A stretch of 64,000 nucleotides of DNA from Methanococcoides burtonii DSM 6242 (GCF_000013725.1 NC_007955.1:1643579-1707578); one strand, 5' to 3'. Counted from the first letter of the stretch, positions 1 through 64,000 are shown. Program-made: numbers and translations. Notes: generated from the sequence alone by a model not told the origin.

Positions 1-1165
1 GGTCCCTATATGTCTCGTCCAGTTTAGCACCAAGCTCACTTGCTTCAGAAAGCAATATCTGTATATCATCCTTCTCACCAAAATCCCCCTTCGCCTGACG
101 GAGGAACTTACCACGAACAATGTCATTGCGTTCATAAGGGTCGCTTATGCGTATATCATACCAGTTCTTTCTGACACGTTCACGTTCACCGAACTTGAAC
201 CTTGAATTGTAGGTATCAGAGATCACCTCAAGGAAGATATTGAAAAGATTATGAATATTGTCATCTGCCAGAAGATCAAGATTTGCCTCAAGTTCAGTTA
301 TTGCTTTTTCAATTGAATGTTCGGTAAGGGATAAAGACGAATGGGATCTGGCAGCGGATTCGAGATTATGGGCCTCATCAAAAATAACAATGGTCTCTTG
401 GGGCTCTTTTTCAATCCAGCCCAGCACCGTTGAGAAAATATCCGGATTCAGAACATGATGGTAATTACATATCAGCAGATCTGCATGCTTTAACTCCCTT
501 TTCACCAACTCGTAACCACACATACCATCCTTGATAGCATGATCATTGATCTCCTCAGGAGAGCGTACTTCTTTGTAAAGCCATTCTCTGAACTTCTCAC
601 TATCGGAGCGTAAAACCTCATAAAGGTCATTGCATGCACGATCACGAAGCCCTCTTGCTTTCTCTTCCACAGCATCGATCTCTTTTGACAATTCATCCCT
701 AAGTGTCACGAATGCCGGGTCGTGGGACTTTTTGTAACTGTCGCGTGCGGAATTCAGTTCCTGTCTTTTAAGATAGATCTCTCGCTCCGTCTCCATCAGT
801 TCAAAGGTGTTCTCCCTTTTAACAGAACATTCCTCATAATCAGCTTCCTGGGGGCACATCGCGGTCTTGCCTTTTATGACCGCGACCTTGACATCCTGAA
901 CCTTTTTTATATCACGTGCCTCATTAATGAACTGTACCATTTGCTGATGAACATTGGTAGCGATGATAACGGTCTTGCCTAACATTTTACCAACATGAAG
1001 TGCCGGAACAAGTGCACTAAGTGTTTTACCGGTCCCACATGCTCCTTCGAACAGCACTAGCTGTTGCTGCATAAGTGCACTGTGAATACGGTCCATTGCT
1101 TCCTGTTGATTAGGATAGCATGAACTTTGCGTAAAATATTTCATAAATGCAGGCTTGTCGCTCAT
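1..1165 (-). CDS. XPD/Rad3-family Fe-S DNA helicase (3' end cut by window)
   Basis: ATP-dependent 5'-3' DNA helicase of superfamily 2 (XPD/Rad3/DinG group), with a probable repair role. I translated it from the complement: ATG at 1165 is preceded by AGGAG five bases upstream, and the frame stays open to base 1, giving about 388 residues of the N-terminal part. Visible motifs are Walker A GACGTGKT near residue 45 and the DEAH box in VIFDEAHNLES near residue 265. Between them lie four cysteines (in AMCPQ, EECSV, RACND and GMCGYE) at the place where XPD proteins bind a 4Fe-4S cluster. The C-terminal helicase domain lies outside the window. The family call is firm; the exact role is inferred. Confidence 0.9.
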   Translation of the reverse strand, partial: MSDKPAFMKYFTQSSCYPNQQEAMDRIHSALMQQQLVLFEGACGTGKTLSALVPALHVGKMLGKTVIIATNVHQQMVQFINEARDIKKVQDVKVAVIKGKTAMCPQEADYEECSVKRENTFELMETEREIYLKRQELNSARDSYKKSHDPAFVTLRDELSKEIDAVEEKARGLRDRACNDLYEVLRSDSEKFREWLYKEVRSPEEINDHAIKDGMCGYELVKRELKHADLLICNYHHVLNPDIFSTVLGWIEKEPQETIVIFDEAHNLESAARSHSSLSLTEHSIEKAITELEANLDLLADDNIHNLFNIFLEVISDTYNSRFKFGERERVRKNWYDIRISDPYERNDIVRGKFLRQAKGDFGEKDDIQILLSEASELGAKLDETYRD

Positions 1166-1210
1166 CGCATCTCCTATGATGCTACCCTACTTTAATAGTA
1201 TTGATTGAAA

Positions 1211-1852
1211 TTATTCAACACGTCTTACATCTACAACATCTTCACAGATCACACGGTCTGTCAAACTATCAAATATCTTGACCGTCACAGTTTCACCGTC
1301 GTTGAAACCATAATTGTTGGAAGTGTTGGAATAGCCATCTACACTGACATGAACAGTAGAAGCATCCGTACCATTTATGCTGTCATCCCCATCCAGCACC
1401 AGAATTTCACCTGCCGACCACACCCCATCGTCAATACAGGGATTGTTTCTTTTGTATGCAAGAAGCGAGCCCTCCGGAGTAAGATCTAAATATTTTACTG
1501 TGACATGACCATAGGCCATGAAACCCACATGTCCGACCTGACCAACCTGACCGACCTGACTGACATAGCTGCTACCCTCCCCACTGAGAACTATAAAAGT
1601 AGAATCAAGATCAAGAGGATCTCCACCCTTGTGCTCAAGGCTCACAAAATTATTTTTGTATGAACTTGCATAGCCCACAACATCACTCACTTCGATCATC
1701 GCCATCGGGGTAGAGGAAGATAGGGATAGAGCAGAACCATTGCTAATCACTATTACTGCCACTGCGCCTGCAAGGACAACTGTCAAGAGTACCAGCAGAA
1801 CTGCTCCAAGTACGGGTGTCACTGCATTATTATTTTTTATGATCGCCACCAT
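1211..1852 (-). CDS. Type IV pilin-like secreted protein
   Basis: Predicted archaeal type IV pilin-like surface protein of about 213 residues. The N-terminus has a short basic/Asn leader followed by NAVTPVLGAVLLVLL and a long hydrophobic helix, the signature of the archaeal pilin N-terminal domain processed by a class III signal peptidase. The rest is a beta-rich, Gly/Ser/Asp-rich ectodomain with a small GQV/GHV tandem repeat near residue 110. I prefer ATG 1852 to an upstream in-frame TTG at 1864 because it puts the pilin motif close to the start and follows a GGTAGATC ribosome-site-like stretch. It lies on the opposite strand to the archaellum operon, so a link to that operon is only positional. 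It could be an adhesion pilin subunit or a pilin-like lipid-anchored protein. Confidence 0.75.
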   Translation of the reverse strand: MVAIIKNNNAVTPVLGAVLLVLLTVVLAGAVAVIVISNGSALSLSSSTPMAMIEVSDVVGYASSYKNNFVSLEHKGGDPLDLDSTFIVLSGEGSSYVSQVGQVGQVGHVGFMAYGHVTVKYLDLTPEGSLLAYKRNNPCIDDGVWSAGEILVLDGDDSINGTDASTVHVSVDGYSNTSNNYGFNDGETVTVKIFDSLTDRVICEDVVDVRRVE

Positions 1853-1940
1853 ATGATCTACCAAACATCAAACATCTTGAATATATTAAATTATTTCGTT
1901 AAAAAATAAGTTGGAAATAATAATTTGTCCGCAGAGTCAA

Positions 1941-1978
1941 TATTTAAATAAACTATGAAATGTGGTCGTTACCACATT
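1941..1978 (+). promoter_or_regulatory. TATA-like box with 8-bp palindrome (possible operator)
   Basis: An AT-rich box TATTTAAATA (1941-1950) is followed by a perfect inverted repeat, AATGTGGT at 1959-1966 and ACCACATT at 1971-1978, separated by CGTT. The palindrome sits about 20-30 bases past the box, where an archaeal transcript would start, so a repressor bound there could block transcription toward the ferredoxin gene. The repeat is seen directly; the promoter role is inferred. Confidence 0.4.
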
Positions 1979-2078
1979 ATCCAAACAAGATGCATACCAG
2001 AAACCACCCATTGAACTACAATGAGAAACACAATTGTAAAGCAAAAATTGTAGAGAATATTATTGTTTGCTTTTGAAA

Positions 2079-2183
2079 TGCCAAATCTGATAAATTGGCA
2101 GTTGTTCAAAAAATAGAAACTTTTTTTGGATAATCGATACCTTTTTATCTAACGTATTTAATGGGTATATTGCAAATTTTGCA
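2079..2183 (+). promoter_or_regulatory. Ferredoxin upstream region with two further inverted repeats
   Basis: This AT-rich stretch upstream of the ferredoxin contains TGCCAA (2079-2084) paired with TTGGCA (2095-2100), and the near-palindrome TGCAAA-T-TTTGCA (2171-2183). The second follows a TATA-like GTATTTAATGGG (about 2154-2165), which is a plausible proximal promoter. The gap between the pilin gene start and the ferredoxin (1853-2223) holds no credible ORF. I see only these repeats and the box at 1941. Confidence 0.35.
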
Positions 2184-2223
2184 CTCATATAATTAGATCC
2201 AAATTTAATAGGAGAAATGAATA

Positions 2224-2400
2224 ATGGTAGCAGTAATTAACAGAGACGAATGTGTAGGATGCGGAACATGTGTAGACGATTGCCCATCTGAAGCAATTTC
2301 AATGGACGGAGAGAACATCGCTGTCGTAAACGCTGACGAATGTATTGATTGTGGTGCATGTGTGGACAGTTGTCCAACAGATGCTATATCAATGGAATAA
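2224..2400 (+). CDS. 2[4Fe-4S] ferredoxin
   Basis: Small electron carrier of 58 residues. Two CxxCxxCxxxCP motifs ([12 protein letters not shown] and [12 protein letters not shown]) ligate two 4Fe-4S clusters, and the two halves are an internal duplication typical of clostridial-type ferredoxins. The start ATG at 2224 follows GGAG at 2211-2214. An earlier ATG at 2217 is out of frame. The gene is monocistronic: a long leader precedes it and a strong hairpin overlaps its stop codon. In methanogens such ferredoxins link CO dehydrogenase, formylmethanofuran dehydrogenase and Rnf/Ech complexes; which partner applies here cannot be read from the sequence. Confidence 0.95.
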
Positions 2401-2430
2401 GCCAACTTATTCCATACTATTTTTATTTTT
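2392..2430 (+). terminator. Hairpin terminator overlapping the ferredoxin stop
   Basis: A perfect 10-bp stem, ATGGAATAAG (2392-2401) with CTTATTCCAT (2406-2415) and a CCAA loop, is followed by a T-rich tract (2418-2430). The stem includes the ferredoxin stop codon. This fits an RNA 3'-end hairpin that could end and stabilise a short abundant mRNA. Confidence 0.7.
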
Positions 2431-2538
2431 CATATTGATTCGTTCTTTTGTTATCCACATGTGTTCCAGCTGTGCTTCGATCTTCAACAGAGTGCCAATA
2501 GATTTAAACCATTGACAGCATTATGATGAAAGATCATC

Positions 2539-3243
2539 ATGCTAATCGTATTATCAGTAGGCGGGTCCATACTCGCAAAAAATCTTGACCCCAAGCATTT
2601 TTCCGCATATGCTTCAGCATTGAAAGAACTGGCACGTAAACATCAGATCGTGGTAGTGACTGGTGGCGGTGTTGCTGCAAGGAACTATATTGATGTTGCC
2701 CGAGGTGTCGGAGCCAATGAAGTAGTCTGTGATTTTATTGGAATTGACATCACACGTTTAAATGCACAGCTTCTTATCGCTGCACTTGGAAACACTGCCC
2801 ATCCGGAACCACCGACCACATATAAGGAAGCAGAATCTGCCCTTGCATCAGGAAAGATCGTTGTGATGGGAGGAGTTATACCCGGCCAGACCACCGATGC
2901 TGTAGCAGCTATCCTTGCAGAATACCTGAATGCAGATATGATGGTAATTGCGACATCTGTTGACGGCGTCTATTCAAGTGACCCCAGAGAAGATCCAAAT
3001 GCCAAAAAATTCGATGTTATGACTGCAAAGGAACTTGTCGGCATTGTTATATCAACAGAGATGAAAGCAGGATCTAAATCCCCGGTAGACCCTCTTGCCT
3101 CAAAGATAATAGAGCGCTGTAATATCGACACGATCATTATGGACGGAACCGATCCTCAGGACGTTCTTGAGGTCGTACTTCAGGAAGCTGTCAAAACTGA
3201 CAAAGTAACAGGTGTTCGTCTTGGAACACGTATAATCGGATGA
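2539..3243 (+). CDS. pyrH: UMP kinase (archaeal PyrH)
   Basis: Phosphorylates UMP to UDP with ATP in cytosolic pyrimidine synthesis. The 234-residue protein begins MLIVLSVGGSIL, the archaeal form of the amino-acid-kinase phosphate-binding loop. It has a glycine-rich VVVTGGGVAARNY segment, the GGVIPGQTTDAVAA stretch near residue 115 that lines the UMP site, and the TSVDGVYSSDPR motif near residue 142 that binds nucleotide. Length matches the archaeal family. It stands alone between the ferredoxin and the archaellum operon, on the same strand as both. UDP made here ultimately feeds the UTP used for the UDP-sugars downstream. Confidence 0.95.
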   Translation: MLIVLSVGGSILAKNLDPKHFSAYASALKELARKHQIVVVTGGGVAARNYIDVARGVGANEVVCDFIGIDITRLNAQLLIAALGNTAHPEPPTTYKEAESALASGKIVVMGGVIPGQTTDAVAAILAEYLNADMMVIATSVDGVYSSDPREDPNAKKFDVMTAKELVGIVISTEMKAGSKSPVDPLASKIIERCNIDTIIMDGTDPQDVLEVVLQEAVKTDKVTGVRLGTRIIG

Positions 3244-3340
3244 AAGAAAAATACACTTTTTTCATCTTACCTGCTTTTTAATAATATTTACAAATCAGAA
3301 ACTATAAATCCATCACATGATAGCATCTTTTTTGGAATCT

Positions 3341-3377
3341 TTTATATAATAGCGTGATACAATGTATATTAATACAT
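3341..3377 (+). promoter_or_regulatory. Promoter of the archaellum operon with 16-bp palindrome
   Basis: TTTATATAAT (3341-3350) is a good archaeal TATA box. About 20-30 bases downstream lies ATGTAT-ATTA-ATACAT (3362-3377), a perfect inverted repeat across the expected transcription start. No other promoter is needed for the six tightly packed genes that follow. An operator function is inferred from position and symmetry. Confidence 0.5.
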
Positions 3378-3427
3378 ATATGTTAAGAAATAATATACAT
3401 TTATAATTGCACCAGTCCGTGAAAAAA

Positions 3428-4714
3428 ATGGCGGGATTTAGTAATACCCTGAAGAAGCTCACCAACGGAATTCTTCGAAAAAAGGGGAGCATCGGGAGCG
3501 AAGTGTCTCCTTTTGGAGCGCAACCGTCTCCATTTGTTCAAGCTCAATCTCCTTTTGGAGCAGAGCCCCCTAATTTTGGTGATGCAAATATTCCCCCCGG
3601 CGGAACACCATCGGGACCACCTTCAGCTCCGCCTTTTGGAAGTGCACCCCCTTCTTTTGGACCTCCTGGAATGAACCAGACCGAGTCACCAGCTCAGGCT
3701 CCAGCGGTTGATGACAAACGTGTGGATGAGAACGCAAACAAAATAAAAGCACTCGAAAACAAGCTATCAAAGATAGATGTGGCCATCTCATCGGTACAGA
3801 GAGAGAATCAGGATGTTAAAACTACTGTTGAGAAGATCGATCAAAGTGTACTCGAACTATTATCGTTGTACGAAATCGTTTCAAATCAGGTCAATCCATT
3901 CGTTGGTGATGAACAGAACAGTACTGCGACTATCGAGCGATTCGATAAAACTGAGAAAAGGATATCAGAAGTTGCTGATTATACCATGATGCTCAAAAAC
4001 GATGTCGATGCCCTTAATCAAAGCATGGAAATGCCTGGAATATCTGGTGAGACAGAAGCCAAGATATCCAACATTGATACAAAAATAGATGTCTTTGCTG
4101 ACGCCCTGATAACCTTGCAGGAAAACATCAATGTTATTTCAGAGAGATCGGATCAGATAGAAGCGAACATCAATGATATAGCACAAACTACAAGTGTGTT
4201 TTCTGAAAAGATCGAAGAGCTTGAGAAAATTGATATTTCTGAACTGGAGAAGAAACTGGAACAAACGTTTCTCGAAAGAAACCAGCAATCCAAAAAGACC
4301 AACAACTCACAAAACACAGGATATGGGAATGGAACTGAGGAAAATGACGATAAGTCCCCAATCGTCCGGCTGGAATCTATTAAGAAGAATCCTATGAGCG
4401 TAGTCGTTCTACTGAACTGGATAGAGTTCCTTATGGAACGAGTAGGCAGAAATAACCTTATGGATGCTCTTGATTATTACGTTGATATCGAATGGATAAG
4501 TGAAGAGGTCAGATCTGAAATAATGGCCTATGCGAGAGGAATTGATTATTATGTGGAAAAGCCCACATGGAGACTTCTGCCTGAAGACCACACAAAATCA
4601 CTTCTTTTCATCGAAAGGCTTTGTGGGCGTAAGATAGATAGGAATATGCTCAGCATGGTCGACAGAGAAATGGCAAAAGTGAAACACGGATTGGAGGAAC
4701 TTTATGGGATTTGA
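3428..4714 (+). CDS. arlCE: Archaellum accessory protein ArlC/E (FlaC/D/E family)
   Basis: Cytoplasmic scaffold of the archaellum motor, linking the ATPase complex to signalling proteins. The 428-residue protein has a Pro/Gly-rich low-complexity N-terminus with repeated PFGA-like units (residues about 25-90) and a long coiled coil. That coil includes LLSLYEIVSNQVNPFV near residue 150, typical of the FlaC domain. A C-terminal globular FlaD/E domain follows (about 315-425, with WRLLPEDHTKSLLFIERL). C and D/E domains are thus fused, as in many euryarchaea. An in-frame TTG at 3407 would add seven residues, but ATG 3428 is the conventional start. It overlaps arlF by 11 bases, implying coupled translation. 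Confidence 0.85.
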   Translation: MAGFSNTLKKLTNGILRKKGSIGSEVSPFGAQPSPFVQAQSPFGAEPPNFGDANIPPGGTPSGPPSAPPFGSAPPSFGPPGMNQTESPAQAPAVDDKRVDENANKIKALENKLSKIDVAISSVQRENQDVKTTVEKIDQSVLELLSLYEIVSNQVNPFVGDEQNSTATIERFDKTEKRISEVADYTMMLKNDVDALNQSMEMPGISGETEAKISNIDTKIDVFADALITLQENINVISERSDQIEANINDIAQTTSVFSEKIEELEKIDISELEKKLEQTFLERNQQSKKTNNSQNTGYGNGTEENDDKSPIVRLESIKKNPMSVVVLLNWIEFLMERVGRNNLMDALDYYVDIEWISEEVRSEIMAYARGIDYYVEKPTWRLLPEDHTKSLLFIERLCGRKIDRNMLSMVDREMAKVKHGLEELYGI

Positions 4715-5144
4715 GACTACGGTTGTGATCTCCATATTTTTCATAACTAGCCTTGTTCTTGGAACGCACTCCTATGCTGTGATGAGCACATCAAATGATA
4801 TTGTAACAGATGCTGAAGATATGAAATATAATATGCAATATCAGAAACTTAACAGTAAGATCACCATAAATTCAATGGCATTGGACGATACGAGCTCAAT
4901 CCTGGATATAAACATCACCAACAATGGAAATATTGTACTTGCATCTGATGAAATAAGCATTCTGCTAGACGGAAAAGTGATAAACTACACATATACGCCT
5001 GAAACAAGAAAATGGTATCCAGATGAAACGAAGATGTTTTCAGTAACAGATGATTCAGGATTCAAGGACAAAAGAGTGAAGGTTGTAACAGATATTGGCA
5101 TAATTGCATATAAAGCTGGTATTCCGGACATGGCTGCAATTTAA
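4704..5144 (+). CDS. arlF: Archaellum stator protein ArlF
   Basis: Predicted membrane-anchored archaellum component that, with ArlG, contacts the S-layer and acts as stator. The 146-residue protein begins with an uncleaved pilin-like hydrophobic helix (VVISIFFITSLVLGTHSYAV, residues about 7-26). A beta-sandwich ectodomain follows, containing LDINITNNGNIVL. Length and layout match the family. It overlaps arlCE and is followed after 43 bases by arlG. Identity rests on operon order plus fold features, since the family is weakly conserved. Confidence 0.85.
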   Translation: MGFETTVVISIFFITSLVLGTHSYAVMSTSNDIVTDAEDMKYNMQYQKLNSKITINSMALDDTSSILDINITNNGNIVLASDEISILLDGKVINYTYTPETRKWYPDETKMFSVTDDSGFKDKRVKVVTDIGIIAYKAGIPDMAAI

Positions 5145-5187
5145 AGAGAAATGATCGGATTTTTACCCCCATACATAAGGTGTATAA

Positions 5188-5691
5188 ATGGCATTCAAAA
5201 AAAAGCTACATATTTGCACTTTTGCTGATGATAGAAGAGCAGAGACTGCAATTACCCACATGATCTTTTTTATAACTGCGATACTGCTAGCCATGACAGT
5301 TGTAGCGGTCATGACATCAAATGTTCAATCCCTTACAAGTGCAACTGTATCAAACGGCAAGGTGCTGTCCGAACAGCTAAAAACGGACATTACGATCATA
5401 AGTGATCCTGAACTGATACCCTATGACACCACCATGGAACAATACACATTTTACGCCAAAAATACCGGAAAGACCGAACTTGATTCGGAATACCTAGATG
5501 TTCTCATCGATGGACTATATGTGTATCCCGATGAGCTCGATATTTCATTGTTCGATCAGGATGTGCTTTGGCGACCCGGGGATCTGCTAATGATCAATGT
5601 AACGGTCACTGAACCATTAAGTGACGGTGATCACCGATTGCTTATAGCCGCAGAGAATGGCAGATCAGATTCAATGGATTTCAGAATATAA
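5188..5691 (+). CDS. arlG: Archaellum stator protein ArlG
   Basis: Partner of ArlF in the archaellum stator. The 167-residue protein has a short basic N-terminus, one hydrophobic helix (about residues 24-45, ITHMIFFITAILLAMTVVAV), and a beta-rich extracytoplasmic domain with the family-typical FYAKNTGKTEL stretch followed by DVLIDG. The position between arlF and arlH supports the call. It is separated from arlH by 11 bases. Confidence 0.85.
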   Translation: MAFKKKLHICTFADDRRAETAITHMIFFITAILLAMTVVAVMTSNVQSLTSATVSNGKVLSEQLKTDITIISDPELIPYDTTMEQYTFYAKNTGKTELDSEYLDVLIDGLYVYPDELDISLFDQDVLWRPGDLLMINVTVTEPLSDGDHRLLIAAENGRSDSMDFRI

Positions 5692-5702
5692 AAGAGGTTA
5701 AT

Positions 5703-6398
5703 ATGGCAACAGTTTATTCTTTTGAGATCCAGCGTGATGAATTAAACGACAAACTTGGTGGAGGATTCCCAAAAGGATCCCTTGTAGTTATCGAAGGCGG
5801 TAGCGGTGGCGGGAAAAGTACCATATGCCAGCGTATAACATACGGTATGATAGAAAAGGACACAAGTGTCACATTTATATCAACCCAGTTAACAACAAAA
5901 GGATACATCAATCAGATGTATTCACTTGATTACCCCATAGCCCCTCATCTTTTGAAAGGGAGATTACTCTACATTCCAGTCATACCTTTGGTACAGTCTG
6001 CAAAATCGAGGATCGATTTCATTGAAAGGTTGATGGGTGCAAAGGAGCTTTTCGAAAAAGATGTTATCGTAATAGACACGATATCCTCACTAATAAAGTA
6101 CAGCGCAAATACTGAAAAAAGTCTGGACCTCATCTCATTTTTCAAAAAACTCAACGGAATGGGAAAAGTCATAATACTGACAATAGAACCAAGTGAACTT
6201 GGAGAAGATATCGCATCCATGTTCCGCTCTTCCTGTGATGTCTACATGACATTGAAATCGAAAGCATTGGGTGCTGAAGTAAAACGTACGTTAGTTGTGA
6301 ACAAATTCACTGGTGCAAATGGACCTGTCGGACAGATGATAGGCTTTAGGATCGAAACAAAAGTAGGCCTTGTAGTGGAAATTGCATCTGTAGGCTGA
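5703..6398 (+). CDS. arlH: Archaellum regulatory ATPase ArlH
   Basis: KaiC/RecA-like ATP-binding protein that docks on ArlI and regulates archaellum assembly and rotation. The 231-residue protein has Walker A GGSGGGKST near residues 33-41 and Walker B VIVIDTISSL near residue 122, with the RecA core spanning nearly the whole length. SD-like GAGG lies just upstream of the ATG. There are 23 bases to arlI. The family is known to bind ATP but hydrolyse it poorly or not at all; nothing here suggests departure from that. Confidence 0.93.
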   Translation: MATVYSFEIQRDELNDKLGGGFPKGSLVVIEGGSGGGKSTICQRITYGMIEKDTSVTFISTQLTTKGYINQMYSLDYPIAPHLLKGRLLYIPVIPLVQSAKSRIDFIERLMGAKELFEKDVIVIDTISSLIKYSANTEKSLDLISFFKKLNGMGKVIILTIEPSELGEDIASMFRSSCDVYMTLKSKALGAEVKRTLVVNKFTGANGPVGQMIGFRIETKVGLVVEIASVG

Positions 6399-6421
6399 GG
6401 CAATGAATAGGGGCGATCTAA

Positions 6422-8071
6422 GTGGAACCTGAGTATCAGAAAGCATTACAAAGAAATCCTCATCTTGGGGTATATATCAAAAACTTTGTAAATAGAACAG
6501 GACATCAACCGGAATTTGTTGCTGGCCTCTCAAAGGACCTGCAAGATGAGGACTATGTCAACGTGATCTTTCCCGTTGGGGATCCGGTCTTTATTCATAT
6601 TTATGGAACTCCGGAAATGGGAGAGATAGGATACTATTCGATTGAACCATTACTTAACGATCTTGAAAAAAAGAAATATGCCGCAATAATGGACCTAATT
6701 CTTGAAAGATCCGCAAACGAACCGATCCCGAAGGATGAAGATGAACTTAAAGACCTTATTATTAAACTATTGGGAAGTGCAATAGATGTTGGTGCCGGCG
6801 GTCAGATCGATGAAGAAAAAGTGGGCCTCATCGAAAAAATACTGCCAAAAACAAAAACCATACCTGTGACACAACAGGAACTTAACCATCTCCAGTATCA
6901 CATCGAAAGGAACATTATCGGATCAGGACCAATTGAACCTATAATCAGAGATCCATATCTTGAAGATATTCATAGCATTGGAGTGGTCGGTATTTTTATC
7001 GTACATAAGATATTTGGAATGATGAAGACAGACCTTTCCTTCGGAGACGAGGCCGGCCTTGACCAATGGCTCAGGAGTATGAGCGAAAGGATAGGAAGAC
7101 CTGTCAGTGATGCGAAACCAATTGCTGATGGTGCACTGCCTGATGGTTCCCGTATCAACATCATTTACAGTCTTGATGTAAGTAAGCGTGGTAGCAGTTT
7201 TACCATGCGTAAGTTCAGTGAAGTTCCTGTAAGTATAATAGAACTTATCATGTGGGGAGCACTCAGTTCTGAAATGGCCGCTTACATGTGGATGTGTCTT
7301 GAGAATGGAATGAGCATATTCTTTAGTGGTGAGACCGCTAGTGGAAAGACTACCATGCTGAATGCTTGTCTTCCTTTCGTCAACCCTACCGCCAAAATAT
7401 TCACAGCAGAAGATACAGCTGAGGTCCAGCCTCCTCACCCGGTATGGCAGCAGTTGATAACACGTGAGGATGGACCACCCGAATCGAGAGTTGACACTTT
7501 TGCGCTTCTAAAAGCGGCTCTAAGGTCCAGACCGAACTATATTATCGTTGGTGAAATTCGTGGTGCAGAAGGAGCAGTAGCTTTTCAGGGTATGCAGACA
7601 GGTCACCCGGTATTGGCTACCTTCCACGCATCTGCAGTAACAAAGATGATACAGCGTCTGACAGGTGACCCCATAAACGTTCCTGTCACCTTCATCGACA
7701 ACCTCAATGTTGCGATGATATTGTCCGCTGTATATCGTAAAGGAAAATTCCTCAGACGTTGTCTTGCAGTTGAAGAAATAGAAGGATACTACGAAGATGC
7801 TGGCGGAGTGGTCACAAGAGCTGTATTCCAGTGGGATCCGGAAACCGACACCCATAGCTTTAGAGGATTGAACAACAGTTACATTCTTGAGAACAAGATC
7901 GCCACACAACTCGGATATGAAGATAAAAGGGATATTTACAAGGACCTGATGTTAAGGGCAAGGATACTGGACGAGATGAAAGAGAGAGGCATCAAGGATT
8001 ATTACGATGTGCTCGAGATAATTGTGAACTTCTATAAACATGGTATTGATGGATTACCATTTGCAGTATGA
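6422..8071 (+). CDS. arlI: Archaellum motor ATPase ArlI
   Basis: Hexameric type II/IV secretion ATPase that powers archaellum assembly and rotation. The 549-residue protein starts with GTG at 6422. It shows Walker A GETASGKTT near residue 303, the Asp box in FTAEDTAEVQPPHP near residue 330, and Walker B-region IIVGEIRGAEG near residue 372. An arginine- and His-rich catalytic region follows (TGHPVLATFHA). The N-terminal domain (residues 1-220) is the family-specific part that contacts ArlJ and ArlH. It is followed after 9 bases by arlJ. Confidence 0.95.
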   Translation: MEPEYQKALQRNPHLGVYIKNFVNRTGHQPEFVAGLSKDLQDEDYVNVIFPVGDPVFIHIYGTPEMGEIGYYSIEPLLNDLEKKKYAAIMDLILERSANEPIPKDEDELKDLIIKLLGSAIDVGAGGQIDEEKVGLIEKILPKTKTIPVTQQELNHLQYHIERNIIGSGPIEPIIRDPYLEDIHSIGVVGIFIVHKIFGMMKTDLSFGDEAGLDQWLRSMSERIGRPVSDAKPIADGALPDGSRINIIYSLDVSKRGSSFTMRKFSEVPVSIIELIMWGALSSEMAAYMWMCLENGMSIFFSGETASGKTTMLNACLPFVNPTAKIFTAEDTAEVQPPHPVWQQLITREDGPPESRVDTFALLKAALRSRPNYIIVGEIRGAEGAVAFQGMQTGHPVLATFHASAVTKMIQRLTGDPINVPVTFIDNLNVAMILSAVYRKGKFLRRCLAVEEIEGYYEDAGGVVTRAVFQWDPETDTHSFRGLNNSYILENKIATQLGYEDKRDIYKDLMLRARILDEMKERGIKDYYDVLEIIVNFYKHGIDGLPFAV

Positions 8072-8080
8072 GGCACATAA

Positions 8081-9736
8081 ATGGATTCTCTAAAGGCATT
8101 CAATGCAATGGAAATGAATCCGAAGGACTATGCACGGAAAATTGCAGCTCCAGTAGTATCTTTTGGATTCATATTCGCAATTGTAGCTTATGTGTTGTTG
8201 CCTGACCTTTTCACAGGGAACACAAAGATGCTTCCGGCACTTATCCCTGTGATCTGTATAATTTTTGTGTTCTATTATCCATTCTCCATACTTGGAGGGA
8301 AAGCTGCTCAAATAGACAATAATATGCACTATTACATCACGCACATGGGCGTCATTTCAACTGCAGAAACACCAAGACTTGATATAATCAAGATCGTTTC
8401 CCAGAATGAGAGTTATGGATTTCTTGCAAAGGAAAGTGAAAAGATATATGATCTGGTCACGGTATGGAACATGAGCTTGTCTGATGCATGCCGTTTTACA
8501 TCAAAAAGAACACCATCTATCCTTTATGAGGACTTCCTTGACAGGTTTGCCCACGGACTTCAATCAGGAGAAGATATAAAATCATTCCTTAAAGCCGAAC
8601 AGAACGTGGTAATGAATGAATACGAATCAATGTATGACAGCGCCCTCTACGCTATAGAAGTTATCAAAGAGCTGTTCATATCACTTATCATGGCGTTGAT
8701 CTTTCTCGCGTCCTTTGCGATCATCATGCCGGTCATAACCGGAATGGATGCAATGTTGCTCATGTCAGTGGTTGTTGTCGTTTTTATTGTCACTGATCTG
8801 GTAATGATAACATTTACAAAATCAAAAGTGCCAAAGGATCCTATCTGGCAACAGACTAAAATATTGACAAAATCGAAGATCAAACTATATCAGTCGATCC
8901 CGATATCATTTGCAGGATGTATTATTGCAGCTATTGCAGTAATCTTATATGGAAAACTAGAACTGGCAATCGCTGTTGCCGTGGTAATAACACCTCTTTT
9001 CTATATCGGCCATGTTGCATCCAGTATAGAAAAGAATATCAAAAGGAAAGATGAAAACTATCCTTCCCTTATACGTTCTCTCGGAAGTTCCGCAGGTGCA
9101 AGAGGCGGACTTATAGATGAAGCACTCAAATCCCTGCAAATACATGATTTTGGTCCTCTCACAAAAGATGTGAACGCATTATACAAAAGATTGAATACCC
9201 GTGTGGACAAAACGAAATCATGGAATTTCTTTGCAGCTAATACAGGAAGCAATCTTATCCAGCGTTTCAGTGCCATGTTCGTTGAAGCTACTAACCTCGG
9301 CGGACAACCGGAGGTGATCGGGGATATGATAGCTAACAACTTCCACCGCATTGTGAATCTGAGAAAAAAGAGATACCAGTCCGCATCAAGTCTTGTAGGA
9401 GTGCTTTATGGACTCACGGGCGGTATAGGATTCACATTGTACATTTCGATCGGAGTTGTCGATCTGATGCAAGACATGTTCACAACGGTCACCATGCCGG
9501 AAGGCATGGGAATGGGGTTGATCCTGAACACAGAGATAGGTAATATAGAGGTACTTTCAGCAATGATATTGCTCATAATGGTCGCACATTCATTAATGTC
9601 AGCCCTCCTCATACGCTTTGTTGATGGAGGACACGTTTTAAGGTCCACAACGGACTTCGTGATAATGGTCTGGATATCATCGATCAGTGCAGTCTTTACA
9701 ACTTCAGGAGTGGCAACCTTGCTAGGAACTTCCTGA
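8081..9736 (+). CDS. arlJ: Archaellum membrane platform protein ArlJ
   Basis: Polytopic membrane protein forming the platform on which the archaellum filament is assembled, related to TadC/PilC. The 551 residues contain clear hydrophobic helices near 28-60, 200-245, 280-315, 430-460 and 490-545. Two cytoplasmic domains carry the conserved LGSSAGARGGLIDEALKSL stretch near residue 337. It is the last gene of the operon, and a hairpin terminator lies 22 bases after the stop. No prepilin peptidase (arlK) or archaellin gene follows. Confidence 0.93.
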   Translation: MDSLKAFNAMEMNPKDYARKIAAPVVSFGFIFAIVAYVLLPDLFTGNTKMLPALIPVICIIFVFYYPFSILGGKAAQIDNNMHYYITHMGVISTAETPRLDIIKIVSQNESYGFLAKESEKIYDLVTVWNMSLSDACRFTSKRTPSILYEDFLDRFAHGLQSGEDIKSFLKAEQNVVMNEYESMYDSALYAIEVIKELFISLIMALIFLASFAIIMPVITGMDAMLLMSVVVVVFIVTDLVMITFTKSKVPKDPIWQQTKILTKSKIKLYQSIPISFAGCIIAAIAVILYGKLELAIAVAVVITPLFYIGHVASSIEKNIKRKDENYPSLIRSLGSSAGARGGLIDEALKSLQIHDFGPLTKDVNALYKRLNTRVDKTKSWNFFAANTGSNLIQRFSAMFVEATNLGGQPEVIGDMIANNFHRIVNLRKKRYQSASSLVGVLYGLTGGIGFTLYISIGVVDLMQDMFTTVTMPEGMGMGLILNTEIGNIEVLSAMILLIMVAHSLMSALLIRFVDGGHVLRSTTDFVIMVWISSISAVFTTSGVATLLGTS

Positions 9737-9757
9737 AAGAATAATTTAAAGATAAAG

Positions 9758-9795
9758 AACCCCTGAAGATAGGGGGTTAAATTCTATTTTTTTAG
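9758..9795 (+). terminator. Hairpin terminator after arlJ
   Basis: The stem AACCCC (9758-9763) pairs with GGGGTT (9773-9778) around a nine-base loop and is followed by a run of seven T (9787-9793). It closes the archaellum operon at its convergent junction with the minus-strand dehydrogenase gene, whose stop codon lies inside the T run. Confidence 0.7.
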
Positions 9796-10799
9796 AGATT
9801 ATTCCGAACGTGATCAGCTATCACTTTACCTACATCAGAAGTATTGGAACTACCACCAAGGTCAGGAGTTGTCATGTTCTCCTTTATGCTGGAACTTACC
9901 GCATTCTCTACCAGAACCGCTTCTCTTTCGTAGCCCATCCATTCAAGCATCATCTTCATACTAAGGATAGCTGCAATTGGATCTGCAATGCCTTTACCCG
10001 CAATATCCGGAGCACTGCCATGTACCGGTTCAAAGAAAGCATATTTGTCGCCGATATTAGCACTGGGCACAAGCCCAAGGCTACCGACAAGAGCTGCCGA
10101 CATGTCACTGAGTATGTCACCAAAAAGGTTTGTGGTCACCACCACATCATATCTTTCCGGATATGACATCAGACTATATGCCATTGCATCCACAAGCATA
10201 TCACTGTACTCTACTCCCTCAGAAGCAGCAACCTCCCGGCAAACACCAAGGAAAAGAGTATCGGATTTCAAAACATTGGATTTGTGTACGATGGTAACCT
10301 GATTCTTTCTCTCTTTTGCCAGCTTACAGGCACTTCTTGCAATACGCTCAGACCCTTTACGTGACACGACCCGTTTTGTATATGCAACATCATCGTGGAT
10401 CTCTTCGATGGAAGAATACATCCCTTCGGTGTTCTCTCTCACGATAACAAGATCAAAATCATTCTTTCCTGTCACACCGATAAGCCCGGGAAGCGGTTTT
10501 ATCGGGCGGATATTAGCATACATATCAAGTTCTTTACGAATGGTAAGAAGAACACTTTTGTAATTCGGGTCAGGAGGAGTGGTGATCGCACCGAACAGAA
10601 CACAATCACAGCTCTTCAGTATTTCCAGATCGTTCTCATTAATGGCAACGCCGCATTTTTCCCATTTACCATATCCAAGTTCAAGCGGGACCTTTTCAAT
10701 GGGAAGGGCAAGCGCATCAAGAACCTATACTGCCGCAGGAATTACCTCTTTGCCGATACCATCGCCTTCAACTATCGCAACCCTCATTTTTTTAACCAT
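9792..10799 (-). CDS. aksF: Homoisocitrate/3-isopropylmalate dehydrogenase with in-frame TAG
   Basis: NAD-dependent beta-decarboxylating dehydrogenase. The full 335-codon gene is recovered only by reading through one TAG (complement of 10725-10727), codon 25 from ATG 10799. Before it the frame encodes VAIVEGDGIGKEVIPAAV; after it VLDALALPIEKVPLELGYG and the rest of a normal protein. The substrate-binding segment FGAITTPPDPNYKS resembles AksF of coenzyme B synthesis more than LeuB as I recall them. The usual YANIRP, VIRENTEG-type, FGDILSD and EPVHGSAPDIAGKG motifs are all intact. An annotation starting at the internal ATG 10523 would lose the first 92 codons, including the nucleotide-binding start. 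TAG could be read as pyrrolysine, or be a recent nonsense mutation. A second possible start is ATG 10787. Confidence 0.85.
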
Positions 10800-10803
10800 A
10801 AGA

Positions 10804-11664
10804 TCATGCCCTTTTCTTTACAATATCAAGTGCCAGATCCCTTACAGCTTCTGAAACGAAATACTCCGAAGCACCCCAGTGGACCACTGCCCCTTCCACA
10901 TCATTGATGGTGACCCTGCCTGACTTTTCCGAACGGCAACACCTGGTTATGAAAGGCTTTGTCGGTTTGAAAATGTCAGACTTGAAAGGACAGATGTTGA
11001 CCATTGAATAGCTGATATCAGGAAAACGCGTCTCAAACAGTTTTTTCGATATCTCACAACCAACAAGCAATACCCCATCTTCCATTACAGTATCGCAATC
11101 AAGGAACTTGCCCTTCAGACCGGAACATGAGCAGGGGAACACAGTGTTCTCACCCTCGAACTGCGAAAGGTCAATGACATTCTCGGTAAAACGAACTCCA
11201 AGATCCCCGAAAATGCCACTCGTTTCGAGCCGTCTTACAACGTGGGAAAGCCACGAAGGGACCGGGGGGATCACATCGACTATCTCAATCTCAACTACCT
11301 CAGATAATGACGGGGAGTGGACAAAGGTCACGTGATTATCAACACCTGTGAAGATCACAGTGTTCACATCGCCTTTGCACAATTCCATTGCTGTATCGAT
11401 AAGAAGTGTCCTGTCCTTTATGTTCAGTTGCAATTCATATTTTATGACCTGTTCCTTCGAAGATATAAGCTCAATGCTCTCAATTTCACGTAGAAGGTCA
11501 GTTCCTTTCTTATTCACATGATAAACGGAATATTCGATCTCGGACTCACTTATTTTATCTTCAACTATCATGTAGTCCGAAAGGAAATAGATAATATCCT
11601 CGTGCACTTCATCAGGGGATATCCCCGTCACACCGACACACTTGTACTCATCAGGAAATATCAT
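10804..11664 (-). CDS. Conserved protein of unknown function between hacB and aksF
   Basis: I do not recognise a characterised family for this 286-residue protein. It has no signal peptide or membrane helix. The C-terminal half is cysteine-rich, with a CSC pair, single Cys in DCD and GCE contexts, NICPF, and a CC pair, which suggests metal or Fe-S binding. It is wedged between two coenzyme B-pathway-like genes, beginning immediately after the upstream gene's stop and ending 4 bases before aksF, so all three are likely co-transcribed. A role in assembling or supplying the aconitase-type Fe-S enzyme, or another step of the same pathway, is an inference from position alone. Confidence 0.7.
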   Translation of the reverse strand: MIFPDEYKCVGVTGISPDEVHEDIIYFLSDYMIVEDKISESEIEYSVYHVNKKGTDLLREIESIELISSKEQVIKYELQLNIKDRTLLIDTAMELCKGDVNTVIFTGVDNHVTFVHSPSLSEVVEIEIVDVIPPVPSWLSHVVRRLETSGIFGDLGVRFTENVIDLSQFEGENTVFPCSCSGLKGKFLDCDTVMEDGVLLVGCEISKKLFETRFPDISYSMVNICPFKSDIFKPTKPFITRCCRSEKSGRVTINDVEGAVVHWGASEYFVSEAVRDLALDIVKKRA

Positions 11665-12156
11665 TTATTGGTCCTTTTTCTGCATAGCCTTCCTGTGTTC
11701 AACAAGGCCGCCATCTGTCAATATCTCAAGAAGGAAATCAGGAAGCTTGTTGCCTTTGAATACTTTACCGTTAATGGTCACCAGGCCTTCCTGCAGATCG
11801 ACCTCAACAGTATCACCTTCATTGCACTCAATATCAGCTTCCATGAGAGGAAGTCCTACATTGATAGCATTACGGAAGAAGATACGCCCAAAAAATTTAG
11901 CGATAACACAAGAAACGCCTGCATATTTTAAAGCAAGAGCTGCCTGTTCCCTTGAAGACCCACAACCAAAGTTGCTTCCCCCAACGACCACATCGCCTTT
12001 ATGGACCTTCTTCGAAAAATCAGGATCTATGCCCTCCATCGCATGATCAGCGAAAACCTGCATATCAGTTGTCCTGAGATATTTACCAGGGATAATGACA
12101 TCAGTGTCGACATCATCGCCGAATACCCAAGCTTTTCCTTTAATTTTACTTTCCAA
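11665..12156 (-). CDS. hacB: Homoaconitase / isopropylmalate isomerase small subunit
   Basis: Small (swivel-domain) subunit of an aconitase-type hydro-lyase of about 163 residues. It has [20 protein letters not shown] near the N-terminus, the [14 protein letters not shown] phosphate-binding loop, and [12 protein letters not shown]. The YLRT loop is the form known from methanogen homoaconitase small subunits, whereas isopropylmalate isomerases usually carry YLVY or similar. This supports a coenzyme B role (2-oxoacid chain elongation), though other parts look LeuD-like. A GTG at 12165 lies inside the SD sequence AGGTGA, so TTG at 12156, six bases after it, is the better start. The large subunit is not in the window. 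Confidence 0.85.
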
Positions 12157-12234
12157 TGTTGTCACCTGAAGAGTAGGTTTTACACAATGATATTAGTAAG
12201 TAGCGGAAAAAAAGAAAATTGAATGGAAATGTGA

Positions 12235-14709
12235 TCAGATGTTGATCACATCGCCCTCAAGAACAGCCTTTTCGGAGACAGTGATCTGTACTGAAGTATT
12301 CTCATAACTTATTGTATAAGGCTCAACTGCCCTTACAACAAAATTAGTCTCACCTTCAATAGGACCTGTCATAGAATATGGGACCACGAACTCGAAACTA
12401 CCATCGGAGATCATTGTCTGGGAATAAGAAAACGACCTCATTTGAGGAGTTTGTATAGTTGTGCTAAGCGTAATCTTCTCGTCTGCAGGAGCATTACCCC
12501 TTATCGTAGCACCTTTTACATATTCGAATACCTTTACATAACCAGTATCTTCAACAGGAATTGAGCCACCATGCCGAACATTATAGACATACTTATACCA
12601 AGTTTCGTCCGTTGCTGCTGAAGGCGATTCATAGACCATACGATATTGTTCAAGACTATCACCATCGAAAAGGTGAAGTCTTGCTTCCATAGTGTTAAAA
12701 TAACGTTCATTCGGTGCAATCCTATCGCCCTCATTAGTCTGTGCCAAGAAGAAATAATCGTTGGTATCAAGGGTCCATAGAGCCATTGCGTAGAACTTAC
12801 CGGTTGCCATTTCCACGTCGGTCACAACATACCTAGCACCCGATTTATCAGGATCAGGATGTACCGCTTCAAGGACAGCAGTTGCTTCTTCTTCTGATTG
12901 GGCAGTGAAGAAAGTAGAGGCTCCTGGCCTGTTCTCTTCCTCAATGCTGAAAGAACGACCACCGATTCCCTGCTGGAAAGGATTTGCATTAGGAATCCTG
13001 TGTCCAATGATCTCTATCCAATGACCATAATCCCACCATGACATCACACCGTATGATTCTTCAGGATACTGGTAAGACTCACCTGACACAGGGACATCAT
13101 AATTTTCATAGTAGTCAAGTCCCGGATCAGGTGTATTGTTGCGAAGCCATAGAGTTGCATCGATCCAGTAACCATTAGGCCCACTTACACCTTGTGCCTG
13201 CTGTACCGCCATACCATAACTTGGATATGCGAGTGCCCCTACGATCAGGATGAGACTCAAAATATGAATTGGTTTTACATTTTCCATAAAGGATGTGTAT
13301 GTTGTAACTGATTTTTTCCGAGTCCTGACATCATCCTGAAGTTTGCTCCATCCTGCAAGATCAAGTAATTTAATTCCCAGATATGCAGAGAGGATTGCAG
13401 CATTTATGGAATAATAATATGCAAAACGATTCTGCTGAAGCATAGCCCAGATGATCATTACAGTCCATACAATGAGAAATGTCTTTTCCTGAGAGTTCTT
13501 TTTGGTAGCTTCATACGCGAACAGTGCAAGAGCTATAAATGATACGTAGCCAAACAATGCAAAGTTATACCAGAGTGGTGCAAGTGTGAAAACACCACCT
13601 CTGCTCAGAAGAGGAGCGGCTTCTGCAATCGACAGACCGCCACCTGTCCTCATGAAATAACTGAAAACACTTATGATCAGGTCATATGCTGAAGGAAGTG
13701 CAATTTTGGATATTAATACAACCGCAACAAAAGAAACGATGAGAGAACCAGGATAGTAATATTTATTAAAGCCACGACGGTTCATTTCAATAGAAACCAA
13801 AGTCATTATCGGGAAAGCAAACAATCCTGCGAGTAGAGCCTTTAAATGTAGTGCTTTTGTACCACCGAGATAAGGGGTCATCGCAACCATTATAAGTGCA
13901 ACAGCAAAAATGATCATTCCGCCAATTGCCATATAATCGGTCTTTTTGCCATGCATATGGTCCAGAATATGTTGTACCGTTACATACACCCCAATTATCA
14001 AACTGAAGAACAGTGCCCCCTTCCATGCCAGAGTATATGCACCAAGGGATATACCGGCAAGAATGAAATATGGAAGAGATGATCTAAGAGAGGAGAACTT
14101 ACCATTTTTAAGACCCTCAAATGAAATATCATGGTCTCTTGCAGTCTTAACCGCCATTATCAGGAACATAGCTGTTACCGTACTGAGCAAGGTCTCAGCA
14201 ATGTGGTGATCATTAAAACCGATCATTGATCGGGAAAGGAACTGACCAGAAGATACTGATACAAAGAAAGCAGCTAGCAGACCTGCTCTGCGATCAAATA
14301 GCCACTTACCTATATAGTATGCAGGGATCACTACAAGTGCAGCAAGAACCACAGGGAAATAAGCACAAACTGTATAGATCAGGTCTTGACTGGGATTCCC
14401 AAAACCAATTAACCAGATGATGGTCGCTAGGAACATATCGTATAATGGTGCAAAAACCTGCCCTGTCCCCATAGGATAATTTGTATACGCATCGAACCAG
14501 AGCATGTGCGGATAATTGTGCACAATTGATTCAACGTTCCTTAAGTGATACCATGGATCATTTCCCCCAAATCTAACAAACTCACTTGAAATAAAGACTC
14601 CCGCTTTTGGAATGGTCCTAAGATCAAATGCGATCAAAAATGATATGACCACTCCTACAAAATAGGGGAGGCTTCCTTTGACATCCCAATTTTTCTTTTC
14701 TTCCGCCAT
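12235..14709 (-). CDS. aglB: Oligosaccharyltransferase AglB (STT3 family)
   Basis: Transfers lipid-linked glycans to Asn in N-glycosylation sequons on the outer membrane face. The 824-residue protein has about 13 hydrophobic helices over residues 1-490 and then a soluble domain. The N-terminal acidic motif is FGGNDPWYHL (near residue 47), a second acidic site is in MIGFNDHHIAE (near 165), and the catalytic WWDYG motif lies in SWWDYGHWIE near residue 556. An Ig-like C-terminal domain follows. It is divergent from asnB and the glycan region, which supplies its likely donor sugars. An AT-rich promoter (CTTATAAATTTATAA on the complement, about 14740-14755) lies just upstream. Confidence 0.95.
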   Translation of the reverse strand: MAEEKKNWDVKGSLPYFVGVVISFLIAFDLRTIPKAGVFISSEFVRFGGNDPWYHLRNVESIVHNYPHMLWFDAYTNYPMGTGQVFAPLYDMFLATIIWLIGFGNPSQDLIYTVCAYFPVVLAALVVIPAYYIGKWLFDRRAGLLAAFFVSVSSGQFLSRSMIGFNDHHIAETLLSTVTAMFLIMAVKTARDHDISFEGLKNGKFSSLRSSLPYFILAGISLGAYTLAWKGALFFSLIIGVYVTVQHILDHMHGKKTDYMAIGGMIIFAVALIMVAMTPYLGGTKALHLKALLAGLFAFPIMTLVSIEMNRRGFNKYYYPGSLIVSFVAVVLISKIALPSAYDLIISVFSYFMRTGGGLSIAEAAPLLSRGGVFTLAPLWYNFALFGYVSFIALALFAYEATKKNSQEKTFLIVWTVMIIWAMLQQNRFAYYYSINAAILSAYLGIKLLDLAGWSKLQDDVRTRKKSVTTYTSFMENVKPIHILSLILIVGALAYPSYGMAVQQAQGVSGPNGYWIDATLWLRNNTPDPGLDYYENYDVPVSGESYQYPEESYGVMSWWDYGHWIEIIGHRIPNANPFQQGIGGRSFSIEEENRPGASTFFTAQSEEEATAVLEAVHPDPDKSGARYVVTDVEMATGKFYAMALWTLDTNDYFFLAQTNEGDRIAPNERYFNTMEARLHLFDGDSLEQYRMVYESPSAATDETWYKYVYNVRHGGSIPVEDTGYVKVFEYVKGATIRGNAPADEKITLSTTIQTPQMRSFSYSQTMISDGSFEFVVPYSMTGPIEGETNFVVRAVEPYTISYENTSVQITVSEKAVLEGDVINI

Positions 14710-14881
14710 GACTTCAACTCTTCAACAATTGACCTGCATTATAAATTTATAAGATAGTAAGTATGATATCATATAAGTATTGTGAGAACAGATAAAGGAA
14801 GAAATCATATAAAATTTATTGATGGTCAAGTAAATAATAATACAGGAACAATTTAATTACAACACTGGAGAGATCTATTAA

Positions 14882-16786
14882 TTGTGTGGAATATGCGGAT
14901 ATGCAGGCTTTGATGATGAAGACCTCCTTGGAAAAATGTGTGATGCTATCGTTCATCGTGGTCCTGATGATAGTGGCTCATTTACGGATAAGGGGATTGG
15001 TCTTGGACATCGCCGATTGAGCATCATTGATCTTGAAGGCGGACATCAACCGGTATGCAATGAAGATGGAACTATCTATGTTGTATATAACGGGGAGATC
15101 TATAATTTTCTGAGCTTAAGGGATGAGCTTGAAAAACGAGGTCATCGTTTTCAGACATCATCAGATACCGAGGTAATTGTTCACCTTTATGAAGAATATG
15201 GGAAGGACCTTGTCCATCATCTTCGAGGTATGTTCGCTTTTGCATTGTGGGATTCAAACACCAGGACACTATTGCTTGCCCGCGACCGACTTGGGGTCAA
15301 GCCACTCTATTACACCACCATAGACAACAGATTGTTATTTGCATCCGAAATAAAGTCGATAGTTCAGTATAGCGGTTATGAAAAAGCCGTTGATATAGGA
15401 ACCTTACACGATTATTTGACATTCCGCCATGCTCTTGGAACCGAAACGATGTTTGCCGGAATTAAGAAATTGTTGCCGGGACATGTAATGACATATCGGG
15501 AAGGTGAAGTAAATATTTCAGAGTACTGGGATGTACCACTAGTAACTGTTGGAAATGAAAGTGAGGACTTTTACATTAAAAAGACACGTCTTTTGCTGGA
15601 AGAGTCTGTTAAAATGCGACTTATGAGCGAAGTGCCCCTTGGAATTTATCTTTCCGGCGGGATAGATTCGGGAATAGTTACCGGACTAATGAGCAAGATG
15701 GTTGATGAACCTATTGAAACATTCTCTGTTGGGTTCGGGGAGCGGGGAGAGATAGGTGAGTTGAGCCAGGCTCAGGAAGCTGCAGACTTTTTTGGAACGA
15801 ACCATCATGAGATAATAGTAGATCAGGGTGCTTTCAAACAAAACCTCAAAGATATCATATGGCATAACGATGAGCCAATAGCAGACCCTTCTGCACTGGC
15901 AATGTTCCAGCTTTCGAAAATGGCAAGCAAACATGTGACCGTTGTGCTCAACGGAGCCGGCGGGGATGAGGTATTTGGAGGCTATATCAGCTATAAAGTG
16001 GGTCTTGCGAACCAAAAATACCATAAGATAGTTCCAAAGGTCATTAGACAGGGACTCGTTAGGCCTTTTGTGAATGCGATCTCTCCCCACCTTTCGAGCA
16101 AGATGTACGTTGGGATACAAAGTGCCACTCAGGAAGTGGAAGAGCATGGATTTCTTTTTACGAAATCTGTGTTCAGTGAAGAAGATAAGGAAGATATCTA
16201 CACAGATAAGATAAAAGATAAAATTCACCACAATACATTCGAGAAGGCAACTACAAGTTTATTCAGAGGAAAGAGGTATTCAGGAGCAATAGATGAGCGG
16301 AGCAGTGCTAAAAATACAGACCTTCTTTCAAAGATGATGTATGCGGATACAAAGTCATATCTTGTTGATCATATACTGCTTGAAACGGATAAGCTTACCA
16401 TGTCAAGCTCCATTGAAGCGAGAGTTCCTATCATAGACCATAAGGTCGTTGAATTTGCAGCCAGTATTCCTCAGGAATTGAAACTTCGTGGTATGACTGA
16501 GAAATATATATTGAAGAAAGTTGGTCAAGGCATGTTACCACCTGCTGCACAGAACCGGAAGAAACGACCATTCCGGATACCTATCGATACGTGGTTCAAA
16601 GACGAGCTTCACGAAATGTCACAGCAGGTGCTTGATGAGTCATCAATCGTGGAACAGGGATATTTCAGACCGGAAGTTGTCAAGGACATCATGAAAAAAC
16701 ATGAAAGAGCAGAATTGTTGTATAATCATCAGATGTATGCTTTGCTGGTGTTCGAGATGTGGCATGAAAGATTTATGAAGATGTGA
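14882..16786 (+). CDS. asnB: Asparagine synthetase-type glutamine amidotransferase
   Basis: Class II glutamine amidotransferase/asparagine synthetase of 634 residues. The start is TTG at 14882, fixed by the chemistry: the next codon gives Cys2, the nucleophile of the MCGICGY N-terminus. The glutaminase domain (1-210) contains HRGPDDSG and YNGEIYN. The synthetase domain has the PP-loop SGGIDSG near residue 259. SD-like GGAG lies upstream at about 14869. It heads the plus-strand glycan operon, and in such loci the AsnB family often amidates uronic acid sugars or cell-surface precursors rather than aspartate; which applies here is not resolvable by sequence. Confidence 0.88.
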   Translation: MCGICGYAGFDDEDLLGKMCDAIVHRGPDDSGSFTDKGIGLGHRRLSIIDLEGGHQPVCNEDGTIYVVYNGEIYNFLSLRDELEKRGHRFQTSSDTEVIVHLYEEYGKDLVHHLRGMFAFALWDSNTRTLLLARDRLGVKPLYYTTIDNRLLFASEIKSIVQYSGYEKAVDIGTLHDYLTFRHALGTETMFAGIKKLLPGHVMTYREGEVNISEYWDVPLVTVGNESEDFYIKKTRLLLEESVKMRLMSEVPLGIYLSGGIDSGIVTGLMSKMVDEPIETFSVGFGERGEIGELSQAQEAADFFGTNHHEIIVDQGAFKQNLKDIIWHNDEPIADPSALAMFQLSKMASKHVTVVLNGAGGDEVFGGYISYKVGLANQKYHKIVPKVIRQGLVRPFVNAISPHLSSKMYVGIQSATQEVEEHGFLFTKSVFSEEDKEDIYTDKIKDKIHHNTFEKATTSLFRGKRYSGAIDERSSAKNTDLLSKMMYADTKSYLVDHILLETDKLTMSSSIEARVPIIDHKVVEFAASIPQELKLRGMTEKYILKKVGQGMLPPAAQNRKKRPFRIPIDTWFKDELHEMSQQVLDESSIVEQGYFRPEVVKDIMKKHERAELLYNHQMYALLVFEMWHERFMKM

Positions 16787-16804
16787 GTGGGAGAGGCAGA
16801 AGAT

Positions 16805-17884
16805 ATGAAAATTTGTTTAATTGCAGATGCCATTTCTGTACATACTGTTCGCTGGGCAGAATATTTTGCACAGCAAGGGGATGAAGTACATCTAATTACG
16901 TATGAGTCGCCTATCCAGGATATAAGCGGAGTGACGATACATGCCATTAGATCGAGATTTGACAGTCTTTATCTTGCTTTCATACCAAGGCATCTGAAGA
17001 TATATTCACTTGTGAAGAGACTCAAGCCTGATATCGTTCATGCTCATTTTATATCGAAATTTGGATTCCATGCAGCATTTTTGAATTTCAGACCTGTGGT
17101 GATGAGTGCATGGGGAGATGATATACTGATCATCCCATATTGGTCAAAGGTATTATGGTATTTTACAAAGAAAAGTCTTAAGAGAGCGGATAAGATCTAT
17201 GCGGTTTCTGATGATATTGCACAAAAGATCATTTTCGATTTTGGAATATCCGCAGACCATGTTGAAGTAATTCCTTTCGGGGTGGATTCCAAACTATTTA
17301 GCCCAAATGAAAAAGAATGGCCTCATGAAAAAGTACAAGTTCTCTCGAACAGGAACTTTTATGAAGTATATAATATTGAGACATTGCTTCACGCCATACC
17401 TCTTGTTGTTGAAAAATATGAGAACATAAATTTCATAATAAAGGGCACTGGACCTCTTGAAAGTTCACTTAAGCAGCTTGCTAAAGATCTGAATATTGAG
17501 AAGTTCATCGATTTTGTTGGATGGATCGAATACAAAGAAATGCCTAAGTATTTGCATAAAGGCGATATTTACGTATCCACCGCCACATCAGATGGGACCC
17601 CGGTTTCTGTCCTTGAAGCCATGGCATGCAAAAAAGCCTGCATTGTAACTGATGTGGGCGGTGTTAAGGAGTGGATAGAAGATGGAATGAACGGTATCTT
17701 AATACCACCGCGAAACCCCGAGATCCTGGCAGAAAAGATATTGGACCTGGCAAGGTTCCCTGATGAAAGAGAACGATTGGGGAACCAGGCATACAAGGTC
17801 ATAGATGAGAGAGGAGATTGGTATCGCATTATGTCCTCTGTCAGACTAGATTATGAGAATATGGTCAAAGAACATGAACAATGA
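16805..17884 (+). CDS. Glycosyltransferase, GT4-type
   Basis: GT-B fold glycosyltransferase of 359 residues using a nucleotide-activated sugar. The N-terminal domain begins MKICLIADAISVHT. The C-terminal donor domain has VIPFGVDSKLF near residue 160 and the E-x7-E-like stretch GTPVSVLEAMACKKACIVT near residue 265. ATG 16805 follows GGGAGAGG at a good distance; an in-frame GTG at 16787 would add six residues. It lies 18 bases after asnB and overlaps the next gene by 11 bases, so this is an operon. Donor and acceptor are unknown. Confidence 0.9.
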   Translation: MKICLIADAISVHTVRWAEYFAQQGDEVHLITYESPIQDISGVTIHAIRSRFDSLYLAFIPRHLKIYSLVKRLKPDIVHAHFISKFGFHAAFLNFRPVVMSAWGDDILIIPYWSKVLWYFTKKSLKRADKIYAVSDDIAQKIIFDFGISADHVEVIPFGVDSKLFSPNEKEWPHEKVQVLSNRNFYEVYNIETLLHAIPLVVEKYENINFIIKGTGPLESSLKQLAKDLNIEKFIDFVGWIEYKEMPKYLHKGDIYVSTATSDGTPVSVLEAMACKKACIVTDVGGVKEWIEDGMNGILIPPRNPEILAEKILDLARFPDERERLGNQAYKVIDERGDWYRIMSSVRLDYENMVKEHEQ

Positions 17885-18764
17885 TAGCATTGCAATTACA
17901 GGAAGTAGAGGCTTTATAGGGACTCGGCTTACCGCCCAACTTCGTTTAAAGGGCTTGGACCTGCTTGAGATCTCACACTCGTTAGATTCGATCGATATTA
18001 CTAATTGGGAACAAGTGAAGACGATACCAAAAAGGGATGTGCTTGTTCACCTTGCCGGGATGACAAATATACCGGAATCCTTTAACCATCCACGAGATGT
18101 TTACACGATAAATACATTCGGCACATTGAATATGCTTGAGTGGTGCCGTTTGAACGATGTAAAGAGATTTATCTATGCCAGTACTTTTGTTTACGGGAAC
18201 CCACAATACACACCTGTTGATGAAAAGCATCCAACTCTACCGAATAACCCATACTCCCAGAGCAAACTGATAGGAGAAGAGCTTTGCAACGCTTATTGCA
18301 GGGATTATGGTATCGATGTCATATCGTTGCGTTTATTCAATGTCTATGGACCCCACCAGAAAGGAGATTATCTGATCCCACATATAATACGTCAACTCGA
18401 ATCAGGAAAAGTGTCACTGAAAGACCCTTTGCCTAAAAGGGATTTTGTGTATATTGACGATGTTATAGATTCCTTTGAATGTGCATTGGATAGTGGTCTT
18501 GGTGGATGCAATGTATTTAATATTGCAAACGGGAAGAGCAATTCTGTAAGAGAGATAGCAGATATGCTTGCAGAGACTTATTTTTTTGAGAAAGGTCAAA
18601 GAGCTGATATTGATTATACATGTGAGAAGCGGCAAAGTGAAGTTTCCGACACTATTGCAAATATAGAAAAAGCAAAGAATATAATCAAGTGGGAACCGAA
18701 AACGGATATTAAGACCGGACTTGCACAAACCTTAAGGACGTATCTGAATGAGTATAAAAAATAA
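17874..18764 (+). CDS. NAD-dependent epimerase/dehydratase (extended SDR)
   Basis: Nucleotide-sugar epimerase or dehydratase of 296 residues. It has the Rossmann motif GSRGFIGTRL near the N-terminus, the VHLAGMT stretch, the catalytic STFVYG followed by YSQSK (Tyr/Lys pair), and the substrate-domain RLFNVYGPHQ. ATG 17874 overlaps the preceding gene; an in-frame ATG at 17853 would create a larger overlap. The protein is closest to the UDP-sugar 4-epimerase-like group, but the substrate cannot be assigned. It overlaps legB by 17 bases. Confidence 0.88.
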   Translation: MNNDSIAITGSRGFIGTRLTAQLRLKGLDLLEISHSLDSIDITNWEQVKTIPKRDVLVHLAGMTNIPESFNHPRDVYTINTFGTLNMLEWCRLNDVKRFIYASTFVYGNPQYTPVDEKHPTLPNNPYSQSKLIGEELCNAYCRDYGIDVISLRLFNVYGPHQKGDYLIPHIIRQLESGKVSLKDPLPKRDFVYIDDVIDSFECALDSGLGGCNVFNIANGKSNSVREIADMLAETYFFEKGQRADIDYTCEKRQSEVSDTIANIEKAKNIIKWEPKTDIKTGLAQTLRTYLNEYKK

Positions 18765-19740
18765 GAATGTCGTTGTTACGGGAGCAGGAGGATTCATTGC
18801 CAGCCATCTGACAGAAGAACTGGTCCGTCGTGGTGCTAATGTCAAAGCGTTCGTACATTATAATTCAAGAAATGACTGGGGATTACTTGAGCTTGCAGAA
18901 AAGGATCTGCTTGATAAGGTCGAAGTTATTTCAGGAGATGTTACTGACCCATTTTTTGTCAATTCGGTGACAAAGGACACAGACATTGTATTCCATCTGG
19001 CAGCACTTATTGGCATACCCTATTCATACGTAGCTCCTGAGCATTACGTTAATGTCAATGTCAAAGGTACTCTGAATGTTCTTCAGGCATGTCTTGACAA
19101 TGGAGTTGGAAAGATGGTACATACATCCACAAGTGAGACGTATGGTACTGCAGAATACACACCAATCGATGAAAAGCACCCCCTCAAAGGGCAATCGCCT
19201 TATTCTGCTTCCAAGATCGGAGCGGATAAAATGGCAGAGAGCTATTATCGTTCATTTGATCTTCCCGTTGCGACTATCAGGCCTTTCAACACGTTTGGAC
19301 CACGCCAGTCTGCGCGTGCAATAATTCCCACAATAATATCACAGGCGCTTACCAGAGATGAGATCCATGTGGGATCATTGACACCGGTGCGTGATATGAC
19401 ATATGTAAAAGATACAGTGAATGGATTTATTGAAGTTGGACTTTCAGAGAGGTCATCTGGAGAGACCATTAATGTAGGAACAGGATCAGGAGCTACTATC
19501 GGAGTAATTCTGGAGAAGATCCTTAAGATACTTGGAAAAGAGGACATTCCTGTTATCGAGGAACAAAACCGTGTTCGTCCAGGCAAAAGTGAGGTAATGG
19601 AATTGATATGTGATAATTCGAAAGCAAAGGACTTGCTTAACTGGTCTCCGGAATATTCACTTGATAATGGATTGAAAGAGACCATCGAGTGGATGCAAGA
19701 ATATACAAAATTATATAAGCCAGATATGTATGTTATTTAA
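18748..19740 (+). CDS. legB: Nucleotide-sugar 4,6-dehydratase, LegB-like
   Basis: Extended SDR of 330 residues that probably converts a nucleotide-activated N-acetylglucosamine to its 4-keto-6-deoxy form, the first committed step to legionaminic acid. The Rossmann motif GAGGFIASHL is near residue 12. HTSTSETYG and YSASKIGADK supply the catalytic Ser/Tyr/Lys. The family-typical PFNTFGPRQSARAIIPTII lies near residue 173. Assignment to LegB rather than another dehydratase rests on this sequence and on the following legF, legI, legG and legC genes. It ends 4 bases before the next gene's ATG. Confidence 0.85.
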   Translation: MSIKNKNVVVTGAGGFIASHLTEELVRRGANVKAFVHYNSRNDWGLLELAEKDLLDKVEVISGDVTDPFFVNSVTKDTDIVFHLAALIGIPYSYVAPEHYVNVNVKGTLNVLQACLDNGVGKMVHTSTSETYGTAEYTPIDEKHPLKGQSPYSASKIGADKMAESYYRSFDLPVATIRPFNTFGPRQSARAIIPTIISQALTRDEIHVGSLTPVRDMTYVKDTVNGFIEVGLSERSSGETINVGTGSGATIGVILEKILKILGKEDIPVIEEQNRVRPGKSEVMELICDNSKAKDLLNWSPEYSLDNGLKETIEWMQEYTKLYKPDMYVI

Positions 19741-19744
19741 TAAT

Positions 19745-20446
19745 ATGCAAGCAGTTATTTTAGCAGGAGGAAAGGGGACTCGTCTGGCTCCCTATACCAC
19801 AGTTTTGCCAAAGCCTTTGATGCCCATAGGGGATATGCCGATACTAGAGATTGTTATCCGGCAACTTAAGAAGAATGGGTTTACCGATATTGTTCTGGCT
19901 GTCGGTCATCTTGCAGGTCTTATAGAGGCATATTTTGGAGATGGGAGCAAGTGGGGAGTGAACATCACATACTCTATTGAAGACGAACCACTTGGAACCG
20001 CCGGCCCCCTATCCCTAATTGATGATCTGGATGAGAATTTTCTGGTGATGAACGGGGACCTTTTGACAAATGTTAATTACTCTGACCTTATGCGATTCCA
20101 TCTTGAAAATGATGCACTATCGACAGTTTCCGTGTATACAAAGGATGTTCCAATAAGCTTGGGAGTTCTTGAATTAGATGATAATGGGAAGATCACAGAC
20201 TATATTGAAAAGCCTACGCTGAAATACAAGGTCAGTATGGGAATCTATGTTTTTAATCGGAAGATATTGGAACATATTAAAAAAGGAGAGTATTTGGATT
20301 TCCCGGATCTAATCAAGAATTTGATAAGTCTAAATGAGAATGTTTCCGGTTATATGTTCGAGGGATATTGGATGGATATTGGTAGATATGAGGATTATTC
20401 TAAGGTGTTGGAAGAGTTTGAGAGTATGAAGGATGAATTGTTGTGA
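19745..20446 (+). CDS. Sugar-1-phosphate nucleotidyltransferase
   Basis: Nucleotidyltransferase of the RmlA/ManC/PtmE superfamily, 233 residues. MQAVILAGGKGTRLAPYT is the nucleotide-binding start, followed by PKPLMPIGDMPI and the metal-binding VMNGDLLT near residue 100. ATG 19745 puts the motif at the usual place; ATG 19730 would add five residues and overlap legB. In the Campylobacter legionaminic acid route a guanylyltransferase of this kind (PtmE) makes the GDP-glucosamine precursor, so that role is a good candidate. No CBS domains are present. Nucleotide preference cannot be read from the sequence. Confidence 0.85.
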   Translation: MQAVILAGGKGTRLAPYTTVLPKPLMPIGDMPILEIVIRQLKKNGFTDIVLAVGHLAGLIEAYFGDGSKWGVNITYSIEDEPLGTAGPLSLIDDLDENFLVMNGDLLTNVNYSDLMRFHLENDALSTVSVYTKDVPISLGVLELDDNGKITDYIEKPTLKYKVSMGIYVFNRKILEHIKKGEYLDFPDLIKNLISLNENVSGYMFEGYWMDIGRYEDYSKVLEEFESMKDELL

Positions 20447-20451
20447 ATTCG

Positions 20452-20700
20452 GTGAAAATTATGTATATATTTCATAATAAAAAGAGCCTCATAACCAGCG
20501 ACACCGATTCACTTAGAAAGGAACTGGTGCGCCACATTAAAGAACGAGCAACCTGAAACAGTCCGTATCTTCGATGTGGATGAGACCGATCAGTTCGAGT
20601 TCTAGCATTAACTTAAAGGATATGATGACACGATCTGATTCCTGCTTGGTGGTGTGCGGGTAATCTGATTGAAGCTGTGAATCATCATTTCAAATATTGC
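20452..20700 (+). pseudogene. Decayed small gene, several frame breaks
   Basis: Coding-like sequence broken by frameshifts and stops. GTG 20452 opens a frame reading MYIFHNKKSLITSDTDS and so on to a TGA near 20557. Shifting the frame gives EQPETVRIFDVDETDQFEF, then a TAG and a TAA, then LKGYDDTI, another TGA, FLLGG and, in a further frame, AGNLIEAVNHHF. The pieces read as one former protein of roughly 80 residues. I do not recognise its family. It lies between the nucleotidyltransferase and legF, where it would once have been part of the operon. Confidence 0.5.
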
Positions 20701-20728
20701 TAATAGAGAAAGGAAGGGAAACTACATC

Positions 20729-21445
20729 ATGGACAAAAATAATATATTTGCAATAATTCCAGCCCGCAGCGGCTCTAAAGGTATTGCAGGTAAAAACATA
20801 CGGTCATTGAATGGAAAACCCCTTATTTGCCATACCATCGAAGAAGCAGTTAAATCAAGATACTTAGAAAGAGTTTTCATTTCCACTGATGATCCATTAA
20901 TTGCAAAAATATCTAAGCAATGTGGTGCCAAAATCATAAATCGACCTGCTGAACTTGCCGAAGATGAATCCCCTACAATTAATGCGATTTTTCACGCTAT
21001 AGATACCATAAAAAATGCATATGACACCGAAATTATAATTCTCTTACAACCCACATCTCCATTGAGAAATGCCGCTGATATTGATAAGGCACTCGACATG
21101 TTCATGAAAACGGACTGCGATTCTGTAATAAGCATGTGCAAAGTGGAGCACTCACCATACTGGAGTTTCAAATATGAGGGTGATAAATTTAAATCGCTTT
21201 TCGGGAACGAATGTTTACAAATGCGCAGGCAAGAACTGCCTGAGGTGTACCGACCAAATGGTGCAATATACATAACCACAATCGAAAACCTCTACAAGAA
21301 CAATGGTTTTTATTGCGATAAGATTATTCCATATATCATGCCAGCGGAAAGAAGTGTAGACATTGATGACGAAATCGACTTCAAACTTGCAGAACTGCTA
21401 ATCCAAGAGTATACAAAAAATGCAAAAAATGGATCGAATAAGTGA
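20729..21445 (+). CDS. legF: CMP-legionaminic/CMP-nonulosonic acid synthetase (LegF/NeuA)
   Basis: Cytidylyltransferase that activates a nine-carbon nonulosonic acid with CTP. The 238-residue protein has the N-terminal IPARSGSKGIAGKNIR motif (CTP binding), ISTDDP, LQPTSPLRN near residue 108, and the RPNGAIYITT and SVDIDDEIDF stretches common to NeuA/LegF. Length suits the single-domain form. An SD-like GGAAGGGAAA precedes the ATG. It overlaps legI. Legionaminic rather than sialic or pseudaminic acid is inferred from the accompanying legB and legC. Confidence 0.88.
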   Translation: MDKNNIFAIIPARSGSKGIAGKNIRSLNGKPLICHTIEEAVKSRYLERVFISTDDPLIAKISKQCGAKIINRPAELAEDESPTINAIFHAIDTIKNAYDTEIIILLQPTSPLRNAADIDKALDMFMKTDCDSVISMCKVEHSPYWSFKYEGDKFKSLFGNECLQMRRQELPEVYRPNGAIYITTIENLYKNNGFYCDKIIPYIMPAERSVDIDDEIDFKLAELLIQEYTKNAKNGSNK

Positions 21446-22463
21446 GAATGCCCCCGTATTCATCATTGCTGAAGCCGGCGTGAACCACAACGGCAGCATA
21501 GCACTGGCCAAGCAATTAATCGACGTAGCAGCCAAATCCAACGCAGACGCCGTAAAATTCCAGACCTTTGTCACAGAAGATGTCGTAAGCATTAATACCC
21601 CAAAAGCAGAATACCAAAAGCATACAACTGAGTCCTCCGAATCCCAATTTGAGATGATCAAGAAACTGGAGCTCTCAAAAACAGACCATAAAGAATTGAT
21701 GAAACATGCTGAGCAAAAAAACATCATGTTTCTTTCCACGCCCTTCGATGAGAGAAGCGTTGACCTGCTGGTAGAACTCGGGGTTCCGTTAATAAAGATC
21801 AGTTCTGGTGAGATCACAAACCATCCATTACTGAAATACATATCAAGAAAAGGAATTCCAATCATCCTTTCAACCGGCATGTCCACACTTGAAGAAGTGG
21901 CAGAGGCAGTATCGGTTATAAAAGATGCAGGATGCGAGGATCTTACCCTCCTCCACTGTACATCAAGCTATCCCGCACGTGTGGAGGACTGCAACCTACT
22001 GACCATGGAGACCATGGCAGATGTATTTGATGTCCAGGTTGGTTATTCAGACCACACTTCCGGTATTTGTGTGCCACTGGCTGCTGCAGCCATGGGAGCG
22101 TGTGTGATCGAGAAACATTTCACACTTGATAAGAACCTCACCGGTCCAGATCACATGGCATCATTGGAACCCACTGAACTAGAGGAAATGGTGCGCGGCA
22201 TACGTTTGGTCGAAAAGGCGCGGGGTTCTTCAGTAAAAGCTCCAGTAGAGTCGGAACTTGAGGTGCGGGATATTGTAAGAAGGAGCATCGTGGCAAAGGT
22301 TAACATTCCTGCGGGCACTGTCATCGCTGAGGATCTGCTAGCGTTTAAGCGTCCAGGTGTAGGGATGCCTCCAAAATATCTGGACAGACTAATTGGTAAG
22401 GTACCAATTTCAGAAATTAAAAAAGATTCTTTAATCAATTTCGAAATGTTTGAGACAATATGA
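21429..22463 (+). CDS. legI: Legionaminic/sialic acid synthase (LegI/NeuB)
   Basis: Condenses phosphoenolpyruvate with an N-acetylated six-carbon sugar to form a nonulosonic acid. About 344 residues. The TIM-barrel N-terminal domain has IIAEAGVNHNGS, AVKFQTF, FDERSVDLL, KISSGEITN and HCTSSYPA. GYSDHTSGI and EKHFTLDKN(L)TGPDH form the metal and PEP site. A C-terminal SAF (antifreeze-like) domain follows from about residue 285. ATG 21429 is preferred to ATG 21420. Its stop overlaps the next ATG (ATGA). Confidence 0.92.
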   Translation: MDRISENAPVFIIAEAGVNHNGSIALAKQLIDVAAKSNADAVKFQTFVTEDVVSINTPKAEYQKHTTESSESQFEMIKKLELSKTDHKELMKHAEQKNIMFLSTPFDERSVDLLVELGVPLIKISSGEITNHPLLKYISRKGIPIILSTGMSTLEEVAEAVSVIKDAGCEDLTLLHCTSSYPARVEDCNLLTMETMADVFDVQVGYSDHTSGICVPLAAAAMGACVIEKHFTLDKNLTGPDHMASLEPTELEEMVRGIRLVEKARGSSVKAPVESELEVRDIVRRSIVAKVNIPAGTVIAEDLLAFKRPGVGMPPKYLDRLIGKVPISEIKKDSLINFEMFETI

Positions 22464-23569
22464 AGCGGAAAATTGCAGTGGTCACAGGAACTCGTGCAGA
22501 TTATGGAATTTATTTACCGGTTTTGAAAGCCATCCAGAGATCTTCAAAATTGGATTTATCGCTTATTGTTACAGGAATGCATTTATCTGAAACATTCGGG
22601 CATACTGTGGATGAGATTGAAAAAGATGGATTTAGTATTGATGCTAAAATCCCATTAGGATTGTTAGAAGATAGTGGTGCATCTATGGCTCTTGATGTCG
22701 GAATATGCATATTGGGTCTAACCGATGCTCTTAAAAAAATAAAGCCAGATATACTTCTTGTACTAGGGGATCGTGGAGAGATGCTGGCTACGACTATTGC
22801 AGGAATTTACATGAATATACCTGTGGCACATCTGCATGGCGGTGAGGTTAGTGGAACGGTCGATGAATCGATTAGGCATGCCATAACCAAATTATCACAT
22901 ATCCATTTTCCGGCAACCGAAGAAAGTGCTGAAAGAATACGGAATTTGGGCGAGGACGAGTTTAGAATTTACGTTGTGGGTGCACCTGCACTTGATACAA
23001 TTTTATCGGAAACATTTGTTCCTAAAGAAGAAATGGGACACTTTTTCGATATTGACATAAACAAACCAATTATACTGGTTGTACAGCATCCTGTTACAAC
23101 CGAGGTTGGTGCTGTTGAACGACATATCCGTGAGACCATGGATGCAGTAGTTGAACTTGGTGAACAAACTGTTGTAATTTATCCAAATGCCGATGCAGGT
23201 GGTCGAAAGATAATTGAAACCATTGAACAGTACCGAAATTATGCATTTATCAAGATATTTAAAAATATCAGGCATGTTGATTATTTGAGTTTGATGAGAA
23301 CCACAAATGTAATGGTTGGAAATTCCAGTAGCGGAATAATTGAAGCTCCATCTTTCGGTTTACCGGTAGTTAATATAGGCACTCGTCAAACCGGCAGACA
23401 GAGAGGACAAAATACAATTGATGTGGATTACGACAAAGATGAGATTATAAAGGCAATTAAAGTAGGATTATATGATAAAGATTTTAAACGTAAGGCAAGC
23501 AAGTGTATAAGTCCATATGGAAATGGTCATGCAGGCACCGCAATTGCAGAAATTCTTGAAAGTATATAG
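22460..23569 (+). CDS. legG: Hydrolysing UDP-sugar 2-epimerase (LegG/NeuC); ends with TAG
   Basis: Removes the nucleotide and inverts C2 to give the free hexose used by LegI. The 369-residue GT-B-like protein shows VVTGTRADYGIYLPV at the N-terminus, LGDRGEMLATT, HLHGGEVSGT, QHPVTTE and GNSSSGIIEAPSFGLPVVNIG, all typical of NeuC-type epimerases. Translation starts in an ATGA overlap with legI. The stop is TAG (23567-23569), the only TAG stop among those I read in this window. If read through, 12 further codons follow before a TAA (23606-23608) that abuts the next gene's ribosome site. Confidence 0.9.
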   Translation: MKRKIAVVTGTRADYGIYLPVLKAIQRSSKLDLSLIVTGMHLSETFGHTVDEIEKDGFSIDAKIPLGLLEDSGASMALDVGICILGLTDALKKIKPDILLVLGDRGEMLATTIAGIYMNIPVAHLHGGEVSGTVDESIRHAITKLSHIHFPATEESAERIRNLGEDEFRIYVVGAPALDTILSETFVPKEEMGHFFDIDINKPIILVVQHPVTTEVGAVERHIRETMDAVVELGEQTVVIYPNADAGGRKIIETIEQYRNYAFIKIFKNIRHVDYLSLMRTTNVMVGNSSSGIIEAPSFGLPVVNIGTRQTGRQRGQNTIDVDYDKDEIIKAIKVGLYDKDFKRKASKCISPYGNGHAGTAIAEILESI

Positions 23570-23620
23570 ATAACGCCTGAATTGTTGCAAAAGAAGATTG
23601 TTTATTAACGGAGATGTCAA

Positions 23621-24259
23621 GTGACTCTGAAAACAGTAATAATAGCGGCAAGCGGGCATGGTAAAGTTGTGCTTGATGTATTACAGCAGAATGAAAATAT
23701 AGAAATTACTGGATTTATTGATGATAATTCCAATTTACACGGAAAACGTGTGGATGGAATTCACATCATTGGGGATTTTTCCATGGTTTCGAATATTATT
23801 GATAAGATTGATCGTGGAATTGTTGCAATTGGTGATAATCATATAAGGGCTGAATTTTTCAAAAAAATGCAAGATGTTGGACTTCAGCCCATCACTGCTA
23901 TCCATCCAGATGCAGTCATTGCCAGAACCGCAAAAATAGGCAATGGAACTATTGTTGCTGCTAATGCTGTCATAAATCCAAGTGCTGAAATTGGAGAGAA
24001 TTGTATAATTAATACAGGTGCCATAATTGATCATGACAATTGCATCGCAGATCATGTACATATTTCCCCTGGGGCAAATCTTGCCGGGAATGTGTCTGTC
24101 GGCAAGTATTCCCACATTGGGATTGGTGCTTCAATAATTAATGGAATTATAATAGGTCAAAACGTAACCGTAGGGGCTGGAGCCGTGGTTACCAAAGATG
24201 TGACTGATAATGCAGTCGTTGCAGGCGTGCCTGCAAAAATTATTAAATACAAAAAATAA
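23621..24259 (+). CDS. NeuD/PglD-type sugar O- or N-acetyltransferase
   Basis: Left-handed beta-helix acetyltransferase of 212 residues using acetyl-CoA. It has an N-terminal Rossmann-like domain (VIIAASGHGKVVLDV) and then hexapeptide repeats from about residue 95 (AVIARTAKIGNGTIVAANAV, and so on). NTGAIIDHDN is the usual catalytic His region. It starts with GTG at 23621 behind the good site CGGAGATG. In legionaminic acid pathways this family acetylates the 4-amino sugar (LegH) before LegG acts. It sits 16 bases upstream of legC. Confidence 0.85.
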   Translation: MTLKTVIIAASGHGKVVLDVLQQNENIEITGFIDDNSNLHGKRVDGIHIIGDFSMVSNIIDKIDRGIVAIGDNHIRAEFFKKMQDVGLQPITAIHPDAVIARTAKIGNGTIVAANAVINPSAEIGENCIINTGAIIDHDNCIADHVHISPGANLAGNVSVGKYSHIGIGASIINGIIIGQNVTVGAGAVVTKDVTDNAVVAGVPAKIIKYKK

Positions 24260-24275
24260 ATAACGAGATGAGAAA

Positions 24276-25388
24276 ATGATTCCACTTGCACAACCCGACA
24301 TCGGAGAAGAAGAGATACGACTTGTTAACGAAGTGTTGAGGTCAGGCTGGCTTAGCATGGGTCCAAAGGTAATAGAATTTGAGAAATTGTTTGCCAAATA
24401 CATGGGCACCAAACATGCAATTGCAATTAATAGCGGGACAAGTGGATTACATCTTTGCATAAAATCATTGAATATAAGCAAAGGTGATGAAGTTATAACC
24501 TCGCCTTTCAGTTTCATAGCTTCCAGCAACTGCATCATGTTCGAAGGCGGAACACCAGTGTTCGTGGATATTGATCCCGATACACTTAACTTGGATGCAA
24601 AACAGATCGAGGATGCAATAACCGAAAATACGAAGGCAATATTACCTGTCCATGTTTTTGGCCATCCTTGTGAAATGGATGCAATTATGGATATAGCAGA
24701 AGAGCACGATTTGGCTGTAGTAGAAGACGCTTGTGAAGCAATTGGAGCAGAATATAAAGGTAAGAAAGCCGGAACATTTGGTAATGCATCTGTATTTGCA
24801 TTTTATCCTAACAAGCAGATCACTACCGGTGAAGGAGCAATGATCGTGACAGATGATGATCACATTGCCAAATTGTGCAAAAGCATGCGGAATCAAGGTC
24901 GCTCAGAAGATGCAGAATGGTTGAACCACATTATGCTCGGATACAATTACCGACTTGATGAAATGAGCTGTGCTTTAGGAATAGGTCAACTTGATCGGAT
25001 CGATGAATTACTTGGTAAAAGATCAAGGGTTGCAGAAAAATATACAAAGAAGCTTAATGGGGTTGATGGTATTGTTACGCAGTACCTATCCCAGGATGTG
25101 AAAATGAGCTGGTTCGTATATGTTGTTCAAGTGAGCCAGGAAATAGATCGGAATGAAGTTATGAAATACCTAAGAGAACATGACGTTAGCTGTAGGCCAT
25201 ATTTTACTCCGATACATCTGCAGCCATTCTATAAGGAAACATTTGGATATAAAGAAGGCGATTTCCCGATATGTGAAAGAGTTTGCGAATCAACTATTGC
25301 ACTACCATTTTATGGTAACATCGACGAGCAAACTATAGAAGAAGTATGTTCTGTGCTCAAGGATGCACTGGAAATATATAAAAATTGA
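24276..25388 (+). CDS. legC: LegC-type PLP aminotransferase (DegT/DnrJ/EryC1)
   Basis: Transfers an amino group to C4 of the nucleotide-linked 4-keto-6-deoxy sugar. The 370-residue protein contains NSGTSGLHL, DIDPDTLNLD, DACEAIGA and the PLP lysine in FYPNKQITTGEGA near residue 180. RNQGRS(E)D and the RLDEMSCALG stretch are typical of LegC/PglE enzymes. It completes the legionaminic acid set. Its last 40 or so codons and the bases after the stop are duplicated in decayed form at 26771-26907. Confidence 0.88.
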   Translation: MIPLAQPDIGEEEIRLVNEVLRSGWLSMGPKVIEFEKLFAKYMGTKHAIAINSGTSGLHLCIKSLNISKGDEVITSPFSFIASSNCIMFEGGTPVFVDIDPDTLNLDAKQIEDAITENTKAILPVHVFGHPCEMDAIMDIAEEHDLAVVEDACEAIGAEYKGKKAGTFGNASVFAFYPNKQITTGEGAMIVTDDDHIAKLCKSMRNQGRSEDAEWLNHIMLGYNYRLDEMSCALGIGQLDRIDELLGKRSRVAEKYTKKLNGVDGIVTQYLSQDVKMSWFVYVVQVSQEIDRNEVMKYLREHDVSCRPYFTPIHLQPFYKETFGYKEGDFPICERVCESTIALPFYGNIDEQTIEEVCSVLKDALEIYKN

Positions 25389-25528
25389 AGTGACATCTAT
25401 GGGAACAAGACAGACTTATCGGTTATTTAACAGAGGAGAATCTAAATAATTAAACTTAGCCAAGAAATTGTACATATAGTGGTCGTCATTTTCTTGAAAG
25501 GAACGTATAAATTAGTTATGCAATTTTA

Positions 25529-25661
25529 GGCTTTGTAGAAATCCTCAATGTTCGGACAATAATCAAATCAAATAATATTATTGAATGTGTTGCACGATAT
25601 TGGATCATAATTTCAATTCTAGTCCAGAGATTTGGATCTTGAGAGGGGTTTCTGCAGAGCC
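25529..25661. mobile_element. 133-bp MITE-like element with 8-bp target duplication
   Basis: Terminal inverted repeats of 16 bases (25529-25544 and 25646-25661) match at 13 of 16 positions. The outer ends are GGCTTTG and CAGAGCC. The element is flanked on both sides by the identical octamer CAATTTTA (25521-25528 and 25662-25669). It encodes no transposase, so it is a non-autonomous element or a deletion remnant. An 8-bp duplication fits families such as IS6 or IS1595, but I cannot assign one. The surrounding gap 25389-25786 otherwise holds only a 16-codon ORF at 25399 and the SD of the next gene. Confidence 0.7.
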
Positions 25662-25786
25662 CAATTTTAACAATCGATTTGAAAATTTGAGATATAGGCA
25701 TCTATAAAACTGCTATCTTCATTGAATGATATGGGAAATCAACAACATTCATGAAGAGAAACCAATAATAAACGGAGGTTAAGGAA

Positions 25787-26497
25787 ATGGTAAATCTGTT
25801 GAAAAGGACAATTGAGGCTCTATTTGAATACGCACGTTTAAACTCAAAATCATTTCAGGATTATATTAATACGCGATATATCCCAAAGGAAAATCATTTT
25901 TTAATTGATGAAAAATATCTGAGAGACTGCACGTATAAAATTGATGGATATCGTTTCTACGTTACTCGCTGTATGCATGAAGCTGACACAATCAACGAAG
26001 CGTACAATTATAGTGACATAAAGAAAGATGATATCGTAGTAGATATTGGAGCTAACATCGGTGGATTTTCAGTACGCGTTGCAAACAAATGTAAGCACGT
26101 ATATGCAGTAGAACCTCTTTTTAACAAACAACTCGAAAATAATTTTAAATTAAATGGAATTACCAACTACACCATTATTCCTAAAGGCTTAGGCAGTGGC
26201 TATAAAGATCTTCAATATGAAAATTTAGAGAAATCTGTAGAATGTGTTTCATTGGAATCTATTAAAAAAGAGGTTGGTGGAAAAATAGATTTCCTAAAAA
26301 TAGATTGTGAAGGTGGGGAATGGTCCATCAGATCATCAGAGTTGTCAGGAGTAAGAAGAATAGAAATGGAATTGCATTTATTTAATAGGGAAAACAAAAA
26401 CGATTTTTTAAAGATTCTTGAAGATGCACAATTTTACTACGATATAACACCAATTAGCAAACGGGCTTCCATTATACATGCTACAAAAAAAGATTGA
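25787..26497 (+). CDS. FkbM-family SAM-dependent methyltransferase
   Basis: Probable sugar O-methyltransferase of 236 residues. The SAM site VVDIGANIGGFSVRVA lies near residue 84, YAVEPL follows, and IDFLKIDCEGGEW near residue 168 is the diagnostic FkbM stretch. A strong ribosome site CGGAGG lies upstream of the ATG. The gene stands alone between the MITE-bearing gap and a gene ghost, and looks like a later insertion into the legC-dehydratase junction. Substrate unknown. Confidence 0.85.
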   Translation: MVNLLKRTIEALFEYARLNSKSFQDYINTRYIPKENHFLIDEKYLRDCTYKIDGYRFYVTRCMHEADTINEAYNYSDIKKDDIVVDIGANIGGFSVRVANKCKHVYAVEPLFNKQLENNFKLNGITNYTIIPKGLGSGYKDLQYENLEKSVECVSLESIKKEVGGKIDFLKIDCEGGEWSIRSSELSGVRRIEMELHLFNRENKNDFLKILEDAQFYYDITPISKRASIIHATKKD

Positions 26498-26770
26498 AAA
26501 ACGTTACCAGTAATCAAATTTTGATTTTAATCTTGTTTAGTATTGAAAAAAATCCAAGGTTAAAAAGGAATACGACTTACTGAAGTGATGGAATTACAAC
26601 GTAAGATCATCTTCAAGAGCTATAGATTAATTTATTTTGATGTGTTCAGGCAAGTGAAGATTAAATAGAAATAAAGTAATGAAGATACTTAAAGAATATG
26701 TAGTTAGTTTCATAACGGATTTACACAGATATTAGCGTTCTACATGCAATTGTTTGGTTGCAAAAAAGGT
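26498..26770. other. Non-coding AT-rich spacer
   Basis: This spacer between the FkbM gene and the aminotransferase ghost has no credible ORF, no hairpin with a T run and no recognisable element. It may be degraded sequence from the same rearrangement. Confidence 0.5.
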
Positions 26771-26895
26771 GATTTTAGGTGTGTGAAGAGGTTTGACTCA
26801 GCCATTGCACTACTATTTCATAGTAACATGGACAAGCAAACGATAAAAGAGTATATTTTGTGCTCAAAAGTTCCCCAGAAATTTTTGTATAAATT
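26771..26895 (+). pseudogene. Ghost of the 3' end of a DegT aminotransferase gene
   Basis: This segment aligns by eye with the last 40 or so codons of legC (25261-25388). Shared pieces include TATTGCACTAC/GCATTGCACTAC, GGTAACAT/AGTAACAT, GAGCAAAC/AAGCAAAC and TGTGCTCAA. It has substitutions, small length changes and no open frame. The homology runs through the stop codon into an identical 20-base stretch (25382-25401 and 26891-26910) that ends at the next gene's ATG. It is the remnant of a second aminotransferase copy that once preceded the dehydratase. Confidence 0.7.
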
Positions 26896-26907
26896 GAAGT
26901 GACATCT

Positions 26908-27942
26908 ATGAAAGACATATTCAAAAACAAGAACATATTGGTAACAGGTGGGACTGGCTCCATTGGAAGTGAAATTGTCCGCCTTGTCCTAAGATACAAT
27001 CCAAAAGTCGTACGTATACTTAGTAGAGATGAATCTAAACAATTTGAACTGGAACAAGAAATTGGGCACCTTGATAATGTCAGATTCTTGATAGGAGACA
27101 TAAGGGACAAAAGTCGATTACAACGTGCTTTTGAGGGTATTGATATTGTTTTCCATGCAGCTGCAATGAAGCATGTGCCGGCCTGTGAGTATAATCCCTT
27201 TGAGGCGGTTAAAACTAATGTCATGGGAACGCAAAATGTAATTGATGCAGCTCTTGACAATGACATTGAAAAAGTAATTGCGATAAGCACAGACAAAGCT
27301 GCAAGTCCTATCAACACAATGGGTGCAACGAAACTTCTTGCAGAAAAGTTGATATTAGACGCCAATTTTTATAAAGGACCTCGGAAAACAGTGTTTTCGT
27401 GTGTGAGGTTCGGTAATGTAATGGGTTCTCGTGGCTCAGTAATTCCATTATTTGCTAAACAGATCAAAAATGGCGGTCCTGTCACCGTAACAGATTCAGA
27501 AATGACAAGGTTTATGATGAGCATTCCTCAGGCAGTTAATCTAGTTTTCAAAGCAACAAAAATCGCGAGGGGTGGAGAGATATTTATTTTCAAAATGCCT
27601 GTCGTAAAACTTGGTGATCTAGCTCAGGTTATGATCGAAAAACTAGCTCCCAAATATGGTTACAAACCCGAAGATATCCAGATCACTAATATTGGTATTC
27701 GCAACGGGGAAAAAATGTATGAACATCTGATGAATTTAGAAGAAGCATTGTATGCATATAAAACAGAGGATATGTACATAGTACTTAATAAAACAATTTA
27801 TTCAGATTACTTTTTGGAAGGTATAGAAAAAGCTAAGCAGAAGGTATATTCATCTGATAATGTGAAAGTTTTCACTCAATTAGAGATCAAAGATCTCCTT
27901 AATTCAGCATTTTCAAATAATATATCGGCAGATGACATTTGA
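26908..27942 (+). CDS. PseB/CapD-type UDP-GlcNAc 4,6-dehydratase
   Basis: Short-form polysaccharide biosynthesis dehydratase of 344 residues. It has ILVTGGTGSIGSEIV, FHAAAMKHVPACEYNP, the catalytic STDKAASPINTMGATK (K in the TDK/MxxxK pattern of this family) and VRFGNVMGSRGSVIPLF. Members are UDP-GlcNAc 5-inverting or retaining 4,6-dehydratases (PseB, CapD, CapE). ATG 26908 is preferred to GTG 26899. The other pseudaminic acid genes (pseC, pseH, pseG, pseI) are not here, so the product probably feeds another deoxyamino sugar. Confidence 0.85.
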   Translation: MKDIFKNKNILVTGGTGSIGSEIVRLVLRYNPKVVRILSRDESKQFELEQEIGHLDNVRFLIGDIRDKSRLQRAFEGIDIVFHAAAMKHVPACEYNPFEAVKTNVMGTQNVIDAALDNDIEKVIAISTDKAASPINTMGATKLLAEKLILDANFYKGPRKTVFSCVRFGNVMGSRGSVIPLFAKQIKNGGPVTVTDSEMTRFMMSIPQAVNLVFKATKIARGGEIFIFKMPVVKLGDLAQVMIEKLAPKYGYKPEDIQITNIGIRNGEKMYEHLMNLEEALYAYKTEDMYIVLNKTIYSDYFLEGIEKAKQKVYSSDNVKVFTQLEIKDLLNSAFSNNISADDI

Positions 27943-28052
27943 TGTTTTTGATTGATGGTGTGTTCATTAGAATAATACATCTTGGTTGAAGGTCAATTCG
28001 ATAATTTTTAGAGTAAACAATTGCAAGTTTCAAATATATCGGATGTAACAGC

Positions 28053-29231
28053 ATGAGTGAAATTAAGAAACTTATTTATTTATTAGAAACTCCCATGAAC
28101 GAGAGGGACTATAAAAGGTTCGGTATAGAAATTCTCCAACAAAATGGATATGAAATTCAATTTTGGGATGTTACTCCTATTGTATGCCCTGAAGATTATG
28201 AGACTAAATTGAATGAGCCCATCTGTTTGGAAGACTGTATCTTGTTTACAAGTTTAGATGATCTTAAAGTTACGGTGTCAAATTTAGATTCGAATTATTA
28301 TATCATTTGTTTAATTGCATATCGTTTAAAGTCATTTTCTGTATATAATGTGCTATCAAAAACAAAACTGGCATATTGTGTAGCGATGAATAATGCACTT
28401 CCATCTGCAGAACACAAAAGACCAAGTCTATTATATCGGATTAAAAATTCAAATTTTCACCAAAAGATTGACTTTGCATTTAATCGTATTCCTTTTAAAT
28501 GGTTTGGCATAAAACCTGCCAATTTGGTTTTAGCAGGTGGAGCTGTATCACTGACCAATAATACGTATCCAATTGATGAAACTACAGAAATACTTTGGTT
28601 GCATGCATTAGATTATGATCTTTATTTGGATGAGTTAAGCAATCCAGTTGAAGATACTAGTGAACCAGGTGTTTTTTTAGATTCATACTTACCTTTTCAC
28701 CCAGATTTTATTCGCACAGGGTCACCTTCGCCTGCAACAGCTGATGAATACTATCCCCTACTTCATGATTTTTTTAATCGCATTGAGAGTACCCTTGATA
28801 CTCATATGGTGATCGCAGCTCATCCAAGATCAAGATATGAGGATCACCCTAATTATTTTGGAGAAATGCCCCTAATTAGAGGGAAAACAGTTGAACTGGT
28901 CAGAAGATCAAAATTTGTGATCACTCACAATAGTACTGCAATAAATCTCGCTGTGCTGTTCCGCAAACCAATAATTTTTGTAACAACGGATGAGTTGGAT
29001 CGAGGATGGATGGGATTAGATATAGAGTCATTGGCATCAAGATTTGGAAAATCCCCTCTCAATTTAAATGAACCGTTATCAATCAATTGGGAGAAGGAAC
29101 TTTCAGTAAACGAAAATGCTTATTTGAAATACGAGAACGATTATATCAAGAGATCCAATACCCAAATATCAAAATTCTGGCAGATATTTGCTGACCATAT
29201 CAGGGAATATAATGATACAAATAAATCATAA
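28053..29231 (+). CDS. Probable surface-glycan transferase, family not recognised
   Basis: I cannot place this 392-residue soluble protein firmly. The C-terminal half has AAHPRSRYEDHPNYFG near residue 253 and FVITHNSTAINLAVLFRKPI near residue 288. That arrangement recalls GT-B enzymes of the sialyl/polysialyl and CDP-glycerol transferase type, where HP and a following H/S-rich loop bind the CMP moiety. The window encodes at least one CMP-nonulosonate synthetase, so a CMP-sugar transferase is a sensible guess. No signal peptide or membrane helix. AT-rich compared with flanking housekeeping genes. Confidence 0.75.
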   Translation: MSEIKKLIYLLETPMNERDYKRFGIEILQQNGYEIQFWDVTPIVCPEDYETKLNEPICLEDCILFTSLDDLKVTVSNLDSNYYIICLIAYRLKSFSVYNVLSKTKLAYCVAMNNALPSAEHKRPSLLYRIKNSNFHQKIDFAFNRIPFKWFGIKPANLVLAGGAVSLTNNTYPIDETTEILWLHALDYDLYLDELSNPVEDTSEPGVFLDSYLPFHPDFIRTGSPSPATADEYYPLLHDFFNRIESTLDTHMVIAAHPRSRYEDHPNYFGEMPLIRGKTVELVRRSKFVITHNSTAINLAVLFRKPIIFVTTDELDRGWMGLDIESLASRFGKSPLNLNEPLSINWEKELSVNENAYLKYENDYIKRSNTQISKFWQIFADHIREYNDTNKS

Positions 29232-29343
29232 AGCGCATATTTTATCGACGAGCACATCTAATAAAGTTTGAATATCGATTAGATATTATTTAGATTATAA
29301 TGATAATATGCTTAAAACATGCTGTTTTTTAAAAGAAATCACT

Positions 29344-30822
29344 ATGTACCCTCATACAAAATTAATCAACCGTGTTCTTAGTATAAATCCTGTTAAACGC
29401 CAGAGTCTCATAGCATTATTCTGGCAAATAGCATTTACAGGCATCGGGTTTTTAAGTACAATGTATTTTGCACATACGGTAGGAGCTGCAATTTTAGGTG
29501 CATATTTTCTTTTTATGGCATACACCAGTATTTTTAGCATGGTTGCTGATGGAGGATTCGGAGCTGCTGCAATTAAACGCATAAGTGAAGGAGAAGAACC
29601 AGATGCATACTTTAGTGCATCCTTTGTATTGCGACTTGTGTTTACAATTGTAATTGTAATTGCTTTACTGGTTTTTAGAGACTATTTTGTAGACCTCAAT
29701 ACCTCAGGCATGTTCATCTGGCTGATAATAGCACTTTTAGTATCACTCTTTGAAGGTCCTATTTCTACAGGGATCGCTGGCACAGGTAAAATGGGAATTC
29801 GACTTACATGTGCTGCCATGGGTAATATTTCACGTGTTATATTGCAGGTTCTAGCGATATATTTTGGTTACGAAGCAGCAGGCCTTGCCGGCGGCGCTGT
29901 AGCTGGAATACTTCTGTCAGTTATTATTGAGTATCGCTTTTTTGATCTGCATCTTAAGCGTTTCAAGTGGCATCATCTCAAAAGTTTGTCAGTATTTTCT
30001 TTCTGGATATTTTTAACAGCGGGTGGATCATTAGTGTTTTCACAAGCAGACACGGTTATGATCGGATATTTCATGGAGAACGCTGACGTTGGCGTATATA
30101 GAGTAGTGCTTCAGTTCACAACTGTTGCTACTTTCACCACGTATGCACTTCGTAATACACTATGGCCCAGAATCAGCCATTGGAGCAAGAGTGGTGATCT
30201 CGGGTTGGTAGAAGAATCGTTATCTCGCGCAATTAGCTACTCTTTGATACTGGCAGCACCAATTTTAATAGGGGGAGTTATGCTAGGGGATAAATTATTG
30301 TTTCTTTTTTACGGTAGCGAATTTGCAGACAGCTACCTGTTATTGGTGATACTTCTAGCTGTACAGATTGTTAATGTGTTTCAGTATTTTTTCACGATGT
30401 ACCTGAATGCCATTGATCATCCTAAAGAATCATTTAAGGTCACTTTCATTGGCGTTGCTGCAAACATCGCACTTAATTTCATTCTAATTCCACTTATCGG
30501 CATTAGTGGCGCTGCTATCGCAACACTGATAACTATGACTTTAAATGGATTACTTGCAAGACGTGCATTGTCCCAATTTATCACAATACGATTGGAGTCT
30601 CAAAGTCTGTTGAATATCATCACAGCTTCGGTAGTAATGGGATTGATAGTTGGCGGTTATCGTTTACTTATACCACTTTCTAATTTATGGGTCACACTTC
30701 CAGTGGTTGTCATCGGAGGGGGACTATATGGTGTGGTAGTGCTGAAACTTGACCGGAAGATATGTAGTGAATTGCGTGACATTGTGGAAGGAATGGGTAT
30801 AATGTGGCCAAAATGGTTGTGA
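29344..30822 (+). CDS. Wzx-type oligosaccharide flippase
   Basis: Polytopic membrane protein of about 492 residues that likely flips lipid-linked oligosaccharides across the membrane (MOP/PST superfamily). About 12-14 hydrophobic helices run the length. The N-terminal SLIALFWQIAFTGIGFLSTM and central ADTVMIGYFMENADVGVYRV are typical of this family. I prefer ATG 29344 to ATG 29308, because the upstream extra residues are not hydrophobic-family sequence; no clear ribosome site supports either. It is the only Wzx candidate in the window and may serve the legionaminic or the neighbouring glycan. Confidence 0.88.
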   Translation: MYPHTKLINRVLSINPVKRQSLIALFWQIAFTGIGFLSTMYFAHTVGAAILGAYFLFMAYTSIFSMVADGGFGAAAIKRISEGEEPDAYFSASFVLRLVFTIVIVIALLVFRDYFVDLNTSGMFIWLIIALLVSLFEGPISTGIAGTGKMGIRLTCAAMGNISRVILQVLAIYFGYEAAGLAGGAVAGILLSVIIEYRFFDLHLKRFKWHHLKSLSVFSFWIFLTAGGSLVFSQADTVMIGYFMENADVGVYRVVLQFTTVATFTTYALRNTLWPRISHWSKSGDLGLVEESLSRAISYSLILAAPILIGGVMLGDKLLFLFYGSEFADSYLLLVILLAVQIVNVFQYFFTMYLNAIDHPKESFKVTFIGVAANIALNFILIPLIGISGAAIATLITMTLNGLLARRALSQFITIRLESQSLLNIITASVVMGLIVGGYRLLIPLSNLWVTLPVVVIGGGLYGVVVLKLDRKICSELRDIVEGMGIMWPKWL

Positions 30823-31030
30823 ATCAAGATTTATATTCAAAGTATTGATATGGAAAACATTAAAAGATTTGATGATAACCCTGTTTGATACCCCTAAAAA
30901 TCATGAGTACTCACATTTAAAAGATGGTAACTGAGTGCTGAACTTGAATAAAAATATTGCACTATCCGAGTTAGGCTAAAAGCCATGACTGTACGTATTT
31001 ATATATATATCGCAATACAATTGGATAACA

Positions 31031-31747
31031 ATGACAAACTCTGGATTAAATTCTCAAAAATACCAAAAATTAAAGATATTAGCTTTGCTTCCAATGAAGG
31101 GAAATTCACAAAGAGTACCAAATAAAAATATGAAGCTATTTGCAGGTAATCCACTGTACCATGCAATTTTAGATGAACTACTTGAGAGTAAATATATTTC
31201 TAAAATCGTTGTCAATACTGATAGCGAAACAATAAAAAACGATGTTTCTAAAAATTATTATGATTCTGTAATTGTTATAAATAGGCCAAACGAATTATGT
31301 GGGGACTTTGTGTCTATGAACGAACTGATCAAATACGACATAGATCAAGTTGATTATCAATATTTTATACAAACGCATTCAACCAATCCATTACTTAAAG
31401 CACAAACAATTGATGAAGCAATTATAAAATATATAAAGAGTTTGGCCACTTATGATTCCCTATTTTCAGTTACTAAGCTTCAAACACGGTTGTATGATGA
31501 AAATGGGGAAGCAGTAAACCATAATCCAGATGAACTTATCAGAACACAGGATCTGGAACCTCTTTATGAAGAAAATTCTAATATATACATATTCTCAAAG
31601 GAATCTTTCAAAAAAGCCGGTAACAAACGGATAGGTTCACATCCTCAAATGTTCGAAGTAAACAAATTAGAAGCTATAGATATAGACGAACCTGAAGACT
31701 TTGAATTGGCAGAATTATTATACAAAAAAAGAAGATGTTTGCTATGA
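31031..31747 (+). CDS. CMP-ulosonic acid synthetase-like cytidylyltransferase
   Basis: Second NeuA/KdsB-type cytidylyltransferase, 238 residues. LLPMKGNSQRVPNKNMKLF near residue 20 is the CTP-binding motif, followed by NTDSE and the QTHSTNPLL stretch near residue 115. NSNIYIFSKESF and IDIDEPEDFELAELL end the protein in NeuA fashion. It is distinct from legF and shares little beyond the motifs. It leads an eight-gene run of overlapping genes starting with an aldolase. Activation of a keto-deoxy sugar acid with CTP is inferred. A promoter-like TTTATATATATAT lies at about 31000. Confidence 0.82.
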   Translation: MTNSGLNSQKYQKLKILALLPMKGNSQRVPNKNMKLFAGNPLYHAILDELLESKYISKIVVNTDSETIKNDVSKNYYDSVIVINRPNELCGDFVSMNELIKYDIDQVDYQYFIQTHSTNPLLKAQTIDEAIIKYIKSLATYDSLFSVTKLQTRLYDENGEAVNHNPDELIRTQDLEPLYEENSNIYIFSKESFKKAGNKRIGSHPQMFEVNKLEAIDIDEPEDFELAELLYKKRRCLL

Positions 31748-32511
31748 ATCTAAAGACAAAGTTAAGTGATAATAAATTAACAATAGGTTCTTGGATAACA
31801 ATAGGCCACCCAAATGTAGTAGAGATTATGGCAAGTGCAGGATTTGAATGGTTAGTAATCGATATAGAACACACTTCTATTGATCTTACTACTGTCCAAA
31901 GTTTGATATCCACAATCCAAGCAAGTGGTATTAAAGCATTAGTAAGGGTCAGCAAGAATGAAGAGGTCATAATCAAAAAAGTGTTGGATTCCGGTGCAGA
32001 CGGGATTGTAGTTCCCATGATAAAATGTCGTGCCGATGCTTTAAAAGCAATCGATTATTCGAAATATCCTCCAGTAGGCAAACGGGGTGTAGGGCTATAT
32101 AGGGCTCAGAAATATGGAACCAGCTTTGAAGAATACAAAAAGTGGGTTGAAGAAGAACTTGTCATCATTGCCCAGATAGAACATATTGAAGCAGTGAAAA
32201 ACATTGAAGAGATCATAACTACAGACGGAATTGATGGAGTTATCATAGGTCCTTATGATCTGTCAGGGTCTATGGGACATCCTGGTGAGTTCTACCGGAA
32301 GGACGTTGAAAATGCGATTAATGATGTGTTGGAAAGTTGTAAAAGGCACAATTTTCCATCAGGATTCCATGTTATTGAATCAGATCCACACAATCTAATT
32401 CAAAGAATTGAACAAGGATGTACTTTTCTGGCATACAGTTTAGATTTTTTCTTCTTAGGGGATAGTGCACGAGAAGGCATGAAAATAATCAAGGAAGGGA
32501 TTCAGAAATGA
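31744..32511 (+). CDS. HpcH/HpaI-family aldolase
   Basis: Metal-dependent class II aldolase of 255 residues. Family members cleave or form 2-keto-3-deoxy acids from pyruvate and an aldehyde. The general-base pair is in DIEHTSID near residue 43, with ALVRVS, GADGIVVPMI, the metal ligand in AQIEHIEA and GPYDLSGSMG near residue 169. The start is in an ATGA overlap with the cytidylyltransferase; ATG 31735 is upstream but less likely. Coupled to a CMP-transferase and a HAD phosphatase, the enzyme could build a 3-deoxy-2-ulosonic acid from pyruvate. Confidence 0.85.
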   Translation: MNLKTKLSDNKLTIGSWITIGHPNVVEIMASAGFEWLVIDIEHTSIDLTTVQSLISTIQASGIKALVRVSKNEEVIIKKVLDSGADGIVVPMIKCRADALKAIDYSKYPPVGKRGVGLYRAQKYGTSFEEYKKWVEEELVIIAQIEHIEAVKNIEEIITTDGIDGVIIGPYDLSGSMGHPGEFYRKDVENAINDVLESCKRHNFPSGFHVIESDPHNLIQRIEQGCTFLAYSLDFFFLGDSAREGMKIIKEGIQK

Positions 32512-33461
32512 AAGTATTTGTATCTACACATCCATTTTCCTCAACATCTCAAACTCCCTTGGAACTTCTAAAATCAAATGAAATCGATGTCATATTAAAT
32601 TCACACGAAAGAAAAATAACTACACGAGAGCTGGCATCTGATATAGGGAACTCAGATGTATTAATAGCCGGCACTGAAAGAATTACAGAGGAAGTAATAA
32701 AAAATGCACCAAATCTTAAATTGATATCTCGTGTTGGAGTTGGTTTGGATGGAGTGAATTTTGAGCTTTGCAATAAATATGGCATAAAGGTTACTTACAC
32801 TCCTGATGCACCTACTATGGCCGTGGCAGAGTTATGCGTAGGTATCATTCTGGACCTGTCTCGAAAAATATCATACACAGATAGAAATGTAAGAAAAGGT
32901 GTATGGGATAGGTATATGGGAAACCTACTTTATGGCAAGACGGTTGGAATTTTTGGAATGGGACGGATTGGAAAAAGCTTGGTTCATTTGTTGTCTTCTT
33001 TCAATGTAAAATTCTTGGTCAATGACATTACTCCCGACTTCTCTTTTGGACGTTTGTACAATATTGAGTTTGTATCAAAAAATGACGTTTTGGAAAAAAG
33101 TGATATTATTTCCATAAACATACCACTAAAAAAGGATACCTATGATTTTATAACTTTAAATGAAATAAAAAAGATGAGATCTAATGCGATCCTCATTAAT
33201 ACTGCCAGAGGTGGTATTGTAAACGAATCCGATCTTTATGAAGCATTGAAGAACAGCATGATCTCAGGGGCTGGAATCGATGTTTTTGAGGAAGAGCCTT
33301 ATAAGGGTAAATTGACAGAATTGGGTAATTGTGTTTTGACCTGTCATGTGGGTGCTAGTACAATAAATAGCAGGACAGAGATGGAAACACAGGCAGTAGA
33401 GGAAGTAATCCGATTCAAAAATGAACGCCCACTAAAAAATGAGGTGTTTGCAAATGAGTAA
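32508..33461 (+). CDS. D-isomer-specific 2-hydroxyacid dehydrogenase
   Basis: NAD(P)-dependent dehydrogenase of the SerA/phosphoglycerate dehydrogenase family, 317 residues. It has LISRVGVGLDGVN (catalytic Arg region), the Rossmann GIFGMGRIGKSL near residue 146, INTARGGIVNE, the catalytic Glu in DVFEEEP and His in CHVGAST. There is no ACT domain. It overlaps the aldolase by 4 bases (ATGA). In this context it probably reduces or oxidises a 2-keto/2-hydroxy sugar acid instead of making serine; that is an inference from neighbours. Confidence 0.88.
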   Translation: MKVFVSTHPFSSTSQTPLELLKSNEIDVILNSHERKITTRELASDIGNSDVLIAGTERITEEVIKNAPNLKLISRVGVGLDGVNFELCNKYGIKVTYTPDAPTMAVAELCVGIILDLSRKISYTDRNVRKGVWDRYMGNLLYGKTVGIFGMGRIGKSLVHLLSSFNVKFLVNDITPDFSFGRLYNIEFVSKNDVLEKSDIISINIPLKKDTYDFITLNEIKKMRSNAILINTARGGIVNESDLYEALKNSMISGAGIDVFEEEPYKGKLTELGNCVLTCHVGASTINSRTEMETQAVEEVIRFKNERPLKNEVFANE

Positions 33462-34338
33462 AAAAGTACTGGTTTTTGGTGGATGTGGATTCCTAGGTAG
33501 TTATTTAGTCGAACGGCTTTGCATGAAAAAGTATGAGGTTACAGTTGCAGACCTAAACCTATCAAAATACATCAATAAAGATATATTTGTTGAATGTAAT
33601 ATTTTGGACAAAATAAAAGTAGCAGAATTGGTTAAAAATGCTGATATAGTGTACAATTTCGCAGGCATGGCCAATTTAGATAAAGCTGTGGAAGACCCTT
33701 GTGGGACTATCGAGTTAAATGTGATAGGAAATCTTAATATTCTGGATGCTTGCATGCAATCTGGTGTTGAAAGATTCGTGTACGCAAGCAGTGCATATTC
33801 CATGAGCGATAAAGGTTCCTTTTATGGCATCAGCAAATTGACTTCTGAAAAATTGATAGAAGAATATAACGCAAAATACGACTTGAAGTATACTATCATT
33901 AGGTATGGTTCTGTTTATAGTGAAAGAATCTCTGAAAACAATTATATATATAACCTACTAAAAAATGCGATTATATCTGGAAAAATTAAACATTTTGGGG
34001 ATGGAGAAGAAATTAGAGAGTATATTCATGCAAGTGATGTGGCACAACTTTCCGTAGAGATAATCGAATCAAATCAATTTGAGAATGAACATATCATATT
34101 AACTGGCATGGAAAGAATGAAACGAAAAGAGCTTTTTGAAATGATAAATGATATTCTTGGAAATAAGCTCGAAATTGAATTAAATGATAACGGCTATGAA
34201 CATCATTATAAAACTACCCCATATTCATTTACTCCGCGAATAAGTAAAAAACTGATACCAAATCCATATATAGACATTGGACAAGGTATTTTAGAGACTA
34301 TAAAAAGCATTTATGAGAGAGAAGTTGGGGATAAATGA
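33454..34338 (+). CDS. NAD-dependent epimerase/dehydratase (extended SDR)
   Basis: Extended SDR of 294 residues. VFGGCGFLGSYLVERL is the Rossmann motif, YNFAGMANLD the cofactor-binding strand, and ASSAYSMSDKG with FYGISKLTSEK carry the catalytic Ser and Tyr-x3-Lys. IRYGSVYSER replaces the usual RxxNxYGPR, so the substrate loop is unusual. ATG 33454 overlaps the previous stop by 8 bases and is preferred to ATG 33439. A sugar or sugar-acid epimerase role in the ulosonate module is inferred. Confidence 0.85.
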   Translation: MSKKVLVFGGCGFLGSYLVERLCMKKYEVTVADLNLSKYINKDIFVECNILDKIKVAELVKNADIVYNFAGMANLDKAVEDPCGTIELNVIGNLNILDACMQSGVERFVYASSAYSMSDKGSFYGISKLTSEKLIEEYNAKYDLKYTIIRYGSVYSERISENNYIYNLLKNAIISGKIKHFGDGEEIREYIHASDVAQLSVEIIESNQFENEHIILTGMERMKRKELFEMINDILGNKLEIELNDNGYEHHYKTTPYSFTPRISKKLIPNPYIDIGQGILETIKSIYEREVGDK

Positions 34339-35006
34339 TATTTTTGTCTTATATTTTGGAAGAAGATACTCCCACTTACGGAAACATATCGAAATTTTGG
34401 ATTGAAAAAAGATCAAGTATCAAGAATGGTGATATTGCAAACAATAGTTCAATTCACACAACTGCACATGTGGGTACTCATCTAGATATGCCATATCATT
34501 TTTATGAAAATGGTCAAACGGTCATAGATTTCGATCCAAATTTCTGGATATTTAATTATATATTATTTTTTGAAATAGAAACAGAAGATATAATCATTAA
34601 AAATGAGATTCTGGAAATATTGGAAGAAGTGGAGAATAAAGAAAAATATGAGATGTTGATAGTCAAAACAGGTGCATGTAATATTCGCAAAGAACAAAAA
34701 TATTGGGAAGAGAATAAGGGGTTTTCCCCAGAGATTGCAGATTATCTCAAAAAGTATTTTCCAAATATAAGGATATTTGGTTTTGATTCAATTTCAGTAT
34801 CAAGTTTTGTCAACAGAATTGTAGGAAGGGAAGCACATGCACGATTTTTAGACCCATCTGCTCCAATCCTTTTATTAGAAGATATGGATTTGAGACAAAT
34901 CAACAAAAGTACTAGAATTAATAAAGTTATCGTATCCCCATTAAGAATTTCGCAATGTGATGGCTTGCCATGTACTGTTTTTGCAGAGGTCTTAGATGAA
35001 AATTAA
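34335..35006 (+). CDS. Cyclase/kynurenine formamidase-family metal hydrolase
   Basis: Protein of 223 residues in the PF04199 cyclase family, recognised by HVGTHLDMPYHFYENGQT near residue 44, the metal-binding HxGTHxDxPxH motif. IVKTGACNIR and FGFDSISVS are matching later strands. Known members hydrolyse formylkynurenine or act on carbocyclic and lactone substrates. Here a lactonase or deformylase step on a sugar acid is possible. It is coupled to both neighbours (ATGA upstream, 11-base overlap downstream). Confidence 0.82.
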   Translation: MIFLSYILEEDTPTYGNISKFWIEKRSSIKNGDIANNSSIHTTAHVGTHLDMPYHFYENGQTVIDFDPNFWIFNYILFFEIETEDIIIKNEILEILEEVENKEKYEMLIVKTGACNIRKEQKYWEENKGFSPEIADYLKKYFPNIRIFGFDSISVSSFVNRIVGREAHARFLDPSAPILLLEDMDLRQINKSTRINKVIVSPLRISQCDGLPCTVFAEVLDEN

Positions 35007-35631
35007 AAATATTATTTTCGATTTTGATGGAGTGATACTAAACTCCATGGCAATCAAGACAAAAGCATTCAGGGATCTGTTCTCAAGCTATCCTAAAAAT
35101 GTGGTTGATGATTTTATTGAATATCACCTCAAAAACGGTGGAGTTTCCAGATATAGGAAAATTGATTATTTTCACAAGCAGCTATTGGGAATTGACATCT
35201 CCGAAAAAGAGATCTTAGAGTATGCTCAGAAATATTCAAGTTTAACAAGGAATGAGTTGACTGACCCTAATTATTTGATACAAGATACTTTCAATTTTAT
35301 TAAGTGTAATCACAGCAGATATAATATGCACATTGCATCTGGTGCAGATGAAAAAGATTTGATATATATCTGTAATGGTTTGGAAATCAGCAAATATTTC
35401 ATGACCATTAATGGTTCTCCAATAATTAAAAGTGAAATAATAGATACTATATTGACTACATATAAATATAAAAAAGAGGAGACTTGCCTTATTGGTGATT
35501 CAATTAATGATCATGAAGCTGCTAAGAAGAACAGCATCTTATTTTTTGGATATAATTGCAAAGAGTTAGCACACATGAATGAGTATATCAGCACTTTTAA
35601 TGAATTTGATATGGGAGCCAATGATGAATGA
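34996..35631 (+). CDS. HAD-family phosphatase
   Basis: Haloacid-dehalogenase-type phosphohydrolase of 211 residues with a helical cap. Motif I FDFDGVILNS at residues 7-16, motif II in HIASGADEKD near residue 115, a conserved Lys region (INGSPIIKSEI), and the acidic motif LIGDSINDHEAA near residue 167. It resembles phosphoglycolate phosphatase or KdsC-like sugar-acid phosphatases. In this operon dephosphorylation of an ulosonate phosphate before CMP activation is the simplest reading. It overlaps the methyltransferase gene. Confidence 0.87.
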   Translation: MKIKNIIFDFDGVILNSMAIKTKAFRDLFSSYPKNVVDDFIEYHLKNGGVSRYRKIDYFHKQLLGIDISEKEILEYAQKYSSLTRNELTDPNYLIQDTFNFIKCNHSRYNMHIASGADEKDLIYICNGLEISKYFMTINGSPIIKSEIIDTILTTYKYKKEETCLIGDSINDHEAAKKNSILFFGYNCKELAHMNEYISTFNEFDMGANDE

Positions 35632-36595
35632 TGGAATCGAGTTACTTGATATAGATTTATTAGAAGAAAAGAACATACTGAAAGAAATAGATCATTGGTT
35701 AAAAGTGTTTAACTGGATAAATGGTTGGCATTATGACCTGGATATCATCTGGATCGTTAAACAATTAGAAAGCAATGGGATTTTGCCAGGTGCAACAATT
35801 TTGGATACAGGTGCTGGCTATGGAATGACACAATTTATTTTGGCATCCCGTGGATATAATGTAATTAGTATGGATTTTACAAAAAGGAATCTACCGGAAA
35901 AGGCTAAAGGGATATTTGATATTGAAATAATTAAAAATGATCTGGGATCATACACAAGCGAATATATGGAATATATGACATATGGCAAATCTTCCAATGG
36001 CCTTATTAATACATTGAAATCAGTTCCAAAAGCTTTACTCCATCCTATTAAAATAATAAAGTTTATAAAAAAGATGGAACAAAAAATAAGTTCTTATTTC
36101 ATAAACTATACTGAGAAGAAGCAGGATCATACAAAATTTGGAAAGATTGAATTCATAAGAGGTACATTCAATGATATACCATTAGATGATGGAACCATTG
36201 ATGCACTTATATCCATCTCAGCTTTTGAACATAATATATATGAGGATATGCCTAGCAGCGTAAATGAGTTCAACAGGATTTTAAAAGACAAAGGTGTAAT
36301 GTTCGTTACTACGAGTGCTGCAAAAAATAAAGATTGGTATCAAGAATCATCTAAAGGATGGAATTTTACAAAAAAGACATTGTCTGATTGGTTTAATATT
36401 ACTGATAAAAATATTTCTTTTGATTACGACACTGAGCATGATAGGATACGAAACTCTAAAATGTTATCAAACAGATTGGAAGATTATTATAAGGACAAAT
36501 CCAATTTGACTATTCCAAATGGGGATCTAAAAAATATTGAATATATTCCTGTAGGTATTAGGAAGTACAAATACTATGAAAACGATAAGCAGTAA
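35624..36595 (+). CDS. Class I SAM-dependent methyltransferase
   Basis: Methyltransferase of about 323 residues. The SAM site is ILDTGAGYGMTQFILASRG near residue 59, and post-motif ISISAFEHNIYED near residue 190 is the family 11-like acidic loop. A 60-residue basic insert (about 115-180) separates them. The start lies at ATG 35624 or 35621, just after a GGGAG site. An in-frame ATG at 35579 would overlap the HAD gene deeply. Substrate unknown, probably the sugar made by this module. Confidence 0.82.
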   Translation: MNDGIELLDIDLLEEKNILKEIDHWLKVFNWINGWHYDLDIIWIVKQLESNGILPGATILDTGAGYGMTQFILASRGYNVISMDFTKRNLPEKAKGIFDIEIIKNDLGSYTSEYMEYMTYGKSSNGLINTLKSVPKALLHPIKIIKFIKKMEQKISSYFINYTEKKQDHTKFGKIEFIRGTFNDIPLDDGTIDALISISAFEHNIYEDMPSSVNEFNRILKDKGVMFVTTSAAKNKDWYQESSKGWNFTKKTLSDWFNITDKNISFDYDTEHDRIRNSKMLSNRLEDYYKDKSNLTIPNGDLKNIEYIPVGIRKYKYYENDKQ

Positions 36596-38222
36596 TCGTA
36601 TACAATACAAAAAACCACATTTGGATGAATATCTTGGTGATTATAACGATAAATTGGCTACTATATTGGTAAACAATTTCTCTTTGAAATATTTATCCTC
36701 CGCAACTATAAACCGTCTGGAAGCTCAAACTAAATTTTATGAGCTGCTAGAAAAATATATACAAATCTGCGAAATGCTGGATTCGGATAAAGAATTTTGT
36801 GTTAATATCAGTAAAGAGGATCAAATTCTATATAGTATTCTTAAAAAACAATATGGACAAAGAATTACGGGAAAAGGCACTCACTATTTTTTAAAATTGA
36901 AACTTTTGTTTTTACCTAGGCTTATACATTCCTTTTCTACGATTTTGTTTTCCAGTATTGTTAGCAGATTTAAACAAATTGATGAAAAAAAATATGATTC
37001 GATCATAAGAACATATTTTGATTATAGAAGCGTTGATGAGAATGGCCATTTAAAAGACCAGTATTTTGGAGAACTTATCAATGACTTGAAAAAAAGTAGT
37101 AAATTATTAATAGTCTACAAGATGCTAAGATGCAAGGACCTATTAAAGTTTATAAAGATGAAGTCATATGGTTTTGATGCAGTGGCATTAGAGTATTTCT
37201 TAAACATAATCACAATTTCAAGAGCATTTATTTATTTCTTGCAAAGCAATATAGAATTGAAAGATGATTTAAAGTACCGTGGTCACGACTGTAGCAAGTT
37301 ACTACAATTATTCCTTAATGAAGACTATTTGACACTTAAGGGACTGGGCGTGTTCATTGAAAAGGAAGTTGCTATTAAAATGTTCGATCTTCATCCTCGA
37401 AATATATTGCTTCCTTATGAAAATCAAACATGGGAGAAAATATATCCATATATGAAAAATATCCTGCATCAGGATGCTAAAATCACAGGCTATCAGCACA
37501 CAGGAGTCTCATATAAATTATTGAATTATTTCCCTAGTAAAGTAGAAAAACATTTGTTTGTTTTCCCAGATAAACTTGTGACTGTAGGAGCTATTATTAA
37601 GAACTTATTACAGGAACAAGCTAATTATCCATCTGAAATTGTCGTGGGTGGTGCATTAAGATTTAGTAAGCATTTTTCAAAATATGGAGATATTGAAGTA
37701 AAGTGCCCTGATAAGGTCATAAATAAAAAAATAGTGTATGCATTTTCATATGATATTACAAAATACACAAAAATAATAGATATGTTGACAGATATTTTTG
37801 GAAATACAGAAATTGTTGTATTATTAAAATTCCATCCCGACTATGTTGAAGAAGATATTTTGAAATCATTTAAAGATCGGCTTCCAAACAATTTTGTAGC
37901 TTCCGGCACTAAGAGTTGGATTGAAATATTTCAAATCGTGGATTTGGTTCTGTATGATGACAACTCTATAGCTTTTGAAGGAATTATCCATGGAGTTAAA
38001 ACGTTCTCGATTGCTGATACGGAACAGATATATGACATCACTCGAAAATTTGGTTTTGATTCATGGAAAGAAAATGTAAATGAAAAGGACTTAATTGTTA
38101 TTAAAGATCAATTAATCAATGGTAATTTTGATAAAATGTTTGATGTAACTGACATCCATTCATATATCAATATGTATTTTACAAAATATAATACTGAAGA
38201 TCATTTTAATACATTTTTATGA
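36576..38222 (+). CDS. Large surface-carbohydrate protein, possible transferase
   Basis: I do not recognise a characterised family for these 548 residues. The C-terminal half reads like a GT-B glycosyltransferase: ITGYQHTGVSYKLLNYFP near residue 305, EIVVGGALRF, then VVLLKFHPDYVEEDI near residue 425, and YDDNSIAFEGIIHGVKTF near residue 470. It resembles uncharacterised surface-carbohydrate proteins found beside aldolase and CMP-transferase genes in O-antigen loci. No signal peptide. It is very AT-rich: the line 36601-36660 has 17 G/C of 60. It is the last gene of the coupled run and is the best candidate for transferring the new sugar. Confidence 0.72.
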   Translation: MKTISSNRIQYKKPHLDEYLGDYNDKLATILVNNFSLKYLSSATINRLEAQTKFYELLEKYIQICEMLDSDKEFCVNISKEDQILYSILKKQYGQRITGKGTHYFLKLKLLFLPRLIHSFSTILFSSIVSRFKQIDEKKYDSIIRTYFDYRSVDENGHLKDQYFGELINDLKKSSKLLIVYKMLRCKDLLKFIKMKSYGFDAVALEYFLNIITISRAFIYFLQSNIELKDDLKYRGHDCSKLLQLFLNEDYLTLKGLGVFIEKEVAIKMFDLHPRNILLPYENQTWEKIYPYMKNILHQDAKITGYQHTGVSYKLLNYFPSKVEKHLFVFPDKLVTVGAIIKNLLQEQANYPSEIVVGGALRFSKHFSKYGDIEVKCPDKVINKKIVYAFSYDITKYTKIIDMLTDIFGNTEIVVLLKFHPDYVEEDILKSFKDRLPNNFVASGTKSWIEIFQIVDLVLYDDNSIAFEGIIHGVKTFSIADTEQIYDITRKFGFDSWKENVNEKDLIVIKDQLINGNFDKMFDVTDIHSYINMYFTKYNTEDHFNTFL

Positions 38223-38364
38223 TATAACCATAGACTAAAAATACTTCGATTCATTTAGACCTTAAAAGCCGTGTAGAACCGATAAATCAGGACACTACCG
38301 AGGGTTATCTTATAAATAGTATAAAGTATAGAAAAGTAATTTATAGCTTACAAAGGAAATTCAC

Positions 38365-39828
38365 ATGCATAAGCAAATTAAAAAATGCCTTTTAATGATG
38401 CCTCCTGCCACCACATCTAAAGATAATATAGATATTAACCCTTTACCCCCAATTGGATTAGGATATATTGCATCTGTTATTGAAAAATTGGGAGTTGAAG
38501 TAAAAATCATAGATTGTCTTATGGAAGGGTGGAATCAACGAGAAGAAATTGGAGATGGGTTGATTAGAATTGGACTTTCAGAAAATCAAATTCGAGATAT
38601 AATTTCTGATTATCAACCAGACCTAGTATGCGTTAACAACCAATTTTCGAAACAATATGAAAATGCTCACCTCATATACAGACTTGTTAAAGAAGTCGAT
38701 AGCAACATTATAACACAAGCCGGCGGGGGACACCCTTCGGTCATGCCGAAAGAAACTTTACAAGATCAAAATCTCGATTTTGTAGTTCTTGGTGAAGGAG
38801 AAATTGTAGTCGAATGTTTTTTGAGATGTCTTCTTAACAAAGATGATGATTATAGCAAAATTGATGGATTGGGTTACAAAATAGATGGACAAATAATCAT
38901 TAATCCTAAAACAACTTATATAGAAGACCTCGATTCATTACAATTTCCTGCACTTCACCTGATGAATCTAGAACATTATTTTGGACTTGATATGTCACAT
39001 GGAAAAAGACATTCCAAAAGGTTCTACCCAATTATCACATCCAGAGGTTGTCCTGCTAAATGTACATTTTGTACAGCATATCGAGTATGGGGGAGAAAAT
39101 ATCGACATCGATCACCTGAAAACGTTATTGAAGAGATGAAATACGTTAAGGAAAAATACAATATAGAAGAATTATTGATAGAAGACGATAACTTCACAGC
39201 AAATCCAAAGAGAGCAGAAAAAATTTGTGACCTGATGATAGAGAATAAATTCAATTTCAAATGGGACACACCCAATGGAATTGCTGCCTTTGCTTTAAAT
39301 GAAAAACTCATACGTAAAATGAAAAACGCTGGATGTTACAAAATTAACATTGCTGTTGAAAGTGGAAATCAAAACACATTGAACAATATAATTAAAAAAC
39401 CATTGAAATTGGAAAAGGTGGAAGAAATTGTAAATATTTGTCGCAAAGTAGACATCGATTTTGGAATCTTCCTGATCCTAGGAATGCCAGGAGATAATTT
39501 AGAAGCTATGTGGGATAATTACAAATTCGCTAGAAAAATAAAAGTGTTCGATCCATTTATTTCTGTTGCAACTCCATATCCAGGAAGTGAAATATTTGAT
39601 ATTTGTGAAAGTAAAGGTTACTTTTCAGAAGAATTCAAACTAGAGAATCTTTTCATTAGAAGCTTCCCAATAAGAACTGAACAATGGACACCTGAAGATA
39701 TTCAAAAACTAATGAAAAAAGGATATATATATCTCAAATTTTATCAGTTTTTAGATAATCCTTTTAACTTCACACGACTTTTTGCAGGGTTTGTTTTAGA
39801 AAAAGCAAAGAGAACGCTCAATTTGTAA
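38365..39828 (+). CDS. B12-binding radical SAM protein
   Basis: Enzyme of 487 residues with an N-terminal cobalamin-binding domain (LLMMPPATTS to about residue 150, including GGGHPSVMP) and a radical SAM domain. The 4Fe-4S motif is in CPAKCTFCTAYRVWG near residue 231 (CxxxCxxC), followed by EDDNFTANPKRAEK. The C-terminus is helical. Such enzymes methylate unactivated carbons or rearrange skeletons. It has its own promoter-like TCTTATAAATAG at about 38308, and a leader of about 30 bases follows. Placement in the glycan locus suggests C-methylation of a sugar or lipid; the substrate is unknown. Confidence 0.87.
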   Translation: MHKQIKKCLLMMPPATTSKDNIDINPLPPIGLGYIASVIEKLGVEVKIIDCLMEGWNQREEIGDGLIRIGLSENQIRDIISDYQPDLVCVNNQFSKQYENAHLIYRLVKEVDSNIITQAGGGHPSVMPKETLQDQNLDFVVLGEGEIVVECFLRCLLNKDDDYSKIDGLGYKIDGQIIINPKTTYIEDLDSLQFPALHLMNLEHYFGLDMSHGKRHSKRFYPIITSRGCPAKCTFCTAYRVWGRKYRHRSPENVIEEMKYVKEKYNIEELLIEDDNFTANPKRAEKICDLMIENKFNFKWDTPNGIAAFALNEKLIRKMKNAGCYKINIAVESGNQNTLNNIIKKPLKLEKVEEIVNICRKVDIDFGIFLILGMPGDNLEAMWDNYKFARKIKVFDPFISVATPYPGSEIFDICESKGYFSEEFKLENLFIRSFPIRTEQWTPEDIQKLMKKGYIYLKFYQFLDNPFNFTRLFAGFVLEKAKRTLNL

Positions 39829-39876
39829 ACAACAGGCAGCAATATTAAAAGAAATAATGAAATTTTTGGTGAAAAT

Positions 39877-40992
39877 ATGCAAAATGTTCTTTTTAAAAAT
39901 GCCTATAACGGAAAAAAAGTTATTGTAACCGGCAACACGGGTTTTAAAGGCTCATGGCTTAGCATTTGGCTTTCCCTCCTTGGTGCAAAAGTGTATGGAT
40001 TATCAAATGATATCCCAAGCAAGCCATCCCACTTTGAAACTGCATCCTTGGATGAACATATAATCCATAATGAAATCGACATACGTTGCCTATATGATGT
40101 GAGAGAACTTATCAACGAGATCGAACCGGATTTCGTATTCCACCTTGCTGCCCAGCCAATAGTTCGTGCTTCATATAATGATCCGGTTGAAACAATTGAA
40201 ACTAATGTCATTGGGACAATGAATATCCTGGAAGCATTGCGACTTTCGAATCATCCATGCATTGCTATAATGATAACCAGCGATAAATGTTATGATAATG
40301 TTGAATGGGTGTGGGGATATCGGGAAACTGACCCATTGGGTGGAGAAGACCCATATAGTGCTTCAAAAGGTGCTGCAGAACTAATCATAAAAACATATGC
40401 AAGATCTTTTTTCGACAAACCTAATAGTAACGTAAAGATAGCATCCGTTAGAGCAGGCAATGTAATTGGAGGCGGAGATTGGGCAAAGGATCGTATTGTT
40501 CCAGATTGTATCAGAGCATGGGGTGTAAAAGAAAAAGTACAGATTCGAAGCCCAAATGCAACGCGCCCATGGCAACATGTATTAGAACCACTTAGCGGAT
40601 ACCTTTATTTGGGTCAGAAACTGAATGAAGATAAATCATTGAATGGAGAACCATTTAATTTTGGACCAGCCACTAACCAAAATTATACCGTTGCTGAATT
40701 GATAAGTAAAATGCAAGAATACTGGGAAGATGCAGAGATACAGATAGATACTGGTAATGCATCTAAACAAAAGGAAGCTAACCTTCTGAAATTATGTTGC
40801 GATAAAGCACTCCATGTTTTGGGATGGCAGGCAACTCTCGACTTTGAAAAAACAGTCAAGTTTACTGTTGATTGGTATCGCTCATACTATACAACAGACA
40901 CAGATATATTCGAATTAAGTTGTCAACAGATATCAGATTATGTTAATTTCGCTATGGAACAAGGACAGAGTTGGGTGAAACACAATGATTGA
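39877..40992 (+). CDS. rfbG: CDP-glucose 4,6-dehydratase
   Basis: Extended SDR of 371 residues that converts CDP-glucose to CDP-4-keto-6-deoxyglucose. It has VTGNTGFKGSWLSIWL (the CDP-glucose-specific start), FHLAAQPIVRASYNDP, TSDKCYDN and the catalytic YSASKGAAELI. VRAGNVIGGGDWAKDRIVPD and RPWQHVLEPLSGYL are also characteristic. Its partner rfbF lies two genes downstream. It overlaps the next gene by 8 bases. Confidence 0.94.
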   Translation: MQNVLFKNAYNGKKVIVTGNTGFKGSWLSIWLSLLGAKVYGLSNDIPSKPSHFETASLDEHIIHNEIDIRCLYDVRELINEIEPDFVFHLAAQPIVRASYNDPVETIETNVIGTMNILEALRLSNHPCIAIMITSDKCYDNVEWVWGYRETDPLGGEDPYSASKGAAELIIKTYARSFFDKPNSNVKIASVRAGNVIGGGDWAKDRIVPDCIRAWGVKEKVQIRSPNATRPWQHVLEPLSGYLYLGQKLNEDKSLNGEPFNFGPATNQNYTVAELISKMQEYWEDAEIQIDTGNASKQKEANLLKLCCDKALHVLGWQATLDFEKTVKFTVDWYRSYYTTDTDIFELSCQQISDYVNFAMEQGQSWVKHND

Positions 40993-41422
40993 AGGGGTTA
41001 TTGTAAACCCAGTAAAGATTATCACTGGTGAAAATGGCAACGTAATGCATGCTTTAAAAGCAGAAGATGATTCATATCATGGATTTGGAGAAGCATATTT
41101 TTCAACTGTCAACTGTGGAGCAATAAAAGCATGGAAACGTCATCATGAGATGACCTTGAATATTGTAGTACCACAGGGAGAAATAATGTTCGTACTCTAT
41201 GACGATAGGCTTGAATCCAACACTCGTGGACAAATAATGGAAATCAAGCTGTCTACAGAGAACTACCAGAGGTTGACAATTCCACCAATGGTATGGATGG
41301 GGTTCAAAGGTATGGGAAAAGATGCGAATATCCTTATAAACATTGCAAACATTCAACATGATCCGAATGAGAGCGACCATCTGGACTCCCACAAAAACAA
41401 TATAAATTATGATTGGGGATGA
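40985..41422 (+). CDS. RmlC-like cupin, 4-keto-6-deoxy sugar epimerase candidate
   Basis: Small cupin of 145 residues related to dTDP-4-dehydrorhamnose 3,5-epimerase. GAIKAWKRHHEMT carries the equivalent of the catalytic His and substrate-binding residues, and LTIPPMVWMGFKGM the second cupin strand. It is shorter than RmlC (about 180). Position between rfbG and rfbF indicates that it acts on the CDP-linked 4-keto sugar, either as an epimerase or a ketoisomerase. Confidence 0.8.
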   Translation: MIEGVIVNPVKIITGENGNVMHALKAEDDSYHGFGEAYFSTVNCGAIKAWKRHHEMTLNIVVPQGEIMFVLYDDRLESNTRGQIMEIKLSTENYQRLTIPPMVWMGFKGMGKDANILINIANIQHDPNESDHLDSHKNNINYDWG

Positions 41423-41430
41423 TCAAGAAC

Positions 41431-42204
41431 ATGAAAACCGTAATTTTAGCAGGTGGATTGGGTACTCGTTTAGCTGAATATACCGATATCAGACCTAAAC
41501 CAATGGTAGAGATTGGAGGACAACCTATCCTTTGGCATATTATGAACCTTTATGCCCATTATGGAAACAAGGATTTCTTTGTTGCATTGGGATATAAAGG
41601 GGAAGTTATCAAAGAGTATTTCCTAAATTACTATTCTCTGAAATCAGATTTTACAGTAAACCTAGGAAATGGTGATGTGGATTGTCTTGAGAAAAAGACT
41701 GTAGACTGGAATGTCACATTAGTCGATACGGGTTTAAATTCAATGACCGGTGGTAGAATAAAACGATTAAAAGAATACATTGAAGATGATACTTTTATGG
41801 TAACATATGGAGATGGGGTTTCCAACGTTAATATCGAAAAACTTATAGAATTCCATAAAACCCATGGAAAAATGGCTACCGTTACAGCTGTACACCCTTC
41901 TGCAAGATTTGGAGAACTTGTTATCTCTGACAAAAACGAAGTCATTTCATTCAAAGAAAAACCACAGACAAACCAAGGATGGATAAATGGAGGGTTCTTT
42001 GTATTTGAACCCGAGTTTTTGGATTATATTGGATCAGATTCTACTGTTCTTGAAGAAGATCCACTCGAGACCATTGCAAAGAAAGGGGAATTAATGTCAT
42101 ACCGTCACGATGGATTCTGGCAGTGCATGGATACTGTACGGGATAGAAATGTACTGGAAGAGCTCTGGCAAAGAGAAAATGCCCCATGGAAGGTTTGGAA
42201 GTAA
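41431..42204 (+). CDS. rfbF: Glucose-1-phosphate cytidylyltransferase
   Basis: Makes CDP-glucose from CTP and glucose 1-phosphate. 257 residues, exactly the family length, starting MKTVILAGGLGTRL with EYTDIRPKPMVEIGGQPILWHIM. NLGNGDVD and VTYGDGVSNVNI are the cytidylyltransferase-specific stretches, and GWINGGFFVFEPEFLDY follows. ATG 41431 is preceded by GGGGATGATC; ATG 41413 and 41419 are upstream alternatives. The stop overlaps the next start (TAATG). Confidence 0.94.
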   Translation: MKTVILAGGLGTRLAEYTDIRPKPMVEIGGQPILWHIMNLYAHYGNKDFFVALGYKGEVIKEYFLNYYSLKSDFTVNLGNGDVDCLEKKTVDWNVTLVDTGLNSMTGGRIKRLKEYIEDDTFMVTYGDGVSNVNIEKLIEFHKTHGKMATVTAVHPSARFGELVISDKNEVISFKEKPQTNQGWINGGFFVFEPEFLDYIGSDSTVLEEDPLETIAKKGELMSYRHDGFWQCMDTVRDRNVLEELWQRENAPWKVWK

Positions 42205-43322
42205 TGTCAGACAATACTATCCGCCTGTCAAGATCAGTTATTGGGGAAGAAGAAAAGAAAGCTGTTCTTGATGTACTGGATAGGCAATATCTGGGAATGG
42301 GGCAGGATGTCCTATATTTTGAACAAGAGCTTGCCACTTATTTTGCCAGAGAGGCTGTATGCGTCAATACTGGCACTGCTGCCCTTCATCTTGCCCTTCA
42401 GGCACTTGGAGTAGGTCCCGGAGATGAGGTGCTTGTACAATCTTTGACATACGTTGCATCCTTTCAGGCAATATCTGCCACAGGGGCACGCCCTGTGCCC
42501 TGTGACATAGACCCCGACACGATAACCCTAAATGTTGACGATGCTAAAAAACGAATAACAGAACATACTCGTGTTGTAATGCCTGTTCATTATGCCAGTA
42601 GTGTAGGACCACTGGATGAGATATATGAATTTGCCCAGGATAATGACCTGCGAGTAGTGGAAGATGCTGCTCAAGCTTTTGGAACATACTACAACGATAA
42701 GAAAGTTGGCAGCTTCGGAGACATTGCATGTTTTAGTTTTGACGGTATCAAAAATATCACATCTGGAGAAGGCGGAGCTGTTGTTACCGATGATAAAGAA
42801 GTATTGCAAAGGGTAAAGGATGCGCGGCTTCTTGGAGTGGAAAAAGATACTGAGAAAAGATACAGTGGAGATAGAAGCTGGGATTTTGATGTGAGTATGC
42901 AAGGATGGCGATATCACATGAGCAATGTGATGGCTGCTATTGGTATTGAACAATTTAAAAAGTTCCCGATATTTGCAGAAAAAAGAAAGGAACTATTGAA
43001 GCGTTATCAAAGCAACCTTGCAAATATAAATTCGATCGAACTTCTTAAACAGGATGCAAACCAAATTGTACCCCATATTTTTGTGATCAAGCTCAAAAAC
43101 TATGACCGTAATACTCTAAGGAAAATGCTCGAGGATGTTGGAATCCCTACGGGGATCCATTACAAACCAAATCACAAACTGAGCTATTACGATACTGGAG
43201 TTGAACTTCCATGTACAGATACAGTTGCAAAAGAAATATTAACACTACCATTGCACCCCGAACTTCAGATTTCCGATGTAGATCACATTTGTGAAATGTT
43301 GAAACAATGCTTGGGGATATAA
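42204..43322 (+). CDS. DegT/DnrJ/EryC1 sugar aminotransferase of the CDP module
   Basis: PLP-dependent sugar aminotransferase of 372 residues. It has NTGTAALHLALQALGVG, DIDPDTITLN, EDAAQAFGT and the PLP lysine in FSFDGIKNITSGEGGA near residue 183. The presence of this Lys argues against the related dehydratase RfbH, which replaces it with His and carries a 2Fe-2S cluster. The gene is fused to rfbF by a TAATG overlap. An amino group added to CDP-4-keto-6-deoxy- or 3-keto-6-deoxy-hexose is the likely reaction. Confidence 0.88.
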   Translation: MSDNTIRLSRSVIGEEEKKAVLDVLDRQYLGMGQDVLYFEQELATYFAREAVCVNTGTAALHLALQALGVGPGDEVLVQSLTYVASFQAISATGARPVPCDIDPDTITLNVDDAKKRITEHTRVVMPVHYASSVGPLDEIYEFAQDNDLRVVEDAAQAFGTYYNDKKVGSFGDIACFSFDGIKNITSGEGGAVVTDDKEVLQRVKDARLLGVEKDTEKRYSGDRSWDFDVSMQGWRYHMSNVMAAIGIEQFKKFPIFAEKRKELLKRYQSNLANINSIELLKQDANQIVPHIFVIKLKNYDRNTLRKMLEDVGIPTGIHYKPNHKLSYYDTGVELPCTDTVAKEILTLPLHPELQISDVDHICEMLKQCLGI

Positions 43323-43362
43323 GAAAGATAAAAACTACAGTTAATTAAGAAGAGGATGTGCC

Positions 43363-44205
43363 ATGGTTCTCCCCAACACAATTGATTCACCAACGATCAG
43401 CATAATAATGAATTGTTTTAATTGTTCCAAATATCTGAAAGAAGCTATCGATAGCGTCTACGCACAAACCTATGAGGATTGGGAGATCATTTTCTGGGAT
43501 AATGTCTCTACTGACAATAGTGCTGAAATTGCTAACAGTTACGATAATAAATTGCGGTATTTTTGTGGGAATAAGAATGTACCTCTGGGATATGCACGAA
43601 ATCTTGCAATTGAAAAGATACAGGGAAAATATATTGCATTTCTGGATTGTGATGACATGTGGTTGCCAACGAAACTGGAAAAACAGATGGCAATATTTGA
43701 GTCTACCTCTAATGTAAAGTTGGTATTCTCAGACTGCAATATAGTCGATTCACAACATAATATTATAAACAGGTCATTTGCCGTACAAACTCCTGCTCGA
43801 GGAAACGTCTTTGAAAAATTGCTTATGTCATACAATTTCATCCCGCTAGTGACCGCAATGATTGAAAAGGATGTGCTTGATGATGTCGGGTGTTTCGATA
43901 ACACATATAGGATAGCAGAAGAATATGATATGTTCCTTCGTATTGCTTATAAATATCCAATTGACTTTGTCGATGAACCACTTGCTGAATACAGAGTACA
44001 TGACAGCAATTGTAGTCATAGACAGGATATTGGGATAAAAGAAGAACTTATGATAATGGATCATTGGAAAAATACAGCAACTCACATTGAAAAAAAGATA
44101 AGCATTCAATTAAAGAAGAAGATACTGAAGCGTAAAGCTGCATTATATGTATATTATATTGTATCCAAGTTAAAATTGCCAAAGAGATTTTCTAAATATT
44201 ATTAA
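43363..44205 (+). CDS. Family 2 glycosyltransferase
   Basis: GT-A fold glycosyltransferase of 280 residues. SIIMNCFNCSKYLKEAIDSV is the N-terminal nucleotide-binding strand, WDNVSTDNS follows, and the metal-binding DxD is in AFLDCDDMWLP near residue 90. The C-terminal part has EEYDMFLRIA near residue 186 and a HD pair, and ends in a basic amphipathic tail that may contact the membrane. An SD GAGGATG lies upstream. Donor and acceptor unknown. Confidence 0.9.
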   Translation: MVLPNTIDSPTISIIMNCFNCSKYLKEAIDSVYAQTYEDWEIIFWDNVSTDNSAEIANSYDNKLRYFCGNKNVPLGYARNLAIEKIQGKYIAFLDCDDMWLPTKLEKQMAIFESTSNVKLVFSDCNIVDSQHNIINRSFAVQTPARGNVFEKLLMSYNFIPLVTAMIEKDVLDDVGCFDNTYRIAEEYDMFLRIAYKYPIDFVDEPLAEYRVHDSNCSHRQDIGIKEELMIMDHWKNTATHIEKKISIQLKKKILKRKAALYVYYIVSKLKLPKRFSKYY

Positions 44206-44302
44206 TCAAATGTAGATGTGATGTATAGATAAAGAAAGCGTTTAAATCCAATAAGAGCATCAATTAACTAAATTTTTTATCAACAAATGAGAGCTTTTAC
44301 TG

Positions 44303-45424
44303 ATGAATATGTTACTAACTCTTACGATCATTTTGTCGGCTATCCCTGTACTGGTCTATATGACATACATCTTAGCGGCCATTACTTCCAAACCAAAACA
44401 ATACCCACCACTTAAATCACTACCAAAAATAAGCATTGTAATCCCCGCTTACAACGAGGAAGAAGTTATAGAGGACCGTATCAATAATCTTGCAGAGATA
44501 TATCCCATCGATAAAATGGAAATAATCGTTTCAAACGATGGTTCAGTTGACAATACAGAAGAGATAGCAAGATCAGTCCTAAAAAAGCATTCAATTGAAG
44601 GAAAGGTCCTCACCCATGATAGGAGCGGAGTGAACAAAGCCATCAACCGTGGAATAAATGAAACTTCACAGGATTTGGTAATAATAACCGGATCGGATGG
44701 ACTTTTCGACAAAGACACAATCCCAAACCTTCTCGGAGTATTGTTAAGCTCAGATGACATCGGAGCAGTTTCTGGCGATTTGGTACCAGTAGCCAAAGGC
44801 GAATCCATATTTTCGAACTCCGAAGCAGCGTACCGATCCATCTATGGAAAGATATGCACATGGGAAAGCAATGTTCATTCAACATACTGCTTCAACGGAC
44901 CTGTTGTTGCATTTAAAAAAGAAGCATCTTCTTCATTAAACACAAGAAGAGGAGCAGACGATGCTAGTATGGCCCTTTCAGTTATAAAAAAAGGATACCG
45001 TTGCCAATATGTACCATCTGCAAAATTCTATGAATATGTGCCAGACAAGTTCCACGAACAAAGAAGGCAAAAAATACGCAGGGCAACAAGACTTCTGGAA
45101 GCTACATTCTTTAACAGAAATGTACTCTCAACAAATTGTGGACGTTTTCGAACAGTAGTATTCCCATTAAGATTAATGATGCTTTTTTTGGTCCCCACAC
45201 TAGTATTTTTATCGATCGTATTGTGGATGGCATACCTCTTTACAGTTAACCCAATTTACAGCATGGTAATTCTGCTTGCAATCGTTCTTTCAGTGGCATT
45301 TGGAAGTATTCGTACGAATATACTTTCATCTTTCCTCATCTATCAGGCATATCTATTCCTTGGATTGTTCAACATGTTAAGGGATGTACATGTATGGGAG
45401 CCTACTGAAAGAATAAAGATCTAA
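44303..45424 (+). CDS. Membrane-bound family 2 glycosyltransferase
   Basis: Processive-type GT2 of 373 residues. One N-terminal helix (residues about 4-26), then ISIVIPAYNEEEVIEDRI, VSNDGSVDNT, GSDGLFDKD and SGDLVPVAKGE, then REGADD-like RRGADDASM and a QKIRRATR acceptor-site stretch near residue 258. Two to three C-terminal helices follow (about 290-350). The architecture matches hyaluronan or cellulose synthase-like enzymes and lipid-linked sugar transferases. It lies upstream of the diacetamido-sugar genes and probably uses their product or starts the glycan. Confidence 0.87.
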   Translation: MNMLLTLTIILSAIPVLVYMTYILAAITSKPKQYPPLKSLPKISIVIPAYNEEEVIEDRINNLAEIYPIDKMEIIVSNDGSVDNTEEIARSVLKKHSIEGKVLTHDRSGVNKAINRGINETSQDLVIITGSDGLFDKDTIPNLLGVLLSSDDIGAVSGDLVPVAKGESIFSNSEAAYRSIYGKICTWESNVHSTYCFNGPVVAFKKEASSSLNTRRGADDASMALSVIKKGYRCQYVPSAKFYEYVPDKFHEQRRQKIRRATRLLEATFFNRNVLSTNCGRFRTVVFPLRLMMLFLVPTLVFLSIVLWMAYLFTVNPIYSMVILLAIVLSVAFGSIRTNILSSFLIYQAYLFLGLFNMLRDVHVWEPTERIKI

Positions 45425-45468
45425 AGCCAATAAATATAATACAATTGAACGATAGTTTATCTGTTAAT

Positions 45469-46092
45469 ATGAAAGAGTACAATGCCATAATTGGAAAGAA
45501 CCCAGTCATCCAGGATCTTGTAGAGATTGGGAAATATCCAGAAAAACTTCAGAAAACCATAATTGGGGACAATGCCACTATTCGATCACACTCTGTTATA
45601 TATTCCGGCAACAATATAGGAAATCAGTTTCAGACAGGGCATGGAATTCTTTTAAGAGAGAACAACAAGATAGGAAATGATGTCAGCATAGGGACACATT
45701 CAATAGTTGAAAGAGAGAACACGATCGGAAACAATGTTCGCATTCACTCCAACTGTTTTGTACCGGAATTCGTCATAATAGACGACGACGTATGGATAGG
45801 ACCATCAACTACCATACTCAATGTCCTTCACCCCCCATGCCCCCGTTTTGAAGATTGTGCTAAAAGTGTCCATATTAAAAAAGGAGCAAAGATCGGAGGT
45901 AACGTTACCATTGGCCCAAGAGTGAGCATTGGGGAAAGATCGTTCATCGGAATGGGGTCTGTGGTTACGAAAGATATCCCTGACAGAGTTCTTGCATATG
46001 GGAATCCTGCAAAGGTCATTTGCAGCATAGATGAGATGAATTGTGAAGCAGGGTACTTTAAAACACCTTATGAATGGCTCGGAAAGGAATGA
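45469..46092 (+). CDS. Hexapeptide-repeat N-acetyltransferase (WbpD/WlbB-like)
   Basis: Left-handed beta-helix acetyltransferase of about 207 residues. Hexapeptide repeats run from about residue 35 (IGDNATIRSHSVIYSG) to 185, with VWIGPSTTILN and an extended loop HPPCPRFEDC before KKGAKIGGNVTIGPRVSIGE. An in-frame TTG at 45445 is an alternative start, but ATG 45469 fits the family. With the following aminotransferase and dehydrogenase it forms the three-step route that turns a UDP-GlcNAc derivative into a 2,3-diacetamido sugar. Confidence 0.85.
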   Translation: MKEYNAIIGKNPVIQDLVEIGKYPEKLQKTIIGDNATIRSHSVIYSGNNIGNQFQTGHGILLRENNKIGNDVSIGTHSIVERENTIGNNVRIHSNCFVPEFVIIDDDVWIGPSTTILNVLHPPCPRFEDCAKSVHIKKGAKIGGNVTIGPRVSIGERSFIGMGSVVTKDIPDRVLAYGNPAKVICSIDEMNCEAGYFKTPYEWLGKE

Positions 46093-46128
46093 TAGTTTTA
46101 TTATTAAACCAAAAGTAGGTTGAAACAG

Positions 46129-47202
46129 ATGCATATAAATTTCAGCGAAATGTATGTCGATGACGACATCAAGAGAGCAGTTGAACAGGTACTGGACAGC
46201 GGCCGTTTCATCAAAGGAGAACAATTACGCCTTTTGGAACAGGAATTTGCCGATTTTTGTAATGCTAAAAACGCTGTTGGCGTTAGTTCAGGGACTTCAG
46301 CAATACTGCTTACAATGATGGCACTTGGAATTGGAAAGGGTGACGAGATAATCGTACCTTCCCATACATTCATTGCAAGTGCAAGTCCTGCTAAATTCTT
46401 AGGTGCAACACCTGTATATGTAGATATAGACCCTGACACATACACTGTTGATCCTAATAAAATCGAAGAAGCAATTACTGAGAACACTAAAGCGATCATA
46501 GCTGTCCACCTCTACGGACATCCTGCCGATATGAACAGCATAAACGATATTGCATCAAAGTATGGGATACCTGTTGTCGAGGATTCATGTCAGGCACATG
46601 CTGCCAAATACAAAGGAAAGAGGACAGGAGCGCTTGGAGATATTGCTGTTTTTAGCTTCTTCCCATCAAAGAACATGACCGTTGCCGGAGATGGCGGAAT
46701 AGCCGTTACGAACAATGAAGAACTTGCTGAAAAGATAGCCATGTTGAGGGATCATGGAAGGAACAACAAATATACCAGTGACCTCCTTGGCCTGAACCTT
46801 CGTCTCAGCGAGATCCCTGCAGCCATAGGAAGGCAACAACTCAGCCATCTGAGCGATTGGACAGATAAAAGAAGACAGGCTGCTGCCCGATACAACGAGC
46901 TTCTTCGAGGAGTGGTGGAAACGCCATTTGAAGCTCAATGGGCAACTCACGCATACCATTTATACGTTATCCAGACCGAGGCCCGTGACGACCTTGCCAA
47001 ATACCTCAATGACAACGGCATCAGCACAGGAATACACTACCCGGTCCCAGTTCACAGACAGCCATGTATGGAAGCAGGTAAAGTAACCCTGCCTGTTACA
47101 GACAAGGTAGTAGATAGGATACTTTCACTTCCAATGCACCCACAACTTACAGATGAACAGATTAAATTCGTTGCTGAAAAAATACAGGAGTGGATAAATT
47201 GA
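46129..47202 (+). CDS. DegT aminotransferase (WbpE/WlbC-like)
   Basis: PLP sugar aminotransferase of 357 residues, likely adding the 3-amino group. SSGTSAILLTMMALGIG, DIDPDTYTVD, EDSCQAHAAKY and the PLP Lys in FSFFPSKNMTVAGDGG near residue 183. LRLSEIPAAIGRQQL is a WbpE-type stretch. TTG 46120 is an alternative, but ATG 46129 with an AGGTTG site is preferred. The stop is embedded in the next gene's start. It sits between the acetyltransferase and the Gfo/Idh/MocA dehydrogenase. Confidence 0.87.
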   Translation: MHINFSEMYVDDDIKRAVEQVLDSGRFIKGEQLRLLEQEFADFCNAKNAVGVSSGTSAILLTMMALGIGKGDEIIVPSHTFIASASPAKFLGATPVYVDIDPDTYTVDPNKIEEAITENTKAIIAVHLYGHPADMNSINDIASKYGIPVVEDSCQAHAAKYKGKRTGALGDIAVFSFFPSKNMTVAGDGGIAVTNNEELAEKIAMLRDHGRNNKYTSDLLGLNLRLSEIPAAIGRQQLSHLSDWTDKRRQAAARYNELLRGVVETPFEAQWATHAYHLYVIQTEARDDLAKYLNDNGISTGIHYPVPVHRQPCMEAGKVTLPVTDKVVDRILSLPMHPQLTDEQIKFVAEKIQEWIN

Positions 47203-48206
47203 CAGGAATTGCAGTAATAGGAACCGGATATTGGGGGAAGAACCACGTCAGAACATACAGCGAACTTGTTGCGGAAGGTATCATTGACCATGTGAAGATC
47301 TGTGACATAAACGAAAAACGTGCACAGGAACTTGGCAAAGCGTTCAACATAGAATATCTTACTGACTATAAGGACATATTATCAGATCCGGATATCGATG
47401 CAGTAAGCATAGTCACACCTTCACCGACACACTTCCCGCTTGCAAAGGAATTCATGGAAGCCGGTAAAGATGTCCTTGTAGAAAAACCCATGACCATGGA
47501 CTACACTGAAGCAGAAAAGCTTACAGAAATAGCAAAATCTACAGGTCAAATATTAATGGTCGGTCATATTTTCAGACACCATCCTGCCGTTAAAGAACTG
47601 AAAAATCGTATAGATATAGGGGAATTCGGCAACATACGCATGATGTCGAGCAACCGCTTATCCTATGGTGCACCCAGAAAAGATATGGGCGTGGTCTATG
47701 CCCTTGGGATACATGAAGTAGATATGTTCTGCTATCTTCTGGATGTAGAATACCCTAAAAATGTTACCGCAACCACTCTGTGTAGCCTTCAGTCAGACAT
47801 TGAGGAGACTGCAATGATAACAATGGAACTGGGCGAGAACACTACTGCTTATGCTTTTGAAAGCTGGCTGATGCCAGCATACGGAAAACAAAGAGACCTT
47901 GTCGTAGTGGGTTCTGAAAAGGCGGCGAAGATAGATTATCTGAAACCACAGGAATTACATATATACGATATTCGTATTGAAGAAACAGATTTCGATGGGA
48001 AGACTGCATACAGTGTGGAAAACGAAGGAGATTACATAATTCCGATACCATATGCAGAACCATTAAAAGAAGAGCTCAAGAACTTTGTACATTGCATACA
48101 GACAAGAGAAAGACCACTCTCTGATGGATTTATAGGTCAACGCGCAGTGAAAATGGCAGAAGCGGTACTAGAATCAGCAAAGACCGGTCGCAAAGTTTCT
48201 TTCTGA
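47199..48206 (+). CDS. Gfo/Idh/MocA oxidoreductase (WbpB/WlbA-like)
   Basis: NAD-dependent sugar dehydrogenase of 335 residues that likely oxidises C3 of a UDP-GlcNAc derivative. The N-terminal Rossmann motif is AVIGTGYWGKNHVRTY. EKPMTMDYTEA near residue 95 has the catalytic EKP, and HIFRHHPAV follows. ALGIHEVDMFCYLL carries the His/Asp pair of the active site. The start is TTG 47199: GGAG sits eight bases upstream and TTGA overlaps the preceding TGA stop. A GTG at 47190 overlaps the SD itself. It ends at a convergent terminator shared with galU. Confidence 0.9.
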   Translation: MTGIAVIGTGYWGKNHVRTYSELVAEGIIDHVKICDINEKRAQELGKAFNIEYLTDYKDILSDPDIDAVSIVTPSPTHFPLAKEFMEAGKDVLVEKPMTMDYTEAEKLTEIAKSTGQILMVGHIFRHHPAVKELKNRIDIGEFGNIRMMSSNRLSYGAPRKDMGVVYALGIHEVDMFCYLLDVEYPKNVTATTLCSLQSDIEETAMITMELGENTTAYAFESWLMPAYGKQRDLVVVGSEKAAKIDYLKPQELHIYDIRIEETDFDGKTAYSVENEGDYIIPIPYAEPLKEELKNFVHCIQTRERPLSDGFIGQRAVKMAEAVLESAKTGRKVSF

Positions 48207-48220
48207 TATTTTGAAAAATC

Positions 48221-48241
48221 GATCGGGTTAGAATCCCGATC
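48221..48241. terminator. Bidirectional hairpin between convergent genes
   Basis: GATCGGG (48221-48227) pairs perfectly with CCCGATC (48235-48241) around a seven-base loop that contains the galU stop codon. T-rich sequence lies on both sides (ATTTTT after it on the plus strand; ATTTTTCAAAATATC on the minus strand), so it could end transcripts from both directions. Confidence 0.65.
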
Positions 48242-49100
48242 CTAATACATTTTTAATGTGTTCTCTTATACTGGGAGCCATCTCCTCATTCTTCAACGCA
48301 AAATCAACAATAGCCTTCACATAGCCCAGTTTATCCCCAGTATCATATCTTTGCCCTGCAAATCTATAAGCATAGACCTTCTGCTGCTCATTAAGAAGTC
48401 TGATGCCATCAGTGAGCTGAATCTCACCACCAACGCCTGTGGAAGTTTTGTTGATACAATCAAATATTTCCGGAGTGAAAACATACCTGCCGATAGCTCC
48501 GATGTTAGATGGCGCTTCTTCAACAGATGGTTTCTCAATGATATCTTCAAGGATACAAAGTGAATCATCAATTGGTTTGCCACTTATAATACCGTAACTG
48601 CTTACTTTTTCACGGGGAACTTCCTCAACAGCAATAGTTGAACATCGGTATTTCTGGAAAACCTCGATAAGCTGTTTCGTACACGGCACATCATTCACAA
48701 TAATATCATCACCGAGAAGCACAGCGAACGGATCACCACTTATGTGCTTCTTTGCAGTCATAATAGCATCACCCAAGCCACGCGGTTCCTTCTGTCTGAT
48801 GTAATGGATATCCACCATTGAAGAAATGTCCTCCACCATTTTAAGAAGGGAATCTTTATGATGCTCCTTCAGGTGCATCTGAAGCTCTGGGGATTCATCA
48901 AAGTAATCCTCAATAGCCCTTTTACTGCGTCCGGTCACAAAAATGATGTCATCGATCCCTGATGCGATCGCTTCCTCAACAACATAATGGATAACCGGTT
49001 TATCTATTATTGGAAGCATCTCTTTAGGCATCGATTTAGTTGCTGGTAAAAATCGAGTCCCAAGACCAGCCGCCGGGATTACTGCTTTTTTAACATCCAT
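48228..49100 (-). CDS. galU: UTP-glucose-1-phosphate uridylyltransferase
   Basis: Makes UDP-glucose. The 290-residue protein begins KKAVIPAAGLGTRFLPATKSMPKEMLPIIDKPV, which is diagnostic for GalU. VLLGDDII carries the metal ligand, and EKPSVEEAPSNIGAIGRYVF and GVGGEIQLTDGI follow. An AGGTG site lies five bases before the ATG. It is 11 bases downstream of manC, so the two are co-transcribed on the minus strand. Confidence 0.95.
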   Translation of the reverse strand: MDVKKAVIPAAGLGTRFLPATKSMPKEMLPIIDKPVIHYVVEEAIASGIDDIIFVTGRSKRAIEDYFDESPELQMHLKEHHKDSLLKMVEDISSMVDIHYIRQKEPRGLGDAIMTAKKHISGDPFAVLLGDDIIVNDVPCTKQLIEVFQKYRCSTIAVEEVPREKVSSYGIISGKPIDDSLCILEDIIEKPSVEEAPSNIGAIGRYVFTPEIFDCINKTSTGVGGEIQLTDGIRLLNEQQKVYAYRFAGQRYDTGDKLGYVKAIVDFALKNEEMAPSIREHIKNVLGSGF

Positions 49101-49111
49101 AGAAACACCTG

Positions 49112-50524
49112 TTAAATTCTATCCTCAACTGAAGAAGAGTCATTTACCCTCCCATATTCATCATCAAACCGAACAATATCATCTTCATCGACACTTTCTC
49201 CAAGCTGCACTTCAATTATCTCAAGAGGCAATTTTCCGGGATTTAAAAGACGATGCTTGTCCCCAGGCCTTATGAAAGTGCTCTCACCCTGTCTCAGATA
49301 GAAATGTTTCCCCTCGATCTGAACACATGCAATACCTTCCACAACCACCCAATGTTCACTCCTATGATGATGTAACTGATAACTGAGCTTTTTCTGTGGC
49401 ATAACAGTTATGTTCTTTATCTTATGCCTCTCAGTACTTTCAAGGATAGTATATGTACCCCACGGCCTGTAAACTGTCTGATGAAGGGAAATGCGCTCAT
49501 CGCCCTCAACACTTAACGAATTTACAACATCCTTTACTTTTTGGCTGCTTTTTCTTGGGCAAACGAGCAATGCATCGGGAGTGTCCACAACAACCATATC
49601 ATTAATATCTATCAGTGAAACAATTTTATCCGGCTTCGAGTAAACGAGGTTGCCATTTGAGCTAATAAAGTTACTATCACAATCATAAACAGCATTGGAA
49701 TGATCATCTTTATCAGATTCTCCATAGATAGCATCGAAATTACCAAGATCGCTCCATTTGTGCTCGAGTTTGACAACTGCGACCTTATTAGAACGCTCCA
49801 TGATCCCATAATCTATTGAAATTGATGGAAGAGAACTATATATACTAACAATATTTCGAATCACTCCCTCATCGCCACAAAAAGCATCAAACATGGAAGG
49901 TTCATATTTACGAACCTCTTCAAAAAATATATCAGTATCAAAAAGGAACATACCACTATTCCAGAGATAACCCTGCTTAACATACATTTTAGCAATCTCA
50001 CCATCAGGTTTCTCTTTGAATTCCAGTACCTCATTACCAAACCCAATGTCATTCCCGGGATGGATATACCCATAACCAGTATGGGGTGAAGATGGAACAA
50101 CTCCAAACGTAACAAGGTAGTCAGAAGCAAGATTTGATGCGTCAGCTATCGTTTCCATTGAATCGGCATCCAACACATGGTCAGAAGAAAATATCCCAAC
50201 TATGGACTTGCCAAATCGTTCATTTATCTCATGCATTCCAAAGAAAATGGCTGGCAAGGTATTCTTCCCCACGGGTTCAATCAGAACATTCTCTACAGGA
50301 AGATCGTAGCCAAGCTCTTTTATCTGACCCAACACAAAAAACTTCTGAGTCTCATTTGTCACAACAAATATATCGGAACACTCCGAAAGTTTCAGGCATC
50401 TTAAAAAAGTGTCCTGGAAAAGCGAGCTTTTACCTAATTTTAAAAACTGTTTTGGATAATATTCACGGCTCAACGGCCACAAGCGAGTTCCAGACCCGCC
50501 AGCAAGAATTATTGATTTTATGAT
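49112..50524 (-). CDS. manC: Mannose-1-phosphate guanylyltransferase / M6P isomerase; no canonical start
   Basis: Bifunctional enzyme making GDP-mannose. The reading frame is open from 50524 and encodes IIKSIILAGGSGTRLWPLSR, the essential nucleotide-binding loop. The only conventional start in frame is TTG at 50482, which falls inside this loop and would delete GGSGTR. ATC at 50524 (complement of 50522-50524) occupies the place where homologues have Met-Ile-Lys. GGAG lies 5-8 bases before it, so ATC or the following ATA must start translation, or the ATG has mutated. The middle has the guanylyltransferase core (KEKPDGEIAKMYV), and the C-terminus a mannose-6-phosphate isomerase cupin (QLHHHRSEHWVVVEG). 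Confidence 0.88.
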   Translation of the reverse strand: MIKSIILAGGSGTRLWPLSREYYPKQFLKLGKSSLFQDTFLRCLKLSECSDIFVVTNETQKFFVLGQIKELGYDLPVENVLIEPVGKNTLPAIFFGMHEINERFGKSIVGIFSSDHVLDADSMETIADASNLASDYLVTFGVVPSSPHTGYGYIHPGNDIGFGNEVLEFKEKPDGEIAKMYVKQGYLWNSGMFLFDTDIFFEEVRKYEPSMFDAFCGDEGVIRNIVSIYSSLPSISIDYGIMERSNKVAVVKLEHKWSDLGNFDAIYGESDKDDHSNAVYDCDSNFISSNGNLVYSKPDKIVSLIDINDMVVVDTPDALLVCPRKSSQKVKDVVNSLSVEGDERISLHQTVYRPWGTYTILESTERHKIKNITVMPQKKLSYQLHHHRSEHWVVVEGIACVQIEGKHFYLRQGESTFIRPGDKHRLLNPGKLPLEIIEVQLGESVDEDDIVRFDDEYGRVNDSSSVEDRI

Positions 50525-50656
50525 CTCAGCTCCATGAGTTGAACATTGTACCGATTATAAATATCAAACTACGGCAGTGTCCTTTTTTTACTAATAATTA
50601 ATAGGACCGCATACATAAGTTCTTTTTTGTGCTGTCTAGTAGTGCTCATTTTAATT

Positions 50657-51619
50657 TCAAGATTTATCACTTAACATATGGACTACAGCGCCCGACACAA
50701 GGATGCTCCAGTAACTGATCAACCTGTCAAGCAAAGCGACAGATGCTGCTACCGTAGGATCCACGCCAAGAATACCTAAAATGAAGACAATGGAAACCTC
50801 CACCGCACCAAGTCCTGCTGGTGTCAACGGAATTGCGGTCAATAGGGAAGAGGCCAGAACCACAAATATGATGGCTGCAAGACTTAATTCAATACCCAAT
50901 GAACGTGTGACAAATAAGAATCTGGCAGATTCAAATGTCCACGAAAATATAGTGAACACCGCTACCGACACCAGAGTTGCTGGATTTGAAAGAGAGGAAT
51001 AAAGTCCATCATGGAGATTACTGTAGTGAATCATGAACCTTTCGGGAATGATTCGTCCGATATGGTGCCTGAGAACGTAGAAGAAAACAAGACACAAAGC
51101 GATCACTCCAAGAAGAAGATAACCGATCTCAATCGATTGCATGATCTCTTCAGGCATCTTGTCCTTAAAAACGGTCAAACCGGTAATTGTCAGTAACAAC
51201 ATTAGTAACAAAATATCAAACAAACGCTCAACGACCAGAGTGCCTATTGAAACAGATATGGGAGTACCATTATACATTTTCAGCATGTGGCTTCGGTAAA
51301 CATCCCCTATTTTTGCAGGAACAATACTGTTTGCAAACCATGACAGAAACACCATTTCAGAAGATACACCAATACTAATTTTGATATTTAGTCCCCGCAG
51401 AAGGTTCTGCCAGCGCAAACCGCGTACAAGAAAAGAAGCATAGTGTACAATGATAGCCAAACAGAAGATACCTATGTTCGCATTTCTGGATACCTCAATT
51501 ACTCCTTCGATATCAACATATTTTAGCAGGAAAAAAAGTATGGAAAATGAGACGAGGAATGAGATGATGGTTTTTTTATTTAAGAACAAATCCCAATTTA
51601 ACAATCTCTTCTCGGTCAT
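50657..51619 (-). CDS. Flippase-like integral membrane protein (LPG synthase TM / UPF0104 type)
   Basis: Polytopic membrane protein of 320 residues with 7-8 hydrophobic helices. Family hallmarks are ASFLVRGLRWQNLL near residue 62, NSIVPAKIGDVYRSHML near residue 96, VERLFDI near residue 126 and the C-terminal TPAGLGAVEVSI near residue 268. The family includes C-terminal parts of archaeal AglD-like proteins and bacterial lysylphosphatidylglycerol synthase membrane domains. A lipid or glycolipid translocation role is likely but unproven. It is divergent from the polyprenyl-phosphate glycosyltransferase gene. Confidence 0.88.
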   Translation of the reverse strand: MTEKRLLNWDLFLNKKTIISFLVSFSILFFLLKYVDIEGVIEVSRNANIGIFCLAIIVHYASFLVRGLRWQNLLRGLNIKISIGVSSEMVFLSWFANSIVPAKIGDVYRSHMLKMYNGTPISVSIGTLVVERLFDILLLMLLLTITGLTVFKDKMPEEIMQSIEIGYLLLGVIALCLVFFYVLRHHIGRIIPERFMIHYSNLHDGLYSSLSNPATLVSVAVFTIFSWTFESARFLFVTRSLGIELSLAAIIFVVLASSLLTAIPLTPAGLGAVEVSIVFILGILGVDPTVAASVALLDRLISYWSILVSGAVVHMLSDKS

Positions 51620-51645
51620 TTCATCGCACCATTTCTATTGACTTC

Positions 51646-51660
51646 TAGGTATACTACCTA
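51646..51660. promoter_or_regulatory. Palindrome in divergent intergenic region
   Basis: TAGGTA-TAC-TACCTA is a perfect inverted repeat in the space between two divergently read membrane/glycosylation genes (50657-51619 minus and 51823-52902 plus). It is 26 bases from the minus-strand start codon. An operator for one or both promoters is possible; no direct evidence. Confidence 0.3.
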
Positions 51661-51750
51661 TTGCTGATATTAAATGGTTCTGATTTAGCAAAAGAGATTG
51701 AAGAATACGGAGTGAAAGTTGCCGAAAAGAAAGTTGGTTACAATAATTAA
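51661..51750 (+). other. 29-codon coding-like fragment
   Basis: TTG-initiated frame reading LLILNGSDLAKEIEEYGVKV and then a further AEKKVGYNN before TAA. Composition is charged and amphipathic and looks like real coding sequence, faintly like the N-terminus of FolD. It may be a remnant gene or chance. It lies in the 203-base divergent gap. Confidence 0.2.
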
Positions 51751-51822
51751 TGAATAATTGTTTAAGCGAATTAAAAATATTACCCGATATATTAATATAG
51801 CAGTTTCAGACATGTTTGCCTT

Positions 51823-52902
51823 GTGAAATTTTCAATAATTGTCCCATCATTCAATGAAAGGGAAAATATACCGGTCATAGTAGATAAACTTCAAAATGTT
51901 TTAAAAGACATTGACTATGAGATCATTGTTGTTGATGATAATTCCCCTGACAAAACCTGGGATCTTGTAGAACAAATGTCACATGAAGATAGCCGTGTAA
52001 AGGTAATAAGAAGGATTGGTAGAAACGGACTTTCATCTGCTGTGATTGAGGGATTCTTGGCAGCAACGGGAGAATATCTTGGAGTCATCGATGCCGATCT
52101 CCAACATGACCCTGTTTTATTGACCGAAATGCTCAACGAAATTGAAAATAATGATCTCGATATTGTGATCGCTTCCAGATATACCGAAACCAAGGATGTA
52201 GAGGGATGGAGCAGAACAAGATTATTCATCAGTGACGTTGCGACCAAATTAGCACAATTGGTTATCAAATATAAAGTGACTGATCCGATGAGTGGATATT
52301 TTGTCCTTAAGAAAAGTGTTGTTCAGGAAAACGTGGAAAAGTTCTATGGAAAGGGTTTCAAGATCTTACTGGATATAATGTCAGTAAAGAACGACCTCCG
52401 CATCAAAGAAATTCCCTATACTTTCACAAACCGTCTTCACGGAGAGAGCAAACTTGGAAATGATGTAATCTTCCAGTATGTAGAATTCCTTCTCGAAAGA
52501 CTGTTCGGGAAACATGTTGAAACCGAGTACATAAAATATATGATCGTAGGATCCTTTGGTGCCTTATTACATTTTTCGATCCTGACACTTTTCTATAAGA
52601 ACATTGGTTATACATATAGCATATCACTTGCCATAGCAATATTGGTCGCAATACTTTTTAACTACATATACAACAACATCTGGACGTTCAAAGATTACCG
52701 CCTCACCGATATTTCTCTTATTACCGGCTATCTAAAATACAATTTGCTTTGCTTTGTGGGCGCACTTGCAAACTACAGCGTAAGCATGTACTTGATCGAT
52801 CATATGAGTTGGATAATTGCATCCATGGTAGGAGCATTTGTTGGTGCCAATTGGAACTATTTAACAAACTCGATATACACATGGAAGACAAAACATCCAT
52901 GA
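51823..52902 (+). CDS. Polyprenyl-phosphate glycosyltransferase with GtrA domain (DPM1-like)
   Basis: Attaches a sugar (mannose or glucose) to dolichyl phosphate. The 359-residue protein joins a GT2 domain (SIIVPSFNERENIPVIV, VDDNSPDKTW, DADLQHDP, SRYTETKDVEGWSRTR; residues 1-230) to a GtrA-like membrane domain with four helices (about 235-352: YMIVGSFGALLHFSIL and others). The start is GTG 51823. Such fusions are common in methanogens, and the GtrA part is thought to help move the lipid-linked sugar. It precedes a methyltransferase gene and a GT39 gene on the same strand. Confidence 0.92.
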   Translation: MKFSIIVPSFNERENIPVIVDKLQNVLKDIDYEIIVVDDNSPDKTWDLVEQMSHEDSRVKVIRRIGRNGLSSAVIEGFLAATGEYLGVIDADLQHDPVLLTEMLNEIENNDLDIVIASRYTETKDVEGWSRTRLFISDVATKLAQLVIKYKVTDPMSGYFVLKKSVVQENVEKFYGKGFKILLDIMSVKNDLRIKEIPYTFTNRLHGESKLGNDVIFQYVEFLLERLFGKHVETEYIKYMIVGSFGALLHFSILTLFYKNIGYTYSISLAIAILVAILFNYIYNNIWTFKDYRLTDISLITGYLKYNLLCFVGALANYSVSMYLIDHMSWIIASMVGAFVGANWNYLTNSIYTWKTKHP

Positions 52903-52980
52903 ACTGCATGAAAAGGCATAACAGACATCTTAGAAATAACCAGTAACAATAGATGATCGAAAACCTTGGAGAGTATTCCT

Positions 52981-53697
52981 GTGAAAAAGAATCTTGAAGA
53001 CCACGACTTAATTTCGTGTGGATATTATGATGAAGCTTACAAAAACGAAAAGGGACTTCAATCTAAATGGCACCACCTTAAGTTCAAAAGAATTACTGAT
53101 AAGATCCATAATCAGAAAAAAATACTCAATATTGCATGCAGTGCAGGCACTCTGGATGCTCTCATCGATGGAGACCTCGTAACAGGCCTTGATTTTTCGT
53201 TTAAACAACTTGTTTATGCAGATCAGAATAATAGCACAGGGAATAATCATTATATTTGTGGTGATGCATGCCGATTACCACTGAAATCCGAAAGTTTTGA
53301 CATGGTAATTGCCAGCGAGTTCATCGAACATATTGATGAACACTCAATATCTCTTTTTTTGGATGAAGTATATAGAGTATTGGAACCAGGAGGAGAACTT
53401 ATTCTCACCACACCAAACTATTCCAGCCTCTGGCCATTACTTGAAACCTTACTTAACAAGGCAGGAAACGTTGATTATTCTGACCAGCACATTTCGAAAT
53501 TCAATAAACGCAAATTATATGACCTTATTGAAAAAAATGGGAAATTCAATATTGTTGAAGCCACTCCATTCTTGCTATTCTCTCCATTTTTAGCGATCAT
53601 CAATTGGAGATGTGCAGACTTATTGTACCGACATGAATCAATAATTTCCAACAAGCTTGGATTTTTATTGATATTTCATCTAAAGAAGATACAATAA
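52981..53697 (+). CDS. Class I SAM-dependent methyltransferase
   Basis: Methyltransferase of 238 residues, type 11-like. The SAM loop is ILNIACSAGTLDAL near residue 44, VTGLDFS follows, and CGDACRLPLKSESFDMVIASEFIEHI is the conserved acidic region near residue 90. LEPGGELILTTPNY is motif post-III. The start is GTG 52981 with GGAG 9-12 bases upstream; TTG 52966 is an alternative that lies in the SD itself. Sugar or quinone/lipid methylation cannot be distinguished. Confidence 0.85.
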   Translation: MKKNLEDHDLISCGYYDEAYKNEKGLQSKWHHLKFKRITDKIHNQKKILNIACSAGTLDALIDGDLVTGLDFSFKQLVYADQNNSTGNNHYICGDACRLPLKSESFDMVIASEFIEHIDEHSISLFLDEVYRVLEPGGELILTTPNYSSLWPLLETLLNKAGNVDYSDQHISKFNKRKLYDLIEKNGKFNIVEATPFLLFSPFLAIINWRCADLLYRHESIISNKLGFLLIFHLKKIQ

Positions 53698-53843
53698 TGA
53701 TATCTAATAAAACCTGAATAGATTTTATTCAATAAATAATAATGATGACCCATTTATCAATACAATTGAATGACCCGACCCAAATTTGAAGAATAAAAAA
53801 AAAAGTTATATGATGTGATTAAATATATACAGCGGAGTAGAGA

Positions 53844-55439
53844 ATGGTCAACAAAAGTAAGAAGCCGAAAAATAAGATGGAATCTGAGATTGTTCCTAAA
53901 CCTCAAAAACAAACTTCAGATGAAAATCCTGCCTTACAAAAAGTGCTTTCTGAAAAATACCTTACCATATTAATTGCCATTACTTTGCTCGGAACTATTT
54001 TAAGAATATATTCCCTTGCTACTGAATCGATCTGGCTTGATGAAGCTACGAGTGTGAACATAGCAAGCCGTAGCCTTATGGATATTATATTTGGAAATAA
54101 TGATTTTGCACACCCTCCACTTTATTATTCAATCCTACATTTTGTCATGATGGTAAGCCAGTCTGAATTTGCTTTAAGGTTGCCCTCTGCAATATTTGGA
54201 AGCCTTTCAATACCACTGATATACCTTGTAGGTAAAGAATTGTTAGACAAGAAAACAGCCATCATTGCTTCATTTCTTTTGTCAGTATCCACATTCCATA
54301 TCAATTATTCGCAGGAAGGAAGAAGTTATGCATTGATGATGCTTCTCGTACTTCTTACGATTTACCTGTTCATAAATGCATACAACAAGAAAAGTACCCT
54401 GCATTGGACCATTACTGCAATTTCAGCGTCCGTTCTGGTCTACACACATTTCTTTGGATTTTTTGTAATTGCTGCAATGGGATTGTACTACCTTATCAAT
54501 GAATTTGACATTAAAATCCTCAAATTCAGATCGTTCGAAGAAAGTAAAATTGCACTTATCGGCACTCTTGCATTCATTGTAATGAGTTTGCCAATGATAG
54601 TATGGGTGATAAAGGAGCTGGGGTATGTTAGTGGAAACAAGACATGGGGAATGTCACAGGAGGGATTCTTCCACACAATACTCTTGTCTTTCAGTAGCTA
54701 TTCCAACCTGTTGCTATACATATATGCCATATTGTTGATAATTGGCATTTTATTCTGTATGAAAGATTTTAGAAAATCACTCACATTGCTTTCAATATGG
54801 TTATTTTTACCATTGGTAACCGGATATTTCCTTGCAGGATCAATGCCATTTCAGCCAAGATACCTCCTTTTCGTACTGCCAGCATATTTACTGTTGATAT
54901 CAAATGGAATTGTTAGTATCTCAAAAATAGGGTCATTGGGCATAGATAGCTCAAATTCCACAACAAAAGGAAAAAATCAAAAGAACAAAACTCCTGGCAA
55001 CAACAATACTCTAAGAGAAATTGCGGTTATAGCAGTTATTTTGTTAGTAGTATGCAGCATCAGTTTCATTCCATTGAACAATTATTATACCAGCATGAGT
55101 AAAAATGACTGGAGAAGCGCAGCACTCGCTCTGGAAGAGATTACACAACCAGGAGATGTTATCACACCCCTTCCAGGATATATGAGCCAACCATTGGAAT
55201 ATTATTACAATAATCAAACTGATGAAACCATCATTAAGGGTACCGGTTATTCAGAAGCAGACATGACCAAGCATGCCAAAGGTTCTAAGCGTATATGGTA
55301 TATCGTCACATGGGATATATCTGCAGCGAATTCTGATGGAACCGCCATAAAATGGTTGCAGGAAAATGCAAGCCCTGTAGGACAGATAACCGGAATATAC
55401 GTATATACATATCCAAAAATAGATGTAAATATGTCCTAA
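53844..55439 (+). CDS. GT39/ArnT-type membrane glycosyltransferase
   Basis: Polytopic transferase of 531 residues, using a polyprenyl-phosphate sugar. A charged N-terminal tail (1-35) precedes about 12 helices. The catalytic acidic residues lie in IWLDEATSVNIASRSL near residue 66, HPPLYYSILHF near residue 94 follows, and SQEGRSYALMMLL near residue 155 is typical of PMT-like enzymes. A soluble C-terminal domain starts near residue 425. It is probably a glycan-extending or protein mannosyltransferase. The site CGGAG lies 10 bases before the ATG. Confidence 0.9.
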   Translation: MVNKSKKPKNKMESEIVPKPQKQTSDENPALQKVLSEKYLTILIAITLLGTILRIYSLATESIWLDEATSVNIASRSLMDIIFGNNDFAHPPLYYSILHFVMMVSQSEFALRLPSAIFGSLSIPLIYLVGKELLDKKTAIIASFLLSVSTFHINYSQEGRSYALMMLLVLLTIYLFINAYNKKSTLHWTITAISASVLVYTHFFGFFVIAAMGLYYLINEFDIKILKFRSFEESKIALIGTLAFIVMSLPMIVWVIKELGYVSGNKTWGMSQEGFFHTILLSFSSYSNLLLYIYAILLIIGILFCMKDFRKSLTLLSIWLFLPLVTGYFLAGSMPFQPRYLLFVLPAYLLLISNGIVSISKIGSLGIDSSNSTTKGKNQKNKTPGNNNTLREIAVIAVILLVVCSISFIPLNNYYTSMSKNDWRSAALALEEITQPGDVITPLPGYMSQPLEYYYNNQTDETIIKGTGYSEADMTKHAKGSKRIWYIVTWDISAANSDGTAIKWLQENASPVGQITGIYVYTYPKIDVNMS

Positions 55440-55456
55440 AAATAAAAACGTTGACC

Positions 55457-55852
55457 TCACAACGAAGCGATCCCAAGCAACTGCAAAGGGCTAAAAGACC
55501 CCCATATTACCAGAAGATTGTTGATCACAAGAAAAATACCGACAAATACGATCAAGTTCTTCATCATTGGCCAGAGGTCAGTCTTTTGCTTTTCGGAGGA
55601 GGAAAATGCACCCTTATATATCCAATAAACTATAAGGACAAAAACTAATTTGAGAGCAAATAGTGTCCACACCCCAAACTCTGCCATTACCAAAGCCATA
55701 AACCCATTCGCTTCAACACCATAATTAAGGGCTTTAGCTGTGGTTATGAAGTCACCCAGCACGTAGAATACAAGGATATACCTAATGTCGTAAAGGAAAT
55801 CATTGAATTCTTTTAAAGATTCCAGATTATGTGGAGAAAGCACATGTTGCAT
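55457..55852 (-). CDS. Small integral membrane protein, DUF5658-like
   Basis: Protein of 131 residues with about three to four hydrophobic helices (about 28-45, 52-80, 99-120). YVLGDFITTAKALNYG.EANGFMA is the conserved pattern of a small archaeal membrane family; function unknown. It converges on the GT39 gene, with only 17 bases between the stops. Confidence in coding is good; family assignment is tentative. Confidence 0.72.
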   Translation of the reverse strand: MQHVLSPHNLESLKEFNDFLYDIRYILVFYVLGDFITTAKALNYGVEANGFMALVMAEFGVWTLFALKLVFVLIVYWIYKGAFSSSEKQKTDLWPMMKNLIVFVGIFLVINNLLVIWGSFSPLQLLGIASL

Positions 55853-56016
55853 AAATAATAGTATTTATGTTCATTGATATGTACAGTATGTTCATACATA
55901 TTGGCGGGACGTACGCATCGTTTTCAATGATGGCTTCTGAAAGTGGTATTCAAAATATAAGCTTCATGAATTCTAAAAACTGCAAGCTTATGTACTATCA
56001 CAACAATCACAATAAT

Positions 56017-57192
56017 ATGGAACAGAAAGAGAACAATATGGGAATAACTTCATCGCTTACAGAAAATGGGTCTGATGCTTTCCTAATAATAGGAAACTCA
56101 AATAATGCAGATGTGTATTATACGACACATTTTCTGGCGGCAGACCCATTCACCTATATACAGACAAAAAGTGGAGAAGAGACCCTTATCGTTTCCAGCA
56201 TGGAACTGGGCAGGGCGAAGATAGAATCCCGGGTTAAGACCGTGCAAACAATGCAGGAATATGGATTTAGTGAGAAGATGAAAGACAGGAAAGATGGCGA
56301 ACTGGCTTACTGTGATTGCCTGGCGGCCGTCTTCCAGAAAATGAGCGCTAAACACATCATGGTACCACGCGATTTTCCCCTTTTTACTGCCCAGACACTG
56401 AAAGAACTGGGATTTACTATCATTCCTGCGAAAAGCCCTTTCAAGGAACTAAGGACACGGAAGAACAAAGAACAGATCGAGAAGATAAAAGAGGCACAAT
56501 TTGCTTGTGAAAAAGCAATGGAAACTGCCATTGATATAATTGCAGAGGCTGAGGTCAAAGAAGGTGTCCTATACAATAATGAAGTGCCCATAACCTCTGA
56601 ATCCATACGGACTTCCATTGAGCACACCCTTTTGGACCATGGGTGTGAAGCAGAAAGCACAATTGTCGCCTGTGGTATAAATTCCGCAAATCCTCATTGG
56701 GAGGGAGAGGGAGATATCAAGGCCAATCAACCCATAGTCATTGACATATTTCCCCGCAACAAAAGAAATCGCTATTTTGCAGATATGACACGAACAGTCC
56801 TCAAAGGAGAAGCTTCGGAAGAACTAAAGAAGATGTATGAAGCAGTACATGCAGCACAGGAAGCGGCCTTTGCAATATTAAAACCCGGGATACTTTATAG
56901 TGATGTACATAATGCCGTCTGTGATGAGTTCGAAAAAAGAGGCTATGACACTATAAGAAGTGATTCGAAAGTAGGTTTTATCCACTCAACAGGACATGGC
57001 GTAGGATTGGACATACATGAATTACCTTCTGTTTCTTTGCAGGAAGTAGAGGTTGAAGAAGGCCATGTAGTTACCATAGAACCTGGACTCTATTATCCGG
57101 AATATGGAGGGATAAGGATCGAAGATATGGTAGTCATAACCTCAGAAGGTTTTGAGAATCTGACAAAAATGGAAAAAGAATTTGTAGTTTGA
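56017..57192 (+). CDS. pepQ: Xaa-Pro dipeptidase/aminopeptidase (M24)
   Basis: Dinuclear-metal peptidase that cleaves Xaa-Pro bonds. Metal ligands appear in order: Asp in IVIDIFPRNKRNRYFADMTRT (two Asp), His in HSTGHGVGLDIHELP, Glu in VTIEPGLYYP and Glu in GGIRIEDMV. The N-terminal creatinase-like domain spans residues 1-150. About 391 residues if started at ATG 56017; ATG 56038 is also possible, and a longer frame to 55867 looks too long. A TATA-like TGCATAAATAAT lies near 55849-55860. Confidence 0.87.
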   Translation: MEQKENNMGITSSLTENGSDAFLIIGNSNNADVYYTTHFLAADPFTYIQTKSGEETLIVSSMELGRAKIESRVKTVQTMQEYGFSEKMKDRKDGELAYCDCLAAVFQKMSAKHIMVPRDFPLFTAQTLKELGFTIIPAKSPFKELRTRKNKEQIEKIKEAQFACEKAMETAIDIIAEAEVKEGVLYNNEVPITSESIRTSIEHTLLDHGCEAESTIVACGINSANPHWEGEGDIKANQPIVIDIFPRNKRNRYFADMTRTVLKGEASEELKKMYEAVHAAQEAAFAILKPGILYSDVHNAVCDEFEKRGYDTIRSDSKVGFIHSTGHGVGLDIHELPSVSLQEVEVEEGHVVTIEPGLYYPEYGGIRIEDMVVITSEGFENLTKMEKEFVV

Positions 57193-57227
57193 ACATTTAC
57201 CCTATTATCGAAAGTTGGTGCACATAT

Positions 57228-58121
57228 ATGGATGAGAAAATCGAGGATATTGAAGAGATCATTGGCAAATACATGCAGGCAGGAGAAATACTCTCAACTG
57301 TGAGAAGTGAGGCAAAAGAGAAGGTAAAGATAGGCACTACCCTTTTGGAAGTTGCTGACTTTGTCGAGCAACGAACCATCGAACTTGGAGGATTGCCTGC
57401 ATTCCCATGTAACATTTCAAGAAATGATGAGGCCGCCCACGCCACTCCATTGATAGGAGATGAAACGGTCTTTGCAGAGGATGTGGTGAAACTTGACCTT
57501 GGCGTACATATTGACGGTTATATTGCAGATTCGGCCATTACTGTCGATCTTACCAATGAGAACTCCGATCTTGTGAAGGCCTCCGAAGCTGCACTGTATG
57601 CAGCCATTGATATAATCAAGAACGGGATCAATACTGCAGAGATAGGAGCTGTCATCGAAGATACGATCACAGGACATGGCTTCAAGCCTATTGCAAACCT
57701 AACAGGACATGGTGTCGGCCAATATCTCGCACATGTACCACCCAGCATCCCAAATCGCCATATTGGCCAGGGAGTGACGATCAAAACTGGAGATATCTTT
57801 GCAATAGAACCTTTTGCCACCGATGGTGCAGGAAAAGTGGCAGATGGGACCCTGACAGAGATATTCCAGGTGATTGGACACAAACCAATACGATTGCCTG
57901 CGGTCAGAAAAGTTCTCAAGGAACTGGAGCAGTACAAAACTTTGCCTTTTGCCAGAAGGTGGCTCAAGTCGGACAAGTTAGATTATTCACTAATGCAACT
58001 TGAAAAAGCAGGCATTATCACATCTTACCCGGTCCTCAAAGATGTTGGTGGCGGACTAGTATCACAAACAGAACATACGGTTATCGTTACTGATGATGGT
58101 TGTAAAGTGACAACCAAATAA
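57228..58121 (+). CDS. map: Methionine aminopeptidase, type II
   Basis: Removes N-terminal Met from nascent proteins. 297 residues. Metal ligands are in VVKLDLGVHIDGYIADSAIT (Asp, Asp), GHGVGQYLAHVPPSIPN (His), FAIEPFATDG (Glu) and SQTEHTVIVTDDG (Glu). The insert between the last two is the type II hallmark shared with eukaryotes. ATG 57228 follows GGTG; an in-frame TTG at 57189 would add 13 residues. It is close behind pepQ, giving a pair of M24 peptidases that may be co-transcribed. Confidence 0.94.
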   Translation: MDEKIEDIEEIIGKYMQAGEILSTVRSEAKEKVKIGTTLLEVADFVEQRTIELGGLPAFPCNISRNDEAAHATPLIGDETVFAEDVVKLDLGVHIDGYIADSAITVDLTNENSDLVKASEAALYAAIDIIKNGINTAEIGAVIEDTITGHGFKPIANLTGHGVGQYLAHVPPSIPNRHIGQGVTIKTGDIFAIEPFATDGAGKVADGTLTEIFQVIGHKPIRLPAVRKVLKELEQYKTLPFARRWLKSDKLDYSLMQLEKAGIITSYPVLKDVGGGLVSQTEHTVIVTDDGCKVTTK

Positions 58122-58134
58122 GGATAGGATCAAA

Positions 58135-58755
58135 ATGCGGTATATTTCGACATTGTTGCTGGCGTTGCTCACCGTAGCCATGGTAACATCCCCCTCATCT
58201 GCATTTGAATGGAGGAACACCATTGTCTTAGAAGAAGATGGGATGTCATGGAGCTATGAAGAGGAGTATTCCGGAGAAGATGTTGGAGTATACCGTTCTT
58301 ATGCAGACAAAAATATTGGAAATAATGATGGACATATCAGTGCATGGGAACTCATGAAACTGGATCATCGTGTACGTAACCGGCTTTATGGTTCACTTGA
58401 AAAGGAACTGGATGTAATGTTCAATGGTTCTGCAAAGAATGTACACGCTTTTGATGTGGATGCGGAAATATCCAGAAGTGTCCTGGGAAGCACTGACAAA
58501 GCCGATATCATAAATAACAGATATTTTGTCACATACACGTTCGAGAAGAATTTTTTTGAAATGGGAGAAAATGTGAGCTTTGATGGAGAAGCAAATACAG
58601 ATTTCACCATTACAATGCCTGAAGGCGTGGAAATAATAGATACAGAAGGCATTAATAGTCGATTTATTGAAACTGTGGACAATCGTACAATACTTAGCGG
58701 TCGTTTTGGAGTTGAAGGATTGATAACTGTTGAGTTTAGCAAGAGGGATGTATGA
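58135..58755 (+). CDS. Secreted protein of unknown function with EF-hand-like stretch
   Basis: 206 residues with a cleavable-looking signal peptide (LLLALLTVAMVTSPSSA, cut after about residue 24). The mature domain is beta-rich. DKNIGNNDGHISAWE near residue 63 resembles a calcium-binding loop with two extra residues, but the first ligand does not align with a perfect EF-hand. Family not recognised. It follows map by 13 bases on the same strand. Confidence 0.75.
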   Translation: MRYISTLLLALLTVAMVTSPSSAFEWRNTIVLEEDGMSWSYEEEYSGEDVGVYRSYADKNIGNNDGHISAWELMKLDHRVRNRLYGSLEKELDVMFNGSAKNVHAFDVDAEISRSVLGSTDKADIINNRYFVTYTFEKNFFEMGENVSFDGEANTDFTITMPEGVEIIDTEGINSRFIETVDNRTILSGRFGVEGLITVEFSKRDV

Positions 58756-58775
58756 AGGAACGTTTAGAATGTACA

Positions 58776-58797
58776 TGCATCAGTTCTTGTTGATGCA
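58776..58797 (+). other. 7-bp hairpin downstream of the secreted-protein gene
   Basis: TGCATCA (58776-58782) pairs perfectly with TGATGCA (58791-58797) around an eight-base loop. No T run follows immediately, so it is at best a weak terminator or processing site. Confidence 0.3.
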
Positions 58798-58844
58798 GCT
58801 ATCCTATCAAAACATTAATCTAAATTGAAACTGTCTTTTTAATT

Positions 58845-59132
58845 ATGATCATAGAACAGATACCACTTAAAAATGGTACGGCCATTGGCATTAAGTTCGA
58901 TATGGGAAACGCACCACTGCTTGTAATAAAAGCTGACAAGGGATTTGTGATGTGCGGATACCTTGACACTGAGATGGCGGAAAAGTTCGGCGATGTTGCC
59001 GCTAAGGTCAGAGGTGTCAATTATTTTGAAGACGTATTGCATACTGAAGTGATCGATGTCACAGGGCATGCGAAGGCACTTGGCGTTAAACCCGGCATGA
59101 AGGGACATGAAGCCCTTGAGCTAATGTTCTAA
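58845..59132 (+). CDS. DUF1805 (YunC-like) protein
   Basis: 95 residues, the usual length of this single-domain family. The recognisable core is IKFDMGNAPLLVIKADKGFVMCGYLD followed by KFGDVAAKVRGV. Function is unknown in archaea. It lies 8 bases upstream of the Trm-G10 gene and is probably co-transcribed with it. Confidence 0.85.
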   Translation: MIIEQIPLKNGTAIGIKFDMGNAPLLVIKADKGFVMCGYLDTEMAEKFGDVAAKVRGVNYFEDVLHTEVIDVTGHAKALGVKPGMKGHEALELMF

Positions 59133-59140
59133 AAATTCCC

Positions 59141-60175
59141 ATGCTATACGCTTTTGAACTATCAGGAGAACACGAGGATCTCCCACGCGCAGAGGTTCTC
59201 GCCTGTCTTGACCTTGTAGAGTTAGAATATGGAGAGAGTGAATACTTTGAACACTGCCTTGTTGCGGATATTAAAGGTGAACCACAGGAAATATTGCACA
59301 AGCTGAGGGAGGTGGCAAAAAGGATAGCAATGACACACTACATCCTGAAGGTCATAGATGTTTGCCCCACAGAAATTGAAGACATAATTGAGGTCGCGGA
59401 AGGATGTGATATTTCAGAGCACCTCAATGAAGGGCAGAAGTATGTGGTGCGGGCAAAGCGTGTCAGACACAATACGACCATCAAATGTGTTGATATCGAA
59501 AGACGTGTCGGAGGCGCCATCTACCGGAAGGGATTCAATGCAGACCTGAAGGACCCTGATGTTGAATTCCGAGCCATCCTTTCTGAAAAATGTGTTTTGG
59601 GTAGTGTTATTGCTTCAGTGGACAGAAGTGCTTACGAAGCACGGGCACCACATAAGAAGCCATTCTTTTACCCAGGGGTCTTGCGTCCACGTGTTGCACG
59701 GGCTCTTGTGAACATGGCATTGATAAAAGAGGGAGATGTTGTATTCGACCCGTTCTGCGGAACAGCGGGGATACTCGTAGAAGCAGGACTTGTAGGAGCT
59801 ACTGTGCTCGGACTGGAGGTCCGTTACAAGATAGCTGTTGGAGCAGATATGAACCTTCGGCACTTCAATGCGGACCAGACCATGATGATGGGAGATGCCT
59901 GTAAAGTGCCCCTTGTGGATGAGTCAGTGGATGCGGTCATAGCAGATCCGCCATACGGAAGGTCAGCAAGGATAGAGGGAGAATCATTGCATCATCTCTA
60001 CGAACACTCGTTTGCTGAGATGTTCAGGGTTTTGAAACCGGGAAAACTGGCGATAATAGTTTCAGAGATAGATGTCACTGAGCTTGTGGAAAAAGTAGGC
60101 TTTACCATAAAGGACCGATTCCTGCAGAGAGTACACAAAAGCCTCACACGCAAGATAACGGTACTGCAAAAATAA
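59141..60175 (+). CDS. tRNA (guanine-N2) dimethyltransferase, Trm-G10/Trm11 type
   Basis: Methylates guanosine 10 in tRNA with SAM. 344 residues. The N-terminal THUMP-like part runs to about residue 150 and is followed by a Rossmann methyltransferase domain with GVLRPRVARALVNM, VFDPFCGTAGILVEAG near residue 205, and the amino-methylation motif IADPPYGRSARI near residue 268 (DPPY). Length and layout match the archaeal family. It ends against a convergent minus-strand gene. Confidence 0.9.
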   Translation: MLYAFELSGEHEDLPRAEVLACLDLVELEYGESEYFEHCLVADIKGEPQEILHKLREVAKRIAMTHYILKVIDVCPTEIEDIIEVAEGCDISEHLNEGQKYVVRAKRVRHNTTIKCVDIERRVGGAIYRKGFNADLKDPDVEFRAILSEKCVLGSVIASVDRSAYEARAPHKKPFFYPGVLRPRVARALVNMALIKEGDVVFDPFCGTAGILVEAGLVGATVLGLEVRYKIAVGADMNLRHFNADQTMMMGDACKVPLVDESVDAVIADPPYGRSARIEGESLHHLYEHSFAEMFRVLKPGKLAIIVSEIDVTELVEKVGFTIKDRFLQRVHKSLTRKITVLQK

Positions 60176-60198
60176 TAGGATATTCTGGAGTTTCAGCA

Positions 60199-60762
60199 TC
60201 AATTAATCGTTTGTATCAGATGCCAGTAGGCTGAAAGTTGACGATCGTATTCTTTCCGGTCCGCATACCTTGAATCAATGACATTCCAAAAACGTGGGCT
60301 GTGATTTAGTTCGATCAAATGTGCCATCTCATGGAAGACCACATATTCAATGAGGGAATCGGGCAGATGCATTAAATGCCTGTTGAGGTTCACCCTTTTC
60401 TTTGAACTGCAACTGCCCCATTTGGTCTTCATCTTACGAAAGGTCACTTTTTCAGGCATTACCTCAAGTTCGGTAGAGATATTTTTGACATGAAACATCA
60501 CAAGTTCTCTAAGCTCTTCATCTGACCTGTTCAGAAGTTCCTTTGAAGAAGATCCATGAATCGCATTCGTATATTCCACATGTCGCCTGTATATCCACAG
60601 CTTATGCTTATGGAGGAGCTCTTCAGGTGTTTTGAAATTTGTAGGGACCAATAATTCCAATTTGCCACAACTATATTTCAGTCTTGGAGCTTTCACCCTG
60701 CCATAGTTCAGACTATAGAGGATATCCAGCCCATTGAGACTAATAGAATGTTCCGTACTCAT
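60199..60762 (-). CDS. YgjP-like M48-type metallopeptidase
   Basis: Predicted zinc metallopeptidase of 187 residues (DUF45/YgjP, SprT-like). The zinc site is VVFHEMAHLIELNHSPRFW near residue 138 (HExxH, third His 10 residues on). TKWGSCSSKKRVNLN precedes it and is the family signature. Physiological substrate unknown. It shares a 4-base overlap with truA upstream. Confidence 0.87.
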   Translation of the reverse strand: MSTEHSISLNGLDILYSLNYGRVKAPRLKYSCGKLELLVPTNFKTPEELLHKHKLWIYRRHVEYTNAIHGSSSKELLNRSDEELRELVMFHVKNISTELEVMPEKVTFRKMKTKWGSCSSKKRVNLNRHLMHLPDSLIEYVVFHEMAHLIELNHSPRFWNVIDSRYADRKEYDRQLSAYWHLIQTIN

Positions 60763-61598
60763 AGTAATTCGTCGGAAGATTCAGAAGGGAACAGATGACT
60801 GAGTATATCTGCCATTACCCGGTAGCGAACAAGATGATCGTGCACACGTTCACGTGCCCTTCGTATTGCATAGCCATCTTCCACCCATTCGAGAGGGATC
60901 GGATAATTCACATCCATGAGAACAAGACCATAACCGTGTGCAGGTTCAAGCCCTTCCTCGTATGATTCCGGATCTAACATATGACCAAGCCATTCTTCGT
61001 CACGGACCCCGCTTCCCACCATCATCAAAGCAGCCACTATCTTGCGAACCATGTTCCAGAGGAAACTGTTAGCTTCCACATCTATACGAGTTAGATTGCC
61101 ACTGACCCTAATGTCAATACGTTTGACGATCCTAACGGTCTTCTTACTCCCCCTGGAAGTACTAAAATTAGAAAAATCGTGAGAACCAAGAAGGAGCTTT
61201 GATGCGGAACGTATCTTAGAAATATCAAACTGTTCACCATACAGGATATAACGATAGCTGCGACTTAAAGCATGTCTTCGAGGGTCAAAATTCTCAGGAA
61301 CTATCGCATGGGCCCATGCCCAAATAGTGCCTGGAAGTTTGGAATTTATAACACGAGGCATTGCAAGGTTAGGTGCATCGGTATCGAAGGCCACCACCTG
61401 CCCCATGGCATGCACACCTGAGTCAGTCCTTCCTGAACTTATAAAATTAGCTGTTCGAGGATCTTCCATGATCCCGAGTTCTTTCAATACTTTGAAAAGT
61501 TCGCCTTCCACGGTCGGATCATTAAGCTGGACCTGAGACCCGTGGAAATTCGACCCTATGTATGCGATTTTAAGTGCAACTCTCATGGAATCACTCAT
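60759..61598 (-). CDS. truA: tRNA pseudouridine synthase A
   Basis: Isomerises U38-40 in the tRNA anticodon stem. 279 residues. LKIAYIGSNFHGSQVQ is the N-terminal strand. The catalytic aspartate lies in ISSGRTDSGVHAMGQV near residue 60, RSYRYILYG follows, and NSFLWNMVRKIVAALMMVG near residue 174 completes the family pattern. ATG 61586 is an alternative start four codons in. Convergent with nothing; its promoter region faces purP. Confidence 0.94.
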   Translation of the reverse strand: MSDSMRVALKIAYIGSNFHGSQVQLNDPTVEGELFKVLKELGIMEDPRTANFISSGRTDSGVHAMGQVVAFDTDAPNLAMPRVINSKLPGTIWAWAHAIVPENFDPRRHALSRSYRYILYGEQFDISKIRSASKLLLGSHDFSNFSTSRGSKKTVRIVKRIDIRVSGNLTRIDVEANSFLWNMVRKIVAALMMVGSGVRDEEWLGHMLDPESYEEGLEPAHGYGLVLMDVNYPIPLEWVEDGYAIRRARERVHDHLVRYRVMADILSHLFPSESSDELL

Positions 61599-61772
61599 GT
61601 CACTTATAGCACTTTCACTATAATATAGTTCCGATATAAATAGTAATTACTTTATAAGAGATATACAGTCCGAAAAAATTACTGTCACTTGGAATTTTTG
61701 CATAACTCTTATTTATGCCGTAAGCTTAAATAGCAGATAATACAATGTGTTGTAAATTTTTGAGGCGAAACT

Positions 61773-62840
61773 ATGATATCAAAACAACAAATCTCTGAGA
61801 TAATCAGCAACTACGATCTAAATGATCTTGCTATTGCAACTGTTTGCTCACACTCAAGCCTCCAGATATTCGATGGAGCACGAAAAGAGGGACTAAGAAC
61901 AATAGGGATTTGTGTGGGTCAGCCACCACGTTTTTATGATGCATTTCCAAAAGCAAAACCTGACGAGTATATTGTCGTGGAAAGCTATTCCGACATACCA
62001 AAGATAGCGGAAGAACTTGTCAGAAAGAATGCTATTGTAATACCTCACGGTTCTTTTGTTGAATATATGGGTACAGAGAGTTTCGCCGAGTTAGCCGTAC
62101 CAACCTTTGGTAACAGGGAAGTGCTTGAATGGGAGTCAGACAGGGACAAGGAAAGAGAATGGCTTGAAGGCGCAGGTATCCACATGCCAAAGATCGTCGA
62201 TCCTGAAAAGATCGAAAGCCCGGTAATGGTCAAGTACCATGGTGCAAAGGGTGGCAGGGGATTCTTTATTGCCAAGGACTATGAAGAGTTCAAGCAATAT
62301 ATTGACCCTAACGAAAAACACACAGTACAGGAATTCATTGTAGGTACACGTTATTATCTCCACTTCTTCTACTCCCCAATAAGAGAAGAAGGATACAAGT
62401 TAAGCGAAGGAATACTTGAGATGCTCAGCATGGACCGCAGGGTAGAATCGAACGCTGACGAGATATTCAGGCTCGGATCCCCGAAGGAACTTGAAGACGC
62501 AGGCATTCACCCTACATATGTAGTTACAGGAAATGTCCCACTTGTCGCAAGAGAATCCCTTTTGCCACGCATATTCGCACTGGGGGAAAAGGTTGTTGAG
62601 GAATCCCTCGGCCTGTTTGGCGGTATGATCGGACCATTCTGTCTTGAGACCGTTTTTACCGACAAACTTGAGATCAAGGTCTTTGAGATCTCAGCCCGTA
62701 TAGTTGCAGGTACCAATCTCTACACATCAGGCTCTCCCTACTCAGACATGATCGAGGAAAATCTTTCCACAGGAAAGAGGATCGCACAGGAAATAAAATT
62801 GGGAGCCAAGACAGGCAAGCTGGACCTTATTTTGTCATAA
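61773..62840 (+). CDS. purP: Formate-phosphoribosylaminoimidazolecarboxamide ligase
   Basis: Archaeal purine enzyme that forms FAICAR from AICAR, formate and ATP. 355 residues with an ATP-grasp fold. ATVCSHSSLQIFDGARKEG is the start, ICVGQPPRFYDAFP follows, VIPHGSFVEYMG is near residue 90, and the ATP-binding KYHGAKGGRGFFIAKD is near residue 151. PFCLETVF and KVFEISARIVAGTNLY carry metal and substrate residues. A TATA-like TTTATGCCG region lies near 61711. It is monocistronic, followed by a hairpin. Confidence 0.94.
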   Translation: MISKQQISEIISNYDLNDLAIATVCSHSSLQIFDGARKEGLRTIGICVGQPPRFYDAFPKAKPDEYIVVESYSDIPKIAEELVRKNAIVIPHGSFVEYMGTESFAELAVPTFGNREVLEWESDRDKEREWLEGAGIHMPKIVDPEKIESPVMVKYHGAKGGRGFFIAKDYEEFKQYIDPNEKHTVQEFIVGTRYYLHFFYSPIREEGYKLSEGILEMLSMDRRVESNADEIFRLGSPKELEDAGIHPTYVVTGNVPLVARESLLPRIFALGEKVVEESLGLFGGMIGPFCLETVFTDKLEIKVFEISARIVAGTNLYTSGSPYSDMIEENLSTGKRIAQEIKLGAKTGKLDLILS

Positions 62841-62843
62841 GAT

Positions 62844-62864
62844 CACTTGTAAATATTATAAGTG
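62844..62864 (+). terminator. Hairpin downstream of purP
   Basis: A 9-bp stem with one GU wobble (CACTTGTAA with TTATAAGTG, three-base loop) starts 4 bases after the purP stop. It lacks a strong T run. A second pairing, TGCCATT (62863-62869) with AATGGCA (62893-62899), encloses a GC-rich loop just after it. Confidence 0.4.
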
Positions 62865-62985
62865 CCATTGATGCGGCACCCGGCCGGAACTTAATGGCAT
62901 ATTCTATATTTTGCCGTTGGAACGATGAAGAAGGTAGTACAAAAAAAGTAGTATTGCAACCAATGGTGTACTCCCAATAAGGTCG

Positions 62986-63474
62986 TTAATTCGTTTGTTC
63001 AGCCAGCTCCGAGATCTCACTTAACAGCTCTGAAGTTTCATTTAGCATCTCAAGGCTCTTTTCCAGTGCTTCAAGATCCAAGGTCTGCGAGTTTGTTTCT
63101 ACAAGATCCCCAAGATCATAGGACTGTTGTAAAAAGTCCCTGTATTCAGCCATTATGTCTTTAAGGGAAGGAGAAACTGAAAAACTGTCAAGTTCAATGA
63201 GAGCTTTCTCTGAATCTTCTTTCAAAGCTCTGCCAGACCCCTCCATCAAGACAGTGTTGCGTTCAGAAATTGCGTCCTTAATGTTGCTATAATCATCAAG
63301 GATTATCCCCGTGGAATTGGCTGCCCATTGTAAGAACTGAATATCAGTCCTGGCCTGAGAGATAGAGTCCCCAAGTTCATCCACATCATTGCCAATATCT
63401 GCACATCCAGAAGCTCCAATAGATATAATGAGGCACGAAATGATTAAAAGATAATGATAGGGCACCATATTCAC
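62986..63474 (-). CDS. Predicted secreted lipoprotein, coiled coil
   Basis: 162 residues. The N-terminal hydrophobic segment LLIISCLIISIGASGCA ends in a lipobox-like ASGC, so Cys near residue 24 may carry a lipid anchor. The remainder is almost wholly helical and acidic, ending with a heptad-like LEKSLEMLNETSELLSEISE. Family not recognised. No operon partner. Confidence 0.7.
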   Translation of the reverse strand: MNMVPYHYLLIISCLIISIGASGCADIGNDVDELGDSISQARTDIQFLQWAANSTGIILDDYSNIKDAISERNTVLMEGSGRALKEDSEKALIELDSFSVSPSLKDIMAEYRDFLQQSYDLGDLVETNSQTLDLEALEKSLEMLNETSELLSEISELAEQTN

Positions 63475-63512
63475 AACTCCATTTATAATAACTTACCAAT
63501 ATATTAATTCGG

Positions 63513-64000
63513 TTATATATAAGCGTTTACCAATGCCTGTACAATGAGCATAGCAACCAGAGCGGAGAAGGGAACTATTATGTTATCCAGCTTTTTAGAC
63601 TTTAATTCAAGATACATTCCCACAAGCCCACCGACTATAGACAGGTACCCCACGAGTGGATAGCTAAAAATGATAGCACCGATTAGCCCTGCAAGAGTGC
63701 CTTCCAGCGTTTTAGAAGAACCTTTATAGCACATTTTCCCATGCACTCCAAAAATAGTTGAAAGCCCATCACCCATAGTAAGTACAATTATGGATGCGTA
63801 GCAAATGCTTTCGTTCAGCCTAAAAGAAAGAAGCAGGAGGAAAAGGATAGAGATCAGATATAAAAAAGGAGCCAATGCAAAACTCCTGAATTCACTTTCA
63901 CGCCAAAGGACCTGGAATAGAGAATATTTCGTTAGCAGAGGTTTGCTAAATTCTGTCACTAAAAAAAGAAGGAGAAGGGAACTTACCATTCCCAATGCAA
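63513..64000 (-). CDS. Dolichol kinase / CTP-dependent lipid kinase-like (5' end cut by window)
   Basis: Polytopic membrane protein of at least 160 residues. VLTMGDGLSTIFGVHGK and SKTLEGTLAGLIGA are the conserved CTP-binding motifs of the dolichol kinase/phytol kinase/phosphatidate cytidylyltransferase superfamily. The visible ATG at 63995 may be internal, because the frame may continue past the window end. A dolichol kinase would supply dolichyl phosphate for the glycosyltransferases in this window; other lipid substrates are possible. Confidence 0.75.
   Translation of the reverse strand, partial: ALGMVSSLLLLFLVTEFSKPLLTKYSLFQVLWRESEFRSFALAPFLYLISILFLLLLSFRLNESICYASIIVLTMGDGLSTIFGVHGKMCYKGSSKTLEGTLAGLIGAIIFSYPLVGYLSIVGGLVGMYLELKSKKLDNIIVPFSALVAMLIVQALVNAYI

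Follow-up and report, generated by a model that had tools for sequence, protein, structure and literature searches.

Gene content and genomic setting

The window, i.e., the whole 64,000-nucleotide stretch of Methanococcoides burtonii DSM 6242 DNA that was analysed, contains a run of eight open reading frames on the plus strand between 31031 and 38222 (Table 1). An ORF check found that every neighbouring pair overlaps by 4-53 nt (gaps between successive genes of -13, -4, -23, -4, -11, -53 and -20 nt), which confirms the first-pass annotation of eight genes overlapping almost throughout. Better-placed start codons for ALD (ATG 31744), SDR (33454) and MT (35621 or 35624) shrink several of these overlaps to 4-11 nt. 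Pfam recognises the families CTP_transf_3, HpcH_HpaI, 2-Hacid_dh, Epimerase-type SDR, Cyclase (PF04199), HAD_2 and class I methyltransferase in the run. Seven of the family names given earlier are thereby upheld, but the eighth protein, described as transferase-like, has no Pfam match. A homologue of this protein (TRF) matches TIGR04326, "surface carbohydrate biosynthesis protein", at 62.5 bits, which is below the cut-off. The AlphaFold model of TRF has a mean pLDDT of 57.2 and a pTM of 0.58, and its Foldseek matches to GT-B folds have low TM-scores, so that TRF resembles GT-B enzymes with low confidence and is considered a putative glycosyltransferase. Sixteen TRF homologues are present in the fetched loci.

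Table 1. Genes of the overlapping run, with positions counted from the first nucleotide of the window.
Gene	Predicted product	Position	Strand	Basis
CT	NeuA/PseF-type CMP-acidic-sugar cytidylyltransferase	31031..31747	+	PF02348, 100.6 bits; DID motif
ALD	HpcH/HpaI-type class II pyruvate aldolase	31744..32511 (ORF listed from 31735)	+	PF03328, 124.3 bits
HADH	D-2-hydroxyacid dehydrogenase, phosphoglycerate dehydrogenase/glyoxylate reductase-like	32508..33461	+	PF02826, PF00389
SDR	Extended SDR, distinct module-specific subfamily	33454..34338 (ORF listed from 33439)	+	PF01370
CYC	Cyclase/kynurenine-formamidase-like metallohydrolase, proposed (phospho)lactonase	34335..35006	+	PF04199
HAD	Class IA phosphatase	34996..35631	+	PF13419
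MT	Class I SAM methyltransferase, accessory	35621..36595 (ORF listed from 35579)	+	PF08241, 50.4 bits
TRF	GT-B-like putative glycosyltransferase	36576..38222	+	Homologues after HAD/CYC in other module loci

The run sits in a surface-glycan island that also includes AglB (12235-14709) and CDP-glucose genes (from 39877). The G+C content is ~30-36% over 26-40 kb, versus ~36-45% elsewhere in the window. About 7 kb upstream of the run lies a complete NeuA-NeuB-NeuC-NeuD set (20729-24259) with its own cytidylyltransferase.

The cytidylyltransferase and the aldolase

CT scores above the PF02348 gathering cut-off (22.6 bits) and belongs to the CMP-acidic-sugar cytidylyltransferases; its D217-I218-D219 motif and K32-N33 are shared with the NeuA of the window. 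It falls below the PseF equivalog (101.3 bits for a cut-off of 205.7) and is not of the KdsB type, its best score with the KdsB models being 34.9 bits for cut-offs of 155-281. In related loci, the CT is KdsB-like in about half, with one representative above the KdsB-subfamily cut-off. Many Bacteroidota loci carry near CT a YhcH-type protein, a relative of the N-acetylneuraminate anomerase NanQ that scores below the cut-off of that model, and this neighbourhood suggests a cyclic keto-acid substrate.

ALD exceeds the PF03328 cut-off (25 bits), which places it among the HpcH/HpaI class II pyruvate aldolases, yet it is under every named equivalog cut-off (HpaI, 197.8 for 368.8 bits; GarL, 168.3 for 406.75; RhmA, 140 for 441). 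All 86 module aldolases have H46, R71, E149 and D175. We take E149 and D175 to be the metal ligands and H46 the base, with R71 also assigned its role from known HpaI-family enzymes. By residue conservation, ALD is predicted to keep an intact class II pyruvate-aldolase site, its metal and pyruvate-site residues being complete. While the module aldolases share their fold family and all of these residues with the catabolic enzymes HpaI, GarL and RhmA/YfaU, they differ in forming their own tree group (support 93, not starred), in having biosynthetic neighbours and in an invariant Y174, at which position the five catabolic HpaI/RhmA/GarL relatives compared have A or S. The conservation of Y174 is partly by construction, as some loci were found via the pattern GPYDLS, but it also holds in ten pattern-independent aldolases.

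The coupling of the two genes is tight. Of the 55 long-flank loci, 50 have CT at most 2 kb from ALD and 35 have it within 50 bp, and in viral contigs CT lies within 60 bp of ALD on the same strand in 16 of 51 cases. Judged by gene neighbourhood, ALD and CT are a conserved predicted pair in both cellular and viral contigs.

Genes of the proposed oxidative arm

HADH belongs to the phosphoglycerate dehydrogenase/PdxB-like family; in the alignment of module homologues, R234 and H280 are invariant and E263 is found in at least 90%. The phosphatase HAD has invariant D9 and D11 in its DxDGV nucleophile motif, together with invariant K145 and D168. S117, Y129 and K133 are invariant in SDR, whose subfamily is sharply separated in a phylum search (382 bits or more for module members, no more than 175 for any other match). 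Although SDR matches a sugar-1-dehydrogenase model, its closer kin are NDP-sugar epimerases and dehydratases, which makes lactone formation by this enzyme uncertain.

CYC keeps the motif HxGTHxDxPxHF. Of 62 loci, 37 encode CYC and the other 25 a 6-phosphogluconolactonase-family protein, in the same slot and never both; the one representative of the latter family that was tested scores above the TIGR01198 cut-off. At least two switches between the two proteins are counted on the SDR tree, kinship between loci being considered in this exclusion only through the parsimony count of two. This mutual exclusion suggests that CYC acts as a (phospho)lactonase, i.e., that the pathway may include a lactone step. 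The replacement recalls the 6-phosphogluconolactonase step of the pentose phosphate pathway, but here the 6-phosphogluconolactonase-family protein is encoded by a glycan operon that also specifies an extended SDR.

Distribution of the module

The core genes CT, ALD, HADH, SDR, CYC and HAD occur in more than 12 phyla, often in the order of the window. A contig-level genome scan turned up 80 loci, whose carriers include Campylobacterota, Desulfobacteraceae, Deferribacterota, Bacteroidota, Balneolota, Bdellovibrionota and Nitrosomonas. Among the 55 long-flank loci, ALD is accompanied by CT in 54, HADH in 51, a lactonase in 45, SDR in 44 and HAD in 42, and by all five in 33; since the loci were selected by ALD similarity, these counts describe the company of ALD and not the converse. 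In other archaeal families, a phylum search and the fetched regions show ALD adjoining HADH, SDR and a CT, mostly with HAD and CYC as well. The same gene set in dozens of unrelated genomes makes the run more than a chance assembly. The first-pass annotation had proposed a search for this gene order in bacterial loci, and the order CT-ALD-HADH-SDR-CYC-HAD is indeed repeated in Sulfurovum, Desulfobacteraceae and Deferribacterota; the module is no peculiarity of archaea, being widespread and mainly bacterial. No description of the module was found in the literature on HpcH/HpaI aldolases with cytidylyltransferases, O-antigen, capsule or ulosonic acids. It is a real module, apparently undescribed, and apparently a variant of the CMP-ulosonate pathways.

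A candidate route to a CMP-ulosonate

In the described CMP-Kdo and CMP-nonulosonate pathways, the synthases are PEP-dependent. Our main reading, to which we give a probability of roughly 0.5, is that the run encodes a pathway to a CMP-ulosonate in which an aldolase replaces the PEP-dependent synthase and to which an oxidative arm is added. SDR would convert a sugar or sugar phosphate to a lactone, the ring of which would be opened by CYC, or by 6-phosphogluconolactonase in other loci. HADH would then oxidise the 2-hydroxy acid and HAD would remove the phosphate, leaving a small building block derived from a sugar. A C-C bond between it and pyruvate would be made by the metal-dependent ALD; the outcome would be a 2-keto(-3-deoxy) acid obtained with no PEP-dependent synthase, and CT would form the CMP-sugar. 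Finally, MT might methylate the CMP-activated sugar or a neighbouring one, while the GT-B-like TRF would transfer the sugar. Gene content, conservation, intact active sites, ALD-CT coupling, the absence of PEP-dependent synthases in some carriers and the lactonase replacement are observed; we infer all substrates, the product (a CMP-3-deoxy-ulosonate), the acceptor, the order of steps and the building block supplied by the oxidative arm. A more specific, Ruff-type version leads from glucose-6-P via 6-phosphogluconolactone, 6-phosphogluconate and a 2-keto acid to D-arabinose(-5-P), which would be joined to pyruvate to give a Kdo-like acid; it fits most genes, but the module has no decarboxylase, and we regard this version as quite improbable.

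The proposed route shares with the CMP-Kdo pathway (KdsD-KdsA-KdsC-KdsB) the 2-keto-3-deoxy acid logic, a HAD phosphatase and CMP activation, but has an HpcH/HpaI aldolase in the place of KdsA, the additional HADH, SDR and lactonase, and in the window a CT that is not KdsB. The CMP-nonulosonate pathways (NeuB/PseI/LegI with NeuA/PseF) are alike in that the window CT is nearest to PseF/NeuA and that NeuABCD lies in the same island, but the module includes no PEP-dependent synthase and the PseF score of its CT is below the cut-off.

Loci in which the two halves separate

In five archaeal genomes, the HADH-SDR-HAD-CYC half occurs with no ALD of the module subfamily. It is accompanied by a different cytidylyltransferase in four of them, directly beside a classical SDR in three cases, and by a KdsB-like one in the fifth. 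These loci indicate that ALD is not obligatory for the HADH-SDR-CYC-HAD part. They could reflect a route without aldolase, in which a 2-keto-aldonic acid is made from an aldose phosphate by SDR, the lactonase, HADH and HAD and activated directly by CT, while ALD makes an optional variant or a precursor upstream. The family of HADH is in line with this route, as is a fusion of HADH to a cytidylyltransferase domain of degenerate appearance in one locus (L094). However, HADH occurs with ALD in nearly all long-flank loci, ALD and CT are the closest neighbours, and viral contigs retain CT-ALD pairs, mostly without SDR or HADH; ALD would be left with no clear role in most loci. We consider this explanation unlikely.

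Together, the ALD-less archaeal loci and the viral pairs indicate that the halves can exist apart, although one common CT usually serves when both are present. Two units may stand side by side, ALD-CT making one CMP-ulosonate and HADH-SDR-CYC-HAD making or tailoring another part of the same glycan. Several genes lie between the halves in five Campylobacterota loci (L021, L025, L030, L031 and L038), and L094 has separate cytidylyltransferases for the two. Conversely, most loci have a single module CT, which argues for one shared CMP-sugar, and the halves are joined into one run here as well as in Nitrosomonas, Desulfobacteraceae, Deferribacterota and part of the Campylobacterota. We regard independent units, too, as rather improbable.

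PEP-dependent synthases in module carriers

The first-pass annotation stated that the run encodes no PEP-dependent synthase. Indeed, no NeuB/PseI synthase is found among the eight genes, but the NeuB route is present in the same window, where NeuB (TIGR03569, 483.6 bits for a cut-off of 399.65), NeuC and NeuD are all above their cut-offs. This raises the alternative that CT is fed by the upstream NeuB pathway and that ALD is an unrelated aldolase. Yet the single NeuB of the genome (21420-22463) overlaps its own NeuA (20729-21445), and two close relatives (G032 and G100, 99% completeness) carry CT and ALD with neither NeuB nor KdsA, which leaves such a supply very unlikely. More broadly, KdsA (TIGR01362) is found in 0 of 10 module archaea, the window genome included, and NeuB is absent from 4 of the 10. 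The aldolase route proposed earlier gains from the ALD-CT pairing, the intact ALD site and the carriers without KdsA or NeuB, and is weakened by the ALD-less archaeal halves and the NeuB in the window.

In Nitrosomonadaceae, the module SDR is present in 78 of 81 genomes, whereas the KdsA family model finds no match in any of the 81, and the only KdsB in two tested Nitrosomonas genomes is the module one. A chimeric E. coli KdsA-KdsD-KdsC-WaaA query had returned neither KdsD nor WaaA in this family and the KdsA part at only 27-31%; it was judged unreliable and family models were used. WaaA is absent from ten tested Nitrosomonadaceae genomes, and N. europaea is reported to have lpxK alone among nine Kdo2-lipid A genes (PMC3087551). 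With these two results, Nitrosomonas no longer serves as evidence that Kdo is made by another route. LPS loss accounts in part for the missing KdsA; it does not account for the KdsB-type enzyme retained beside the aldolase in Nitrosomonas. WaaA being absent, the product in this family may not be Kdo.

Extending the main reading, it is conceivable, although somewhat short of probable, that the oxidative arm and pyruvate aldolase replace PEP-dependent synthases for CMP-ulosonic acids across bacteria and archaea, with ALD-CT in viral contigs and a family-wide presence in Nitrosomonadaceae. If many phyla indeed rely on an aldolase for this purpose, a second logic would stand beside the PEP-dependent synthases. 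Such a route would predict that ammonia oxidisers, archaea, Campylobacterota and Bacteroidota have a missing sugar acid in their surface glycans, and would provide a starting point for the envelope decoration of Nitrosomonadaceae, with KdsA in 0/81 and WaaA in 0/10 genomes tested.

Origin and mobility of the run

In sequence identity, the window ALD reaches 79% with Campylobacterota homologues, against only 52-53% with its counterparts in two congeneric genomes. Campylobacterota copies are nearest to it in the ALD tree, and the window SDR lies near Campylobacterota and Bacteroidota in the SDR tree. These identities and trees are consistent with transfer from bacteria, and the window copy looks as if it was acquired from Campylobacterota-like bacteria. 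A horizontally acquired, largely bacterial run whose product is used in a surface glycan is the best explanation. No close SDR or CT was found in a collection of phage records. An Acuticoccus plasmid bears ALD-CT-HADH-HAD-SDR and is the sole plasmid record with a module SDR.

Occurrence and variants of the module

In the Nitrosomonadaceae (L077-L098, G393-G479), the PEP-dependent synthase KdsA was found in none of the 81 genomes searched, and WaaA in none of the ten tested. The extended SDR specific to the module is present in 78 of the 81, nearly always as a single copy. On viral contigs (L117-L152), 32 of the 51 loci that carry the HpcH/HpaI-type aldolase also carry a cytidylyltransferase, and in 16 of the 51 the two genes abut or overlap. 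A Gfo/Idh oxidoreductase and a classical SDR, together with a cyclase related to AroB (TIGR04425), substitute for the extended SDR and the HAD phosphatase in variant loci (L040, L054, L064, L076, L046), some of which have an additional GmhA-like isomerase.

Other genes of the window

Because the NeuABCD set is complete and its NeuB, NeuC and NeuD pass the NCBIfam cut-offs, M. burtonii may make a sialic-acid-like sugar. Downstream of the module lies a CDP-deoxysugar route, preceded by a radical SAM protein that scores 307.7 bits against its best model, below the cut-off of 575. B12-binding proteins of this type recur near the module in archaea.

Features located in the window and in L094, a locus with separate cytidylyltransferases for the module halves
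Feature	Position	Remark
NeuA-NeuB-NeuC-NeuD, complete set	window 20729-24259	NeuB, NeuC and NeuD over NCBIfam cut-offs
B12-binding radical SAM protein	window 38365-39828	top match, P-methyltransferase model
CDP-glucose 4,6-dehydratase and glucose-1-phosphate cytidylyltransferase, adjoining aminotransferase	window 39877-43322	both over cut-off
D-2-hydroxyacid dehydrogenase fused to cytidylyltransferase-like domain	L094:13109-14887
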